Assembly (NCBI GenBank): GCA_022539475.1
Contig: VCMS01000082.1
Span: 62,001-126,000 of the forward strand
Source of the DNA: Gracilaria domingensis
Lineage: Eukaryota > Rhodophyta > Florideophyceae > Gracilariales > Gracilariaceae
DNA: 64,000 nt
Direction of reading: 5' to 3'
The translations under genes were made by a program, and so were the position numbers. The notes under the pieces are model-generated. The model did no database searches. It saw nothing but the letters and a program-made list of their open reading frames with translations, and was not told where the DNA came from. Shown piece after piece: positions 1 to 64,000 of this stretch. The first letter of the stretch is position 1. Each line of letters opens with the position of its first letter.

Positions 1-355
1 TACTGATTCAGTAGTACTGAACGAGGATGGACACAAAGAGAGATAAATCTTTGCTTTCAAAAAAATGTTTCTGGCTAGCTAGGTACAGAGCAACCAGTCA
101 AGCTCAGATTTTAAACATATTAAGGCCTTTTTTGCACTTGATCTTAAAATCGAGGAGGAAGTACCAAGAGCAAGATATAGAATTGCATGATTGGTGTGGG
201 CCCTCCTCACTAATATTCTACATGAAAGCTGGCGTGATTGTCCGTAATATGTACAACTTGTTCAGACCCATTGATCACGATATTAAAAAGTCCACCAAAT
301 GTGATCGCATCACGATACAAAAAAATATAAACATGGGTGGGAAGCAAAGCAGTGG
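1..355. other. window edge, no supported gene
   Basis: A 120-codon ATG frame on the + strand (27-389) is the only long open frame. It has no recognisable motif, is lysine-rich and runs tail to tail into the minus-strand gene that follows. I see no repeat or RNA gene here. Confidence 0.3.
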
Positions 356-862
356 TCATGGGGAATCCAACAATCTCACAAGCCAGTAGCGTTGCTCCCT
401 CGCAACTCCACAACAACGATCGTCGAACTGGTCATCTTCATCCGTCACCCAGTACGAAAAACGATCCTCTTCCAAGCCATCATCGCCTGTTTCGTTTAAC
501 CAAGGAGCCACCAAAGCCCCTAAAATAGCAGAAAACATTCCAAGTATTCCGATCATTGCCACACAAGCGTGTACGATTCGCACAGACCCACGAGCACGGC
601 CATCAAATCTCGACAGTCTTTGCAAGATATGTTGAACTCTTTGTCTTTGAGAGAGCTTTACCAGAGATGTTTGAAAGGAATTATGCTCGACGTGAGAACC
701 GTGAGAAGGTTGTGAAACGACGTTGAACTCATCACCAACATAGTGACGTATAACGCGTTGATGTACAAGAAGTTCTCGAGTCGTAGCAACCACTAGAATA
801 GTAACAAACAAAGCTATGATAGCATCGTACCGACAAGACTCACCTCGATGCGGCACAGCCAT
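356..862 (-). CDS. small two-helix membrane protein, function unknown
   Basis: An open frame of 168 codons from the first ATG (MAVPHRGESC; the frame stays open slightly further upstream, to 892). Two hydrophobic stretches are visible: one near the N-terminus (around residues 15-30, AIIALFVTILVVATT) and one in the middle (around 100-125, ACVAMIGILGMFSAILGAL). They are separated by a basic, Gln/His-rich loop. The part after the second helix is strongly acidic (ETGDDGLEEDRF, TDEDDQFDD) and ends with a Cys pair. This suggests a small double-spanning membrane protein with both termini on one side. I do not recognise the family. The helix-loop-helix-acidic-tail layout resembles the gene at 4556-5128 on the same strand, so they may be distant relatives; that is inference. 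No neighbouring gene hints at its role. Confidence 0.45.
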   Translation of the reverse strand: MAVPHRGESCRYDAIIALFVTILVVATTRELLVHQRVIRHYVGDEFNVVSQPSHGSHVEHNSFQTSLVKLSQRQRVQHILQRLSRFDGRARGSVRIVHACVAMIGILGMFSAILGALVAPWLNETGDDGLEEDRFSYWVTDEDDQFDDRCCGVAREQRYWLVRLLDSP

Positions 863-1379
863 GGCGAACCTCACAAGATGGAAAGCAACCACTGTACGTC
901 GCGCTTATCGCAGTCTCAAGCAAATCGGACGTAAAACGTTCACTGGCGACCAGCACACATGAACGGAGCGATGACGAACCAACGACGGACGCAGTGGGCG
1001 GACGTCCGCTTGTACCCGCTCAAGTAGTGGACGTCGCGTAGACGAGAAGCAGTGCGCTCTCGGTAGCGGACGCGTTGGTCCAGCAGTGGGTAGGATGCAT
1101 GAATAGCGCTCGAACCGACGCAAGGCGCAGCACGTGAGAGCTGAGCTCTTCGCTCTATCTACAGACAGCAGCGCGTTTTGGTTAATTTTCACGGCGCGTT
1201 GCGCAGGCACAGTGTGCCCGGCACACGGCACACGTGAGCGTGCCTGCTGGGCTCTCGTGCAGCGCCGCGTGGCAGCGCTTCGCCGTGACTATCGACCTAC
1301 CGCATATCTACTCCTGTATCTACCGAAGGGCATCGTGATGCTCACTCAACGATTCAAGCTCGGAGCTTCGTGAGACGGC

Positions 1380-1442
1380 GAAGGACCGGCATGGTAGACT
1401 GCTTGCGTGAGTCGTGCAAGCAGTGTATCATGCCGGTCCTTC
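1380..1442 (+). repeat. 27-bp-arm hairpin, miRNA-precursor-like
   Basis: The arms 1380-1406 and 1416-1442 are complementary over 27 positions with a 9-nt loop. The two non-Watson-Crick positions are one G-G mismatch and one G:U wobble if transcribed on the + strand. The outer 13 bp (AAGGACCGGCATG) are perfect. The fold is tight enough for a small-RNA precursor or the core of a small inverted-repeat element; sequence alone cannot decide. Confidence 0.5.
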
Positions 1443-1599
1443 CAGGGCTCCGGCCTTCCGCCAACATGCGCATTAACTCTGTTGTGGCAGGGTGTAAGGA
1501 TACCTCTTACCCATGATACAGTATTCAATGTTTATACATTGTCACGTAGAAATCATTTCTGCATCTCCCACAAGAAAGCACTGTCCGATATGGGGACTA

Positions 1600-1671
1600 A
1601 GTGTGGGAAACAGAATATCGCGCACGGACCGACCGTATGCGTCCGTACACGATATTCTGCTTACCGCACTA
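1600..1671 (-). repeat. second long hairpin
   Basis: The inner arms 1611-1629 and 1641-1659 (CAGAATATCG at the outside) pair over 19 bp with two changes around an 11-nt loop. Both changes become G:U wobbles if the minus strand is transcribed. Weaker pairing extends the stem to about 30 bp (AGTGTGGGAAA opposite CTTACCGCACT). It is unrelated in sequence to the hairpin about 200 bp upstream. Confidence 0.45.
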
Positions 1672-2296
1672 GGGTAAACCTCTTCTGATGCAAATAAAGG
1701 TCCATTCCTACGACTTATACAGCGCAATAGCCACCACAGTCCAAGTTGACGCAGTGGCGTTCTGGAGTTTCTGTAGGTGTGCTCAGTTCAAAGATAGAAG
1801 GCTAGAAGGCTATAAGGATACCCCCCCCACCCTGAGTTACATCTTTCCGCTTCCACTTCCAGAGCGCAGTTTCGCGGTTGATACTCAGAAACGCCCAGCA
1901 GCGGGCTCCGCCCGCACACGAACCAGTTTTTGCTGAGACGTGCGACGTGTGTCATTCTCGCGAATACGTAAGGGGGGTCTCCGTTACCATGACGGCTGCA
2001 AGAAATGGCATGTACATAGTGAGATTAGATTTGTTGTTAACAATCCAGCAATTAACCTCACTCCGGAAGGCAAAGTGAACATCACCTCCAAATGCCATCT
2101 ATGCCTCTTCTATCTATCTTTCTTACATAATACATTTCGCCTTGTTACATACATACACATGTGCGCCCTTCTTAGCATCATGCCTGCATATTCCTATGAA
2201 ACTCGGCTGAATGCTCCAAACGCCACAGTGGAAGGTGTTTTCGTCCTTGCGAAGTTGGTTGCAATCGCAATTTTCGTTGCACTTGATTTCGAAAGC

Positions 2297-3529
2297 TCAT
2301 TGCCCTGTTCTACTCTCATTCAAAACAGTTACACCCACGCCGCTGACATCCTTGTCACTGATCATGCAGGACGGCGAGACCTTACATACGTCAACCCGAA
2401 GCCCAACTCTTCGTCTTCGTTCGCACCCGGTGCTGCCAAGTCCCTCCTCGCTGAATCTCTGTAGCTCCTGAGCGCATGGCCCATCCATTCCCTCTGCATC
2501 TACAAGAATACAAAACGCACCAAATGCTGCCCCCTTCTTCGTTCTTTTCGCCTTCTTCAAGATTAGCCTTACTACTCTATCTGGATCCTTTTGCTTCCGA
2601 TGGCGATCAGAACCGGTATCAAGAGGTAGGATAACAGTATGTATGTTCGGGCTACTCGGAAGCAAAGATGAATATTTGAGGCCTCGAATTCCCCGACTTC
2701 GCTTCTCCTCTTTAAAGACTCTTCCCAACGCTTCGGTTATCAAACGGCAACTTATCATAGAGTATGATTGAGGCCATGATGGCATGACACCCTTATGATG
2801 AGTCGTATATCCTGTCCCATTCAGAAGCCATGTCGCCACCTGACTCGCCAGGCCTTCCGCTGCTCGATAGACCCCCTCACCGTTTGGAACGCGATGAAAA
2901 CTCAGAATTTGCTCCCCACCTGGTGCAGGAGCTATGCTTTGTGGGGAGTCCGTCTGCACTCTATCGAATGGAGGAAGGTCACGCACAGTCTCTGAAGCAG
3001 CAATGCCATCGTTCTGTGCACCTCTTTCAGGCACATGGCCAACAAAACCGCGATTAGGCGCAAGTGTCGTATGTGGATTGGCGTTTCTATCACCCTGTAG
3101 TCCGGCAGTGATTGGGGTTTGGGCATTAGATTCCCTGTATACAGACAGAAAGCGGTCTATGGTCGCATTTCCGGTTTCATCCGTAAATGGTATATCAGAA
3201 GGACTAATAGAGTTCCACAGTTGCACAAAGCTCGTATTTTGAGAGGATGACAAAATCTCGGCAGAAGCGAGAGAAGGCTTGACGGCGGCGCATATGAAAA
3301 GGTTAATGTCGCCCACAGAACCATCGCTCTTTGCAGCATGTTCGACGCTACTCGCTATGTTACGCAGTGCCTCGAGACATGAACCAAGGGCACAGTTCGG
3401 AGACCTGTCAGGCATTTGAATCGAGTCCACACTCTCATGCTGCAAGCGAAGCAAGCATTCGGTTGTCTCCGCAGAGAAAGATGAGGGTGTAGTGAGGACG
3501 CGGGAGGTGCGCTTCTTCACCTCGGTCAT
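2297..3529 (-). CDS. large protein of unknown function
   Basis: The longest host-type open frame in the first 10 kb. It is open for 530 codons (up to 3889), but the first ATG (VMTEVKKRTS) is at 3529, giving 410 residues. The upstream open part, with a Trp/Tyr-rich stretch (AWVWSCYVWYPWYDTDC), looks like real protein, so an upstream exon or a non-ATG start is possible. The middle is low in structure (Pro, Ser, Asn, Gln). The C-terminal third is basic (KKAKRTKKG; CERRRRVGLRVDV) and contains ILPLDTGSDRHRKQ and GAFCILVDAEGMDGPCA, with a folded-domain look. I recognise no domain, catalytic motif or membrane helix. Neighbouring genes are also unknown. Confidence 0.55.
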   Translation of the reverse strand: MTEVKKRTSRVLTTPSSFSAETTECLLRLQHESVDSIQMPDRSPNCALGSCLEALRNIASSVEHAAKSDGSVGDINLFICAAVKPSLASAEILSSSQNTSFVQLWNSISPSDIPFTDETGNATIDRFLSVYRESNAQTPITAGLQGDRNANPHTTLAPNRGFVGHVPERGAQNDGIAASETVRDLPPFDRVQTDSPQSIAPAPGGEQILSFHRVPNGEGVYRAAEGLASQVATWLLNGTGYTTHHKGVMPSWPQSYSMISCRLITEALGRVFKEEKRSRGIRGLKYSSLLPSSPNIHTVILPLDTGSDRHRKQKDPDRVVRLILKKAKRTKKGAAFGAFCILVDAEGMDGPCAQELQRFSEEGLGSTGCERRRRVGLRVDVCKVSPSCMISDKDVSGVGVTVLNESRTGQ

Positions 3530-3889
3530 AACGCAGAAGGGGTCGCACCAATGGGTCACAACAGACGTTTTTGCCTTGAAGCGCTCTGGGGCAGAAACGA
3601 ACAGATAGACTTCTACCTTTGGCACAGAGAACTCGATCGCATACCACGCAAATCTACCGGTACAGTCTGTATCGTACCAAGGGTACCAAACATAGCATGA
3701 CCAGACCCATGCTGCCGAGGGTATACAAATTTTAGTGTTCTGCTTTTCGCTCTTATTTATCGCTGTAGCAATTTTTTCGTTGTGCCTTCGTACAAAGTAT
3801 TCTTTTGCCGTAAAAGTACGTAACAGTTTTGCGTACGTACCGAAGGTGTAACAGATAAGGATCCTTGAGAAAGTACGCAAGGTGTACAA

Positions 3890-4555
3890 TCCAGATGAAT
3901 ACTGAGCTTTGGTCTCAAACTTGAAGTTCTAACATGGTAAGCGTCAAGGGGAAGTGGTTCTCGAAAAGCGCGTCTCTTGCGACAGAAAGGTGACATCGAG
4001 TGGTTTCAGCGTCGATTCATCTGAGGCTTCACAGCTAGTTCCGCAATGAAGTCAGTTTGGTGAGATTGTCGTTAGCGGAGGTTTCATTCAGACGATGATT
4101 ATCATTTCATCAGGATGCTCATCTGTACTTGACAATCAATAACATTGGCATACCAGATATTGAAACCAAAACATCATGATTGCATAAGGCTCAAGTTTAT
4201 CATACAAACTTAGTGTACCGCAGGTACTGCTTGGCATAACTGGTTTAAAGCGACACTCTATAGCGGCCGTCTGCCGTCTTGCAGTACTGATATTTTGTGA
4301 AGGTACGAGCGTGCGGTCAAAGATGAAGAACAAAGAAACCGGGCAGCAGACTATCGAAGATTAGTTTATGCACCAACAGCATCCAAATCCCTTTACCAGA
4401 AGCGAAGGAGTTCAATTCATTTTCGCTCTTCCAAGCAGACGCTCTAGCCCCTACGGGGCTCATTTGCTCTAAATATTCAGTCTAGAAGCAATGAATTTAG
4501 GTAACCCACTCGTTAGGAAAGGAAAGACACACCCGTTACATGAGGTCCCGTCGCA
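3890..4555. other. intergenic, nothing recognised
   Basis: AT-richer DNA between two minus-strand genes. It should hold the upstream region of the 2297-3529 gene. I see no repeat, RNA gene or supported ORF. Confidence 0.4.
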
Positions 4556-5128
4556 TTAAACAGTCTCTGCAGCCTTAATCTCGTCATCCTCATCGGTTTC
4601 TGATGATGAGGTGGTACTTTCATTTAGCCTTTCGGCATACTCGTCGTCGCTCAAAAGCCTATGATAATCACTTATCTCCTCAAGAAGCCTTTTTCTGCTT
4701 TCCGTCTGAGGGCCTCGTATTATTATTAGAGCCACTACCGCACTAAGGACACAAGCCATAGACGCACCAAGCGCCAGAATTGCTCCTGGTATCATCTCAT
4801 CTCCGTTTGCTTTCCTGGAACGTATCGCTTTCGCCAATTGCGAGATGTCATTCAAGCTGCCGTTTCGAGTTCCGACCTTCTCGCTAGGTAGAATCATCAC
4901 GTTTAACCCCCCTGGATGTTTCTGAATATTAGAGCCATTCGCTGAAACACTCATCTTGCTTGCAGTGGGCAAATCAGCGTAAGTCTCTGCTGCCCTGACA
5001 TGATTTTCAATTCCGTCCCACATGCGATCGTTTTTCTTCGCCAAAAGGCTTAAACTACAGCTCATAATGGAGCAGAGAACAACGCTCACAAAGAAAACCA
5101 ATAATCTTTCTCTTCCTGCTTGTCGCAT
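4556..5128 (-). CDS. small membrane protein with acidic tail, function unknown
   Basis: An open frame of 190 codons from the first ATG (MRQAGRERLLVFF); it is open without an ATG up to 5221. A basic start is followed at once by a hydrophobic helix (around residues 10-30, LLVFFVSVVLCSIMSCSLSLL), which would act as a signal anchor. A second helix lies around 113-137 (MIPGAILALGASMACVLSAVVALIII, shortened here to its visible core). The loop between them is about 80 residues and polar, with an NGS sequon. The tail is basic just after the helix (ESRKRLLEE) and then very acidic and Ser-rich (SSSETDEDDE). This is a credible two-span membrane protein. The family is not recognised. Its layout echoes the gene at 356-862. 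Confidence 0.5.
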   Translation of the reverse strand: MRQAGRERLLVFFVSVVLCSIMSCSLSLLAKKNDRMWDGIENHVRAAETYADLPTASKMSVSANGSNIQKHPGGLNVMILPSEKVGTRNGSLNDISQLAKAIRSRKANGDEMIPGAILALGASMACVLSAVVALIIIRGPQTESRKRLLEEISDYHRLLSDDEYAERLNESTTSSSETDEDDEIKAAETV

Positions 5129-6110
5129 CTCCGAAGAAGGCGCGAATGAACTGCGAAAAAGGGTACTGTGGTGTTGAATGCTTGTGGTCCTATAGCATAA
5201 GTAGTTTATATTTCGCAGCAAGATTGAAACGCTCTCAGTGAAACGCTAAGAGAAAAAGTTAGCATGCTCCCACAGACGTGTGAACTGAATTAATTAGTCC
5301 CATAGATGCATGACGTGAAGGAGACAGAAGAGGTTTGCTTCTAGATGAGCAACCGACAGTTTTCATACTGGCACCACGGGGCGGAGACCTAGTTTTAATT
5401 AGATACCAAATCATGAATTAACGAGGGAAGACTCTCTTCCTTTTAGGGTACCGAAGGTACTGTACCGCCAGCCGCCATGCCGAGCCTATCCCTGGAAGCA
5501 TCTTGCAGGTTTGGCCCGCGCCTCTCTTCCAGGCAAAACTCCGCGGTGTCGATACCGGAAACAGCAGTTTATGCCCAGTTACCCCATGCAAACACAGAGA
5601 GAGATTAAACAGTGCTGGAGCGATGTTTTTGTGTACAAAAATCACCTTGTCACCCTGAAGGAGGAAGCAGTCGAGTGGCACACCGGACGCAGTGGAGGAC
5701 GAGAGTAAGATAGGAATCGAAGTTGTCGAGATCGGAGAATGAGGACACGTAGGGAGCCTCTGAACGGTGGTGATTCACCACTAGCGAATGCCTCTGGGTT
5801 CCTTATAGTTACCATATCCTGAAATTCTGAACTGCATCTTGCGGAAGTACCGACGGTACCGAATCGGAATCCACTCGTTGCTGGAAACGCCGACAAGCAT
5901 CGCACTTGGAATTCTTCGTCGAAGGCACTCCTCAGTTTACATTTGCTATCTCTCGATAAGCGAACACAAACGTTTTGATCAGACGAACATTCTTTAACTT
6001 CGTCCTCCAGATTGACTCATTTTGAAAGGCCCAACGTCAGCGAAGTGGGCGAGTATCCATTCGCCATCGAGAGCGTGATTGAGGCTTCATATAGCCCAGT
6101 GCCGACCATC
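5129..6110. other. intergenic upstream of kinase-like gene
   Basis: No supported gene; the minus-strand frames of about 87 codons here have no motif. The reading frame of the kinase-like gene is open upstream of its first ATG to about 6012, so part of this stretch may be transcribed or may hold an upstream exon. Confidence 0.4.
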
Positions 6111-6870
6111 ATGAAAGTTGTTGAGAAGGCGGACTTATTCGTGCATGAAGGAGGGGATCTGAGGTTTGAGAAAACCACAGTAGTGTGCGAGGACGCCGAT
6201 GGGTACTTTATCACCTCCATGAAACGCCGCAGCCGCGCTATTCGGGATCACATACCGAAGTCCGAGGGGATGGACGGAGTCGGACTCTCCCCCCAGTCGA
6301 TATATCCGTCTGCGGATGACTTGCCATTGTCGAAGGCGCAATGTTCTTTGTCGCCCGCTTGCTATGTTAAGCAGCCAAGCATTCTGTCAGCTCATGCAAA
6401 CGTCAACGCCGTCAAGGAGCTCTTGCTTCGAGAAGCGCGAATTATGGAGGCTCTGAAGGATTATAATCATCCAAACATAGTGCGGTATCATGGATATATC
6501 GAACGAAAGGGCGAGCTGAGGGGGTTTTGCCTCGAAAGGTATCCTGAATCCCTTCCTTCTAGACTTGATCGCTTAGGTGCTTGTTTTGATGTGGATCACA
6601 CCATGGAGGGAATCAAACGGGGGATTGAGTTCCTTCACGACGTGGGATACGCCCACAATGACATTAATCCAGCCAACATCATGTTTAGAGATGACGGAAC
6701 CCCTGTCATCATAGATTTCGATGCCTGTGTGCCTATTGGTGAAGAACTCGGGGAAAAGGTTGGCACACCTTTTTTCTGCGACGAAAGCGCAACGCATTCA
6801 CGGGAACAGAATTGACTTGTTCAGGTTAAGTTTATTGAAGAAGTACATCGAAGATCGATCAAGTAGTTAA
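6111..6870 (+). pseudogene. protein kinase-like gene, C-terminus in another frame
   Basis: From the first ATG (MKVVEKADLF) the frame runs 234 codons to a TGA at 6813. The second half is a protein-kinase lobe: helix C-like KELLLREARIMEAL, then NHPNIVRYHGY, LERYPESL, the catalytic loop HNDINPANIMF (about residue 182) and IIDFDAC (about 202), where DFD stands for DFG. HND with NPANIMF is typical of a divergent kinase group common in fungi and also seen in algae; I know no substrate. The lobe stops early, but the +1 frame immediately after (6811-6870) reads NRIDLFRLSLLKKYIED and then TAA. This matches how this group normally ends: a short domain finishing soon after GTP-x-DES. A single-base frameshift, or a sequencing or assembly error, is the simplest reading. 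The N-terminal half is divergent and the usual ATP-site lysine is not obvious. Confidence 0.65.
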
Positions 6871-7198
6871 ATAAACTAGGCCAGCTTCGAACGAAGTCGC
6901 GACTTTCTGCACTTCTTTGTTGTGACGAGATTGCACAGCGTGGCCTCACCAGCGAACGGGTCCCCCTTACCACAATGCACGCAGTCGGTGCTCGCATGCA
7001 ACGCATAAACCGCGTGAGACCCCAGCTTGACATAAGCTTCGCAGTCACTTTCATCGCAGGGACAAGCAATGGCCGCATCTCGGTCCAGAAACTGCAGCTT
7101 CACCACTTCTAGCTGGTCCAAGCTGGTCTCCCTCTTTCACAAATAGCGAGTTCAGGTATGGGAGTGTTTGGGAGGGTTGCGTGTTCATACCCTTACTG
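6871..7198. other. gap with a weak Cys-rich frame
   Basis: A minus-strand frame at 6876-7121 without an ATG encodes Cys-rich peptides (CPCDESDC, CVHCGKG) that could be a zinc-binding fragment. It is too short to call. Nothing else was seen. Confidence 0.3.
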
Positions 7199-7816
7199 TT
7201 AGCGGTCGGAGACCTCTGTGCTCGAGTCCTCCGTTCCCGAGACCTCCGTCCTCGAGATCTCCGCGCTCGAGACCTCCGTCCTCGGATACCTCTCTTCAGC
7301 GCACAACTGCAGAAGAGAGTCGTGGTACGAATCGTGGGACAAAGAAGTTTCAGACCAGTAAGAGTCTTTTAGATTCATTGAATTGATCGCATCAGTCGCA
7401 TCCGAAACAGAATCAGCTTCAGTGTTCCGGTCAGCAACGGCACCGACGTTCCGGACTCCAGCGTCAACAACAGCGTCCGCAACAGCGTCCCCGATTCCAG
7501 CGCCAATAGTATCAGCTTCATTGCCCCCAACAGCGTCCCCAACAGCGTCCCCGACTCCAGCATCAACAGCATCAGCTTCATTATCTCCGGCAGCAGCGAC
7601 ATCAACCGCATTATTGCCACCAATCGCAACTACTGGGTCAGACTTCTCACACGCCAGCTGCTCGGGAACGGGGTCACGATTTTGGCGGCGGCGCCCGGCT
7701 CGGCTAGTGACTGATCGGTGTAGAATCGCTGGGATCACGAGCCGTGTTCGTGGGCGGCCTGAGCGGCGGCCTTGAGCCTTCATTAACTCTTTGGGTATGA
7801 CGGTTGCGGCATACAT
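7199..7816 (-). CDS. low-complexity repeat protein, function unknown
   Basis: An ATG-started frame of 205 codons. The N-terminal 60 residues are basic (RRSGRPRTRL, RAGRRRQNR). The middle (about 65-140) is built of Ala/Gly/Asp repeats such as GDAVGDAVGGNEAD and AGIGDAVADAV. The C-terminus repeats short Ser/Thr/Glu units (RTEVSSAEIS, RTEVSGTEDS). Both repeat blocks are tandem at the DNA level: about 66-bp units near 7440-7600 and about 15-bp units near 7225-7290. The frame could therefore be a minisatellite that happens to be open. The opposite strand is also open over part of the same stretch, which lowers confidence. No domain is recognised. Confidence 0.35.
   Translation of the reverse strand: MYAATVIPKELMKAQGRRSGRPRTRLVIPAILHRSVTSRAGRRRQNRDPVPEQLACEKSDPVVAIGGNNAVDVAAAGDNEADAVDAGVGDAVGDAVGGNEADTIGAGIGDAVADAVVDAGVRNVGAVADRNTEADSVSDATDAINSMNLKDSYWSETSLSHDSYHDSLLQLCAEERYPRTEVSSAEISRTEVSGTEDSSTEVSDR
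7225..7610. repeat. two short tandem-repeat blocks
   Basis: Near 7225-7290 a 15-bp unit (GAGACCTCCGTCCTC and variants) recurs about four to five times. Near 7440-7610 an imperfect unit of about 66 bp, built on AACAGCGTCCCCGACTCCAG, recurs two to three times. Both fall inside the 7199-7816 frame. Confidence 0.55.
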
Positions 7817-8293
7817 CGAGGCGTCATGTTTTCACGGTTGTTCCATCTGGTTCCCACTGCGTTTGTTCACAACGTGATTGGCAGCGACGGGACGACTACC
7901 AGGCATTCTAAACTCTGCTTCCAACGAACACGGCGTGTACGACAAAAGATCACGTCAGAACGAGCTTCAGCACGAAATCGCCCCATCGCGTCTACAAAAG
8001 TCCCTGCTTTGCGCCGATAAACTCAACTTCTCCCCGCACGTCAGCTGTTCATCACTCCAACCCTCGCCGCGGCACCCCACCACGAAGACTGTCGTACATC
8101 TCTCACATTCACCGCTCTCCCCAACTCTCCCCAACGGTAAGTCCAATCAGCTTCTTGTACTGTTTCGTCTGACATGAACTAACGATGCCTGTAGATCCAA
8201 GAAACTGGCAAATGGAAACTTTCTCACGCATGAACCACATGTCTTCATCCATTCGAAGGATTCACGATGGGTCTTATAAATCAAAACTTTTAA
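7817..8293. other. intergenic, nothing recognised
   Basis: No motif-bearing ORF, RNA gene or repeat beyond the edge of the 171-bp repeat that starts at 8294. Confidence 0.4.
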
Positions 8294-8464
8294 ACTTTTG
8301 AATACTCCACGGCGTGTTCTTGTCTCACAAATGAATGCACATGAATACCACAGCTTAACCTTACAACACTGTTGTGTAGCACTTCCAATGTCAGTGTGAA
8401 AGTGGTTTTGGAAACTGAACTTGTATTTATACGACAACTACAGCGCACGTAGGTGTAGTGTAAT
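8294..8464. repeat. 171-bp dispersed repeat, copy 1
   Basis: This 171-bp block recurs at 14773-14943 with the same length and only six substitutions by eye (about 96.5% identical). It starts ACTTTTGAATAC and ends AGGTGTAGTGTAAT in both places, with unrelated flanks, so the ends are sharp. The ends are not inverted repeats of each other. It has no ORF of its own. It may be a small non-autonomous element or a duplicated regulatory block. Confidence 0.75.
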
Positions 8465-8761
8465 TGAAAACGCCATTTTGGTGATAGCGTCGGCGGTTAC
8501 AGCCAAAGGGGGTAAAAACAATGAAAATAAAGCTTGCTCTCGTAGAGTACCAGTCCAGTCGGACAAAGAAGTACTAGCCAAATATCAGCTTACGTCGATA
8601 GAGTGCGGCAGAAGCCAAACAACAAAGCACGAACATAAGAACAGAAGAGAGATACCAAACGATAGACAAAAAGATAAAGAAGAACAAACAAGGATGATAT
8701 ATGTAATGAGATATGAATAGAAATCTGTCACAACTAAAAAATTAAAAGAGACATTAGTGTT
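8465..8761. other. intergenic, AT-rich
   Basis: A purine-rich and A-rich stretch with no supported gene. Confidence 0.35.
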
Positions 8762-9256
8762 CTAAAAGATAGTGTTGTTCTTGTTTCTAAATGTCGGACG
8801 ATGACGGCACCTTCTGTACTGGACGCACAGATTGTAGGCTTGAGAGAACCGGATGTTGCAAGCCTTGCAATGAATGTCCCGCTCAGTCTAGTTTGCACGG
8901 CGCAAAGCTCTGCGATGGCGACGGCCGGCTTGATGGACTTCAAGCTGACGCTGGCTCTGGACCTTGATGTCACAGACACGACAGTGTTTGAAGATTCGCT
9001 TACGCGGCGGAGGGTTACGAGGGCGCTTCTCCTTCTGGGTGGCTACACGAAAGATGTGGCGCTCGCGTGGCCCGTCAAAAGGCTGCACAGCCGACTTCTG
9101 TATCTGCGGAAGGAGATCGGGGACTTCTTCTAGAGGCTCGTCCGGGTCAACCACGGACGAATACTGGCTAAATGAAAGGAAAGACCTTGGCACTTGATGT
9201 GAAACAAACAAGAAGGTAGTAGTCACACAAAATGCCAAAAGAGCGGCTGAGAACAA
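8762..9256 (-). pseudogene. two-finger C2H2 (U1/JAZ-type) zinc-finger gene, interrupted
   Basis: The minus-strand frame encodes a basic linker (RNPPPRKRIFK) followed by a U1/JAZ-type C2H2 finger, HCRVCDIKVQSQRQLEVHQ plus AGRRH: Cys92, Cys95, His108, His114 counted from the open-frame start. An in-frame TAG follows at 8888-8890. The same frame then continues into a second, related unit (HCKACNIRFSQAYNL, ending RRCRH) and stops with TAG at 8762-8764. The second unit keeps the Cys pair and the last His but has Gln where the first His should be, so it may not bind zinc. Fingers of this type usually bind double-stranded RNA or splicing factors. There is no ATG in the frame; a pyrimidine-rich CATTTAG near 9170 could be a 3' splice site for an upstream exon. 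Confidence 0.5.
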
Positions 9257-10110
9257 CTTACTCTTGAACGATTGCCTCAGGACCGTAGGTTAATAGGAAC
9301 CTTACGCCGTATCACACAGTGTGTCTAGCAACAACAGGTGCAAAGCAACACTATGTGAGGAACGAAATCGCAACGCGAAAGAACCAGCGAAACCAGAGTC
9401 CAAGGCCGACGAGAGAAGCAAGCGGACAGATGCAGGCAGGGAAGGCCCGCACAACGACGGAGGAACGGAAAGGGACAACAACAAAGACAACCGTGCCGGG
9501 TAGAAACGGGAAAGAACGGTAACAAAAGAAACCACCACGGAGAAGACGGAGAGACGGGGAACCAAGAAGAGCGGACTTCGGGAGAAAGAGGCACGCCTGC
9601 ACAAGGCTAACCCAGCGGTAGGGTAGTACGGACGCTTTTCCGACTCACACGAGACGAGCGCAGAAGAGGGGCTGTGTGAGTAGCAGGAAACGTTGCGGGC
9701 GGTGAGACCAAGCCGCCAAAGGGGGAGGAGGAGAGAGGTTGAGGGTGGGGGGAAGAAGGTTGAAAGGACAAAGGGGGAAAGAGATGAGGAGTGGGTTTGG
9801 GGGGAGCTCGTCGAAGGGGAAGTGGTCTGGCCGGAGTTGAGTCGGAGACGACTGCTCCGGCACTTTTATAGTGCTTTCTATCCTAAAAAATGGGCTACAA
9901 GTCGTCGTTTTCAATCCGGCCAATAAGTTTGCGTTGCATGTACGATTATGGCCTTTTGCCCAATACCTGTCTAGTTATGTACGGTCGGGTACGTTACATG
10001 CCGATGGGTTGGTGATTTCGTAATCGGGTTTTGAGCGTGGCAGAATTTAGTTAGCCACTTAACCTAGATTTGGGTCCCGAACCACTATGCGAAACCTAGG
10101 GTTCTTGAGA
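9257..10110. other. purine-rich low-complexity region
   Basis: Open frames on both strands at 9300-9930 come from base-composition bias (A/G-rich on the + strand, giving Lys/Arg/Glu/Thr one way and Ser/Leu/Phe/Pro the other) and are not credible genes. Runs of G near 9718-9790 could form G-quadruplex structure. The part after 9930 probably belongs to the upstream region of the 10428 gene. Confidence 0.4.
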
Positions 10111-10228
10111 TTGTGCCACGCGCATTACACTGGCACCTCCTCGCGGCGGTGCACATTTTGCTACGGGCATTATAGTGGCACCTCCTCGCGGCGGTGCACA
10201 TTTTGCCACGGGCATTACACTGGCATCT
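10111..10228. repeat. 45-bp tandem repeat, about 2.6 copies
   Basis: Units start at 10111, 10156 and 10201 (TTTTGCCACGGGCATTACAC, then TGGCACCTCCTCGCGG). The repeat lies about 200-300 bp upstream of the 10428 gene, so it could be a promoter repeat. That is inference. Confidence 0.7.
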
Positions 10229-10427
10229 GATTCGGTTCTTTTTTAAACTACTATAATAAATCTAGGGTTGGCGAGACCATACCACGTTTATTATCATGGC
10301 GCCCTGCGCGACAGAGAGTCATGTGGGCACGTAGCTTACTTGTGCGCGCCTCTTGTGGCTCTATTTAATCTCTGCTCGGCAGGGCTTACTCGCGCCGTCC
10401 CGCTCCCTACGCCGCCCTTCCTCAACA

Positions 10428-10853
10428 ATGTCTGTTCAGACCGGCGCTTTCGATGGAGAGACTAGCACCGGTCCCCACTCCGTCATCGACGTCGAGCCCG
10501 AAGGGGACGCGGTGCTGGAGAACGGCGTCGCCGAGAATGAGGTGCCGGCGTCGGGTGCCGTCATTGCTGGCACCGTTGCAGGCACGGGTGGTGGTCGACC
10601 GGCTGGGGGCCGGGGACACTTGTCCCCTCGTGATGCGATGAAGGAGGTGAACACGTGGCTTCTTCGCTCGTGTAACGGCGAACGCTACGCGGAGGACATT
10701 GTGCGCGACATCTTGACTTTGGCCCTGCCAACGTACGTGCGGAGCCTGAGAGACGGGATGCGCTTCGCCATGCATTGCTTCAAGCTTGCAAAGGCAAGGG
10801 AAGCTGCAACTGCCGCTCTAGTTCGCGACATGGACGCCTACTTATCCCAGTAA
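10428..10853 (+). CDS. small acidic-to-helical protein, function unknown
   Basis: An ATG-started frame of 141 codons (MSVQTGAFDGET). The frame is open slightly further upstream, but this is the first ATG, in context AACAATGTC. A TATA-like CTATTTAAT lies near 10361, about 65 bp upstream, which suits a short leader. The N-terminal half is Gly/Ala/Val/Glu-rich and probably disordered. The second half, from SPRDAMKEVNTWLL, is a well-formed helical domain (AEDIVRDILTLALPTYVRSL, then HCFKLAKAREAATAALV). Its composition and codon use look coding and it ends cleanly at TAA before a poly-T tract. I recognise no family. It sits about 100 bp outside the left inverted repeat of hAT1 and is probably independent of it. 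Confidence 0.55.
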   Translation: MSVQTGAFDGETSTGPHSVIDVEPEGDAVLENGVAENEVPASGAVIAGTVAGTGGGRPAGGRGHLSPRDAMKEVNTWLLRSCNGERYAEDIVRDILTLALPTYVRSLRDGMRFAMHCFKLAKAREAATAALVRDMDAYLSQ

Positions 10854-10927
10854 ACTCTTTCTTTCTTTTTTTTTTTTTGTCTACTGTTCTGTATTTCTTG
10901 CCCGCTTGCGGGTTTCCTGACTCACAG

Positions 10928-10947
10928 TAATCCCAAGCTGGCCCAAG
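10928..10947. repeat. 20-bp block shared with 14940-14959
   Basis: TAATCCCAAGCTGGCCCAAG occurs here, just outside the left TIR of hAT1, and again at 14940-14959 beyond its right side. It may be part of the element's end or of a related small element. Confidence 0.6.
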
Positions 10948-10949
10948 CA

Positions 10950-10968
10950 GGCCTCTTTCGTTTCGGAC
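10950..10968 (+). repeat. hAT1 left terminal inverted repeat
   Basis: GGCCTCTTTCGTTTCGGAC, an exact inverted match to 14613-14631. It is followed by a palindrome (TTTCGGACTTTT opposite AAAGTCCGAAA, 10961-10987). Confidence 0.8.
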
Positions 10969-11232
10969 TTTTCCAAAAAGTCCGAAATGAATTCATTTCG
11001 GACATTTCCGAAGATTCAATTCGGAGAAAGTCCGAATTAAGGCAACCGCCATTAAAACTCGGCGCCGTCCGCGAGGTGGCGCCGGCGCCACTTGCGACGC
11101 CCGCAGGGTGACGCCCGCCCTGGCGTCGCCGCCTCTTGTTGCGCCGCAACCGCACCTGCTACACCCGCCATTGTCGTGAGCGTGAGCGTGCGCGCCCTCT
11201 CGCTGTCTGTGCACGCAGCAGACGCGCGTTCG

Positions 11233-11995
11233 CCGCCTTGTGCCGCCACCATGTGGCGCACCGGATTCCGCTCATTCCCACCCTGTCGTGCACCCGCCTT
11301 CGTTCGTTGCTACCCGAGAAAACGACCCAACTCCCTTCGTCGCCACCCCATGACCACGGCCCGACTCCGTTCGTCGCCACCCGTGTCGCGCCCTTCTCCG
11401 TTTGTCGCTATCTCATGACAACGGCCCGACTCCGCTTCTCGCCACCCCGTGTCGAGCTCGTCTCTGTTCGTCGCCATCCTGTGATGCGCTCGACTCTGTT
11501 TGTTGCCACCCCGTGGTGCTCGCAACTCTGTTCGTTGCAACCCCATGACGCGCCCAACTCTGTGTGCCGCCACTTTATGGCGCGCTCAACTTCGTGCGCC
11601 GTTATCCTGTGGCGCGCCCGACACCTTGCCCCGCCACCATATGGCGAGCGCAACTCCGTTTGCCATCACCATGTGGTGCAAGCACCTCCGTGCGTCACCA
11701 CCATGTGGCGCACGCACCTCCGCGCGGCACATGGTGGTGTAGCACGCAACTCCGTGCGCCACCACCATGTGGCGCGCGCAACTCCGTACGCCACCACTGT
11801 ATGGCGCGCTCAACTTGTGCGCCACCACCCTGTGGCGCACCAGACACCATGCGCCACCACCCTGTGACGTGCGCAACGCCGTGCGCCGCCACAATGTGGC
11901 GCACGCAACTCCATGCGCCGTCAAGATGTGGCGCACGCAACTCCGTGCGCCGTCAAGATGTGGCGCATGCAACTGCGTGCAGGCGCGCCGGACTC
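11233..11995. repeat. 32-bp minisatellite with a hairpin in each unit
   Basis: About two dozen imperfect units of roughly 32 bp on the theme GTGCGCCACCACCATGTGGC plus GCGCGCAACTCC. Each unit carries GCGCCAC and GTGGCGC, which pair across a short loop, so the array can form a series of hairpins. The left (older-looking) units are more diverged and the right ones (11640-11980) more regular. The unit is not a multiple of three, so the long open frames seen across it on both strands are by-products. Confidence 0.8.
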
Positions 11996-12212
11996 CATGC
12001 GCGCCGCGTACCAGCCCAGGCCTGCTGGAAGATCTCACCGTGGAGCGTCTTCGAGCTCGTCTGACTATGGGTGGTAGACTCTTAGAGACAAACATTGGAA
12101 ACTGTCATTTACTTAAGAGCGACTACGGCCGCGATTCTCAAGACCTGAAGGTATCATTCGTTGTGCATGTCGGACGTCATATGGAATGAAGCAGGCGGCG
12201 AAGCCGAGTATG

Positions 12213-14436
12213 TTATTTGGCTTGAAGGATCCCTTCGAGGGAAATGTCCGTCAGGCTTTGTCTGTACTCATCCTTCTCCCAGTTCATAACGGAGAAATCG
12301 GACTCAACAGAAGAAGTACCATGAAAGACGGATGCGAGGCCACCCACAAACGAGTGAAGAATAGGGAAATGCGTCTTGAAAGGCAGCCAGGCTGTGGAGA
12401 ACTTGGATGAACGGTCTCTCCAACAATAGTTCGACTTATATCGGACGTGGCGGTCGGTGAGTTACTGACAAATCGTCGAAAACGTACGAACTCTCTCTCG
12501 AGCTCGAAGGCATGCTCCGCTCCGTAGCAGTTCGCGAGTCGACCCCTCTGCTCTTTCACAAGTTTGTTAAACTCTTTGGGACGAAGCTTCGTCTTAAGAT
12601 TGTGCAGCTGCGATGGTAAGACTGGTGGAATTAGTGCACTGGACGATGCATTGCGTTCATCACGCTGGGCTCTAAGCTCAGATATCTGGATGTAGGCGTT
12701 TGTAAACAAAACCCCGAGGAGGCGGAATACGGAATTGCGCTCAGGTAAGGTGAGAGATTCGAAGTCTTCGTATGTTTCAGAGCCAAGATCTTCTAGGAAT
12801 TGAACGAGAGTCTGAGTTCTCACGGCGTAGTTGTCACAGTATGGAGTGTAACCCGGATCAGAAACGACAGAGAGAAGCTCCATGCCAGATACTGGGCCCA
12901 CAATGCCGGCTACATCTCTGACGGTCGTAGCCAGTTCGTTGAGCTTGGAGTTCTGCTCTGCGAGGAGCAAATCTCGATACTGTAAGTACTTGAAACAAAG
13001 GTTAACTGCCCCCATAAAGTCATCAATTGCGGCCAGCAACACCCACCATCTAGGAGATGGCATTTCGAAATTCTTCGAGAGGGCATACTCGCACACAGTA
13101 CGACGATGTTTCACTAACCATGACGTCGCGCTTCCCAGTGAGAGCCATCGCGTGTCCTAAACAGCCGGGCAAGTAGTGCGCATCCTATCTCGCAGAGTGT
13201 ACTGCCGTCTCAGAAATGAGATCGTAGATATGAGATCATTGTAGAACTGATCTCGTAGGAGTCCACCGATTACCCTCTGAATGACAAGATCTAACTGGTG
13301 CGCTGCACACCAGATTCGATAAAAGCCTGCACCACAAATATCTTGAAAGCGTGTACAAGCTCCTTGGTAACGACCAGTCATGTTGCTCGCTCCATCTGTG
13401 GCAACACCAATCAACCGCTTCTGCCACGTGCCACCTCCCAGAGCATTCATAACCAAGCAGATCATTTTGTAGAGCGCTTCGCCCGTATGAGAGTCATGAA
13501 ACGGTATGGCGAGTAGATGCAAATTTTGAATCTTGTTGTTCAGCATAAACCGTACACGTACATCTACAAAAGACTCCCCTCTGTTAGTAGCCGAGTCAAA
13601 TGCAATAGAGAACGCCCACGCCTTCTCCCCAAACAGTAGATCCTTCAACATCTGTAGATTAAGTGCGACACCAATTTGAACATACTCACTGATCTTCGCT
13701 TCTGTTATTCCAGATAGATAAGTAAACCGCGTGTTTTCCTTTGCTATTCTCAAAGATTTGCAAATCTGCCTGAAGGACATTCCTATTGCAGCATTTTCAA
13801 TCACCAAGTCGAAGTGCTTTTCTTCGAAATTGTAACAACGAAGGTCCTAGTTTCCACATTCCATTTGAAACAACCTAAAATCTTTTCATCCTTATTTCTT
13901 ACATCAGAACAAACCAAGAGCGACATAATAACATCAATTATGTCAGATGCAATATGGAAGACCTCTTTGCTGCATGCAGCAAAATGGGCCTTCAATGTAT
14001 TCACGAATGGAATTTCGACCTCAAAGAATGTTTTCTTTTCATCCATTGTCGAACTTTCATATGTAGACCACTTCTCGGAGTATTGATTTCGAAGATGAGA
14101 GAGGTAGTTGTCGGTTCGAAAAGGGGCCTTGAAGACCTTCACGTTGGTTTGCTTTCGCCCTGAGGAAGATTTGCGAGTGGATGTTTCCCTGCCGAAGGTC
14201 TCGCAAAATCTACAAATAACGCTCTCGATGTGAGACGTTTGTGCATTACGAGCTGCAATCTTGAGCCCAAATGTGAGGCAGTGTTGTGATCGAAATCGGG
14301 TCGGTCTCTTTTGTTTGGCAATGGACTTTCTAAGGGGCATATTGGTGGAAGGAGTGGAATGTGGAAGGGTTACAGGGTTGAGGTGAGAGGAAGTTGCGTG
14401 AGGCTTTGATCTGGACGGCAGAACAGTTGCTATCAT
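12213..14436 (-). pseudogene. hAT1 transposase
   Basis: The gene cuts and pastes hAT1 DNA. N-terminal part (14436-13801): a BED-like zinc finger (VICRFCETFG, then NYLSHLRNQ). Middle: the hAT RNase-H-like core with WAFSIAFDSATNRGESF, GVATDGASNMTGRYQ and WCAAHQLDLVIQ, then DTRWLSLG. C-terminus: the hATC dimerisation domain, AWLPFKTHFPILHSFVGG and GTSSVESDFSVM, ending at TAA 12213-12215. The coding sense is broken three times: a frame change around 13810-13840, an in-frame TAG at 13158-13160 just before the TRWLS motif, and a frame change near 12420 before hATC. All key blocks remain in order, so decay is recent. It resembles the KIAA1586/ZMYM6-like hAT group. Length would be about 740 codons. 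Confidence 0.8.
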
Positions 14437-14612
14437 AATCTGCAGGGTTATGTATCATTGTGGTGTCATTGGGAGCAAGCCTGTTTGTGTGTTTTGGCTC
14501 CAGTTCACGACTGTAAGGTAACAATTTATTCATTCTCAACGCTAACCTTACAGCTTTCGTTTCGGATGTTTCTTTTCCCGAAACTCGGAATTTTTAGGAC
14601 TTTACGCTCCGT

Positions 14613-14631
14613 GTCCGAAACGAAAGAGGCC
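14613..14631 (-). repeat. hAT1 right terminal inverted repeat
   Basis: The exact complement of 10950-10968, with a subterminal CGAAA/TTTCG cluster on its inner side. Confidence 0.8.
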
Positions 14632-14632
14632 T

Positions 14633-14772
14633 GGGCCCAAGTGGCGCGTAGAACGCGCCACTGGGCCCAGCAAACTTACCAAAGCATGCTTTAAATGTTT
14701 TGAATCGAAGAAAATTCTATATTCTCCGCGTTTGCGATGCTGCGTACCTTTTGCCTGCATTCTCCGTCCTCG
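14633..14772. repeat. 140-bp direct repeat, copy 1
   Basis: Starts just outside hAT1 with the hairpin GTGGCGCGT-AGA-ACGCGCCAC and ends ...GCATTCTCCGTCCTCG. It matches 14951-15091 with few differences. Between the two copies lies the 171-bp repeat. Confidence 0.75.
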
Positions 14773-14943
14773 ACTTTTGAATACCCCACGACGTGCTCTT
14801 GCCTCACAAATGAATGCACATGAATACCACAGCTTAACCTTACAACACTGTTGTGTGGCACTTCCAATGTCAGTGTGAAAGTGGTTTTGGAAACTGAACT
14901 TGTATTTATACTACAACTACAGCGCACGTAGGTGTAGTGTAAT
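14773..14943. repeat. 171-bp dispersed repeat, copy 2
   Basis: The second copy of the block at 8294-8464, same length, six substitutions. It is flanked on both sides by the 140-bp direct repeat. Confidence 0.75.
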
Positions 14944-14950
14944 CCCAAGC

Positions 14951-15091
14951 TGGCCCAAGTGGCGCGTAGAACGCGCCACTTGGGGCAGCAAACTTACCAA
15001 AGCATGCTCTAAATATTTTGAATCAAAGAGAATTCTATATTCTCCGCGTTTGCGATGCTGCGTACCTTTTGCCTGCATTCTCTGTCCTCAG
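14951..15091. repeat. 140-bp direct repeat, copy 2
   Basis: Opens with the same GTGGCGCGT-AGA-ACGCGCCAC hairpin, here extended to a 12-bp stem (CAAGTGGCGCGT), and continues GCAAACTTACCAAAGCATGC as in copy 1. Confidence 0.75.
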
Positions 15092-15359
15092 CTCTCTCCA
15101 AGTACGATATCAAATTGTCACAGTCCGCACCTGCCAATATTTCCTACACTTTCCCAGCTAAATCCACTAGTCTGCAGTTGTTTCGTGATTCCCGTTTTTA
15201 GCATCCTTCTCTATCTCCCGCATAATCTACACTAAGCTGAGTCACATTGGGTTTGAAAACATTGCACGAACACGGCTACATTTATCGGACGCTGGTAGAA
15301 TCGCAAATCCAAAGCCAAACACTACATTATTTTGAAACCTTTCAGCTACATTCCGGAAT

Positions 15360-16219
15360 ATGTCGGAAAATATCTTTTCGTCGCAAACGTTAACAGATGA
15401 GAGAGAAATTGAATCTGCATCAAACAGACGAACAAAAAAACAAAAATGGTGGACAAAAGAAGTGTTTGAATGGCGCACATACCTTGATGACGACGACGAT
15501 TATAACACTGGAGCAAAATATCTTACGTGCAAATCATGTTCTTGGTTTAGCACAGCAAAAGTTGTGAACGCATCGAAGCTCGGGGAACACTTGCTTCGGT
15601 GTAAATGTGTTTCAAAAGAAAATTTTCGTCGCTTACTCGAAGATCCTCGCCTAAGACAATCAATGGAGAAAAAATAGACACAGAAGGTTCGGATCTGTTT
15701 GGTATTCCGATAACTGCAAAAGTAGCAAAGACGCGCAAACTCACCGCCCCTGTTGTGAAGATTGAACGAAGACCTCCCATACCTCACCCTTGTTCTGCGC
15801 CGGGATCCACGCTCTTCGCGTCTTCACAATTCAACACTCACCATTCGGGAAGTGAGGAAAGTCTGAGCTCTCGAGATCGTCGATCACGATTCAATGATCT
15901 TGTCACACGCTTTTTTGTGTAGTACATGCTAACGTTTTCTCTTTTGAGTGGCAGAGCCGGTTGTGATGAGTTTTATCAAATCATTCGATTGGCGAACTAT
16001 AAACTCAGCAAACAGCTTCCCGATGCGCAAACAATGGGCTCAAAGAACATTAACATTTACTACGATACTATGCACAGTCTTGTGAAGGAATTAATTGCCG
16101 CTTCGCTGAAAGATTCTTTTGGCACGGTCGTTTTCGATGGATGGACAGATGCAAACAACGAAGCAGTCGTAAATGTACTGCTTTCTTTTACGGGAGTAGA
16201 AATTGTGCGAAAGATCTTT
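15360..16219 (+). pseudogene. hAT2 transposase, N-terminal part
   Basis: Starts at ATG 15360. A BED zinc finger is clear: Cys57-Cys60 (LTCKSCSWF), then His77-Cys81 (GEHLLRCKC). The frame changes around 15605-15677 into a Ser/Pro-rich linker (APVVKIERRPPIPHPC) and is then broken by an in-frame TAG at 15920-15922, inside what should be a folded segment. It continues as FYQIIRLANYKLSKQLPD and the RNase-H-fold start VVFDGWTDANNEAVVNVLLS, which carries the first catalytic Asp. The left LTR of element A begins right after VRKIF. Upstream (15092-15359) I see no motif. This half carries at least two lesions besides the insertion. Confidence 0.75.
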
Positions 16220-17203
16220 TGTGGTGCAAACCCAGGACGGTTAAAACACGCAAAGGGTGTCCGAAGTCCTGCTTCCTAGGGGATGGTAACTTGGTGGAAG
16301 AGCCTCTGTTGACACCGGGGACCTGGGTGTAAGACCAGTACTGTACTGAGAGAAACCTACAGAGGTGAATGTAGAAAGTCCAATACCAGGAGGATCACCA
16401 GCCAAGAACGGTGTAGAAGCAAAGAATACCCGAAAGGGGTGAGCCAGACACTCCGAGAGGAGGCGTAGCCCAAGAGAAAAAGGAAGAAGAGATACTTCCA
16501 AAGGGAAGACGCGGGCAGTGCACAAGCAGGCAACAGGCCCGACGTCGGGGAAAAAGAGCAAGAAACAACCCAATACTGGGGCGGAGATCTGTCCTGCAAT
16601 CAGTAATTAATAGAAATAGTAGACGTCAATACCACACGGTATATACAGATTCCTTAGGCGTCCCAAGGGGAGCATGCGTACTTATACCTCTTGAGGTGAC
16701 CCTCCGGGCGGAGTAGTACACCGCCAAAGGCAGTAGCGCCTAGAGCACACCCTCAAGATGAGTCTCAAGTGCCCTCTGATCCGAGTGACAGTTCTCGAAG
16801 GAGAGGCTTGGTTGCTTTACCATCAGGTGGTGTTCAGCCGCCCCTGCACCTCTAAGTACCCCAGGTGCAGGGCCGGTTGACCGATCACAATAGTGCACAC
16901 CCGTACGGGTGGTACACGTACGCAACCCCACTGTCATGGTGCAGAAAATAAAGACAAAGTAAAATATTCCCCAAAAATGCTCTACTTGTGCACTAGCCAT
17001 CCACTCCCACGTGTCCACGCCCGGCCAGGAGCCTTGGCCCACGCACGCCCCTCTACGGGTGCTAATTAAGATTAAATTAACCAACGGTTGAAGACTCCCA
17101 TAGGGGATGCACCTCATAATGTCAAGTGCCACGTGCACCGGCGCATCGCTCATGTATGAAGAGCTTCTTCGTCAAACACCCTCAGAATCGGGTTTGCTCC
17201 ACA
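16220..17203 (-). repeat. LTR of element A (3' LTR in element sense)
   Basis: 984 bp. The ends form a 14-bp inverted repeat (TGTGGTGCAAACCC ... GGGTTTGC-CCACA type), longer than the usual TG...CA. Nearly all differences from the other LTR fall in the first 200 bp shown here. Confidence 0.85.
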
Positions 17204-17205
17204 TA

Positions 17206-17218
17206 TCCCCCTCCTTAG
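17206..17218 (-). promoter_or_regulatory. polypurine tract of element A
   Basis: CTAAGGAGGGGGA on the minus strand, three bases from the LTR. This is the expected primer site for plus-strand synthesis. Exact 13-mer copies lie inside pol at 20781-20793 and 23945-23957. Confidence 0.7.
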
Positions 17219-17285
17219 TCCGGAGTCGCCGTCGTGACGCCGCGAGGCCGAGACGGAAAGGCCTTAAATAGGCGGGCATCCTGCG

Positions 17286-19139
17286 ATGGACATCACCGAA
17301 ATCCCGGTTCCACGCATACAGCGCACCCTCGAGGTGATATCAACTCACACCGCGACTACACCTCCTATGTCTCACACATCAGCCGTCGTTGTCTCTCCCT
17401 CTGCGTCTGGGATGGATCCGTTTCCAACCAACCCCATCGGGGGAGCTCCTTCTTCCTCCGATACCGGACAGCAAAACAATGCGCTCGCCCCCCCTGGGCA
17501 ACAGCAACACCCACAGTACGTCGGTGGTTTCCTTTCCGCCCCGCTCCCTCAGGGGAACGCTCCGATGCACGCGCACCCGATACAGTGTCCTTCTCGCACA
17601 TCCGTGGCGTGGAATTCGCAGCAAGCGATGCTTCTAACAACGACCCCCGATGGGTGTATCTCGAAGGAGTCTTTGCAAGTGCGCGATCCGAAAACGGATA
17701 GTTTGATCTACTCACGGGCTCCGTGGTTCCACCCCGATGCGGTGAAGAATGATGCGCTCATCAACTCCTACCTGGAGAACGGCAAGCTCCCGGGTGGGAT
17801 CCGAGTGGAACTCGTCTGATGCCCGAATTGGCTTGGGCATATCGCAATACCGCCGTATCTCCTATACCGATCTCGTGGTGAATCCCTCGACAGCGCCCGA
17901 GTGGGATTGGCGAAGTTGGCCTATCAAGACGCTGAGCGAACTCGCAACGAGCATTTGACACCCGCATCTTATGGGTTTGACCCGGCGTTCTACCGAACAT
18001 ACGGTGAGGTCTCATACGGAGACGCGTTGGCGGAGTTCCCCGAACAGTCTTTTAGAGGATTGGCGCGTCGGGAGCCGTATATGCTCTGTTGGGAGAGACC
18101 TATCCTCCGAGCGGAGTTCCGGTACATCAGCCGATACGACACCCAGCAGCGGTTCGACCTGCGGGTCAAGTTTGAGCGCAAAGCACGCACCCGCCATGGG
18201 TTTCTGGTTCCATACTCCAACGTGGAGATTGAGCGTATTCGCAACAACGCCAAGTCTGGCCAGTATGTTCCATTGCCTCCGTGGTGGAGTCTGATGGAGG
18301 TACCCCGGGGGTTCTATGCCGAGCTTCCACCCTGTATCCATGACATCGGGTCCAAGTTGATTGCGAACCCGCAGTCTGGGTACTGGTCATTGGTTCTCGC
18401 CGAATGGGCGGCACGCGTGGCTGCGCATTTCCTCTGGGAGGTCTATGATCATCACCGCTTGTGGTATTTACCTCCTAGGTTGATCATGGCCATGTGTGGC
18501 TTAGATTTGTGGATACCCCTTGGGTCACAGAACAACGCTGATGAGCTTTGATCCCTCTTGGGAACGGTTGAGTGTATCAACTGGAACCTAGTGCCGGTGG
18601 AGAATCAACCGGAGCGACAGGGTAACGTGCGCGAGTACGACCATTCGACTGGTAGGCAGCATCCCTCAGCGGGTAACTTCGTGTACTACAACCCACGGGA
18701 GGGTAACATGATCACCCGACACTATGCGGAGGTGCTTTCGCGAACACAGCGACCAATTCCGCCTGGTCACCCCACTGGGTTTGTATTCACGGATGATTAC
18801 GTGCCCGATGTGGCGTGGGATGATCCAGCTTTGGACGTTGAGGACGTGACTCCAGCGAGTGCGGCCCAACCAATGGTGGTAGTGCCTGGTGTAGGCGAGG
18901 CTGCTCCTGCGGGACCAAGTGGTGGACAGGCAGCCCCGACGGGGTGGCAGATTGCCATACCTTCACAGGGGGTGCAGCTACCTCCTCAGGTGCAGGCCCT
19001 TAAGGACGCCTTAGTGGGCTTAGGAGCGACTATTCCCCCTGGGATGACGGACCCGCACCAAATGGCGGCGTTGTACGCGAACAGCGCCCCTTCCCAGCAG
19101 GGAAATACGGGCGGTGCCGGACCCTCCACGGGTGGCTAG
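17286..19139 (+). CDS. antisense gene of element A, unknown function (fossil)
   Basis: A gene of about 600 codons running opposite to gag-pol, starting 83 bp inside the 3' LTR and ending 366 bp from the end of the chromodomain ORF. Start: ATG 17286 (MDITEIPVPR), with a TATA-like TTAAATA 22 bp before it. Parts: a Pro/Gln/Ser-rich N-terminus, a block around AWNSQQA, ESLQVRDPKT and APWFHPDAV, a block PASYGFDPAFYRTYGE with RAEFRYI, a Trp-rich block (PPWWSLMEVPRG, AEWAARVAAHFLWEVYDH), then GNFVYYNPREG and a Pro/Gly-rich tail ending NTGGAGPSTGG. Element C has a counterpart that matches from end to end. There is no zinc knuckle, protease, membrane span or signal peptide, so it is not an obvious env or gag. 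The copy has about two breaks. I do not recognise the family. Confidence 0.75.
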
Positions 19140-19504
19140 TGGTGCTCCAACCCATACTACAGGGTATATTTTAGTATAACTTGAGATAGAAAAGTAAAAA
19201 CCAATTAGTGGTACTTTCTGCTTCATCCCTCCCTTCCATGGAACCTTCATCACTTCCTGATCTTCCTCTTCATCTCCTATTCCAGGATTCCTAGCTTCGT
19301 CTTCATCTTCTTCTTCCTTCGTCACTCATAAGAGTATTTTCCTTCATCACTCATAAGAGTCCTTGTAACCGTAAGTCGGTAGTGTTTGTAAACCGTAAAC
19401 CGGTGATTATAACTTCTAATCCTCTCTAGTCGAGACTGTACCTGCGAGACCCTTGTTTGGGGTACGTCCCGAATCCTCCAACGGAGCAGTACGTTAGCTG
19501 CGCG

Positions 19505-20176
19505 TCAGCCCACTTGGGCGTTATCAAGCGTTTGAGGGAGAGCCGTGCGTGTTCTGCGGTGATAGGAAATAACTTTAGACCTGGGTAGGTGTTCGATGGG
19601 CTCCTTCGTGTCCTCTTCAGGAGCGTAACCATACCACCGGACCCGGTACAGTAGTATCCGATCGGGAGTATAAGTGTGGCTCACGATACGGTCCACCACA
19701 AACTCCTGTGAGTAAGTACCGGTCTCCTTGGTGTTCTGAAACTTCCCCTCATGGGAGTACAAGATAGATGTCCCAACGGTGGGTTTTGGCCAGCGAAAAG
19801 GCTTTAAACCTTCACCCTCAGCGGGTTGCAGTAGCACTACCCGTCGTGTCGGGTTAGCTCTAACTTCGCCGTTTGGCGGCCGAATTCTACCCAAGTGGGT
19901 TCCTTCCAACGTATGAGGCATCCGTAATACTATGGACCCTCCAGGGTGTTCCCAAATGGTCACACCGGGCAACGGTTGCTTCCTCTTTCCCCTTTCATTC
20001 CCGTTTCCATGGGAGAACGCGCGCGGCGGTGAACGTTGCACGCTGCACTCCCTGTGCAGGGGGGAGGCGGCACGCTCAAGATCGGGGTACGCCATTGGTT
20101 GGCGGCGGTGCTGCGCGCGTGGCGCGTGCCACGGGGCACCAGTAGTGGTGCGTTTTTTTTTCCCAACGGTCGCCAA
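19505..20176 (-). CDS. chromodomain ORF of element A (fossil)
   Basis: An open frame on the element's sense strand, 3' of pol, ending in a chromodomain: EFVVDRIVSHTY, LLYRVRWYGYAPEEDT, EPIEHLPRSKVISY. Chromodomains steer integration of chromoviruses towards modified histones and normally form the last part of integrase. Here the pol frame stops first (20417) and the chromodomain frame follows after about 240 bp. The frame has no ATG at its start, so its expression route is unclear (splicing, or a later internal ATG). Element C has the same arrangement and the same final AQVG-stop, so this is a family trait rather than damage to this copy. Confidence 0.75.
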   Translation of the reverse strand: MATVGKKKRTTTGAPWHAPRAQHRRQPMAYPDLERAASPLHRECSVQRSPPRAFSHGNGNERGKRKQPLPGVTIWEHPGGSIVLRMPHTLEGTHLGRIRPPNGEVRANPTRRVVLLQPAEGEGLKPFRWPKPTVGTSILYSHEGKFQNTKETGTYSQEFVVDRIVSHTYTPDRILLYRVRWYGYAPEEDTKEPIEHLPRSKVISYHRRTRTALPQTLDNAQVG

Positions 20177-20416
20177 CGCACTGGCAGCTCAAATTGCTCC
20201 CCTCGGGCGGCGGCGGCGCGCGGGCTCTCCAAAAATTCGGATATTTTCCCCATGTGCGGGTTCCATGCGCCACCCATGCTTCTGGGTGTAATTTCGCAAG
20301 CACGAGCTCGCGACGGTCAACCCGAGTGGGTACCATACTTAGCGTTCCCTCATGGGAGGGGTACTTTCCACATGTTTTGTGTTCTGGTTCTTCCTACATC
20401 ATCACCCGAGAAGGGG

Positions 20417-23400
20417 TTACTGCGACACTTCGCCGTCATCCTCGGCTTTCCCGTAGCTACCCAAAGGGTCTGCAGAGACCTGCTTTTCAGGTGTGCGAGC
20501 TCGGAGCGAGCGTTCTGTACGCGCCTGCGAGCCGGGCTCCTCGAGCGGACTCCGTGACGGAGTTTCTCTTTTCTTCTCGGTTGTCTCCCGTGCTGGGAGT
20601 TCTCTAGCGTTGCTGACGTGCACCTGACCGTTTTCGGTATGCGTAGATTGCGTCCCTGCAGCGGGAGTGTCGTTCGCGGTCGGTGGCGACGTCTCACCAA
20701 CAGTGGTGGCTCCAAGTCTTGGAAAATGCGGCAACGCCGATGAAACCAAAGCGGTGTTATCAGCGGTACCAGCAGCGTCCTCCCCCTCCTTAGGCGTTGC
20801 CGCCTGGGGTGGTGATACCACGTCGGGTGGGGGGGTGACGGTTTGAACTCGCAGTGAGTCGGCGGACTGCGCCTGAGAGAGGCAGTCTGACCCAGTGGGT
20901 ACAGTGTTCGATATGTCCGGTAGTTCGGATAAACCGCGTTCCGGGTGAGGAAGTACCGCCGGACGCGATGCTTCCGAAGGTTGATCACCTGCAGAGGTTG
21001 CCGCAACAGGCGGAAAGGCCTGTATAGGCATGGGGGCTTTTCTGACGCGATCGCGTGATACCCGTTCGTGGGCACCGTCGATGTCCAAGACAACGGTGTC
21101 TGGCGTGAGAGATACCACCCGGTAGGGTTCGCTTGCGATGGGCGACAGTTTGTGACGACGCTCCTTCTCAGGATTGTAGTACTCCTTTCGGAGGAACACA
21201 AAGTCGTTCACCTGCAATTGGGGTAAGGGTTTGCGCACCCCTTGGTCGAAGTTACGCTTGAATGTAGCCTGGGCTTTATCCATCGCCTTCTGGGCTTTCG
21301 GCACCATCTTGGTGAGCCAATTCTTCCACGCGTTGCGGTACTGCGCCGGGGACGGATAACTCGCAAGAGTAGGTTGGGCTTCAATAGCAACCGGTGGCGG
21401 TTTCCGTGAGAGCACCAATTCAAAGGGTGAGAGCGAGGTTACCCGATGTACCTGGGTGTTGTACGCATATGTGACTGCGTCAGTATAAAGATCCCATTCC
21501 TTGGGGTGATCTGCCACATAGGAACGGAGTGCATTAAGCATCGTACGGTTAAACCGTTCTACCTGCCCATTACACTGGGGATGATAGGCGGTTGTGAACA
21601 AGTTCCTGACATCTAGGATTCTGCATACATCTTGGAAGAACTTCGATGTGAATTGAGATCCGTTGTCGGAGAGTACGTTGACAGGCGGGCCATAAACGAA
21701 CACCCAGTGGGTTACGAATGCTTGCGCAATAACCGCAGCGGAGATTCGCGTAAGGGGTACAGTCCTGACCAATTTGGAGAAGCGATCCGTGATCACCAAG
21801 AGGTACCGGTTCCCTCTGGGAGTGCGAATTAACTCGCCCAAGATGTCGATAGCGACAACTTCCAACGGGCTTCTCGCAGGGAAAAAGGTCAACTCCTTTG
21901 AGTACTTCCAAAGTCGGACATCATTCTTGGCACATTCCACGCATGAGCGTCTAATTGCATAGCAGTCAAACGCCATAACGGGCCAATAAAAGTTTCTTCT
22001 CAGTCTGAGATACAGTTTGCGACCCCCAGGGTGCGCGCCGACCTTAACGGAATGTGAAAGGTGTAGTACTCGACGTTGTAGCGAGTGTGGCACCACGATC
22101 TGTGGGTTGCGTTCTACCATTCGTACCAGGTAGCCTTGGTCGTTCACCACAAAGGGTATGCGGTGTCCACCATTCAGGCAGGAACGCACTTGCGTGCAGA
22201 ACTGATCTAAGTGTTGTTCCCTTACTAACTCCTCAGGAGTAATAGGTTCAAAGGAACCCGCGATGGGTTCACTTCCTTTGGCGGCGAGGATATCGTCGCA
22301 AATATCATCCAATAGGATTCCTGACTTCTCATCTGCGGGTTCTGCTAAGAAGCAGGGTATGTCCAAATCATCGGAGGGTTCTGCTTCGGCAGCAGTTCCC
22401 AGACGGGACAGTGCATTCGCTTGGGTGTTGAGCTTTCCCTTCTTGTAGCGTACGTCGAAATCAAATTCCGACAATCGGAGTCTCCACCTCATGAGGCGCC
22501 CTGAGGGCTCCGAAATTTCCATGAGCCACCGTAGGCAGGAGTGGTCCTTATGTACCACAAAATGGGTGCCCATTAGGTAGGGGCGTAGGGTAGCCAATGC
22601 CCATACTACGGCAAGGCACTCTTTTTCAGAGACAGAATAGTTACGCTCGTGTACATTGAGCGAGCGAGACCAGTACCCAATTGGGTGACGGACACCTTCA
22701 GTATCCGTCTGAAACAAGGCACACCCCACTTGATTTGCACTGGCATCAGTGTCTAGTTCGTACGGTAACCCAGCCGTGGGGAGAGCCAAGATAGGCGGGG
22801 ATGTGACGGGGCAATCAGCTGCGTAAACGCTGACGCTTCCTTGTCACCGAAGGGTTCCAGTTCCACGGGTTGTCCTTTCGTTAGGAGTTTGTTGCGTGGC
22901 GTGGCGATCTCCGCAAAGTTCGGAACAAATCTCCTGTACACATTGCACAATCCTAAGAAGGAGCGTAACTCCGTTTGAGTTGTAGGGTGTTCGGCTCCCT
23001 TCAAGGACTTGACGCGCACCTCGTTGATCGAGAGTTGACCTGTGTGGATTATGTGGCCCAAGTACTTCACCGAATCGGTGAAAAACTCGCACTTCTTGAG
23101 TTTCAACGTGATTCCGGCGTCACGCAATACCCGCATGACATCCCGAACATGGGAGAGATGTTCTTCCATATTATTGGAGAAGATTATGATATCTTCCAAA
23201 TATACCAAACAGGTGCGCCACTTGAAAGGCGACAACAGAATGTCTATTGCCCGTTGAGATGTGGCGGCGGCATTAGTTAGCCCAAAGGGCATTCGCTTGA
23301 AGCGGTATAGCCCCTGATGGCATACGAAGGCGGTCTTATCACGATCTTCCTCCCTAATGGAAACTTGCCAGTACCCCCAGTTGGCATCGAGGGCAGTAAA

Positions 23401-24918
23401 GACCTTTGCACTCCCAATTGAATCAATGTATTCATCCATTCGTGGGATTGGATAAACGTCCTTCACGGTGACGGTGTTCAATCGACGGTAGTCGATACAG
23501 AACCTCCATGACCCGTCGGTTTTAGGCACAAGCACTACCGGTGACGCCCATGACGACTGTGCGGGCTCAATGACTCCTGCGCGTAGCATTTTCTCGACTT
23601 GAGATTTTTCCTCTTCACGAGCCTTCGGCCCAGCCCTATAAGGGTGTTGTGCAATCAACCGAGTGTTCGGTAGTAGATCAATTCGATGTTCCGTGATCGC
23701 GATGGTCCCCAAGGAGCCATCCCACATGGGAGTGAATTCACGCAACATGTCGCGCAATTTTCCTCGATGAGATTCTGGGACATGAGACAAGTCCAAGCTT
23801 TCCAACTTTTTAACAGGATCCGTCAATTCAGAGCCAGGTGGTGTGGCCTTCACCTCTGACCGGATCGGATTAGTAACACCCGATAACTTGTCAGGGTTCG
23901 TGGAGTCACCTCTCTTCGAAAAATGAGAAACATCAGCGGCGTCCTCCCCCTCCTTAGGGTTGGTCGTGCCAAGCACCTCCGAGACCGGTATTCTCGTTGG
24001 TACAATGGCGGTGGACGGACCCGATAATTTGGTTCTTCACCAGCCATTGGTCAGAATGGTCAAAGTTGGCGACTAGCACCTTAAAGGGTTCATCTGGATT
24101 GATAGTAATGATTCCGTTAGCAACCGCAAGTTGTTTCTCGGCAAAGAGAGTAGACAGGGGTTGCACGATGTGCAACCCTACCTGTTTGGAAGAGACCGGC
24201 ACCCATACTTGGGATTCCGATGGTATCCGAACGGATTGAGCGATTCTGAGTTTCGTTGAGACCGGCTTCGGTGTCGGCGGCTCTTGAGCGACAGGCAAGG
24301 GGACACGCTTACGCGAAGCAATCTGCAACGTCTTCCGCACTATCGGAACCGACGAGCCATCAACCATTTCTACGGTTCGGGCCCTGGGGCGTATAGCTTC
24401 CACGAAGCGATCACAAAAATCACAACCCAGAATAACAGGTGTTGCAAGTGCCTTGCAGACAACGAAATCCAACTGCACCAAGTACGTTCCAAGTCTCACC
24501 ACGAGAGGTAGATAGCCCGTTGTGCGTATCGGGCGGTTATTCGAGTCAGCGATATCCAAATTTGGACTGTAGCGAATGTGTTCCCGAAGTGCGGGCGGTA
24601 TCAACGCGGTGTGAATCAGATTGTGCGCAGCCCCTGTATCCAAGACGGATAATTGACGTACCATGTACTGGTTTGATAAGCCTAAGTCGGCTTATACTTT
24701 GTAATTCCGCTTAGCCATTATCATGACCCGGTCCGGTTTTCGCAAATTGCGGGAGCGAATCCACGGTCGATGCAACACTCCAAGGAGTTTCGAGTCAGCA
24801 TCTGTAGCAGCAACTCTCCTGAATAGGATTGGAATTGCCGGGGAGCGAAGCTGTGACGCCTCAGACGTTCTCTGCTTCGACTCAGAAGACGCCCCTCCCG
24901 TAGAGGAGACTCCCAAAT
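20417..24918 (-). CDS. pol of element A: protease, RT, RNase H, integrase (fossil)
   Basis: In order on the minus strand: an aspartic protease (VLDTGAAHNLI, then VILGCDFCDRFV); a linker containing PKEGEDAA; reverse transcriptase of Ty3/gypsy type (GVIEPAQSSWASPVVLVPK, WRFCIDYRRLN, YRFKRMPFGLTNA); RNase H (ERNYSVSEKECLAVVWAL); the integrase zinc finger (RRSCVECAKN) and DDE core (AIDILGELIRT, VLSDNGSQF, CNGQVERFNRTMLNAL); and a Pro/Ser/Thr-rich tail. It would copy element RNA into DNA and insert it in the nucleus. The protease begins in the -1 frame relative to gag. The copy is broken in a few places. Confidence 0.85.
20781..20793 (-). promoter_or_regulatory. internal polypurine-tract copy, integrase tail (A)
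   Basis: An exact 13-mer match to the 3' polypurine tract (CTAAGGAGGGGGA), within codons for PKEGED. Confidence 0.55.
23945..23957 (-). promoter_or_regulatory. internal polypurine-tract copy, protease-RT linker (A)
   Basis: An exact 13-mer match to the 3' polypurine tract, again within PKEGED codons. Confidence 0.55.
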
Positions 24919-27029
24919 CTAGTTTTCCGGGGCAGGCTCGACCGCCGGTTGCGGTTCATTCCCACCTCGGGGCTCCAAAGGAACCCCCTTCGCCAGTGTC
25001 GGGTCCTTTAACCCATGATTGGGCTTTGCGCCTGCTGCGGGTTGAGGCTGCTGTTGCCGTCCATACTTGGCCTTGGCATCCTCATATGAGGCAGATAGCA
25101 CACGTTCCCGTTCTTCCGGGGTCAAAGACTCGTACTGTACGATTACTTTCGGCATCTCCCTCAAGGGAAACGAGCACTGAGGTGAAATGTGTCCGTGTTG
25201 ATAACACACGTGACATATCAGCGACACCGATCTGTCCAGCGAGCGCGACGCCGCCGGTCGTTGAGGTCGAGTATCCCGCCAGCCTGGGCGTGCAAACCGA
25301 GTGTGGTGGGTGGCATAGGCCAGTAATGGCGCAGGAACCTTAGAGTTCCCCATGTACCCCACAGGGTCCGTATCCATTGTTTCTCCTGTAGTGGTTGAGG
25401 GTAACCCCGAAGTTCCTACGGAAATAGGATTTGCCGCAAACTGGACCTGACCATAATCCACAGGTGGACGGTTATCCTGTAACAGGGAGAGAGATGAGTC
25501 GGATCCTTCAGCCAGGAGGGCCTTCGTGGGCCCGTGTGTTGGCTTCCGTCTCGCTCGGAAAGTATCTTCCTCCGTCTGGGCGTAGTGAACCAGTTCCAAG
25601 TAGAAGATCTTCCTGTTCTGCTCCCGATAACGGGATACTAGTGCCCGGATGGCGGGGTCCAATCCTTCCACAAACATTGTGCACCTCTTCGCTGAGGAAT
25701 AAACGTTACCGCAACGGTGAAACGCTTCGTTCAAGCGCGTTGAATAACTCGTTTCTGTTTCCTCCGGATTCTGCTTTGTCGCCCGTAGGGCCAGAATAGC
25801 GTCTGGGATCGCATTGCCACTGGCATACGACCTCAATAGGTAATGAACGGCTTCAGGCCAACACGTGACACCGCCTTCAGAGGCTCTTGGTGATCCCCGC
25901 ACGGAGTGAAATTGGTCTTCGGCCATCCCCTTTAGGAAATATGGGAGGGCCACATACGCCTGCGCTTCACACATACAGAGTATGTCCGCTTCCTGAACGA
26001 AGCGTGCAAGGAAATCCAACACCATAATTGGGTCCTCACCGCTGAACTCTTTCTTCTGTAGAGTAATCTGCATTTGGCGGATGTAATCTTTCACTCGCCC
26101 CATGCCAAGGGCGTTGCGTTCGTCTGAGGCGTTCTGTAACCGATAATAACGGTATGAAAGCAGTTTCCGGTATAACGGATTCGATGGTTGCAACTCCCTG
26201 AGTCCCTTGTGTCTCTTCCCCTTTGCACGGGAGCGGATAGCCCCCTAGGTGACGAAAGTCGCTTTAGAGCGCGTTGCTCGAGACCGACGTCGGTGACTAC
26301 CTTCACTATCCGACGAGGATGAAGAAGATGACGAGTTACCCGACGATTGGGTGGAGGAGTCAGAATCTGACGAATACGAGTATGCGTGAACCTCCCTTTT
26401 AGACTTCCGGGATTTGCGCTTCATTGAGCGGTGAGCAGAGCCTTCTGAGGCGATTGGGTCATCTTTGGCCGCAGCCTCATCCATACGGATAGTGGCCTCT
26501 AGATTTTCCAAACGACTCTGTAAGCGAGTGGCGCTCACCCGAGCTTCTTCATAAAAGCAGCATACTCCGCTGCGAATACAGCGGGTTCTCCAAGACACTC
26601 CAAAATAGATTTCACATCCTTACGCAGGAGCCGAATGTCTCCCGAGTAATCCCTAACAGGGGCATCGTCGAGACGACGCCGAAGTTCGGTTTGTTGCTTC
26701 AGAAGATCCACGAGGGAGATGTTGATGACACTCAATCGTGAGTCTATTAAGGTATACTCACGCGAGTCCAGCGCTTCGGGGCGGGCTGCCTGTGAGGGCG
26801 TTTCCACCACCGGTGTTGGCTCCACCGAAGGAGGTTCCATGACCGGTATCGGTACTCTAGAAAGCTCCTGCGGTACGGAAACGGCTGAGGGTGCATTCCG
26901 ACCATTCGGATCGCGATCGCTATCTCCCGTCTCGAGAACAGAGCTACGGGAGCGCGGGGCAGCAGGAGGTGCTGCTCCACTCCCTTGAACTGACCCATTG
27001 CGAGAGTTTCCACCTGACGGGGGAGGCAT
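24919..27029 (-). CDS. gag of element A (fossil)
   Basis: Structural (capsid) polyprotein. It probably starts at ATG 27029 (MPPPSGGNSRNGS), which lines up with the gag start of element C (MVPPAPSSRNG). A disordered Pro/Arg-rich N-terminus is followed by a coiled-coil-prone region, a Ser-rich linker (SSDSDSSTQSSGNSSSSSSS), then the retrotransposon-gag core (FLARFVQEADILCMCEAQAYVALPYF, broken here only for length; YLLRSYASGNAI) and one CCHC zinc knuckle (CHVCYQHGHISPQC) for RNA binding. It ends APEN-stop, where pol opens in the -1 frame. This copy is interrupted in its N-terminal half. Confidence 0.8.
24922..24928 (-). promoter_or_regulatory. putative gag-pol -1 frameshift site (A)
   Basis: G-GAA-AAC read directly before the gag stop codon; pol opens in the -1 frame across this point. 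The equivalent heptamer in B and C is G-AAA-AAC. Confidence 0.45.
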
Positions 27030-27194
27030 TCTGCAGATATGCGTCCCTCGTACCGGGAGGTTACCAAAAACAACCAAACGCTTCCGAAATGCGGAGTAGC
27101 GGTCAGATCTACCCGATAAGGGTCCTTCCAACCACCACGGTGGGTAATTTCACTTCTAAACCAACCTGAAAAGGTGATCTTCCCGAGATTCGAC

Positions 27195-27212
27195 TTCTAA
27201 GTCGGGAGACCA
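27195..27212 (-). promoter_or_regulatory. primer-binding site of element A
   Basis: TGGTCTCCCGACTTAGAA on the minus strand, two bases (AG) after the LTR end. The leading TGG matches a tRNA CCA end. The same 18 nt follow the 5' LTRs of B and C. The tRNA was not identified. Confidence 0.7.
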
Positions 27213-27214
27213 CT

Positions 27215-28198
27215 TGTAGTGCAAACCCAGGACGTGTGAAACACGCACAGGATGTCCGAAGTCCTGCTCCCTAGGGGATGGTAACTCGGTGGAAGAGCCT
27301 CTGTTGACACGGGGGACCTGGGTATAAGACCAGTAGTGTACTGAGGGAAACCTACAGAGGTGAATGTAGAAAGTCCAATACCAGGAGGATCACCAGCCAA
27401 GAACGGTGTAGAAGCGAAGAATACCCGAAAGGGGTGAGCCAGACACTCCGAGAGGAGGCGTAGCCCAAGAGAAAAAGGAAGAAGAGATACTTCCAAAGGG
27501 AAGACGCGGGCAGTGCACAAGCAGGCAACAGGCCCGACGTCGGGGAAAAAGAGCAAGAAACAACCCAATACTGGGGCGGAGATCTGTCCTGCAATCAGTA
27601 ATTAATAGAAATAGTAGACGTCAATACCACACGGTATATACAGATTCCTTAGGCGTCCCAAGGGGAGCATGCGTACTTATACCTCTTGAGGTGACCCTCC
27701 GGGCGGAGTAGTACACCGCCAAAGGCAGTAGCGCCTAGAGCACACCCTCAAGATGAGTCTCAAGTGCCCTCTGATCCGAGTGACAGTTCTCGAAGGAGAG
27801 GCTTGGTTGCTTTACCATCAGGTGGTGTTCAGCCGCCCCTGCACCTCTAAGTACCCCAGGTGCAGGGCCGGTTGACCGATCACAATAGTGCACACCCGTA
27901 CGGGTGGTACACGTACGCAACCCCACTGTCATGGTGCAGAAAATAAAGACAAAGTAAAATATTCCCCAAAAATGCTCTACTTGTGCACTAGCCATCCACT
28001 CCCACGTGTCCACGCCCGGCCAGGAGCCTTGGCCCACGCACGCCCCTCTACGGGTGCTAATTAAGATTAAATTAACCAACGGTTGAAGACTCCCATAGGG
28101 GATGCACCTCATAATGTCAAGTGCCACGTGCACCGGCGCATCGCTCATGTATGAAGAGCTTCTTCGTCAAACACCCTCAGAATCGGGTTTGCACCACA
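27215..28198 (-). repeat. LTR of element A (5' LTR in element sense)
   Basis: 984 bp, begins TGTAGTGCAAACCC and ends GGGTTTGCACCACA as written on the + strand. It should hold the promoter for gag-pol transcription on the minus strand. Confidence 0.85.
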
Positions 28199-29589
28199 CC
28201 TTTCTCTTGAAGATATACACAGGATCCACGACATGCGATTCTTCTTTTTATGCAAAGGTTGTTGAAGAGACAATGTTGGAGTTTGGCAACATGAACCGAA
28301 TTTGCGCTGTCGTGAGTGACAATACAAGCTCATGTGTGAAGTCCAAAGAAAAACTCTTGGAGAGGCACAATCACATGATTAGTTGCCAAGATCAGACCCA
28401 TTTGGCTAACCTGCTCATGCAGGATATGGGTAAATTGGTTTGGTTCAACTACATACTGTCAATGGTGGCGGCAGTGATCGCGGATCTTCGGAACCATCCA
28501 AAGCAGTACCATCGCTTTAAAGAGCTTAAAACACGATTCAATCTGAAGACTGGTCGTCATCGATCTTCGGGCTAACTAGACGAATATGGAAGAGTTCTGC
28601 TCCCTCCGACCGCAATTCTTCCAACAAAGATGGCTCAAACACGGTTTGCATCATCTGAAAGCATGATTGCTTCATTCTTCAGATGCAAAACAGTGTTACG
28701 AGAGCTTATTGAGTGCTCTGACTTTCATACTAATCTGTATGGCTCTCAAAACAGGGAAAACAGGGAGGTTTTCAAAGCAACAATACGTCACGACGCGCTA
28801 TATGAGAAACTATTGGACATCTACCACATCTTTCGTCTTATACGCAAGTACCTGAGAATCTTTGACGACGAGTCTTCGCTCTTTTCAGAAGTTTACCCGG
28901 CCACTATGCAACTTTTAGAAAAGATCAAGAAGCTCCCAGTCACGGCTTTCTATACTGTTGAGAGAAAGGAAGAAATTATTAACGTCTTCAAAGAAAGAAT
29001 GAATGGGGAGGGGCGGAAAGTGGGTTTAGTGACTCCCATACACTATGTCGCGTACACGTTGGATATCAGAAGCCTCTCCGAAGGCTTGGCGCATTTTCGT
29101 CCTCATCTCATGAAACATATTCTCTCCTTTGTGCGATCGGATTGCTTCCCGGCTAGTGAAAAGGTAACTAGTGTAGGTGGTGAATGCGGAGCGGTTGATC
29201 GAATATGTAAGGAGCTCGTTTCTGTGCGCATGGCGTGCCGCTCACAGATGCAAGACCCGGTTTCTAGGCATTCTTTAATGATGTATAGTCGAACGCCGGT
29301 ATACTATTGGATTGAGTACCCAAAGACATCCCTTCTCCGTCCGTTTGCGCTTCGGGTTCTCTGCGCCAGTCCATCATCGTCCTCCGTCGAGCGTAATTTC
29401 AGCTTCCAAGGTCGCCTTAGAACATCTTCACGTAACCGGTTGCAACAGAAGAAACTGGCAAAGTTAATATTCTGTGCGTTCAATGAGTCTCTATTTCAAA
29501 CTCGCAACAGAACTGTCAAGAAACTAGATCTGGAGGAGTACACGGAACTTAGGTTCGGTAATGCACGCCAAACGATGGACCCGGAATGA
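28199..29589 (+). pseudogene. hAT2 transposase, C-terminal part
   Basis: Resumes at the far edge of element A with LLKIYTGSTTCDSSFYAKVV, then the second catalytic segment (NRICAVVSDNTSSCVKSKE), the CQDQTHLANLLMQDMG motif (equivalent of the hAT C/H-x-H-x-L-N block), and a long helical insertion. The ORF from 28630 (MAQTRFASSESM) carries RFASSESMIASF and ends with a good hATC dimerisation domain: RVLCASPSSSSVERNFSFQG and KKLAKLIFCAFNESLF, stopping at TGA 29587-29589. The frame is broken once, around 28573 (TAA after HRSSG). Apart from that and the LTR insertion, this half is well kept. Confidence 0.8.
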
Positions 29590-29866
29590 GCAGAACCAGA
29601 AACGAGTGGGGGGATGTACTCTAGGTTTTTGGACGACGAGAGCATTTCTCTTGATATGTCCCACGATTTGTGTGAAGAGCTTGAATTAGATGAGCTGGAG
29701 AACTGGAAGTCTGCTTTTGTCTCTACCTCTGAGGCAATTCAGATGCCTTAATTTCGTCTGTTCGAAGGAATACTTTACTTCTCGTACCTTTTCTTCTTCT
29801 TTGCTTGTTTGTAGGATCCGCATTTGGCTCTGCTTCCTTTCTTGCGCCGCTTATTAGTCTTTCTCT
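29590..29866. other. 3' flank of hAT2
   Basis: A continuing acidic reading (29630-29750, LDDESISLDMSHDLCEELEL-like) is visible after the transposase stop and may be a leftover C-terminal tail. No inverted repeat matching the 15 kb side was found. Confidence 0.3.
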
Positions 29867-31297
29867 TTAGTTCTCTGATTTCAGAGACCCAGAATTGCTT
29901 CCTGTGGCGGCCATTAATATTGGCTTTGATAAAGTTTGTGAATGGGCTTCGGAGCTGTCCAATAGCTCGCCTTTATCCAGATCAATGCACACGACATGAT
30001 CCACATCAGAACCTCCCTTCAGCCGTAGAAGCAACACCCCGAATAGCTTAGTCTCGATGGAATTCCAAACAGAGTCCAAGTCCCGTGCCGCAACTTTAAC
30101 TCGTATGAGTTCTAGATATGGCATGTACAGTTCCAGCCATTTGCACGCGTCCGTCATACACACCATCGGTTCTACAACCTTGTCAGCGAGTACACTTTGT
30201 GCTAATTCCATATCAACTACTCTACTTATTGCATTAACCAGCGCCAGTTGTAGGCAGAACCCCGGGCTTCTTGATACAGCCATACGGGAAAAATGTCTTA
30301 GACCTACGCCCTTTACCTCTTTGTCCTTGTCCCCCGGACAGCGAATATCTACGGCACTCCCAACATGGTTCATACACCATGCATCAATGGCCTCAATACA
30401 TTTGAACGGCAAGTCTTCGTCCATATCAACGGCCAGAGATCCGTCCAAATTCCTACTGACCTCAACGTCGCAGCTTCCAGACATAATCTGCAAACGATAA
30501 AGTGCGCTCGCTAACGTCGCTCCGCGTAGAGTGTGAAGCTGTTTCCGATACCCGGATGTGCTTTCCGTTCTATTTCTGCCATAGTACTGCGTGGGAAGAA
30601 CGCCGTTTTCAGATGTTATTTCACCAGAGAACATCACCTCTTGAACACTCCAAGGCTCTCCGTAGAAACTTTCGTCATCCTCAAGAAGGCCCAAACGGTA
30701 GGCGACATCGGTTGTTAGCTCCTTTTCTGTGGTTGCAGCGCACCACTTTGTCACTTTTTGGCCACACCAACGGTCAAGCTTTGTAGCGTCAACTACTTCA
30801 TCGGGCCAGCCAGCCGATTTCACCAGAAATTTCATTCCAGTTGATGTCTATATTCTACGTATGGTGCGGATACCTAATCGTGTGTCCTCTTCTTCCATAT
30901 CTTCCATGCTCTTTTGTGCTGCTCTCCACCTGACACGTGCTACCGTAGCTGCTTGTCGCCTAGGTCTCTGCGTTCCAATTGTAGCCGATTGTGAGTCTAC
31001 TTCGTTCGGAGATTCTTCGTCTGCTACTTGCGCACATTGTGTTAAATGTTCGCTGTGCTCATCTTCCTCGAGACATGATCTCAAAAAGGCCATACGGCGG
31101 AGCTTGCGACTTCTCTCTGACTCATTTGTCATCCTAACAACAGCCACGCTGGGCCACATCAGACCGCCGATAGATGCCAAGACGAGACGAGGAGTACAGT
31201 CACAAAGGTTTGGAGATGATAAGATTAAGCTTCTTCGACGATTGCGGCGCAAAGAGAAGTTCATGTCAGCGAAACGTCTTGCGGAGACGTGAAGCAT
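29867..31297 (-). pseudogene. possible papain-fold cysteine-protease-like protein, one in-frame stop
   Basis: One minus-strand frame of 477 codons from ATG 31297, interrupted only by a TAG at 30848-30850. N-terminal part: basic (SLRRNRRRSLIL, RRPRRQAA-like), then a short acidic stretch. After the stop the frame resumes TSTGMKFLVKSAGWPDEVV, then CGQKVTKWC, and later SPGFCLQLALVNAISRVVD, FGVLLLRLKGGSDVDHVVC and IDLDKGELLDSSEAH. A Cys at the start of a helix (FCLQLALVNA), a later His in a strand (DHVVCIDL) and an Asp/Ser after it recall the Cys-His-Asp order of papain-fold peptidases; this is my inference from pattern only. It lies tail to tail with hAT2, 278 bp away, so it could be a second gene of that transposon or a host gene. 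Confidence 0.4.
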
Positions 31298-31921
31298 AGG
31301 TCACAATTCATGGGTTGCACTCATCACTCTTTCCCGCCATTCCAGTCTCTCCATGTTATGTAACTGCCATATTACTTGGCGCTTTTAATGTTTGAGTCGT
31401 CACGGAGTCAATTGCTGCAAAGCGAAAGCCAGTGGGAGCGGATCGGGGGGCATGTAATGAGCGGTCCGCACACCACGCACATTATCTTGATAGCTAAGGG
31501 CGACAGCGAGCTGTTTAGGTAGTTTATAATGGAAACGCTACATGCCGGACACGATAGACTGTGTAGGATGACCACGTAGTGCCCCGAACCTCCAGCGCGC
31601 GTGAGCAATGCGGTTGCCGGTGCGCGAGATCGAAAAGAGCGTAGCGCACGGATGCTGTGCAACGCACAGCTGCAAGGAATGAAATGCGGCGCCTAGCTCA
31701 CCCCAAAACTGGGTCGGGCAGCGTGGGAGGAGTACATAGAGCTCATGCTCGTGACGGGAGAAGAACTCGTAATGATGGTACGCGCGCCGAGGAGTAGTGC
31801 GCACAGCTAGTGCGCTTCATGGTCCTGGAGCTCCCACGCGTTGTGGCGTTTGAAGTGACGACGCGGACGCACTGGGGAAAAGAGGCGCGCGACGCAATAC
31901 TGCGCCCGACAAGCGGCTCCG
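31298..31921. other. intergenic, nothing recognised
   Basis: GC-rich DNA leading into a minisatellite. The minus-strand frames at 31408-31804 have no motif. Confidence 0.35.
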
Positions 31922-32124
31922 CGACGCGCATGGCGCGCTCGTCAAGCAGCCGCGCAAAGCACATGGCTCTCTCGACAAGGAGCTGTGCGACGCGCATGGT
32001 GCGCTCGCGAAGCGGGTGCGCGACGCCCATGGCGCGCTCGACGAGCAGCCACGCGACGCGCATGGCTGTTTCGACAAGGAGCTGTGCGACGCGCATGGTG
32101 CGCTCGCGAAGCGGCTGTGCGACA
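31922..32124. repeat. 33-bp minisatellite, about six units
   Basis: The unit CGACGCGCATGGTGCGCTCG plus CGAAGCGGCTGTG is repeated with variation. At 33 bp it keeps the frame, so both strands stay open: the + strand reads DAHGALAKRLC-type repeats. No start or domain supports a gene. Confidence 0.75.
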
Positions 32125-32267
32125 AGAACAGGACGACGCTGATAGGGCTCCACAGCTAGCCTTAAGTGGCGTCGTGCGCCGCTCTGCGTAGCGCGCGCGA
32201 GCGGCGGCGTTTTCTGCGATTTGCCTTCCTATATGAAAACGATTGAAATGCTGGTAACCCTTTACAA

Positions 32268-35060
32268 TGGGCGAACGGCAAAGTCGGTGCCCATCATCGG
32301 CGCTCGCACGCCCGGACGCGCCAGAAACTCTCTGGCAGAGAGAAGCAGCGCGTACTACGCCGTGCCTGCCACGCAGTGTTAAAGAAGGCCGCCCTCGAAG
32401 CTGAGGAGAAGGGAAAGCATATTGCTCAGCAGTTTTCGTAGACTTCTGATGACAAAGTCATGGACATGAATCGCGAGCTGAAGAAGCTCTCGAAGCAGCT
32501 CGATCGCGAGCGGAGCGCCTACGAATCTGAGAAGGAACGCAGGGAATCTGCTAAAGTGGACGAAGTCTCTCAGCTAGAGCAGAAAGTTGAACAACCAAGA
32601 TCGGAATATGGTGACTCCAAATTTTCATGGAGCAAAGAAAGACGTGAGTTAACTATCCCACTTGAACAAGCACAGAATTCGTTGGCAGCGAAGACAAGGG
32701 AGGTAAAGAGCTTAACCACCAATGTAGAGGCAAGTCAGCAAGACGTTGAAGATGCTCAATGGCGTCTTGAACGCTCGAATTCAAAGATTGCCGACTTGAA
32801 ACTTGCTACAAAGCATGCAGAAAACGAATTTGCAAAAGAAATCATGGAGATAAGATGTAGGCAGATTGAACAGCAAGCGTCTACGAGGGAAGCTGAACGC
32901 CGGTCCCGCTTGGCGGAAAGTGCGACAAAGGACTTCAAGGTCGAGGTGGAGGCCTTGGCTGAGAAGCTCGCTGCATCGGGCTGAGAGCTCAAGGAATCCA
33001 AAGGGTTAGTGAGCAAGATCTAGTTCAATGTAGAGAGCAAGCAGAAGAGCATCGAAGGGCTTGTGACAGAGAAAGGAAACTTTAGCGAGGAGGTTTCAAG
33101 TTTGCGGGTGGAATATCAGGAAGCTGAGAAGAAGCTGCGAAGGGTTGCGGAAAAGCGCCGTGAACTGGAAATCCAACTTCAAAAACTGGAAGAGGACTTG
33201 GAGGCGTCTAGGAAGGATGCTGACGAGGCCCATGAACAATGTAGAAAGTTGATGGAACGATCGACCGAGTTATCTCGTGACATTGAGATCGAAATGCTAC
33301 CCTTGCAGATCAAGAGATCGAACTGAAGAATCTCAGAATTGAGGCCCAAACCGCAAAAACTAAAAGTGATTGTAGAAGAGCATAAGGCAACCACTGGAAA
33401 AATGGAGGCCGAGATTTCGCAAAGTGAAAAGAAGTGGTCTGATATCCACTCGAGGAGCATTGAAGCAGATCAGAAGATGGCCACACTTACATTCCAGGTC
33501 AGGGACTGTGCAGAGAAACTGGCATCTGTTGAGCAAAGATATTCTAAGACTGACAGTGAGAAGGAGACTGTCTTGAAGCGGGATGAAGAGTTTGGGCAGA
33601 AAGTCGAAGCTTTGAACACTTAGATTTCAACAACTCGCTCCCAAATGTCTACTTTAGAGAGAGACAAGTCACAACTGGCGGATGAGATTAAGAAACAACG
33701 AAAAGAATCTGAGAAGGCTTCTAGCCGCTGGGATGAGTTTACGAGCAATTGTGCGGAATTTACTGACGTCATATCTTCTCTTGCGTTCTAAAGGGAAGAA
33801 TCTGAGTCAAACACAAAGCGTCTGAAGGGCGAGCTGTTCACCGCAAATGAGAAAGGCACTGAGCTTCATAAGTCAAGTGGCGAAGTTTCAAGCAGAGTTG
33901 CGTTCCTCTGAATCAGCATTCCAAGATGGGGAACAAACCCGTATTTCTATGCAAGGTGTGATCATTGAGAGGGGGACGCTTATTGAACAATTGAAAGACA
34001 CTGTTCGGGACCATGAGAATTCTGCCCACAACATGCAAGAGGCCATTGACAAGATTTCTGCTGAGCTGGAGAAAGAGAAAGATGGTGCGTCCTCTTTGGC
34101 TGCTGAACTTTGGAGGATTTCAACTGCAGAAGAAGAGCTTTACAGGACGGAAGACGATCTGAAGCGATGTCTTGAACGTTCTCAGAAGGAAGTTGAGGAA
34201 GCCAAGAACTAAGTAGAAGAGCTGGAACGCGGCAAGCTGCTTCTCCAAGACAGCATTGAAGATCTTCGGGAAAGACTTGTTACAGAAAGGCGAGAGAGGC
34301 ACGATGCTCTGTCAGACGCAAAGAAGATCACCGTCCATCTGGAAGAGAAGGATGGTATCGAGAAGGAATTGGGCGAGAAATTGCAAGATAGGGAACTGAA
34401 TGTGTGAGAGGTTTCCACCAAATGCAACGATGCAAACGCCGAAGTGCGGAGGCTCTCCAACATCGTAGAAGAAAAGTCTCGCGATGTGGAAGCATTATCG
34501 ATGGAGCATCAAGATGGTCTTCAACGATTGTAAGATGTTGAATTAGGAAGAGTAGCTGAGACGGCTCGGAATGTAGACGGAGTACGTAATCTTCAGGGGC
34601 GAAAACGACAGTCTAGCCCATGAGCTGAACCGCTTTAAGCAGGGGCTCATGGAACTGGAGTCTAAGTCTGCTGGTACAGAGGTTCGTCATGTCGAAGAAC
34701 TCACTCAAGTGAGTGAGGCGCTTGCTAGCAAGCATACCGAGATAAAATCGATGGCTGATGAACTCACAAATGTTTCAAAGAAGCTTCGAAGCTTGCAGAC
34801 TGTAATGAGGAGGTGGCTACTCTTCAGGAGGAGAAAAAGTCTATGTCGTAACAACTCGAGGAGCTTATTGAATTGGCCGAATCAAAGGTGAACGCGATCA
34901 CCGCAGATCGCGATGACTTGGCGGCCGAACGTTACGAACTAGTGGCGACCAGGACGGAGCTGGAGAGGCAGACTATCCAAGCGGATGAGGAAAACGAGAA
35001 CCTTTGGATTCTAAAGTGTATTGCTCCCGCAGTCAGAACTACGATACAGGCATTTTAAAA
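32268..35060 (+). pseudogene. long coiled-coil protein gene, heavily broken
   Basis: Heptad-rich sequence runs on the + strand for about 2.8 kb: LEAEEKGKHIAQQFS, MDMNRELKKLSKQLDRERSA, QLQKLEEDLEASRKDADEA, AIDKISAELEKEKDGASS, VEELERGKLLLQDSIEDL. Composition (Glu, Lys, Gln, Leu, Arg, Ala) is that of a myosin-tail, golgin or SMC-like rod. It is a dead gene: in-frame stops include TAG at 32439, TGA at 32982, a TAG near 33019, TAG at 33621, TAA near 33789, TAA at 34210 and further TGA and TAA after 34400, with frame changes near 33300, 33850 and 34800. Most stretches between lesions still show clean heptads, so the rod was functional fairly recently. No motor, ATPase or membrane domain is visible, so the parent family cannot be named. 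Confidence 0.7.
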
Positions 35061-35516
35061 CCCGTTCTCGGACCAATTCGAGTGGCTCAACGTTGTCCTT
35101 ATATCTGCTGCTCGCCATCAATCTCGGAAAAACTATTGTTTGGCCTAATTTGCTCACAAGGATGAGTTCAGCCATTTCTTCAGCCCGTGTAACTATTCAA
35201 AGCCTTGGGAGGCGTGCAGCTGCGAACAAGAAGGCCCATCTAACACTTATATCAGCTGGAGGTGGCCAATCTGCGATCACTCAGTCCAAACCATCTTCTG
35301 AGCCATCATCTGGGTTCGGTCGTTGCGGAGGAGCGAGCCGTCTGGAACAGCTATCTCACCAATCACGAAGTGCTTAACCTTAACGCCCAGCCGCTCGAGG
35401 TAAGCCGCACTCCGCGGCGCCACGGAGCACATTGACACAATCGGTTCTTCACAAGCGAGATGGAGCGGAGAGACGAACTACCTACCTTGTCACTGAAACC
35501 GAGGAATGGAAACGGA

Positions 35517-35855
35517 ATGGCAGCGAGGGGCAGAGAAGGAGCTCGTAAAATTGAAGATTGGTATTCCTCTTCGGCGCGGAAAGAGGCGCTAGAGAGCATG
35601 AAAGATCTTTCTCGCTTACTTTCTGTAGCAGAGACTTAAATGCACAGACCGTTCGCGTGGGCCGACTTCGAGAAAGTAGTTGAGCAGCTGCCGGATCAGC
35701 ACTAAGCAGAGCCGTTCGTACAGGGCGTCGTAAAGAATTTGGAAGCTAACTCAGCAGTAGATGGGAAGGAGAAGGAAAGGATGTTGGGGAGCATATTGCA
35801 GACGTTGAGTGGTCTTTCAACAGAAGATGAGCGATATCAGGACGCCGAAGGGTAA
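35517..35855 (+). pseudogene. helical fragment downstream of the coiled-coil relic
   Basis: One + frame of 113 codons starting MAARGREGARKIEDWYSSSA and containing RKEALESMKDLSRLLSVAET, FAWADFEKVVEQLPDQH and ERMLGSILQTLSGLSTEDE. It is cut by two in-frame TAA codons (after VAET and after PDQH) and ends at TAA 35853. The peptide is amphipathic and looks coding. It may be the C-terminal end of the coiled-coil relic, or a separate small dead gene. Confidence 0.45.
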
Positions 35856-36359
35856 CGGATGCTATGCCGATGCCTTTACTGGGAGGGATAAGTATCAAGA
35901 AGACAGCTCATAGGTTGTAAGATGAACGAAAGCGAAGCATTTGCCTGGAGGCGAATGATTCACATTACCCAGCAAGAAACGAATGCGAAATGCCATGATT
36001 CTACATGGGTACAGGTATCGTTTAGCGGATTCGTTCTCGGTTGCGGCTCAAGTTAGTATTACTATTTTGTCATTGATGTCACACTAAATCCCTTGATCGG
36101 TGGTGTGTCTGTCATTAGTGATCGGTTCATGGGAAGCTCGTCAGGAGGTGTATAAAGCGCTTCCATCTTTCTTGCATGTGGCAGTGCGTCAATTTCCTTC
36201 ACCTTTACTACTAGAAAGTCTCCCTTGAGGATCTCTATCTCAATTTGAAGCTTCCACTTTAGCTTTCCGAACTGGATCATGAGTTTTCGCAGATGTATTC
36301 CTTCCTCTTCTGATCGTGGAGGTGGTAGCACCACTGTTGGTTATAGTAGTTCGTGTTGC
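35856..36359. other. gap with a weak minus-strand frame
   Basis: A minus-strand frame at 36062-36334 without an ATG start reads plausible helical/strand peptide (KLMIQFGKLKWKLQIEIEIL) and could be an exon linked to the next gene, but nothing confirms it. Confidence 0.3.
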
Positions 36360-36809
36360 TCACTTAGCGGATCTCTTTCGAATCGCTAGCATATTAAGCC
36401 TGCTATCCTTGGACCGCTTGTACATGTTCTTCGTTTTCTGTTCAAGTGTTGCACTCTGAACTCTACCCGGAAGCTTTTTGCATAACGTCTCTGTAAAGTA
36501 AAATGGAACGTGAGAATGTTTTTTCATCTTCAATACAACGCTTACGTAGTGGCGATAAGTGTTGGTGACAATCTCAGTCATAGCTTCCACAAAATCTTCG
36601 TCGTAGAACGCATCCAATATAGTTCGATGTTCAATAAACCTTGTTATTTCTTCATACCTTCGTTTTCCCATATCCAAATATATTTCCGCTTGTAGATCTG
36701 AGATAGTCTCCACGCCAGCAAAACAGTTCGTACATAATTCTCGTTTAAACCTAGCGATTTCGAGATTATCAACCTCGTTTCGGATTGCTTTGAGCGTATC
36801 GGAATCCAT
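36360..36809 (-). CDS. small helical protein, function unknown
   Basis: An ATG-started frame of 149 codons (MDSDTLKAIRNEVDNLEIAR), mostly helical with charged residues. It contains two Cys in CTNCFAG (residues about 26-30), an acidic helix (ILDAFYDEDFVEAMTEIV) and a strongly basic C-terminus (KTKNMYKRSKDSRLNMLAIR, then KRSAK) that could bind nucleic acid or act as a nuclear-localisation signal. AT-rich codon use suggests a real gene unlike the GC-rich repeats around it. I do not recognise the family. No nearby gene suggests a role. Confidence 0.5.
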   Translation of the reverse strand: MDSDTLKAIRNEVDNLEIARFKRELCTNCFAGVETISDLQAEIYLDMGKRRYEEITRFIEHRTILDAFYDEDFVEAMTEIVTNTYRHYVSVVLKMKKHSHVPFYFTETLCKKLPGRVQSATLEQKTKNMYKRSKDSRLNMLAIRKRSAK

Positions 36810-37491
36810 TTATAAACTAAGATAGACATATGCTTGAAGATCTTTTTGGTCTCAAATGTGCAAGAGAGACGATTCAAAAGGAAGAAGGGGCTTTACTTAA
36901 CGCTTGTAAAGATCGAGAGGACACACAGATGGTTAATGCAGTGTAGGGCGCGGCTATACAAATTTTTGAACTCCTTCCTCTGTCTCTACGAATTGCCTTT
37001 GTTTATAAGATTAAGAGTAATCTGAGGAAACTATAAGTCTATCAAAATGAGGACTACTGCAGAAAACCAATACAAGGTAAAACTGACGTTCATAAGGATA
37101 GAAGTGCCGTCCTACATCATCGTTTGATCACTGACAAAGAATCCGGTAAGTTCTATACAGAAGCGCTTCTCTGCGCAGGCTTCATAATGAAGATATCAGC
37201 CTCGGTAGAGGAATATTTCTTCATGACGCCGTACAGATTGAATAGCTTTGTTACTATTCAGAACTTTTGTGACGGCCGTGTTACACGTATACACATGGCG
37301 GAAGCACTGGAAAGTTTCCGGGAGGGTGAGGAAAGTTTTGTTTTCTGCGTTTTCTTGGCTGTAGATGTGTAAATTTCGCACCGGATATAGGTCGGATGGC
37401 TCCAGGTACACCTACAAGTACTCCCGACTGCAACAATAGAAATTCCAAATACTCGGACGCTTACGTTTCGAGAGACGACGGTGACTAGAAG
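36810..37491. other. intergenic, nothing recognised
   Basis: Short frames on the + strand (36834-37025, 37124-37372) lack motifs. No repeats were seen. Confidence 0.35.
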
Positions 37492-37947
37492 CTAGCAAAG
37501 CGCGCCCCGCCTCTTTCCACTGCCGTCTTCGGTGTGAAGGTAAACTGTTGTTGATGTTCCCCCCTTGTCCACCGAGCCTTCCACGTACTTCACACTGGCG
37601 TTGTTCACGCAATGTCGTTCGTTAGTCTTGGTCAATCGCTCACCTCCAAACACATGACCAACATGACCATCACATCTGTTGCACATAATCTCTTCTCGTA
37701 CCGTACCAAACGAAACACCCTCTTCAATCTTGATACTATCCTTGTAGCATCCATCAAACGTCGGCCTTCCATAACCACTCTTGAGCTGTGCCTGGGCGGA
37801 ACGCAACGCATTTCGAAAAGCCCTACACGCAAAGTGCTCATTCGTCGGACAAAACGCATCATACTCCCCGGCACCAGGATACTCAGTGCTCTTTTTCAGG
37901 GTATTATACTCCTGTGCCGTCAGAACCGATCGCCAATCCGAATCCAA
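37492..37947 (-). pseudogene. peptide methionine-R-sulfoxide reductase (MsrB)-like
   Basis: The family repairs oxidised methionine (the R-sulfoxide) in proteins. Visible blocks in order: DWRSVLTAQEYNTL, STEYPGAGEYDAF, SGYGRPTF (residues about 57-64; GWPxF in typical members), GTVREEIMCNRC (89-92, the second zinc Cys pair), GHVGHVFGG, and RHCVNNASVKYV with Cys113 at the catalytic position. The first zinc Cys pair is reduced to single Cys residues (FCPTNEHFAC), so metal binding may be lost or changed. The frame begins without an ATG: its 5' end abuts, head to head, an ABCC relic at 37955. The gene may therefore have lost its start in a rearrangement. It ends with a polar tail and TAG. The family call is good; activity is doubtful. 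Confidence 0.65.
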
Positions 37948-37954
37948 AACTCGA

Positions 37955-38480
37955 CCCCAGATGGCCGGCTCATGAACAGGTTCAACTCTGGCATGGATAA
38001 GATCGACTCTTCGTTCGCACCAGCTTTGCAGTACTTGTTGCGTCTGTTTTATAACCTCGGCTTTTCACTGGGACTGATATTATGGGCACCACCGCTGTTT
38101 ACCTTTGCCATGATTCCCATCGCTGCCGTCTGCCTTTACGTACAAGAATTCTAACGGAAGACAAGTGTGGACTTGCGCCGTATTAAACCTCTTGCAAGAA
38201 GTCTGCTATATTCGCATTTCAGGGAAACTCTGGACGGGGTGGTAACGATTCGTACGTTCCCCCACGTACCGCGGACAACTATGATCAACAGTCAATACAC
38301 AGATGCGCTCATCCAGACAACCTATACTTCAACCTATGCGGCATAGAGAGCAGCGCAGAGAGCCACCGGTTGGCCATAGCCTATGCCAATCGGTGGCTCT
38401 CCGTGCGTTCTGAAAGGCTTGGGACGATTTGGATCTTCAGTGCTCTACTGGGGTCACGTCGTTGCCTGCATAACGTAGGT
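37955..38480 (+). pseudogene. ABCC (MRP-type) transporter relic, part of the second membrane domain
   Basis: A short piece of an ATP-driven multidrug/conjugate exporter. It reads GRLMNRFNSGMDKIDSSF (ABCC: LNRFSxDxDxID), LGLILWAPPLFTFAMIPIA, VCLYVQEF, then an in-frame TAA at 38152-38154, then DLRRIKPLARSLLYSHF and RETLDGVVTIRTF, the conserved cytoplasmic loop of ABCC type 1 membrane domains. After a frame change near 38300 it resumes with ANRWLSVRSERLGTIWIF. There is no nucleotide-binding domain, so only about 170 codons of a protein of about 1400 remain. The relic starts exactly where the MsrB-like gene loses its start. Confidence 0.75.
38359..38400. repeat. hairpin inside the ABCC relic
   Basis: Arms 38359-38378 and 38382-38400 pair over about 19 bp with one bulge and one mismatch and a 3-nt loop (AGAGCCACCG opposite CGGTGGCTCT). 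Confidence 0.5.
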
Positions 38481-40461
38481 TCGGGTCAAAGTTGAACAAA
38501 ATGAACACAGCGCCAATTGTGAGGGAACTGTAGGCCGTAACGTTCTTTCGACTTGACGCAGACGAAGTGAATGATGTCGCCTACCAAACAACGTGAATGC
38601 CGTGGAGAACGACGCAGTAACTCACAATAGAACAGATTTACTAGGAAAGCCAAAACGGTCTCATATGAGAACAAAAGGTCTCAAATGTTGAACAGAAATG
38701 TTTCAAACAAAAATACACTTTGGCGGATCATGGAACTATCCATTGGGTTAAGTCACAGATCCGAAAACTGCATTTGTACTTCAGTTCTTTTGCGGGGATG
38801 AAACGATTTCGTGCTCATCTCCGCCCGCGCCTGACGCACTGTTGCTTTCTCCTTCATCAGCGACTGCTTTCGTCTTTTTCGTGGCCTTATTACGAGCAAC
38901 AAGACTACGTTCAGATAATAGCCCTTTTTAAATGAGCGAAAACGACTCTGTTTTTGAAATAAGACTTGTTTTGCAGAAGAGTTTTGTTCAAATAACGAAG
39001 ACTACTTCGCTTAAAAACTGGCTTATTTGAAGATAAGCGCCAAAACAAGACACTCCACACGAGCCACTCTGCAAATGTCTTAGCTTATTAGTTGGGATTG
39101 TCGACGTTTGCCTCCGTTGCCGATCTCCTTGCGCTGCAAACTCTCGATAACTATGGTGGCCACCCCGAACGAACTGCGTTTACCTTCCGCAACACCAGAT
39201 CCCCAATTCCCGCTACCACAGCCATTCCAATCCAATGTACGACCCCCGACAGAATTTATACCCCTTAGCGCGCCCTATCTAGCAGTTACACCCAAACCAC
39301 AACCACAACCAAGAACTCCAAGAGAATCGCTTTCGACTCCAGTTATAGCAAATTTTCGTTCTTCGCAGAGGTCTGTTATGAACAAGGTAAAAAAAGAATA
39401 TCTTATTCAAACTCTCATCGCATACAAATCTTCTACCTAAAAGCCGAAAACACTAAATCAAACAAGTGTAACTGTTGCAAGCTGTGCACAAACTAGCCAT
39501 GTACCGGACAGCGTGCTTGTGGAACAGCATAATAGGTATCGTTCGTGTTAACGAAAGGCATACATGTGACTTATAACGGCGGATAATGTTCGCAACTTCT
39601 TTAATTCTATTTCCCATATGGCTAAGAAGGTTGTAGAGTTATCGATGGAAAGAGACGATGATGGAGATGGTCCGATTGCTGCGGCACGCGGCGTTTAAAA
39701 CGATGCGCAACATTTGCTTCATCAGGCCGTTTTGCAGTTGAAACATGAAGCACCAAAGCGCACAATCACCGTGGATGATAGCTCAAAGCGTGTTATCGCC
39801 CGTAATCAACAGTCTCGTGCTGAGAAGGAAAGGAGGAATCGAGAGCGCAAAGCGATGTTCGAGAAGAACAAATGTCAGAGACAGAAAGAGAAGAAGGAGA
39901 GCGAGAGAAAAAGAACTGTTGTGCAAAACCCAGCGATGGGGAAAAACACGCAAAGGCGGTTCAGATCCTCTCTCAAGAGGTGAGCACAGCAGTAGAGCGC
40001 TCCCACAGGTGCGACACGGCAATGCCGGGCGTAAGACCGAGCTCGACCCTTCCCAAGCAGCGGAGGAAGCGGTAGGCGAAGAAGACGCGTAAGGCGGTAG
40101 AAATCACGACACAAGTCGGGCAGTGACGTCAGTATGGCAGACGACAGCACTTACGAAAGTGGCGACGACGCCCGTTAGCGGTACAGAGCGGCGCGCGCGC
40201 GGAAACCAGAGGACGGTAGACACCGGTATTCATACACGCAATATCTGTGCACAGATGTCAAAAGAACACACGAACACACGAAAGTAGACGCGCAAGAGCG
40301 GTAGGGTTGTGTAGAATGCCGTGAGGCGGATGATGAACCTGCACAAGGTGTCGACTCTCCTGGAGGAGAATATCGGTCACCAAGGTTGAAACATCAGAGC
40401 CGAACACTCGGTTGGTTCGTTTACTTCCCCGACAATGGGTGCAGCTCAACCTACTAAGTAG
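38481..40461. other. intergenic, weak frames only
   Basis: AT-rich to about 39.7 kb. A + frame with ATG at 39153 (MVATPNELRLPSATPDPQF) gives about 95 Pro-rich residues, and 39714-39983 reads a Lys/Arg/Glu-rich low-complexity peptide. Neither has a recognised domain. No RNA gene was seen. Confidence 0.35.
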
Positions 40462-41451
40462 TGTAGAGTGCCAACCCACTGTCAAGCGGTGTATGTAGAG
40501 CCACACGGAAAAGGGTGATGATCCACAGGATGTCCGAGTCCTGCTCCCGTAAGGGCAGACTCAGCAGAAGAGCCCTCTGTCCGCACTCAAGCCGAGTGGT
40601 TAGCCGGGTGTAAGACCGGAGACGGTGCCTGCATATACGTACAGAAGTGAGAAACCAAGAAAAGATGGTGATCAATACACAGTACGGAAACCCAGAGAAA
40701 GCGGGAAAGAAGAGGAAAGGAACCGTAAATACGGGGAATGTCTCAAACGAAACCAACCCAGAAGCGGAGCCAAGGCCGGTGCCAACCGGCGGAAATAGGG
40801 CCGAGAGCGGAGCGACAACGGCGACCAATGCCGAAATAAACCCAATACAGGGGCGGAAACCGAACCTAAACCAGATGACTATGTCCAAGGCGACGCCACT
40901 ACAGGGCCAAGACGCTTGACACTAGCCGGAATCGGATCAACAACAAATGACCATTCAGTGGTGAGACAGAGCTTCCTAATGAGGGGATAGTTGTACAGGA
41001 ACCAAACGTGGTTACCGGCCTAAAAAGGGGTTGTAAACCTACGAAGAAAGTACGAACTAGCACCAAGCCTTTGGTTAAGCGAGGCGACCTCAGTTGACTT
41101 TACTTAGTGACCGCGACCGGGAGGTCACGCTCACCTAAGTAGGTTCAACTAGACATTAAACCAACAATATTAACTAATGTAGTGCACACCTTACGAGGTC
41201 CATACACGTGGCTAACCTACTGTCAAGGTGTCCAGAGAGGGGATGCACCAGCTAAAAACTACACACTATCCACGTGTCCATGACCATGCAATGGTTCCAA
41301 GACCGACTTCACCTGACAAGGTTCACCAGAAATATCAACAACATTACCCAAGTACTGGGGCCAGTCTCCACGAGAACATCACCTTATCCCAGAGGAAGCG
41401 CCCATCCTCCGCAGGCTAAGAAGGGCCCGTGAGGGGTGGTTTTGCACTACA
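40462..41451 (-). repeat. LTR of element D (related Ty3/gypsy family), mostly lost element
   Basis: About 990 bp, beginning TGTAGAGTGCCAACCC and ending GTTTTGCACTACA, with internal similarity to the LTR of element A (GATGTCCGA-GTCCTGCTCCC, GGGTGTAAGACC). It is followed by a polypurine-like CCAAGTAGGGGGA (minus strand, 41454-41466), so it is the 3' LTR of a minus-strand element and not a solo LTR. The partner LTR and coding parts are not recognisable, so it is older than A to C and broken beyond counting. Confidence 0.65.
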
Positions 41452-43099
41452 CATCCCCCTACTTGGCCGAGGGTGCATGCGCCCGAAAGCGGGAACAAAC
41501 CACTTCCACCTCGTACTGACCAGCATTGAAAACCAACGTCACCGACCATCCGGTTGTAATCCACCGTCAAATCCGCACGGCGGCAAACGACGTTAACGTA
41601 AACCGCACGGCGTTATTATCCATACATAAGTCACACAGACTGTTCTCCATTCCAGGATCATTGACCAACCACGTATCATCACCTTTGTAGGTTTCATACC
41701 CACTTCCCATCCAATCGGATACTTGACAGGGCTGACAACAGCCTTCCGGGGTTTAACCTGTGAAGGTTTGACTCCCTCACTGTTCACCTTTCGAGGCCCA
41801 GATCGTATAGCGAGAGACCGAAAACGGTAGCGTTAGAACACTGGCGTCCACGGTTCCAATGGCTCTACCAGATATAGGGCGTCACGCAAGAGTTGGTACC
41901 CAGTGGGTTCAGCTCTGTCTCCTTAGGATTCCGACTTTGGAGACATCCCACAAAACTTGTCTCAACGACGAAATTCGTCCTGACAGAGCTGTTCAGATTC
42001 ACCACAAGTTGGTTCAAACTCTTCACGAGTGAGCCTAGCTGATCGCTGCCAACACACGGAGCTCACCAAGCTATATACCATTCCTGTAGGGCGACATACT
42101 AGTGTGTGGTACAGTCCGAAACTCAGATGAAAGGTTCTCTCTACGAGATCGAAGCGTACGACAGAGATTCATTTTCTCATCATCCCAATGCAGGGCGAAA
42201 GAAATGAGTCACCACAGCGTGGTGTTCATCATATGCTCCCTTCGAAAATGCGCTCGAGCGAGATACACCGGTCCCGGTATCTCTAAGATATGTACACCGA
42301 TAAGCGGTTGACATGGCAAGGTGCCCTGCTAACAGGCGCAACTCAAAACGGAGTCACGTGCATGCACCACCTTGGTATTTCACACGGCAAGGCGGGCAAC
42401 CATCGCCTTCACTGCGTGAAGTCACATCTTCTTCTACCCATATGGGTTCTCAAAAGGTCTTCTTCCGAAAGGACAAATCCATGCATCAATGAGGATTCTT
42501 TTTTCCAGACCCAACAACAGGGTGACTTCACCGATATTGATCGCTTCATCTCCCGAAAAGGGCTTTCCAAGACCGATTACGTGGTTGCTGCACTGCGCGA
42601 GAAACCGCATATGCAAGCACAAAGACATTCCACCAATATGGATGAAATCCCGTTAGGGCCACTTCACATCTGTGTGAGCTCTTCTCTTAGTGAGGTCTAT
42701 GACAATTGAGAGTCTCTCATTAGAGATGTATCCGTGTCCTCGGAGATTATACTACTCCTGAAGTAGGATCATGTATCATCAGCGGTTTTCACATTTTCCA
42801 ACATTGGCCATACACCGTCGCATCCCGTTCACTGATATTCTTCACCGTTTTACGGTTTCAAGAACGATCATTCAATTCACCGAAAGCGGTTTGAGTCCAT
42901 TCTCAAAGATGGGAATAACAGTGTAGAACAAACCTGCAAAGGTCACGTGGTACTGTGCTAAACCTCCAGTCTCGTCTCAAATGTATGCCAGTTTGGTACG
43001 GCACCATACGCTGGTTGCTTTTCCTTACAAGGCCCGAGAACATTTTCCCATTACGTCCGGTAAACAAGAAACCGATGCACGGTACAGGTGACTACTGTT
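41452..43099. other. probable interior remnant of element D, no gene recognised
   Basis: About 1.65 kb with no frame matching gag, pol, the chromodomain or the antisense gene. A 139-codon + frame (42290-42709, with FISRKGLSKTDYVVAALR) has no recognised domain. How far D extends is not visible. Confidence 0.3.
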
Positions 43100-43259
43100 A
43101 TTAGTGTGGGCCACACTAATTTAGTTTGGCCTATTTTGAAGCATCTCACAAGAAATAGTGTGGGCCACACTATTTCTGAACCCACGCTATTTTTTTTACG
43201 GTTGAATTAGTGTGGCCCACACTAATTTTGACTAACCAAAATAGTGTGGGCTGCCACAG
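43100..43259. repeat. cluster of near-perfect palindromes at a transposon end
   Basis: Three palindromes with the shared core AGTGTGGGCCACACT (or its complement) at 43100-43120, 43152-43176 (25 bp) and 43205-43227, plus a partial fourth at 43239-43259, evenly spaced at about 50 bp. They end directly at the 3' end of the transposase gene below, so they are probably its subterminal transposase-binding sites. Confidence 0.7.
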
Positions 43260-43264
43260 CGTAC

Positions 43265-44141
43265 TTACGATGCCGCTCCAACCTCCGATCCAACCATCTG
43301 TCCCTCAAAGTTCTCCCTGTACTTCTCAATAATTGCCCTCAACTCTGGGAAGAGATGTCGCTCTTCCCATTGACCGTTCAGGTGGAGGGCCATACCGCAG
43401 CGAATCATGGCTTTGCGAGCATACGTTACGCCCTCCGAATTCCTTTGCGCGCTAACCGTCCTCACCGCCTTTGCATCCAGCTTCAAAAAATGACGCTTAT
43501 CAGGGTTTGACAGCTTTCCCGATCCTCTTGCACCGTCAGACCACAACCCACTTTCCAATGCTCCCATTTTGTGTTCATCCCACTCGCGACGCCAATAGGT
43601 CTTCAGTTTTTGAATGACGAAACTGTCCGCTGGTTGCACTAAGTGTGTCGCGTTGCAGTGGAAAAAGCGGACTTCCGTGTTACTTCGCGCGAGTTGCGTC
43701 CTAACCGCGTCCGTAAGATCATGCGTATTGACATTATCAATATACACAACCCGTTTTCGACCGTTCGGGAGAGGTTCAAACACCCGTTTCTCGCTTACCC
43801 ACTCTAGAAAAACCCTCTTGTTCATCCACGCTCTCGGCCCCGTTCGATACACCACGCCAGGAACATCATCGGCAAGGCCACGAATTGGATATTTTTTATC
43901 CGCGTTCTTGAATATTAACATCGGCGTCTCAAGTCTTGCGTTCGGGCCTCCAGCGATCAGAACCATCATCGTGATACCTTCATCCCCAGACACAACATCT
44001 GCGTAACGAACTCTGCTCTCTCCAACAAGTGCTAACGTTTTATGATTGTCCATATTCATACAGAAGTGCGTCTCGTCGGCGTTGTACACGTCCTCCTTCC
44101 GCAGATTGTTGGACCTAAAATTCATTGCAAGCTGTTCTAAA
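43265..44141 (-). pseudogene. pogo/Tigger-like (DDE_1) transposase, N-terminus cut off by element B
   Basis: A transposase of the Tc1/mariner-pogo branch, which cuts and pastes at TA sites. The catalytic core is complete in one frame: VYNADETHFCMNMD (first Asp, about residue 17 of the ORF), KYPIRGLADDVPGVVYRTG, AWMNKRVFLEWV, RKRVVYIDNVNTHDL (second Asp, about 129), FFHCNATHLVQPADS (third acidic site, about 167) and FVIQKLKTYWRREW. The frame stays open upstream of its first ATG (LEQLAMNFRSNN) until it meets the start of element B's LTR at 44142. The missing part, with the usual CENP-B-like DNA-binding domain, would lie past the far side of B, beyond the window. No internal lesion is visible in the part present. 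Confidence 0.8.
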
Positions 44142-45121
44142 TGTAGAGCAAAACGTGCTCGCCCGGTACACGGGGAAAGATTTCATAAACCCCTGGTAAG
44201 GATGATTCCGGGTACTCGGAAGGTATGAGTATTGGCCCACGGATGGGATACGTTTTGGCAGTATTGAGGCATGGCACCCTAAGGGGTCGGCCATGACGTG
44301 GCGCACATGAGTATTGGTCGCGTGTACGCGTGTGTAGGAATGGGTGTGTTCACATATGTCTTGTTATGATTGTCGGATATTTTACTGGCCGCTGCCGCGG
44401 GTTGTCACGTGCACCACGTGTATGGACCTGTTTAGGTGTGCACTAGATTATTTAATTTAGTTTAACTAATTTATCGGTTACGATATAAGAGGTGACCTCC
44501 CGGTCACCTCCTCCTTCAGTAAAGGGTAACCCAGTTCGGCTCTGAACCAAGTTCGCCTGTGCAAAGTGTACAACTCCCTCAGGAGGGTCACCGCGTACGG
44601 TACGGATTGGATTCATCCCTCTGGATCACTCAGGTAATACTGCCCATTGTGGCCTTGTCTTCGGGCTTATTTATTCCGTGTCTTCGGACTTTCTGTTTCG
44701 TTTACTGTGCAGTTGAACTGCTTTCACCACAATTGGTAGCTTTTCCGTCTGTATAGAGTTGTGCCGAGTGGGCTTAATACACATCGTCGTCTCCCGGCGC
44801 CGGGTCTGTTGCCGCTTGCCGCACGTCCCGCCGCTGGATTCCTTTCTTTTCCTCCTTTTGGTTTCCCTTCCTTTTCTCCCTTTTACCTAGGGCTTACACC
44901 TCTCTACGGTACCTCCCTCCTCAACCATTCCGTCGCTTTTCGCCAGATTCCTGGATCAGGCCCGTTCACCGATCAACCTCCGTAGGTATATCCCGTACCA
45001 CGGGCGGTCTTACACCCGCACTATCCGTGTTCGGAGGGCTCACCACTGAGTTCACCTCGTCAACAGGGCAAGGACTCGAACGCCTTGAGAGACGATCCCA
45101 TCGCTGGGTTTTTGCTCTACA
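44142..45121 (+). repeat. 5' LTR of element B
   Basis: 980 bp, begins TGTAGAGCAAAACG and ends GGTTTTTGCTCTACA, an inverted-repeat end of about 11 bp. It shares blocks with the LTR of C in reverse orientation (TTATTTAATTTA-, GGTTACG-TATA, AGTAAAGGGTAACC). Confidence 0.8.
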
Positions 45122-45123
45122 AG

Positions 45124-45141
45124 TGGTCTCCCGACTTAGAA
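45124..45141 (+). promoter_or_regulatory. primer-binding site of element B
   Basis: TGGTCTCCCGACTTAGAA, two bases after the LTR, identical to A and C. Confidence 0.7.
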
Positions 45142-45338
45142 CGGGCTGGATTCTTTCTTTCGTTCTCGTTCTTGTCGAGGAGTCTCACGATTAGTGATCA
45201 ATTGGTTTTTGTGAAGCTACTGTGGAACAGTGGACTCTCTAGAGTGTTCTATTTGTTGTTCGTTACTTACTCTTTGGAGTATCGAGACCTCTCGTTGTTA
45301 AGTTGATCTTACCGCAGTTCGGTACACCGTGGCCCGGT

Positions 45339-47436
45339 ATGGCGCGACCTGCGCCGAACTCTCGAAACGGTGTGGCGAGAGAAACTGGCGTGCCTCCACC
45401 TAGGCCTCCGCGTTCTCGCGCCTCCGTACCTGCAAGGTCGCCTGACAATGAACAGGTCCCGGAACCCCGGAGAGCTTCGTCAGTCACGTCGGGTCTGATG
45501 GCCGCTTCTACGGCAGGAGCTCCGCCCGTTACGGGTACTCCGGCCACGGAGAGACCAGACGATGTGGTTGAAACCCCTGGATACTCGTACCTCGAGGCTC
45601 AACTGCGTGTCAGTCAGCTCGCGCAAAACTCGTTGTTCGAGGATCTGCAGTATCTCAGACGGAAGCTTGACCAAGCTGAAATCGGAGATCTGACCAATGA
45701 CATTCGTGTCTTACGTCAAGATTTGAATTCCATTTTGGAAAGTCTGGGTGCACCAGCCGCTTTTGTTCAAGCTTACCATTCCTCTACTCAGGAGCATCGA
45801 ACTGAAATCGATCGTCTAACCACTCGGTTGTCTACTCTCGAAGAAATCATCCGGATGGATAACGCATCTGATGCGAAGAATGCTAAGGAAGAAGCCTCTA
45901 AATGCTCGGCACGCCAATCTCCGTATGACGGAAATCGACGATCCAAAAAGGAACTCCGTTACGACTCGGATTCGTCTAGTTCCAATTCTAGCGTTGGCTC
46001 TGCGAAATCTACTTCATCCAGTTCTTCGGACAGTGAGGAAGACCGAGAACGGTATGGAAGTACACCCCGCGGGACGAAGTCGAAGGCGACATATGCCACT
46101 CAAGGAGTGATTCGCTCTCGCGAGAAAGGTAGACGTCATCTTGGACTCAAGGAGTTGAAGCCAACGAATCTTCTCTACAAGAATCTGTTGTCGTATCGTT
46201 ATTACCGATTGGACGATTCATCGTCAAGTCGCACCTCGCGAAGCACCGGTAAGGTGAAGGACCACATCAGAAGACTGAATATCGTCTTTACGAAGAAATT
46301 TGATGGCGAAGATCCAATTCTGGTACTGGACTCCCTAGCCCGCTCTGTGCAGGAAGCCGAAATTCTCGGTATGAACGAGGCGCAAGCGTTTCTCGCTTTA
46401 CCCTATTTTCTGTCAGGGATGGCTGAAGATCAGTTTAGCTCGGTACGAGGGTCGTCCCGTGCATCTGAAGGAGGTGTCAGCTGTTGGCCGGAAGCGGTCC
46501 AATACCTCCTGAGGTCCTATGCAACAGGAAGCGCGATTCACAACGCGACGCTCGCTCTGCGAGATACTAAACAGAAGACTGAAGAGACCGAAACGGTTTA
46601 CCCAACTCGGTTCAACAAAGCGTTTCATCCCTGTGGAAAAGTGTACTCCGCTCAGGAGAGATGCACGATGTTCGTGGATGGGTTGGACCCTTCTATCAAG
46701 GCTTTGGTGGCGCGATATCGCGAAGAGAAACGTAGTATTACGTATCTGGAATTGGTCCAGTACGCCCAGGCTGAAGGCGAAGTCCTCCGTGCTCGGCACC
46801 CGCCGAAACCCCGTCGCTCAAGGGCGTTGCTCGTCAACGAGTCATCTCCATCTCTTTCCTTGGAATGTGGAAACTCCGTAAACCCGGGTCTGGATAATGT
46901 CCACTCCGTTGGAAGTGCTCCCCATTCGTACGGGTCTTCTGACATTCCGTCGTCGTCGACTCCGTTTTTGGAAGGTGACCCCCGCACTCTATATGGGAGG
47001 AACACGGATACAGGCCGCTCCACTCGCTTACGCGACCACCGGCAGCCGTTTCTCACGCCCAGGATGGGTGAATGCGCAACCGCAACGACGGCCAGATGGT
47101 AATCGATCTTTCGATAAGTCGGTGACGACCATCTGTCATATTTGTTACCGACCCGGTCATATTGCACCTGTGTGCATGTTGCCCGCTCGGGAGTTACCGA
47201 AAATTATCGGGTGGTATGAGTCCTTGTCACCAGCTGATCGTGCTCGTGCTCCGAGTAAGAACTATGAAGAGCAAAGGGCCAAGTTTGGCAATCCTGTTAC
47301 AGGACAGAACGTTCGAACTGAGCAACCTCGGGACCAGGCTGAACAGGTAACTGTGACCAACCCCGAACCCGGGAATTCTGTTTCCCACTCTGAGCAGAGT
47401 TTGCCGTCGCCGGCCAACCCCGCCCAGAAAAACTAA
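45339..47436 (+). CDS. gag of element B (fossil)
   Basis: Starts MARPAPNSRNGV (the equivalent of MVPPAPSSRNG in C). Order: a Pro/Arg-rich N-terminus, a helical region (LEAQLRVSQLAQNSLFEDL), a Ser-rich linker, the gag core (NEAQAFLALPYFLSGMAEDQ, CWPEAVQYLLRSYATGSAI) and one CCHC knuckle (CHICYRPGHIAPVC). It ends PAQKN-stop, where pol opens in the -1 frame. It packages element RNA in virus-like particles. About one break. Confidence 0.8.
47427..47433 (+). promoter_or_regulatory. putative gag-pol -1 frameshift site (B)
   Basis: G-AAA-AAC directly before the gag TAA. The same heptamer occurs at the same place in C; A has G-GAA-AAC. Confidence 0.5.
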
Positions 47437-48771
47437 ACTTGGGAGTTCCCCCTGCGGAAGGGGCGTCTCCTGAGCCGAAGTCGGAGACGCCCGAGGCGCC
47501 GCCGCTTCGCTCCCAGGTCACTTTCCTTAAAAGGAAGATCCTCACGAGGAAGATGGCTCAATCTGACGTGGATTCAGAGCTTTTAACGGTTCTCCGTCGT
47601 CCGTGAGTACGGTCCCGAAATTTCCGAAACCCGGATAGAGTTCTTGTGATAGCTAAAAGGAATAATAAGGTTTACGCCGACCTCGGCTTATCACACCAGT
47701 TTATGGTTCGTCAACTGTCTGTGTTAGACACGGGCGCTGCGCCCAATCTCATTCACTCTTCGTTAGTGCCCCCGGCACTTCGGGAATTCGTTCGCTATGG
47801 TCCAGGCTTGGATATCGCTGACGCGAACAATAACCCGTTGCGCACGGTTGGTTACTTAACTCTCACAGTGAGACTTGGCACCTACGTGGTGAAACTTGAC
47901 TTTGTTGTCTGCGATTCACTCGCTGCACCGGTTATACTCGGTTGTGATTTTTGCGACCGCTTTGTCGAAGCGATACGCCCAAGGGCGAAAACCGTGGAAA
48001 TGAAAGAAGGTACAACCATTCCGATCGTGCGGAAGATGTTGAGGCGCGCAATCCGGAAGCGCGTTCCATTACCTATAGCTCAGGAGGTCCCAAACCTGGA
48101 TCCGAAATCAACAAAGCTTTGCATAGCGAAATCCATCTCAATCCCGCCGGAATCCCAGGTATGGGTGCAGTGCGTCGCCAAACAACATGGAATTCGACTA
48201 GTTCAACCGTCTACATCGTTGTACTATCAGCGACAGCTCGCTTTAGCTAATGGTGTTGTTTCTATCGAGCCCGATCAACCTTTCAAGGTACTGGTTGCCA
48301 ACTTTGGCAAAACCACTCAGTGGCTAGCCAAGCACCAGGTACTGGGTTCGGTCCTGGCGCATCCGAAGGCGCTCGTACAGACGAGAATCCCAACGTCCGA
48401 GGTTCTCGGAGTGCCCAAAGCTAAAGAGGGGGAGGTGCGTCCTGAAAACTCCGTTTTGTCGGATTCCTCCAGAAAGGGAAACTCCGCCGTAGCGGAAGCA
48501 GTTGCTACTGAAGAGGTGAATCTAGTTAGTTTGGGCCACGAACGACCGTTCATTCCGGTTAAATCATCGCTACCCCCTGGCCCAGAACAGAGGAATCCTG
48601 TTGAGGAATTAGAGAAGCTGAATCTGGACCATGTCCCTGAGTCTCATTGCGAGAAGTTGCGAGACATGCTCGGAAAATTTACTCCCATGTGGGACGGTTC
48701 CCTTGAAACAATTGGAATTACGGAGCACTGTATTGATCTGCTCCCAGATACTCGACCAATCGCGCAACACC
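47434..48771 (+). CDS. pol of element B, protease and start of RT (fossil)
   Basis: The protease domain has VLDTGAAPNLIHSSL and VILGCDFCDRFVEAIRP. A linker follows with KAKEGEV, encoded over an internal polypurine-tract copy (48421-48433). Then comes the RT lead-in MLGKFTPMWDGSL and IDLLPDTRPIAQH, at which point element C is inserted. The domain order matches A and C. Confidence 0.8.
48421..48433 (+). promoter_or_regulatory. internal polypurine-tract copy, protease-RT linker (B)
   Basis: CTAAAGAGGGGGA, 12 of 13 bases equal to the polypurine tract of A. Confidence 0.5.
48767..48771. repeat. target-site duplication of element C, left copy
   Basis: ACACC, repeated exactly at 60759-60763. Confidence 0.8.
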
Positions 48772-49715
48772 TGTAGTGCAAACCCGGGGACGGGAGAGAC
48801 ACTCAAGGCGTTTGAGTCCTTGCTCCCTAGGGCAGGTAGACTCAGGGAAAGAGCGCTCCGTACACGTAAAATGGCGGGTGTAAGACCGCCCGTGCCTCGG
48901 GATATACCTCGGAGGTTGACGGTGAACAGGCTAGGTAAAGATCCCGGAGACCACAGTGATGGGTCGCACCAGCGGGCAATGGAAACCCTAGGCAAAAAGG
49001 GAAAAAGAGGGAAAACCCAGAGAAAACCCCCGGTGGGGCGTGCGGAAAGCGGCAACAGACCCGGCGGTGGGTGACGGAGACGTGTATTCAGCCCACGCGG
49101 CAAAGATCTCTATACAGAGTTGGTAGTTCTACCGCTTGTGGTTAAACAGGTATCTGCACGATGTAAGGAGTCCGAAGACGGAATTAGCCCGAGGGCAATG
49201 GCCACAAATGATCAGAATTGTCTGAAAGATCCCGAAGGATGGAGCTAGAACGTACCGTATGCGGTGACTCTCCGGGAGGAGTGGTGCACTTCGCGCAGGC
49301 GAAACTAGTCCGGAGCCGAGCCCGGTTACCCTTTACTGAAGGTGGAGGTGGCCGCGAAGTCACCTCCTATACCGTAACCGGTAAATTAGTTAAAGTAAAT
49401 TAAATAATTTGGTGCACACTTGTGCAAAGCCACCCACGTGGTGTACGTGCACAGCCCGCGTCAGCCGCCAGTAAATAATTCGACTATCGAAACAATTCCT
49501 CTGTGAATAGACCCAAATCAGACCACGTGTACTCACGACCACTCAATACCACGTGCCACACCCTGGCCAGTCCAGCTGACATTCCGACATCCAACCACCT
49601 CAAAATATCCCAGTTTTGGGCCACGTTTCATACTTTCCTTCCCTAGGATTAAACCTCGGTGCACGAGTTATGAGTATCAACTTCACTGATACCGCGTTTC
49701 CGCGTTTGCTCTACA
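48772..49715 (-). repeat. LTR of element C (3' LTR in element sense)
   Basis: 944 bp, TGTAGTGCAAACCC at the left and TTTGCTCTACA at the right. Differences from the partner LTR cluster in the first 300 bp. Confidence 0.9.
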
Positions 49716-49717
49716 CA

Positions 49718-49730
49718 TCCCCTTCCTTAG
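49718..49730 (-). promoter_or_regulatory. polypurine tract of element C
   Basis: CTAAGGAAGGGGA on the minus strand, two bases from the LTR; 12 of 13 bases match that of A. Confidence 0.65.
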
Positions 49731-49795
49731 CCTCGAGGCATTGCCGAGAACTGCGGAGACTTCCAATTGAGAGAAGTATAAATACGCAAGCTGCA

Positions 49796-51605
49796 ATGAG
49801 CCTTACCGACATCCCGGTCCCTCGTCGCAACGAGCCTCACGGTTCTACTGCCAGTTCTCCCGCAGTCACAGTGCGTTCCGAGGACTCGGCGGTCCCAGAC
49901 TCTCCTCAGATCGTCCCTGCGATGGATCCTTACCAGGACAGCGACCAGCTTTCCCAGCCTGGGGCGTCGGGCAACCCGATTCCACCTGTTCCCGCGACTG
50001 GGTATCTCGGCGGCTTCGCCACAGCTCCTCTGTCACAGATTCAAAGTCACACTCCGACACCGAATCCGATCGACGTAGCTGCATGGAACTCGGCGCATGC
50101 CGTGCCATTGCTGGCTACTCCGGGTAGCTGGATTGCGTGCGAGTCACTCTTGACACAGGATCCGAAAACGAACGGAAGTTGGACGTACTCCACAGCTCCC
50201 TGGTTCCATCCGACGGCGGTACGCAACGTGGCGTTAATCGATGCTTATACCGAGAACGGTTTGCTGCCTGGCGGCCTTCCTCGCGACATGGTCCACTTCT
50301 GGGATTCGAGGAACCGCGTAGCGATGCCGACTCATCTTATATCGCGGCAGAGACGCGGTCGTCAGTAAGAGACGTTGGATCAAGCCAGAGCGGCAATGGC
50401 GCTACTCGCGTACTTCCGTAAGGAGCGGGCCTCTTTTGCAGAGCTGATTCCACCGTCATACGGTTTCGACTTATCTCGCTTCCGAACGTACGGGGAAATA
50501 CAGTATGGCGCGAACCTGGTGGAGTTCTCAGCCTCAGCTGCCTTCCCTCAGGAAATGCCATCCGACATCCTCCTGTTTCACAGGCCTATCATCCGAGCAG
50601 AATTTCGCCATCTGCGACGTCCTTCTGGGCATGGGTCATTCTTCGACAGGCTGCGGAATGAGCGCAAGTGAAGGTCCCGGTTCGGGTATCTGATTCCTTA
50701 TCAGAACATCGAAGTTGAGCGGTTGCGCTCGACGACGATTCCCGTCCCTTCCAGCGTGGTGGAGCATGTACGAAGTCCCTCGCGGTTGTTTCGCCAAACT
50801 GCCGCCTTTTATCTCTTACGTGGGGTCGCGCATGCTTGCGAATCCGAACTGAGGGTATTGGATTCTGTTCCTCGCTGAATGGGCGGCTCGCGTTGCCGCG
50901 TTCATGCTTTGGGAAGCCTATGATCAACACCGTGTTTGGTACATTCCGCCGAAGCTGCGGCTCGTCCTGAGGACGCTGGATCTCCACACCGCTCTGGGTT
51001 CAAAAAACAACGTTCTCGAGCTCGAGTACCTCCTCGATTTCATCGAGAAGATCAATTGGGGCCAAGTTCCGGCGGAAAACGTCCTACGCGGGAGTAGGTC
51101 ATCTCATGATCGTTCACCTGGGCGCAGGCATCCAGGAGCCGGGGATTTTGTCTATTACGACCCGTGGGAGGGTGTCGTGGTGTCACGCGACCAAGCGCAT
51201 GCTCTGCGACAAATTCCTAGGGTTGTCGCGGAGGGTCACCCGGTTGGGTTCATGTTTTGCTATGATTACTATCCTTCAGCCAACGAGGACGATCCAATGG
51301 TGGATGATATGGTAGAAAACGAGGTGCTGGTCGGTCAGCCGCTTGGGACGGTAACGAATCCAGAAGCTGGAGCAGGCAATTTGCCAGTGGCCCCCACGGG
51401 TTGGGGTGTAGGCCCTTCCCAGGTAAACATCGATCCGCGGGCCATCGCGATGCGTAATCAGCTCCTGAACTTCGGAGTACCGGTCCCACCGGACATGTAT
51501 GACCTCGTCCAGTTGATGACTCTGGGTGCGCAGACGTTTGCGAGTCCTTCTCAAGGTGGTCCGTCGAACACGGGAGGCGCGGGACCCTCGACGGGTTTAC
51601 CGTGA
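49796..51605 (+). CDS. antisense gene of element C, unknown function (fossil)
   Basis: The counterpart of the antisense gene in A (17286-19139). It starts MSLTDIPVPRRNE, 80 bp inside the LTR, with a clear TATAAATA 19 bp before the ATG (49777-49784). Blocks shared with A: YLGGFATAPLSQ; AAWNSAHAVPLLATPG; DPKTNGSW; STAPWFHPTAVRNVALID; ENGLLPGG; PPSYGFDLSRFRTYGE; RAEFRHL; LWEAYDQHRVWYIPPKLR; GDFVYYDPWEGVVVSRD; and the end NTGGAGPSTG. The shared sequence covers the full length while the DNA has diverged clearly, so the protein was under selection. This copy has about three breaks. No known domain is recognised, and the composition gives no membrane span. Confidence 0.75.
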
Positions 51606-52028
51606 ATCCAACAGTGGGACGACCTCGTTTGAGTGCGGACGACGCAACGTTGGATGAACAACAACCAAACTAGTGGTATAACTTCTGTCATAGAATAAAC
51701 CGAAAGTCGGTAACTTCTCGCTTCTTAGCCGGGTTCCGGTATCATTGTTCTTCCTTCTTCATCGATTCCGATTACTCCTCTTCCAGAGTTCCTCCTCCCT
51801 GAGTAACCGTGCGTCTTCGCATCCATTCACCTTATATCCGCGTTAATTCGCGTGGGACCGTAATACGGTAGTTCGCTAAGTCCGATAAATCGGCGTCCGT
51901 GACCCGGAGTACTTCTTTTTCTTCATCCCTTGGGGTTCCTTCCGACATGAATTCTTCTATCTTTAACCAGATACCAATTCATCCCGCGAGCAGGCCATTC
52001 GGTTGACAACGACAAGGAAGCCTTGGGG

Positions 52029-52418
52029 TTAACCTACCTGGGCGGCATTCAAGTCTGGAGGGTAAGCTAAGTGCTTGCGCCGATAATAGGCGATGACCTT
52101 GGACCGCGGTAGGTGTTCAATTGGTTCCCAAGTATCCTCATCAGGAGCGTATCCGTACCAAAGAACCTGATAAAGCACTTCCCCGTCTTTCACGACATGG
52201 CGCACTATGCGGTCTATCACAAGTTCCTGTGAATACACTTCCCGGCTGCGGGCCTTCGTAGGCTGCTGAGCAATTCCCATTGAAATGGGCCGCCTCGCGG
52301 GGCCTAATAGAGATTTAGGAGCTCCCTCAGAGATGCCTTCCACGCGGTGGAGTTCGTCCTTTATGTGCGAGCTTCGCGGGGGTCGCCCGTTGCGGCGATA
52401 CTGTAACTCGCGTGTCAC
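52029..52418 (-). CDS. chromodomain ORF of element C (fossil)
   Basis: The frame ends with a chromodomain: ELVIDRIVRHVVKDG, VLYQVLWYGYAPDEDTWEP and IEHLPRSKVIAYYRR, then AQVG-stop as in A. WYGY and EDTWEP are the aromatic and acidic residues that such domains use to bind histone tails. It lies about 590 bp 3' of the pol stop and has no ATG at its start, as in A. Confidence 0.8.
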   Translation of the reverse strand: MTRELQYRRNGRPPRSSHIKDELHRVEGISEGAPKSLLGPARRPISMGIAQQPTKARSREVYSQELVIDRIVRHVVKDGEVLYQVLWYGYAPDEDTWEPIEHLPRSKVIAYYRRKHLAYPPDLNAAQVG

Positions 52419-53003
52419 GCGCTCTCTTCCAAAGGTGAGAGGGTCCCCTGAAAGCTCTCGAACAGTCGAGTATAACGGTTAAACGTTGACCGCCCTTGCT
52501 AGGAAGACCATCGAGTAGTAGCTCTCTCGATTGACGAGTCTCTCGACTTCACCATGGTGACCGTTCTGCTTAAGAGGCATGCGAATCACACTCTCTATGC
52601 AGGGCGGCGGTTCGCCCGGCCACGGGCCATGTGCCATCGTTTTCCATTGATGGGGCGCCACAATCTGGCACATCTGACGATAGTACGCCGTGTTCGGCGG
52701 TCCACGTGGATGCAGCTGACAGCCACTCGTTAAGAATCACCACACATTGCTGTGTCCCCGCGCTGCGCGCGTTTGACATGATTATTTACCAAAAACAAAT
52801 CGGGAAGATGCGTTCGCGCACGTTTGCGGCGGCGGCGCAACCTCAAAACCAAGCGCCAACTCTCCACGCGACGTCGTTGTACTCCTCGGAGTGTTACGAC
52901 ACAAAAACGTCAAGTCCTGTAAGGGTAACTATTGAAATGGTACTCTCTCAAAACCCACTCACACATGAGTTAACCCAGGCCAAGTCTGGTTCGCTTCATA
53001 GCG

Positions 53004-56000
53004 TCAATTATCCCCGTAAGACGGTTGATCCGGATCGGCGGATACTGTTTTCACAGTACGTTTCTCCTTCAAGACGCGATGGCGCGACGTCGAGACGTGC
53101 GACTTCCCAGATTGGGGTACAGTATCTGCGGGTCCCTGAGTTTCTCGGGAACGAGTGTTAACACTTTCTCGTGTCTCCACAGCAGTGGTTGCCTTTCCGT
53201 TGCGGACCTCGCCAGCGTTGGCAACTAGACTTCGCGAATCTCTAGTAGGAGTCACTGTGCTAGCAGTTGGCGCAGGAGTTCCAGGACGTGGAGAACCAGA
53301 CGGCACCGGGGTGTCAACAAAAGTGTTTGCAGTTGCTGCGTTTCCCTCCCCCTCCTTAGGTGACGGTACGGGCTCCATGAGGAGATGGGGGGGCGGGTTA
53401 ACCCGTGTATACACTCGTGTAGATTTATTTGGGTTATTCCAAGTTAAAGTAGATGAATCTCTAAGGTCAGAGTACTCTACGTTCGGTAGATCCGATAAAC
53501 CTCGATCCGGGTGCGGAAGAATTGCGGGGCGCGACGGAGCGTCAACTGCATGCAGCTCTTCCTGTAACGTAGGATCCCCTGATTGGGTACTTGTAGCCGA
53601 AGGTTTTGCGTCGTCCGGAGGTGGAGCTAGAACCACGCGGTCTCGCGAGATGCGTTCGTGCTGATCGTCTATGTCGAGAACGACGGTGTCGGGCGCGACG
53701 GAGATAACACGATACGGTCCATCAGCGTTGGGAGACAGCTTATGTCGACGTTCCTTCTCAGGATTATAATATTCCTTTCGGACGAAAACGAAGTCGTCAG
53801 CCTTGACCACAGGCAACTTACCGCGGAGACGGCGATCAAAATTCTTCTTGAAAGCAAGCTGAGCCTTCTCCATGGCTTTCCGGGCAACCGGTACCATGGT
53901 CTTTAACCAGTTTTTCCAGGTATCCCTGTACGTCCGAGGTGACGGAGTAGACGACAACGTCGGTTGAGCTTCAATTGCTACCAGAGGCGGTATTCTCGAA
54001 AGAACGAGCTCAAGCGGCGATGACGACGAGACCCGATGTACCTGGGTATTATACGCATATGTTATTGGGTCAGTGTACAGGTCCCAATCCTTTCGGTGAT
54101 CTGCTACGTAGGATCTTAATGCGTTAAGCATAGTACGATTAAAGCGTTCTACCTGCCTATTACGCTGGAGATGATAGGTTGTAGTAAACAAATTCTTGAT
54201 ATCCAAGATGCGACAAACGTCCTGAAAGAAATTCGCACCGAACTGCGAGCCATTGTCTGATGACAGATGAACGGGCGGTTCGTACACAAAGACCCAATGC
54301 GTTACAAACGCTTCAGCGACCGCGGCCGCAGTAATCCGTTTCAACGGAACAGTTCGTACGAGTTTCGAAAACCTGTCGGTAATAACCAGGAGATATCGGT
54401 TACCTCGGGCAGTTCGAATTAGTTCACCAAGAAGGTCGATAGCGACAAACTATAAAGGAGCGGAAGCTGGGAACAGCGTCAGTTTCTTTGAAACTCGTCG
54501 TAGTTTGACGTTATTCTTTGCGCATTCCGTGCACGAGCGCCGTAGTGCATAGCAGGCGAAAGCCATGGCGGGCCAATACAAGTCCCTACGGAGGGTTAAG
54601 TACAACTTCCTGCCACGAGGGTGAGCTCCTACCTTCACATAATGCGAGATGTGGAGGACTCTCCGTTGTAAGGAGTGAGGAACGACAATTCGAGGTCGTT
54701 TTTCGACAATCCTGACAAGGAATCCCTGATCATTGGTAACAAAGGGTAGTTTAAAACCCCCGTTGAGGCGGACCCTTATCTGCGTACAGAAAGGATCCTC
54801 GTGTTGTTCACGTATCAGCTCTTCAGCCGTAATGGGCTCGAATGAACCAGGCAGTGGAGCAGCCGGTTCTGCGGCGAGTATATCGTCGCAAATGTCTTCC
54901 GAAATCTCGGTCTCGTGTTCCAGGTCTTTCATCATGAAGCATGGTATTTCATCGTCGATGACTGACTCTGTTTCACCAGAAGTTCCCAGACGCGGGAGTG
55001 CGTCGGCCTGTAAGTTCAGGGTTCCCTTCTTGTACCTGACATCGAAGTCAAATTCCGATAGACGGAGGCACCACCTCATAAGACGACCCGAGGGCTCGGA
55101 GATCCCCATGAGCCACCGGAGGGCCAAATGGTCGGTATGCACCCAAAAATGGGTCCCCATGAGATAGGATCTTAGTGTGGTTAACGCCCAGACAACGGCG
55201 AGACACTCTTTCTCAGAGACTGAGTAGTTGCGTTCGTGCACGTTCAGAGAACGAGACCAGTATCCGATTGGGCGGCGCTCGCCTTCTTCCGAGACTTGAA
55301 ACAATGCAAAACCAACTTGGTACTTACTGGCATCAGTATCCACTTCATAAGGAAGCCCAGAAGTGGGTAGTGCCAAGATAGGCGGAGACGTAACAGCGTC
55401 GACTAGCGACGAAAAGGCAGATGCTTCCGCATCGCCAAAGGGTTCCAGTTTGACTGGTTGTCCTTTTCGAAGGAGCGTGTCGAGGGGAGCTGCGGTGTCA
55501 GCAAAGTTCGGCACGAAGCGACGGTAAACGTTACACTGTCCGAGAAATGAGCGGAGTTCCGTTTGAGTCGTCGGATGTTTCGCGTCCTTTAACGACTTCA
55601 CTCGTACCTCGTCGATCGAGAGCTGTCCGGGCCGGATAATATGACCAAGATATTTCACCGAGTGGGAACAGAACTCACATTTCTTGAGTTTCAGGGTAAC
55701 ACCTGCGTCCTGCAAAACCTGCATTACTTCCCTCACATGGGCGATATGATCTTCCAGGTTGCTGGAAAACACGACGATGTCGTCCAAGTATACCAAACAA
55801 GTTTTCCACTTGAATCTGGCTAACAGAATGTCAATTGCACGCTGAAACGTAGCGGAAGCATTCGTCAATCCGAAAGGCATGCGTTTAAAGCAGTATAAGC
55901 CTTGATGGCATACAAACGCGGTTTTGTCGCGGTCTTCCTTCCTGATTGGGAACCTGCCAGTAACCCCAATTGGCATCGAGGGCTGTAAACACTCTTGCAA

Positions 56001-57533
56001 TGCCAAGCGAGTCGATGTACTCATCCTTCCGGGGTATCGGATATACGTCTTTGACGGTAACGGCGTTGAGTCGCCTGTAATCGATACAAAATCGCCACGA
56101 TCCATCCGATTTCGGAACAAGTACAACGGGCGATGCCCATGGTGACTGAGCGGGCTCAATTACGTCAGCACGTAGCATCTTCTCGACTTGAGATTTCTCC
56201 TCTTCCCGAGCCTTCGGGCCGGCCCGATAAGGGTGTTGCGCATTAGGGCGAGTGTCTGGGAGCAGATCAATACGGTGTTCCGTAATTACAATCGTTCCAA
56301 GGGAACCATCCCACATGGGAGTAAAGTCCCGGAGCATATCCCTTAACTTCTCTCGATGAGACGCTGGGACGTGATCCAGATTCAGCTTCTCTAACTCCTC
56401 GACAGGATCTATCTGGTCTGTACCAGGCGGTAGCGCTTCCTTAACCGAGGTGATCGGTTGTTCGTGACCCGAATTAATCATGTGCACTTCGGCGGTTACG
56501 GCATCATCCGACGCGGCGGAAGTTTCCATTTCTCTCTCTCGCTCCTTAGGGTCAGGTACACCGAGAACCTCGGACATGGGTATTCTCGTTTGTACTAGCG
56601 CCTTCGGGTGTGGGAGGACTGAGCCCAGTACTTGATGTTTGACAAGCCACTGAGTGGATTTGCCAAAGTTAGCGACAAGTACCCTAAAGGGTTTATCGGG
56701 CTCGATAGAGACAACGCCATTCGCCAAAGCGAGTTGTCGCTGATCTTATAACGATGATGATGGTTGAACCAAATGAATTCCATGTTGCTTGGATGTGCAC
56801 TGCACCCAGACCTGGGATTCCGGTTGAATGGCAATTGATTTCGCGACGCGAAGCTTCGTAGATTTAGGATCCATGTTTGGAACGTCTTGAGCCACAGGTA
56901 ATGGTGCACGCTTCCGGATTGTGCGTTTGAGCGGCTTCCGAACTATTGGAATAGTACTTCCGTCTTCTAATTCCACGGTCTTCGCCCTGGGGCGGATAGC
57001 CTCAACAAAGCGGTCACAAAAATCACAACCGAGAATAACCGGTGCGGCGAGAGAGTCGCAAGCAACGAATTCAAGTTTCACCACGGAGGTGCCAAATCTC
57101 ACAGTGAGAGTTATAAAACCGGACGTACGCAACGGGCGATTATTCGCGTGGGCGAAATCCAATCCTGGACCGTAGCGGACAAATTCCCGAAGTGCCGGGG
57201 GCACTAACGAAGAGTGAATTAAGTTCGGCGCAGCGCCTGTGTCTAGAACAGACAGTTGACGAACTATAAACTGGTGTGATAGGCCGAGGTCGGCATAAAC
57301 CTTATCGTTCCTCTTGGCCATCACAAGGACTCTATCCGGAGTACGGAAATTGCGGGACCGCACCCACGGGCGACGTAGAACCATCAATGGTTCTGAGTCC
57401 ACGTCCGTTTGAGCCATCTTCCTCGTGAGGATTATCCTGTTAAGGAATTGGGCCGGGGAGCGAAGCGGCGGCGCCTCGGGCGTTTCCAACTTCGACTCAG
57501 GAGACGCTCCTCCCGTAGAGGAAACTCCCAAGA
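53004..57533 (-). CDS. pol of element C: protease, RT, RNase H, integrase (fossil)
   Basis: The order is protease (VLDTGAAPNLIHSSL, VILGCDFCDRFV), linker, RT (DVIEPAQSPWASPVVLVPK, WRFCIDYRRLNAV, FKRMPFGLTNASATF, CLVYLDDIVVFSSN), RNase H (ERNYSVSEKECLAVVWAL), integrase zinc finger (RRSCTECAKNN) and core (LSSDNGSQFGANFF, VERFNRTMLNALRSY), then a Pro/Ser/Thr-rich tail with PSPKEGEGN over an internal polypurine-tract copy. Roughly 1500 codons when gag is excluded. The copy is broken in several places. Confidence 0.85.
53347..53359 (-). promoter_or_regulatory. internal polypurine-tract copy, integrase tail (C)
   Basis: CTAAGGAGGGGGA on the minus strand, identical to the tract of A and better than C's own terminal tract. 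A weaker copy (11 of 13) lies in the protease-RT linker near 56537-56549. Confidence 0.55.
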
Positions 57534-59630
57534 TCAGTTTTTCTGAGCTGGGTGAGCCGGTAACGGCGCTCCCTGTCCAGGCTGGGAAACTGGATTCCCA
57601 GGTTCGGGATCGATCACGGTTGCCTGTGGTGCCGGGTTCGGAGGTTCCTCGTTTCGAACGTTGTGTCCTGTAATAGGAATGCCATATCTGGCCTTCTGCT
57701 CTTCATATGGTTGACTTGGAACTCGAGCTTTGTCAGCTGGCGACAGCGATTCATAAAACCCGATAACTTTCGACAACTCCCGCGCGGGAAGCATACACAC
57801 CGGGGAGATGTGCCCGTGTCGGTAACATAGATGACAGATGGTCGTTGTCGACTTATCGATATATCGATTACCGTCTGTCCGACGTTGCGGTATCGTATCA
57901 ATCCATCCCGGACGGGAATTTCGGGATCCACGTGACACATATGCGAGTGATGCTGCTGGCACCCTCGTTCCTCCCACGTAAAGTGCTGGGTCACCTTGCG
58001 AGGTTGGAGTCGAGGTCGACGGTAGATCTGAAGACCCATACGAATCGGGAATACTTGCAATGAGGTGCACGTTATCCTGATCCGGGTTTACGGAGTTTTG
58101 ACGATGAAGGGAATGCGAGTGAAACGACTCATTGACGAGTAGAGCCCTCGAGCGGCGGGGTTTTGCCAGACGGCGCGCTCGAAGAGCATCGCCTTCCGCT
58201 TGGGCGTACTGGACCAATTCCAGATAGGTTAGCCGTCGCTTCTCTTCGCGATATCGCGCCACCAGGGTTATGATCGTCGGATCCAATCCATTCACGAACA
58301 TCGTGGATCTTTCCTGAGCGGAATAAACGTTACCACAGCGATGAAACGCTTTATTCAACCGGGTTGAAAAAGCCGTTTCTGTCTCTTCAGGCTTCTGTTT
58401 CGTGTCTCGTAGAGCTAGAGTCGCGTTGTGAATCGCGTTACCTGTTGCATACGACCTGGGGAGGTACTGGACCGCTTCCAGCCAGCATGAAACACCCCCC
58501 TCGGACGCACGAGATGAACCTCGGACCGAGTTGAACTGGTCTTCGGCCATCCCTGTAAGAAAGTAGGGTAAAGCGAGAAACGCTTGAGCCTCGTTCATAC
58601 CGAGTACATCGGCTTCCTGCGCAAAGCGGGCAAGGAAATCGAGAACCATGATTGGGTCTTCGCCATCGAATTTCTTCGTGAACACGATGTTGAGTCGCTT
58701 AATATGGTCTCTCACCTTGCCGGTGCTCCGTGAATCACGGTCAGACGACGAGTCGTCCGATCGATAATACCGATACGATAACAGCATCCTGTAGAGAAGA
58801 TTCGTTGGTTCCAACTCCTTGAGTCCCAAGTGACGTCTGCCCTTTTCGCGGGAGCGAATCACTCCTTGAGTGGCGCATGTCGCTTTCGACTTCGTTCCAC
58901 GAGATCGACCTGGATGCCGGTTACGGCCCTCCTCGCTTCCCGACGAGCTGGAGGCGGACGATTTCGCCGAGCGAACACTAGAATTAGAACTAGACGAATC
59001 TGAGTCATAACGGAGCTCCTTTTTAGACTTCCGATTCCGGCGAACCGGGGACCGGTGAGTCGAGCGCTTCGAGCCTTCGCCTTCGGCCTGTCGCGTACCG
59101 TTCGCGTTATCCATCCGGAGGATCTCTTCCAAAGTGGACAAACGAACCGTTAGACGGTCAACCTCCGTTCGTAACTCCCGAATGGAGAATTGATAAGCTT
59201 CAACAAAGGCAGCTGGGACACCCAGACTTTTTAAATTAGAATTCACGTCCTGACGTAAGACACATACGTCATTAGAGGCATCTCTGAGTTCGGCTTCGTC
59301 AAGCTTCTTTCTGAGATACTGCAGATCCTCGAACAACGAGTTTTGCGCGAGCTGACTGACACGCAGTTGAGCCTCGAGGTACGAGTATCCAGGGGTTTCA
59401 ACCACATCGTCTGGTCTCTCCGTGGCTGGAGTACCCGTAACGGGCGGAGCTCCCGCCGTAGAAGCGGCCAAAGGTCCCGGCGTGACTGAAGAAGCTCCCC
59501 GGGGTTCCGGGACCTGTTCGTTGTCAGGTGACCTTACGGGTACGGAAGCTGGAGAACGCGGAGGCCTAGGCCGAGGCACCCCAGCATCCCTCGGCAAACC
59601 GTTCCGAGAGCTCGGCGCAGGTGGCACCAT
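57534..59630 (-). CDS. gag of element C (fossil, open throughout)
   Basis: A single open frame of 698 codons from ATG 59630 (MVPPAPSSRNGLPRDAGV), the best-kept gag of the three. It has a Pro/Arg-rich N-terminus, helices (LEAQLRVSQLAQNSLFEDL, LRKKLDEAELRDAS), a Ser-rich linker (SDSSSSNSSVRSAKSSAS), the gag core (FDGEDPIMVLDFLARFAQEA, MNEAQAFLALPYFLTGMAED, NKAFHRCGNVYSAQER) and a CCHC knuckle (CHLCYRHGHISPVC). It ends PAQKN-stop at the G-AAA-AAC heptamer (57537-57543), where pol opens in the -1 frame. Confidence 0.85.
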   Translation of the reverse strand: MVPPAPSSRNGLPRDAGVPRPRPPRSPASVPVRSPDNEQVPEPRGASSVTPGPLAASTAGAPPVTGTPATERPDDVVETPGYSYLEAQLRVSQLAQNSLFEDLQYLRKKLDEAELRDASNDVCVLRQDVNSNLKSLGVPAAFVEAYQFSIRELRTEVDRLTVRLSTLEEILRMDNANGTRQAEGEGSKRSTHRSPVRRNRKSKKELRYDSDSSSSNSSVRSAKSSASSSSGSEEGRNRHPGRSRGTKSKATCATQGVIRSREKGRRHLGLKELEPTNLLYRMLLSYRYYRSDDSSSDRDSRSTGKVRDHIKRLNIVFTKKFDGEDPIMVLDFLARFAQEADVLGMNEAQAFLALPYFLTGMAEDQFNSVRGSSRASEGGVSCWLEAVQYLPRSYATGNAIHNATLALRDTKQKPEETETAFSTRLNKAFHRCGNVYSAQERSTMFVNGLDPTIITLVARYREEKRRLTYLELVQYAQAEGDALRARRLAKPRRSRALLVNESFHSHSLHRQNSVNPDQDNVHLIASIPDSYGSSDLPSTSTPTSQGDPALYVGGTRVPAASLAYVSRGSRNSRPGWIDTIPQRRTDGNRYIDKSTTTICHLCYRHGHISPVCMLPARELSKVIGFYESLSPADKARVPSQPYEEQKARYGIPITGHNVRNEEPPNPAPQATVIDPEPGNPVSQPGQGAPLPAHPAQKN
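57537..57543 (-). promoter_or_regulatory. putative gag-pol -1 frameshift site (C)
   Basis: G-AAA-AAC immediately before the gag TGA. Confidence 0.5.
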
Positions 59631-59789
59631 ACCGAATCACGGTGTAGCGACCAATGGTAAGGTCAAATGCACAACGAGAGATCTCGATACTCCAAAGAGT
59701 AAACAACCAACCAACAAAACTGGAGCCCTCACTGACCAGCCAGTGTGTTCTCACCAGTGAGATTCCTTAAAAGAACCAGTTCAAACTCG

Positions 59790-59807
59790 TTCTAAGTCGG
59801 GAGACCA
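59790..59807 (-). promoter_or_regulatory. primer-binding site of element C
   Basis: TGGTCTCCCGACTTAGAA on the minus strand, two bases from the LTR. Confidence 0.7.
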
Positions 59808-59809
59808 CT

Positions 59810-60758
59810 TGTAGTGCAAACCGGGGGACGGGAGACACACTCAAGGCGTTCGAGTCCTTGCTCCCTAGGGGAGGTAGACCCAGAGAAAGAGCCCTCCGTG
59901 CACGGAAAATGGCGGGTGTAAGACCGCCCGTGCCTCGGGATATACCTCGGAGGTTGACGGGGAACAGGCTAGGAAAAGATCCGGAAACGGAGACCACAGT
60001 GATGGGTCGCACCAGCGGGCAGTGGAAACCCTAGGCAAAAAGGGAAAAGGAGGGAAAAACCAGAGGAGATCCCCGGCGGGGCGTGCGGAAAGCGGCAACA
60101 GACCCGGCGGTGGGTGACGGAGACGTGTATTCAGCCCACGCGGCAAAGATCTCTATACAGAGTTGGTAGTTCTACCACTTGTGGTTAAACAGGTATCTGC
60201 ACGATGTAAGGAGTCCGAAGACGGAATTAGCCCGAGGGCAATGGCCACAAATGATCAGAATTGTCTGAAAGATCCCGAAGGATGGAGCTAGAACGTACCG
60301 TATGCGGTGACTCTCCGGGAGGAGTGGTGCACTTCGCGCAGGCGAAACTAGTTCAGAGCCGAGCCCGGTTACCCTTTACTGAAGGTGGAGGTGGCCGCGA
60401 TGTCACCTCCTATACCGTAACCGGTAAATTAGTTAAAGTAAATTAAATAATCTGGTGCACACTTGTGCAAAGCCACCCACGTGGTGTACGTGCACAGCCC
60501 GCGTCAGCCGCCAGAAAAAAATTCGACTATCGAAACAATTCCTCTGTGAATAGACCCAAACCCGACCATATGTACCCACGACCACTCAATACCACGTGCC
60601 ACACCCTGGCCAGTCCAGCTGACATTCCGACATCCAACCACCTCAAAATATCCCAGTTTTGGGCCACGTTTCATACTTTCCTTCCCTAGGATTAAACCTC
60701 GGTGCACGAGTTATGAGTATCAACTTCACTGATACCGCGTTTCCGCGTTAGCTCTACA
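59810..60758 (-). repeat. LTR of element C (5' LTR in element sense)
   Basis: 949 bp, the partner of 48772-49715. It ends CTCTACA at 60758, followed by the ACACC target duplication. Confidence 0.9.
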
Positions 60759-60763
60759 ACACC
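60759..60763. repeat. target-site duplication of element C, right copy
   Basis: ACACC, equal to 48767-48771. Confidence 0.8.
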
Positions 60764-63700
60764 CGTATCGGGTAGGCCCGAAAGCGCGGGAAGAAGAAAA
60801 GTCTCAAGTCGAGAAGATGCTACAAGCGGACGTATTTGAGCCTGCTCAGTCCTCATGGACATCGCCCGTTGTACTTGTTTCGAAATGGGATGGATCGTGG
60901 CTTTTTTGCATCCATTACAGGCTACTTAACGCCGTTACCGTCAAAGACGTGTATCCGATTACACGGATGGATGAGTACATCGACTCGCTGGGAAGCGCCA
61001 GAGTATTTACCGCCCTCGACGCCAATTGGGGTTACTGGCAGGTTCCAATTCGAAAGGAAGATCGCGACAAGACCGCTTCTGTATGTCACCAAGGACTGTA
61101 CCGTTTCAAACGGATGCCCTTCGGGGTAACGAATGCTCCCGCTACGGTTCAGCCCGCGATTGACATTCTGTTGGCCATATTCAAGTGGAAGACTTGTCTT
61201 GTGTACTTGGACGACATTGTCGTATTTTCCAACAGTATGGATGAACATATGTCCCATGTGAGGAAAGTGATGCAGGTTCTGCGTGACGCAGGTGTTACCT
61301 TGAAGCTCAAGAAATGCGAATTCTTTACCGACTCGGTGAAATACCTGGGACACATTATCCGCCCAGGGAAACTCTCGGTCGACGAGGTAAGGGTGAAGTC
61401 GCTGAAGGAAGCGAAACATCCGACAGCTCAGACGGAACTCCGATCATTTCTCGGTTTGTGTAATGTCTACCGTCGATTCGTCCCGAATTTCGCTGATACT
61501 GCAGCTCCTCTCAACTCTCTCCTCAGAAAAGGACAGCCAGTTAAACTGGAACCTTTCGGCGATGCGGAAGCATCCGCCTTTTCGTCGTTAATCGACGCTG
61601 TTACAACTCCGCCGATTTTGGCGTTTCCCACTCCAGGGCTTCCATACGAAGGTGATAATGATTCCAGTGACCACCAAGTGGGGTGTGCCTTGTTTCAAGT
61701 CTCGAAGGAAGGCGAGCGACGTCCAGTTGGGTAATGGTCCCGTTCATTGAACGTGCATGAGCGTAATTTCTCAGTCTCTGAGAAAGAGTGTCCCGCCGTC
61801 GTTTGGGCGCTGTCTACCTTAAGACCCTATCTCATGGGAACCCATTTTCAGGTACATACCGATCATTCGGCTCTCCGCTGGCTTATGGAGATCTCCGAGC
61901 CGTCGGGTCGCCTTATGCGTTGGCGTCTCGGTCTATCGGAATTTGATTTTGATGTCCGGTACAAACAGGGCACCCTGAATATGCAGGCTGATGCGCTTTC
62001 CCGCTTAGGAACGTCTGGAGAAGCAGAACCTGGCGACGACGACGACATACCATGCTTCTTGGTGGAAGACTGGGAGGAAGACTCCGAAATTACGGATGAC
62101 GTCTGTGACGATATTCTCGCCGCAGAACGGCCGAGCCACCGCCTGGCTCATTTGAACCCATCACCGCTGAAGAGGTAATACGTGAACAACACGGGGATCC
62201 TTTCTGTACTCAGATACGGGCCCGACTCAACGGGGAATTCAAGATACCCTTTCTAACCAACGATCAGGGATTCCTTGTTAGGATTGTTGGGCCACGTCCT
62301 GAAATTGTGGTTCCACACTCCCTACAATGGAGGGTTCTCCATATATCCCACTATGCAAAGATTGGGGGACACCCTGGTGGCAGGAAGTTGTATCTAACTC
62401 TCCGAAGAGACTTTTATTGGCCAGCTATAGCATTCAACTGCTACGCAGTACGCCGTTCATGCACGGAATGCGCCAAGAAAAACGTCAAACTCCGACGAAA
62501 TTCTAAGTCGATGACGCTGTTCCCAGCCCGGGCTCCTTTGGAGTTCGTCGCTATCGACATTCTGGGCGAATTAATTCGAACCGCACGCGGTCGCAGGTAC
62601 CTCCTGGTTATCACGGACAGGTTTTCGAAGCTAATGCGAACGGTTCCGTTGAAACGGATCACTGCAGCAGCATTTGCACAAGCATTTGTGACGCATTGGG
62701 TCTTCACTTACGGGCAACCCGTTAATCTGCTTTCAGACAATGGCTCGCAGTTTGCGTCAAAGTTCTTTATGGACGTATGCCGTATCTTGGATGTCAAGAA
62801 TTTGTTTACAACAACCTATCATCCCCAGTGTAATGGGCAGGTAGAACGATTTCATCGTACAATGCTTAACGCATTACGATCCTATGTTGCGGATCACCCA
62901 AAGGATTGGGACTTGTACACCGATGCTATTACGTACGCGTATAACACACAGGTGCATCGGGTAACGAAGCTTTCGCCGTTTGAACTCGTTCTTTCGAGGA
63001 TACCGCCACCGGCAGCAATCGAATCACAACCGACGCTAGCGTTTTTCCCGTCACCACGGATGTACAAGGACACCTGGAAAAATTGGTTAACCAAGATGGT
63101 ACCGGTAGCCCGGAAGGCCATGGAAAAGGGACAGCTTACGTACAAGCGTAATTTCGATCACCGAATTCGCGGTACACCAGTGGTGGTAGAGCCCAACAGC
63201 TTTGTCTTCCTTCGGAAGGAGTATTATAATCCTGACAAGGAAAAGAGACATAAGCACTCCCCCATCGCCGATGGACCATACCGCGTCATTTCCGTCAATC
63301 CGGATACCGTCGTACTCGACATTGACGGATGTCATGAACGAATCTCGCGCGACCGCGTTGTGCCCGCCCCAACGCCTCCCACCGCAACCGGGCCCACCTC
63401 AACCAATACCCAATCAGGGGATCCTCAACAGGAGACAGAACCGTCAACAGCCGCTACACTACCGTCGCGCCCGCAGATTCTTCCGCACCCGGATCGAGGA
63501 TTACTTGATCTACCTACAGTAGGTACTTCTGACCACAGAACTGAACTTCCTACTACTTGGACGAATTCCAACCACTCTGCACGAGTATTTACAAGAGTAA
63601 CCCCCCCACCCCATCTCCTGATGGAGCCCGTGGCGCCAACTAAGGAGCGGGAGGATACCGCAGCTGCTGCGAATGGCACTGACGCTCCGGTGTCGCCCGG

Positions 63701-63983
63701 TTCCCCAACCACGGGAAATGTGATCCACACTGACAATCCAGTCGCTCCCGTGGGAGGATCTAGTGGCAAAGTTGCCTTGTCGCACCCCAACCGTGAGGAC
63801 TCCGCCGTGTCGGTCTCCGTTACCACGGAACGTGCCCGCGAGAGGCGCGACGCTGCCGCAGAAGCAGCTACCCACTCTGGGACCTCTAACCACTTCAACT
63901 CGGGTATCCGCGCTGAGAAGCATAGCCGAACTGTGAAAACGGTTTCCAGTGATCCGGACCAGCCGCTGCACGCGGAAGAATAG
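60764..63983 (+). CDS. pol of element B, remainder: RT, RNase H, integrase (fossil)
   Basis: Resumes after element C with the RT (FEPAQSSWTSPVVLVSK, LLNAVTVKDVYPI, CLVYLDDIVVFSNSMDEH, KLKKCEFFTDSVKYLGHI), RNase H (SEKECPAVVWAL, HSALRWLMEISEPSGRLM), the integrase zinc finger (RRSCTECAKKN) and DDE core (FVAIDILGELIRTARG, LLSDNGSQFASKFF, CNGQVERFHRTMLNAL), then a Pro/Ser/Thr tail ending HAEE-stop. An internal polypurine-tract copy lies at 63640-63652 (CTAAGGAGCGGGA). A few breaks are present. Confidence 0.85.
63640..63652 (+). promoter_or_regulatory. internal polypurine-tract copy, integrase tail (B)
   Basis: CTAAGGAGCGGGA, 12 of 13 bases equal to the tract of A, at the same place in the integrase tail as in A and C. 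Confidence 0.5.
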
Positions 63984-64000
63984 CATTGCAACCCTGAAAT

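Follow-up and report, generated by a model that had tools for sequence, protein, structure and literature searches.

Is a long reading frame that lies opposite gag-pol, beside the 3' LTR of a retroelement, a gene of that element in its own right, and what might its product do? Most reports of antisense genes in LTR elements concern flowering plants, and the function of these genes is not settled. The question is raised here by two elements, A and C, found in a 64,000-nucleotide stretch of the genome of Gracilaria domingensis (the window). A first-pass annotation, made from the letters of the sequence, had described in both a gene of about 600 codons between the chromodomain ORF and the 3' LTR, and had taken it for a genuine element gene under protein-level selection. 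Using domain searches, a genome-wide survey of copies, codon comparisons and structure prediction, we identify it as a many-copy antisense gene of chromoviruses in this alga and consider what its role might be.

Layout of the two elements

The features of element A are:

16219..17203, minus strand: 3' LTR, 985 bp, 98.6% identical to 27214-28198, with ends in the TG..CA manner
17204..17219, minus strand (read on the minus strand): polypurine tract adjoining the 3' LTR
17264..17270, plus strand: TATA-like motif, a sequence-based candidate for the core promoter of the antisense gene, 61 bp from the LTR edge
17286..19139, plus strand: antisense accessory gene, 617 codons, broken by TGA at 17817 and 18549
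19505..20176, minus strand: chromodomain ORF, the end of pol; PF00385 match (E 3.2e-8) within 19508-20176
20417..24664, minus strand: pol, with protease-like (weak), RT, RNase H and integrase domains
24919..26193, minus strand: gag, with a CCHC zinc knuckle visible in translation and no Pfam match
27214..28198, minus strand: 5' LTR, 98.6% identical to the 3' LTR

Those of element C are:

48768..49715, minus strand: 3' LTR, about 950 bp, 96.1% identical to 59806-60758
49777..49784, plus strand: TATA-like motif TATAAATA of the antisense gene, candidate
49796..51605, plus strand: antisense accessory gene, broken by stops at 50366, 50669 and 50850 and by a frame change
53004..59630, minus strand: gag-pol, broken
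59806..60758, minus strand: 5' LTR, 96.1% identical to the 3' LTR

The gene is antisense since the domains of gag-pol (RT, RNase H, integrase and the chromodomain ORF) are on the minus strand, and together with the mapped LTRs these domains set it between the chromodomain ORF and the 3' LTR, as the first-pass annotation had proposed. The coordinates that it gave for the two copies, 17286-19139 and 49796-51605, are confirmed by their starts and stops: in A an ATG at 17286 leads to a TAG at 19137-19139 in a single frame apart from the two in-frame TGA codons, and in C an ATG at 49796 opens a gene whose terminal stop ends at 51605. The start of the gene lies some 80 bp in from the edge of the 3' LTR in A and C alike; at its other end, in A, the gene converges on the chromodomain ORF (stop at 19505), with about 0.37 kb between the two stops. 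The order RT-RNase H-integrase and the chromodomain at the end of pol identify the family as a chromovirus (Ty3/gypsy), and the PF00385 match upholds the earlier wording "chromovirus-like". The first-pass annotation was silent on the breakage of both window copies by two TGA codons in A and by stops and a frame change in C.

Several further observations concern the surroundings of these genes. Element C is apparently nested in a related plus-strand chromovirus (45258-48771 and 60757-63991), with gag (45303-47102) and a protease region (47646-48776) on one side and RT (60817-61734) and integrase (62307-63983) on the other; this gag is related to that of A and matches Retrotrans_gag with an E of 1.9e-4, below the curated cut-off. 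Pyrimidine-rich CTTC runs lie 3' of the stop of the antisense gene in A (19200-19330), in C (51740-51810) and in other subfamilies too; they are purine-rich in the sense RNA and might be a second priming site or a 3' UTR signal. The polypurine tract (CTAAGGAGGGGGAGA on the sense strand; the 17214-17219 region in A) is nearly constant across subfamilies (L033-L038, L043) with proteins less than 50% identical. Elsewhere in the window, overlapping self-matches of 73-77% identity at 11293-11980 suggest a degenerate tandem array.

Copy number, place and lineages

We searched the genome containing the window (77.9 Mb in 680 contigs) with protein queries. A 216-residue piece of the gene product yielded 150 scored places, the best of 1070 candidates, and other queries recovered further lineages, namely a class near the Gracilariopsis chorda protein P0002 (at least 74 places), one near P0007 (at least 42) and one with a 721-residue frame (at least 29). 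Merging the lists, to which one full-length-query list contributed only the 11 places that were new, gives at least 306 distinct places and at least six lineages within this one genome. In two subfamilies, a hand count of the copies scored with the full-length query found 51 of 71 and 52 of 73 to be free of stops.

The place of the gene within the element was surveyed from the RT side, at the 150 scored places out of 1776 candidates. Among the matches listed, at least 82 of these 150 are followed, 3.0-5.5 kb downstream, by a gene copy on the opposite strand; no same-strand copy is listed at that distance. The other 68 are without a listed partner, a figure that includes contig ends (9 counted on shorter lists) and from which real absence is not separable. 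The pairing, for which 71 of the 90 rows of one gene list were used and 19 short C-terminal pieces left out, follows the RT subfamily strictly: all 51 partners of 483-base RT matches belong to class 1, and all 31 partners of 480-base matches to class 2. Among 72 fetched loci with gene copies, the chromodomain ORF of A is matched in 65 and the exact LTR-end/polypurine string is found in 45. One locus (G000:C144:59156-90955; L001-L003, L011, L012 and L018) holds three copies of the element spaced evenly, 11590 bases apart (RT places at 60656, 72246 and 83836), and looks like a tandem multimer with common LTRs.

Selection on the reading frame

The copies in A and C are homologous, as had been claimed, with 47.7% amino-acid identity over 566 codons compared piecewise in their proper frames. 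Their differences are far from even over the codon positions (236/190/359), which answers the A/C codon comparison that the first-pass annotation had put forward as a check on its selection claim. The corresponding pN is 0.368 and pS 0.756; synonymous sites are saturated, so dN/dS between A and C cannot be put in a number. The same count gives a pN of 0.213 and an identity of 68.3% for pol, and 0.287 and 57.1% for gag, from which it follows that the antisense gene is constrained at the protein level yet faster-evolving than gag and pol; in the clean set pN/pS is 0.49 for the antisense gene, 0.29 for pol and 0.39 for gag. Earlier A/C values of dN/dS (0.21 for the gene, 0.26 for pol and 0.33 for gag) are withdrawn, as they included off-frame and overlapping matches and suffered from synonymous saturation.

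Twelve open copies, compared in 66 pairs, gave a dN/dS of 0.142-0.302 in 41 of the 55 pairs between subfamilies, the other 14 being saturated, and of 0.19-0.52 in the 11 pairs within subfamilies; these values are biased down, since the 12 copies were chosen for being open. In five intact copies the frames of the reverse (sense) strand hold 8-28 stops each. A third-position excess in sense-strand frames (66/63/116 over 210 codons) was discounted, as it came from short matches mirroring the coding strand, in frames that are closed by stops.

The place, strand and frame of the gene, its selection at the protein level and its co-inheritance with the RT subfamily are thus direct observations. That this is a genuine element gene was well judged in the first pass: it is borne out by the opposite-strand pairing with RT and the lack of any same-strand pair, by the lineages and the more than 100 stop-free copies, by the third-position excess between A and C and the low dN/dS between intact subfamilies wherever it is finite, and also by relatives in other named red algae.

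The protein and its relatives

Protein searches recovered 12 and then three further relatives, none with another domain label. The three named ones are two hypothetical proteins of Gracilariopsis chorda and one from Agarophyton chilense. All are red algal, so the "plant" framing of the first-pass annotation is probably wrong. The tree unites P0002 with class 2 from this genome at a support of 1.000, with P0007 separate; on this placement the gene lineages either are older than the divergence of these algae or have passed from one alga to another. Annotators should beware that algal genome records list these relatives as hypothetical proteins.

Family members conserve their amino acids at 30-50% identity. 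An alignment of 18 rows shows a globular domain with invariant R, E, D and W residues, the invariant positions including EFR (283-285), ER (303-304) and EV (344-345). Modelled at full length, the protein is predicted confidently in its middle part and as disordered at both ends (mean pLDDT 69.4), and the core modelled alone (residues 121-500 of the L010 copy; 380 residues) is predicted to be mostly helical, with a pLDDT of 89.9 and a pTM of 0.90. No Pfam family is common to even two of 22 members at E<=1, PDB returned no sequence match, and Foldseek and VIA-align gave nothing beyond chance in PDB and BFVD. The modelled core is therefore without a match in Pfam, PDB and BFVD, which is not proof of a new fold.

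Candidate promoter and translation start

Of 47 sites, 38 show a TATA-like string at a distance of 60-63 bp from the 3' LTR edge and nine have none of the listed strings, which were picked after the sequences had been seen. The consensus TATAWAWR is matched at six or more of its eight positions within one 4-bp window in A, C and three other classes alike, with 8/8 in three of them, and none of 2000 first-order resamplings reproduced this alignment of all five classes; on the reverse strand TATAWAWR scores 7/8 matches in four of the five. The fixed distance from TATA to edge could be kept by common descent alone.

The first ATG is 54-83 bp from the LTR edge. A TATA box at 60-63 bp would put the RNA start near, at or beyond this ATG, in conflict with the peptide PVPR/PRKR just after it, which A and C, compared by eye, seem to keep while their codons change synonymously. 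All five classes have their next listed ATG in the same frame.

Proposed role and alternatives

We propose that a large chromodomain Ty3/gypsy family of a Gracilaria-group red alga carries, opposite gag-pol and between pol and the 3' LTR, a standing accessory gene. It would be expressed from its own mRNA, whose promoter would lie where the 3' LTR adjoins the interior of the element and whose transcription would run towards pol, with translation from the first or the second ATG. The product, of some 600-700 residues, is predicted to begin with a disordered N-terminus rich in Pro and Ser, followed by a conserved, helical core of about 380 residues and a disordered tail that includes a short conserved helix. 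It may serve the element as a nuclear accessory factor in transcription, escape from silencing or the handling of genomic RNA, a guess of the kind proposed for other antisense aORF proteins. The nucleus as the most likely site of action is likewise guessed, from analogies with Grande gene23, with CERV (see below) and with the TRP28 proteins, for which DNA binding has been proposed, and from short basic motifs; a role with nucleic acids is a guess by the same analogies, with no sequence or fold match behind it. As a whole, the reading of the gene as encoding a separately transcribed, nuclear-acting accessory protein of red algal chromodomain Ty3/gypsy elements has in our view about an even chance of being right.

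Alternatively, the protein, translated from a separate mRNA, might be env-like or movement-like and take part in particles, egress or cell-to-cell spread. Such a role would suit the pit connections that link red algal cells, and a gene of this size (about 600 residues) that lies after pol and before the 3' LTR occupies the usual site of env-like genes. However, the gene has neither the sense orientation nor the transmembrane helices of an env-like gene: the highest 19-residue Kyte-Doolittle means in four intact proteins (0.85-1.52) are too low for a usual membrane helix, the proteins have 3-5 cysteines each, BFVD gave no match, and the env-like aORFs described in passages of PMC7264820 are sense. 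We consider this explanation unlikely.

Instead, the element might have captured an ancient host gene that then became fixed in it and still performs a host-type function, perhaps an enzymatic one. The globular domain with its invariant R, E, D and W residues would fit, as would the lack of any link to other retroelement proteins. Against it, the 22 members share no Pfam family and have no PDB relative by sequence or fold, the 15 relatives carry no other domain label, and no free-standing host homologue was seen in a non-exhaustive search of element-free copies; we regard such an origin as quite improbable. The first-pass statement that the gene is "not a captured fragment" holds for recent capture only.

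That the antisense RNA itself acts, by pairing with the sense 3' end to tune expression or feed small RNAs, with the protein secondary, is harder still to sustain. Passages of PMC7264820 report antisense transcripts of other LTR elements, coding or not, and the gene lies wholly inside the sense 3' region. The codon-position pattern, the long frame kept open in more than 100 stop-free copies and the amino-acid conservation at 30-50% identity nevertheless require translation, and make this reading very doubtful. Lastly, the frame might be open merely by chance, the sense strand opposite being compositionally biased, or might be a nested fragment. The breakage of both window copies might have pointed to this, but it is refuted by the repeated intact frames, the fixed place and the third-position excess, with sense-strand frames closed by 8-28 stops.

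Comparison with known systems

Passages of PMC7264820 and PMC11963269 describe the plant aORF-3R genes (maize Grande gene23, rice RIRE2, Silene Retand) as antisense ORFs that sit between pol and the 3' LTR, are conserved, occur in the majority of copies and have no settled function. The present gene is alike in position and strand, lying between pol and the 3' LTR and antisense to gag-pol. The plant genes match the other genes of their elements in conservation; in the present family at least 82 of 150 RT places have the gene, and its conservation is below that of gag and pol. According to PMC7264820, in the parts that treat it, gene23 is driven by a promoter of its own lying upstream, and its product is nuclear; here the candidate counterpart of that promoter is a TATA-like motif at a fixed distance. 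The same two papers, in part, present Retand elements as non-chromoviruses of flowering plants that nearly all encode the TRP28 domain PF04195, for whose proteins DNA binding has been proposed. In contrast, the elements described here are chromodomain (PF00385) elements of a red alga, with a pol that is not of the non-chromovirus kind. PF04195 is absent from the Pfam families matched by the 22 members at E<=1, and it has no match in the genome at E<=1, in a search whose control genomes were prokaryotes and hence offered no positive control.

Beyond plants, Boty of Botrytis cinerea is described in part of PMC7264820 as carrying an antisense ORF between pol and the 3' LTR. Position and strand are the same, while no fungal protein appears by name among the relatives found. 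In Cer1 of C. elegans, the relevant parts of PMC10309623 describe CERV as a nuclear protein of 517 aa with no obvious homologues, needed for export of the genomic RNA. The two resemble each other in size, in being accessory and in lacking obvious homologues; yet the CERV mRNA is spliced and its exons 1-3 share the gag reading frame (PMC10309623, same parts), so CERV is not antisense.

The architecture of an antisense gene between pol and the 3' LTR is thus already known; the protein and the chromovirus setting are not. Among open-licence PMC papers on red algal LTR elements, whose titles and abstract starts were covered, we found no account of this gene, which may be described elsewhere. The red algal case, with hundreds of copies, many of them stop-free, and a core that is confidently modelled, offers a second, unrelated system in which to ask why a retroelement keeps a large protein gene on the wrong strand, be it for regulation, RNA export or silencing escape.

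In HTLV the antisense gene HBZ lies near the 3' LTR, is transcribed from the 3' LTR side and encodes a small bZIP protein. The likeness is in the antisense position near the 3' LTR (HBZ is also mentioned in a part of PMC11963269); the gene described here belongs to a retrotransposon and not a retrovirus, has a large, predicted helical core, and shows no bZIP among the Pfam matches of its 22 members. Whether red algal chromoviruses evolved their own antisense accessory gene independently of TRP28, one that is old and lineage-wide, with a fold not yet seen and a promoter at the 3' LTR edge, we judge to be evenly poised. If they did, retroelements of distantly related eukaryotes would have arrived at antisense accessory genes by convergence, with HTLV as a parallel.
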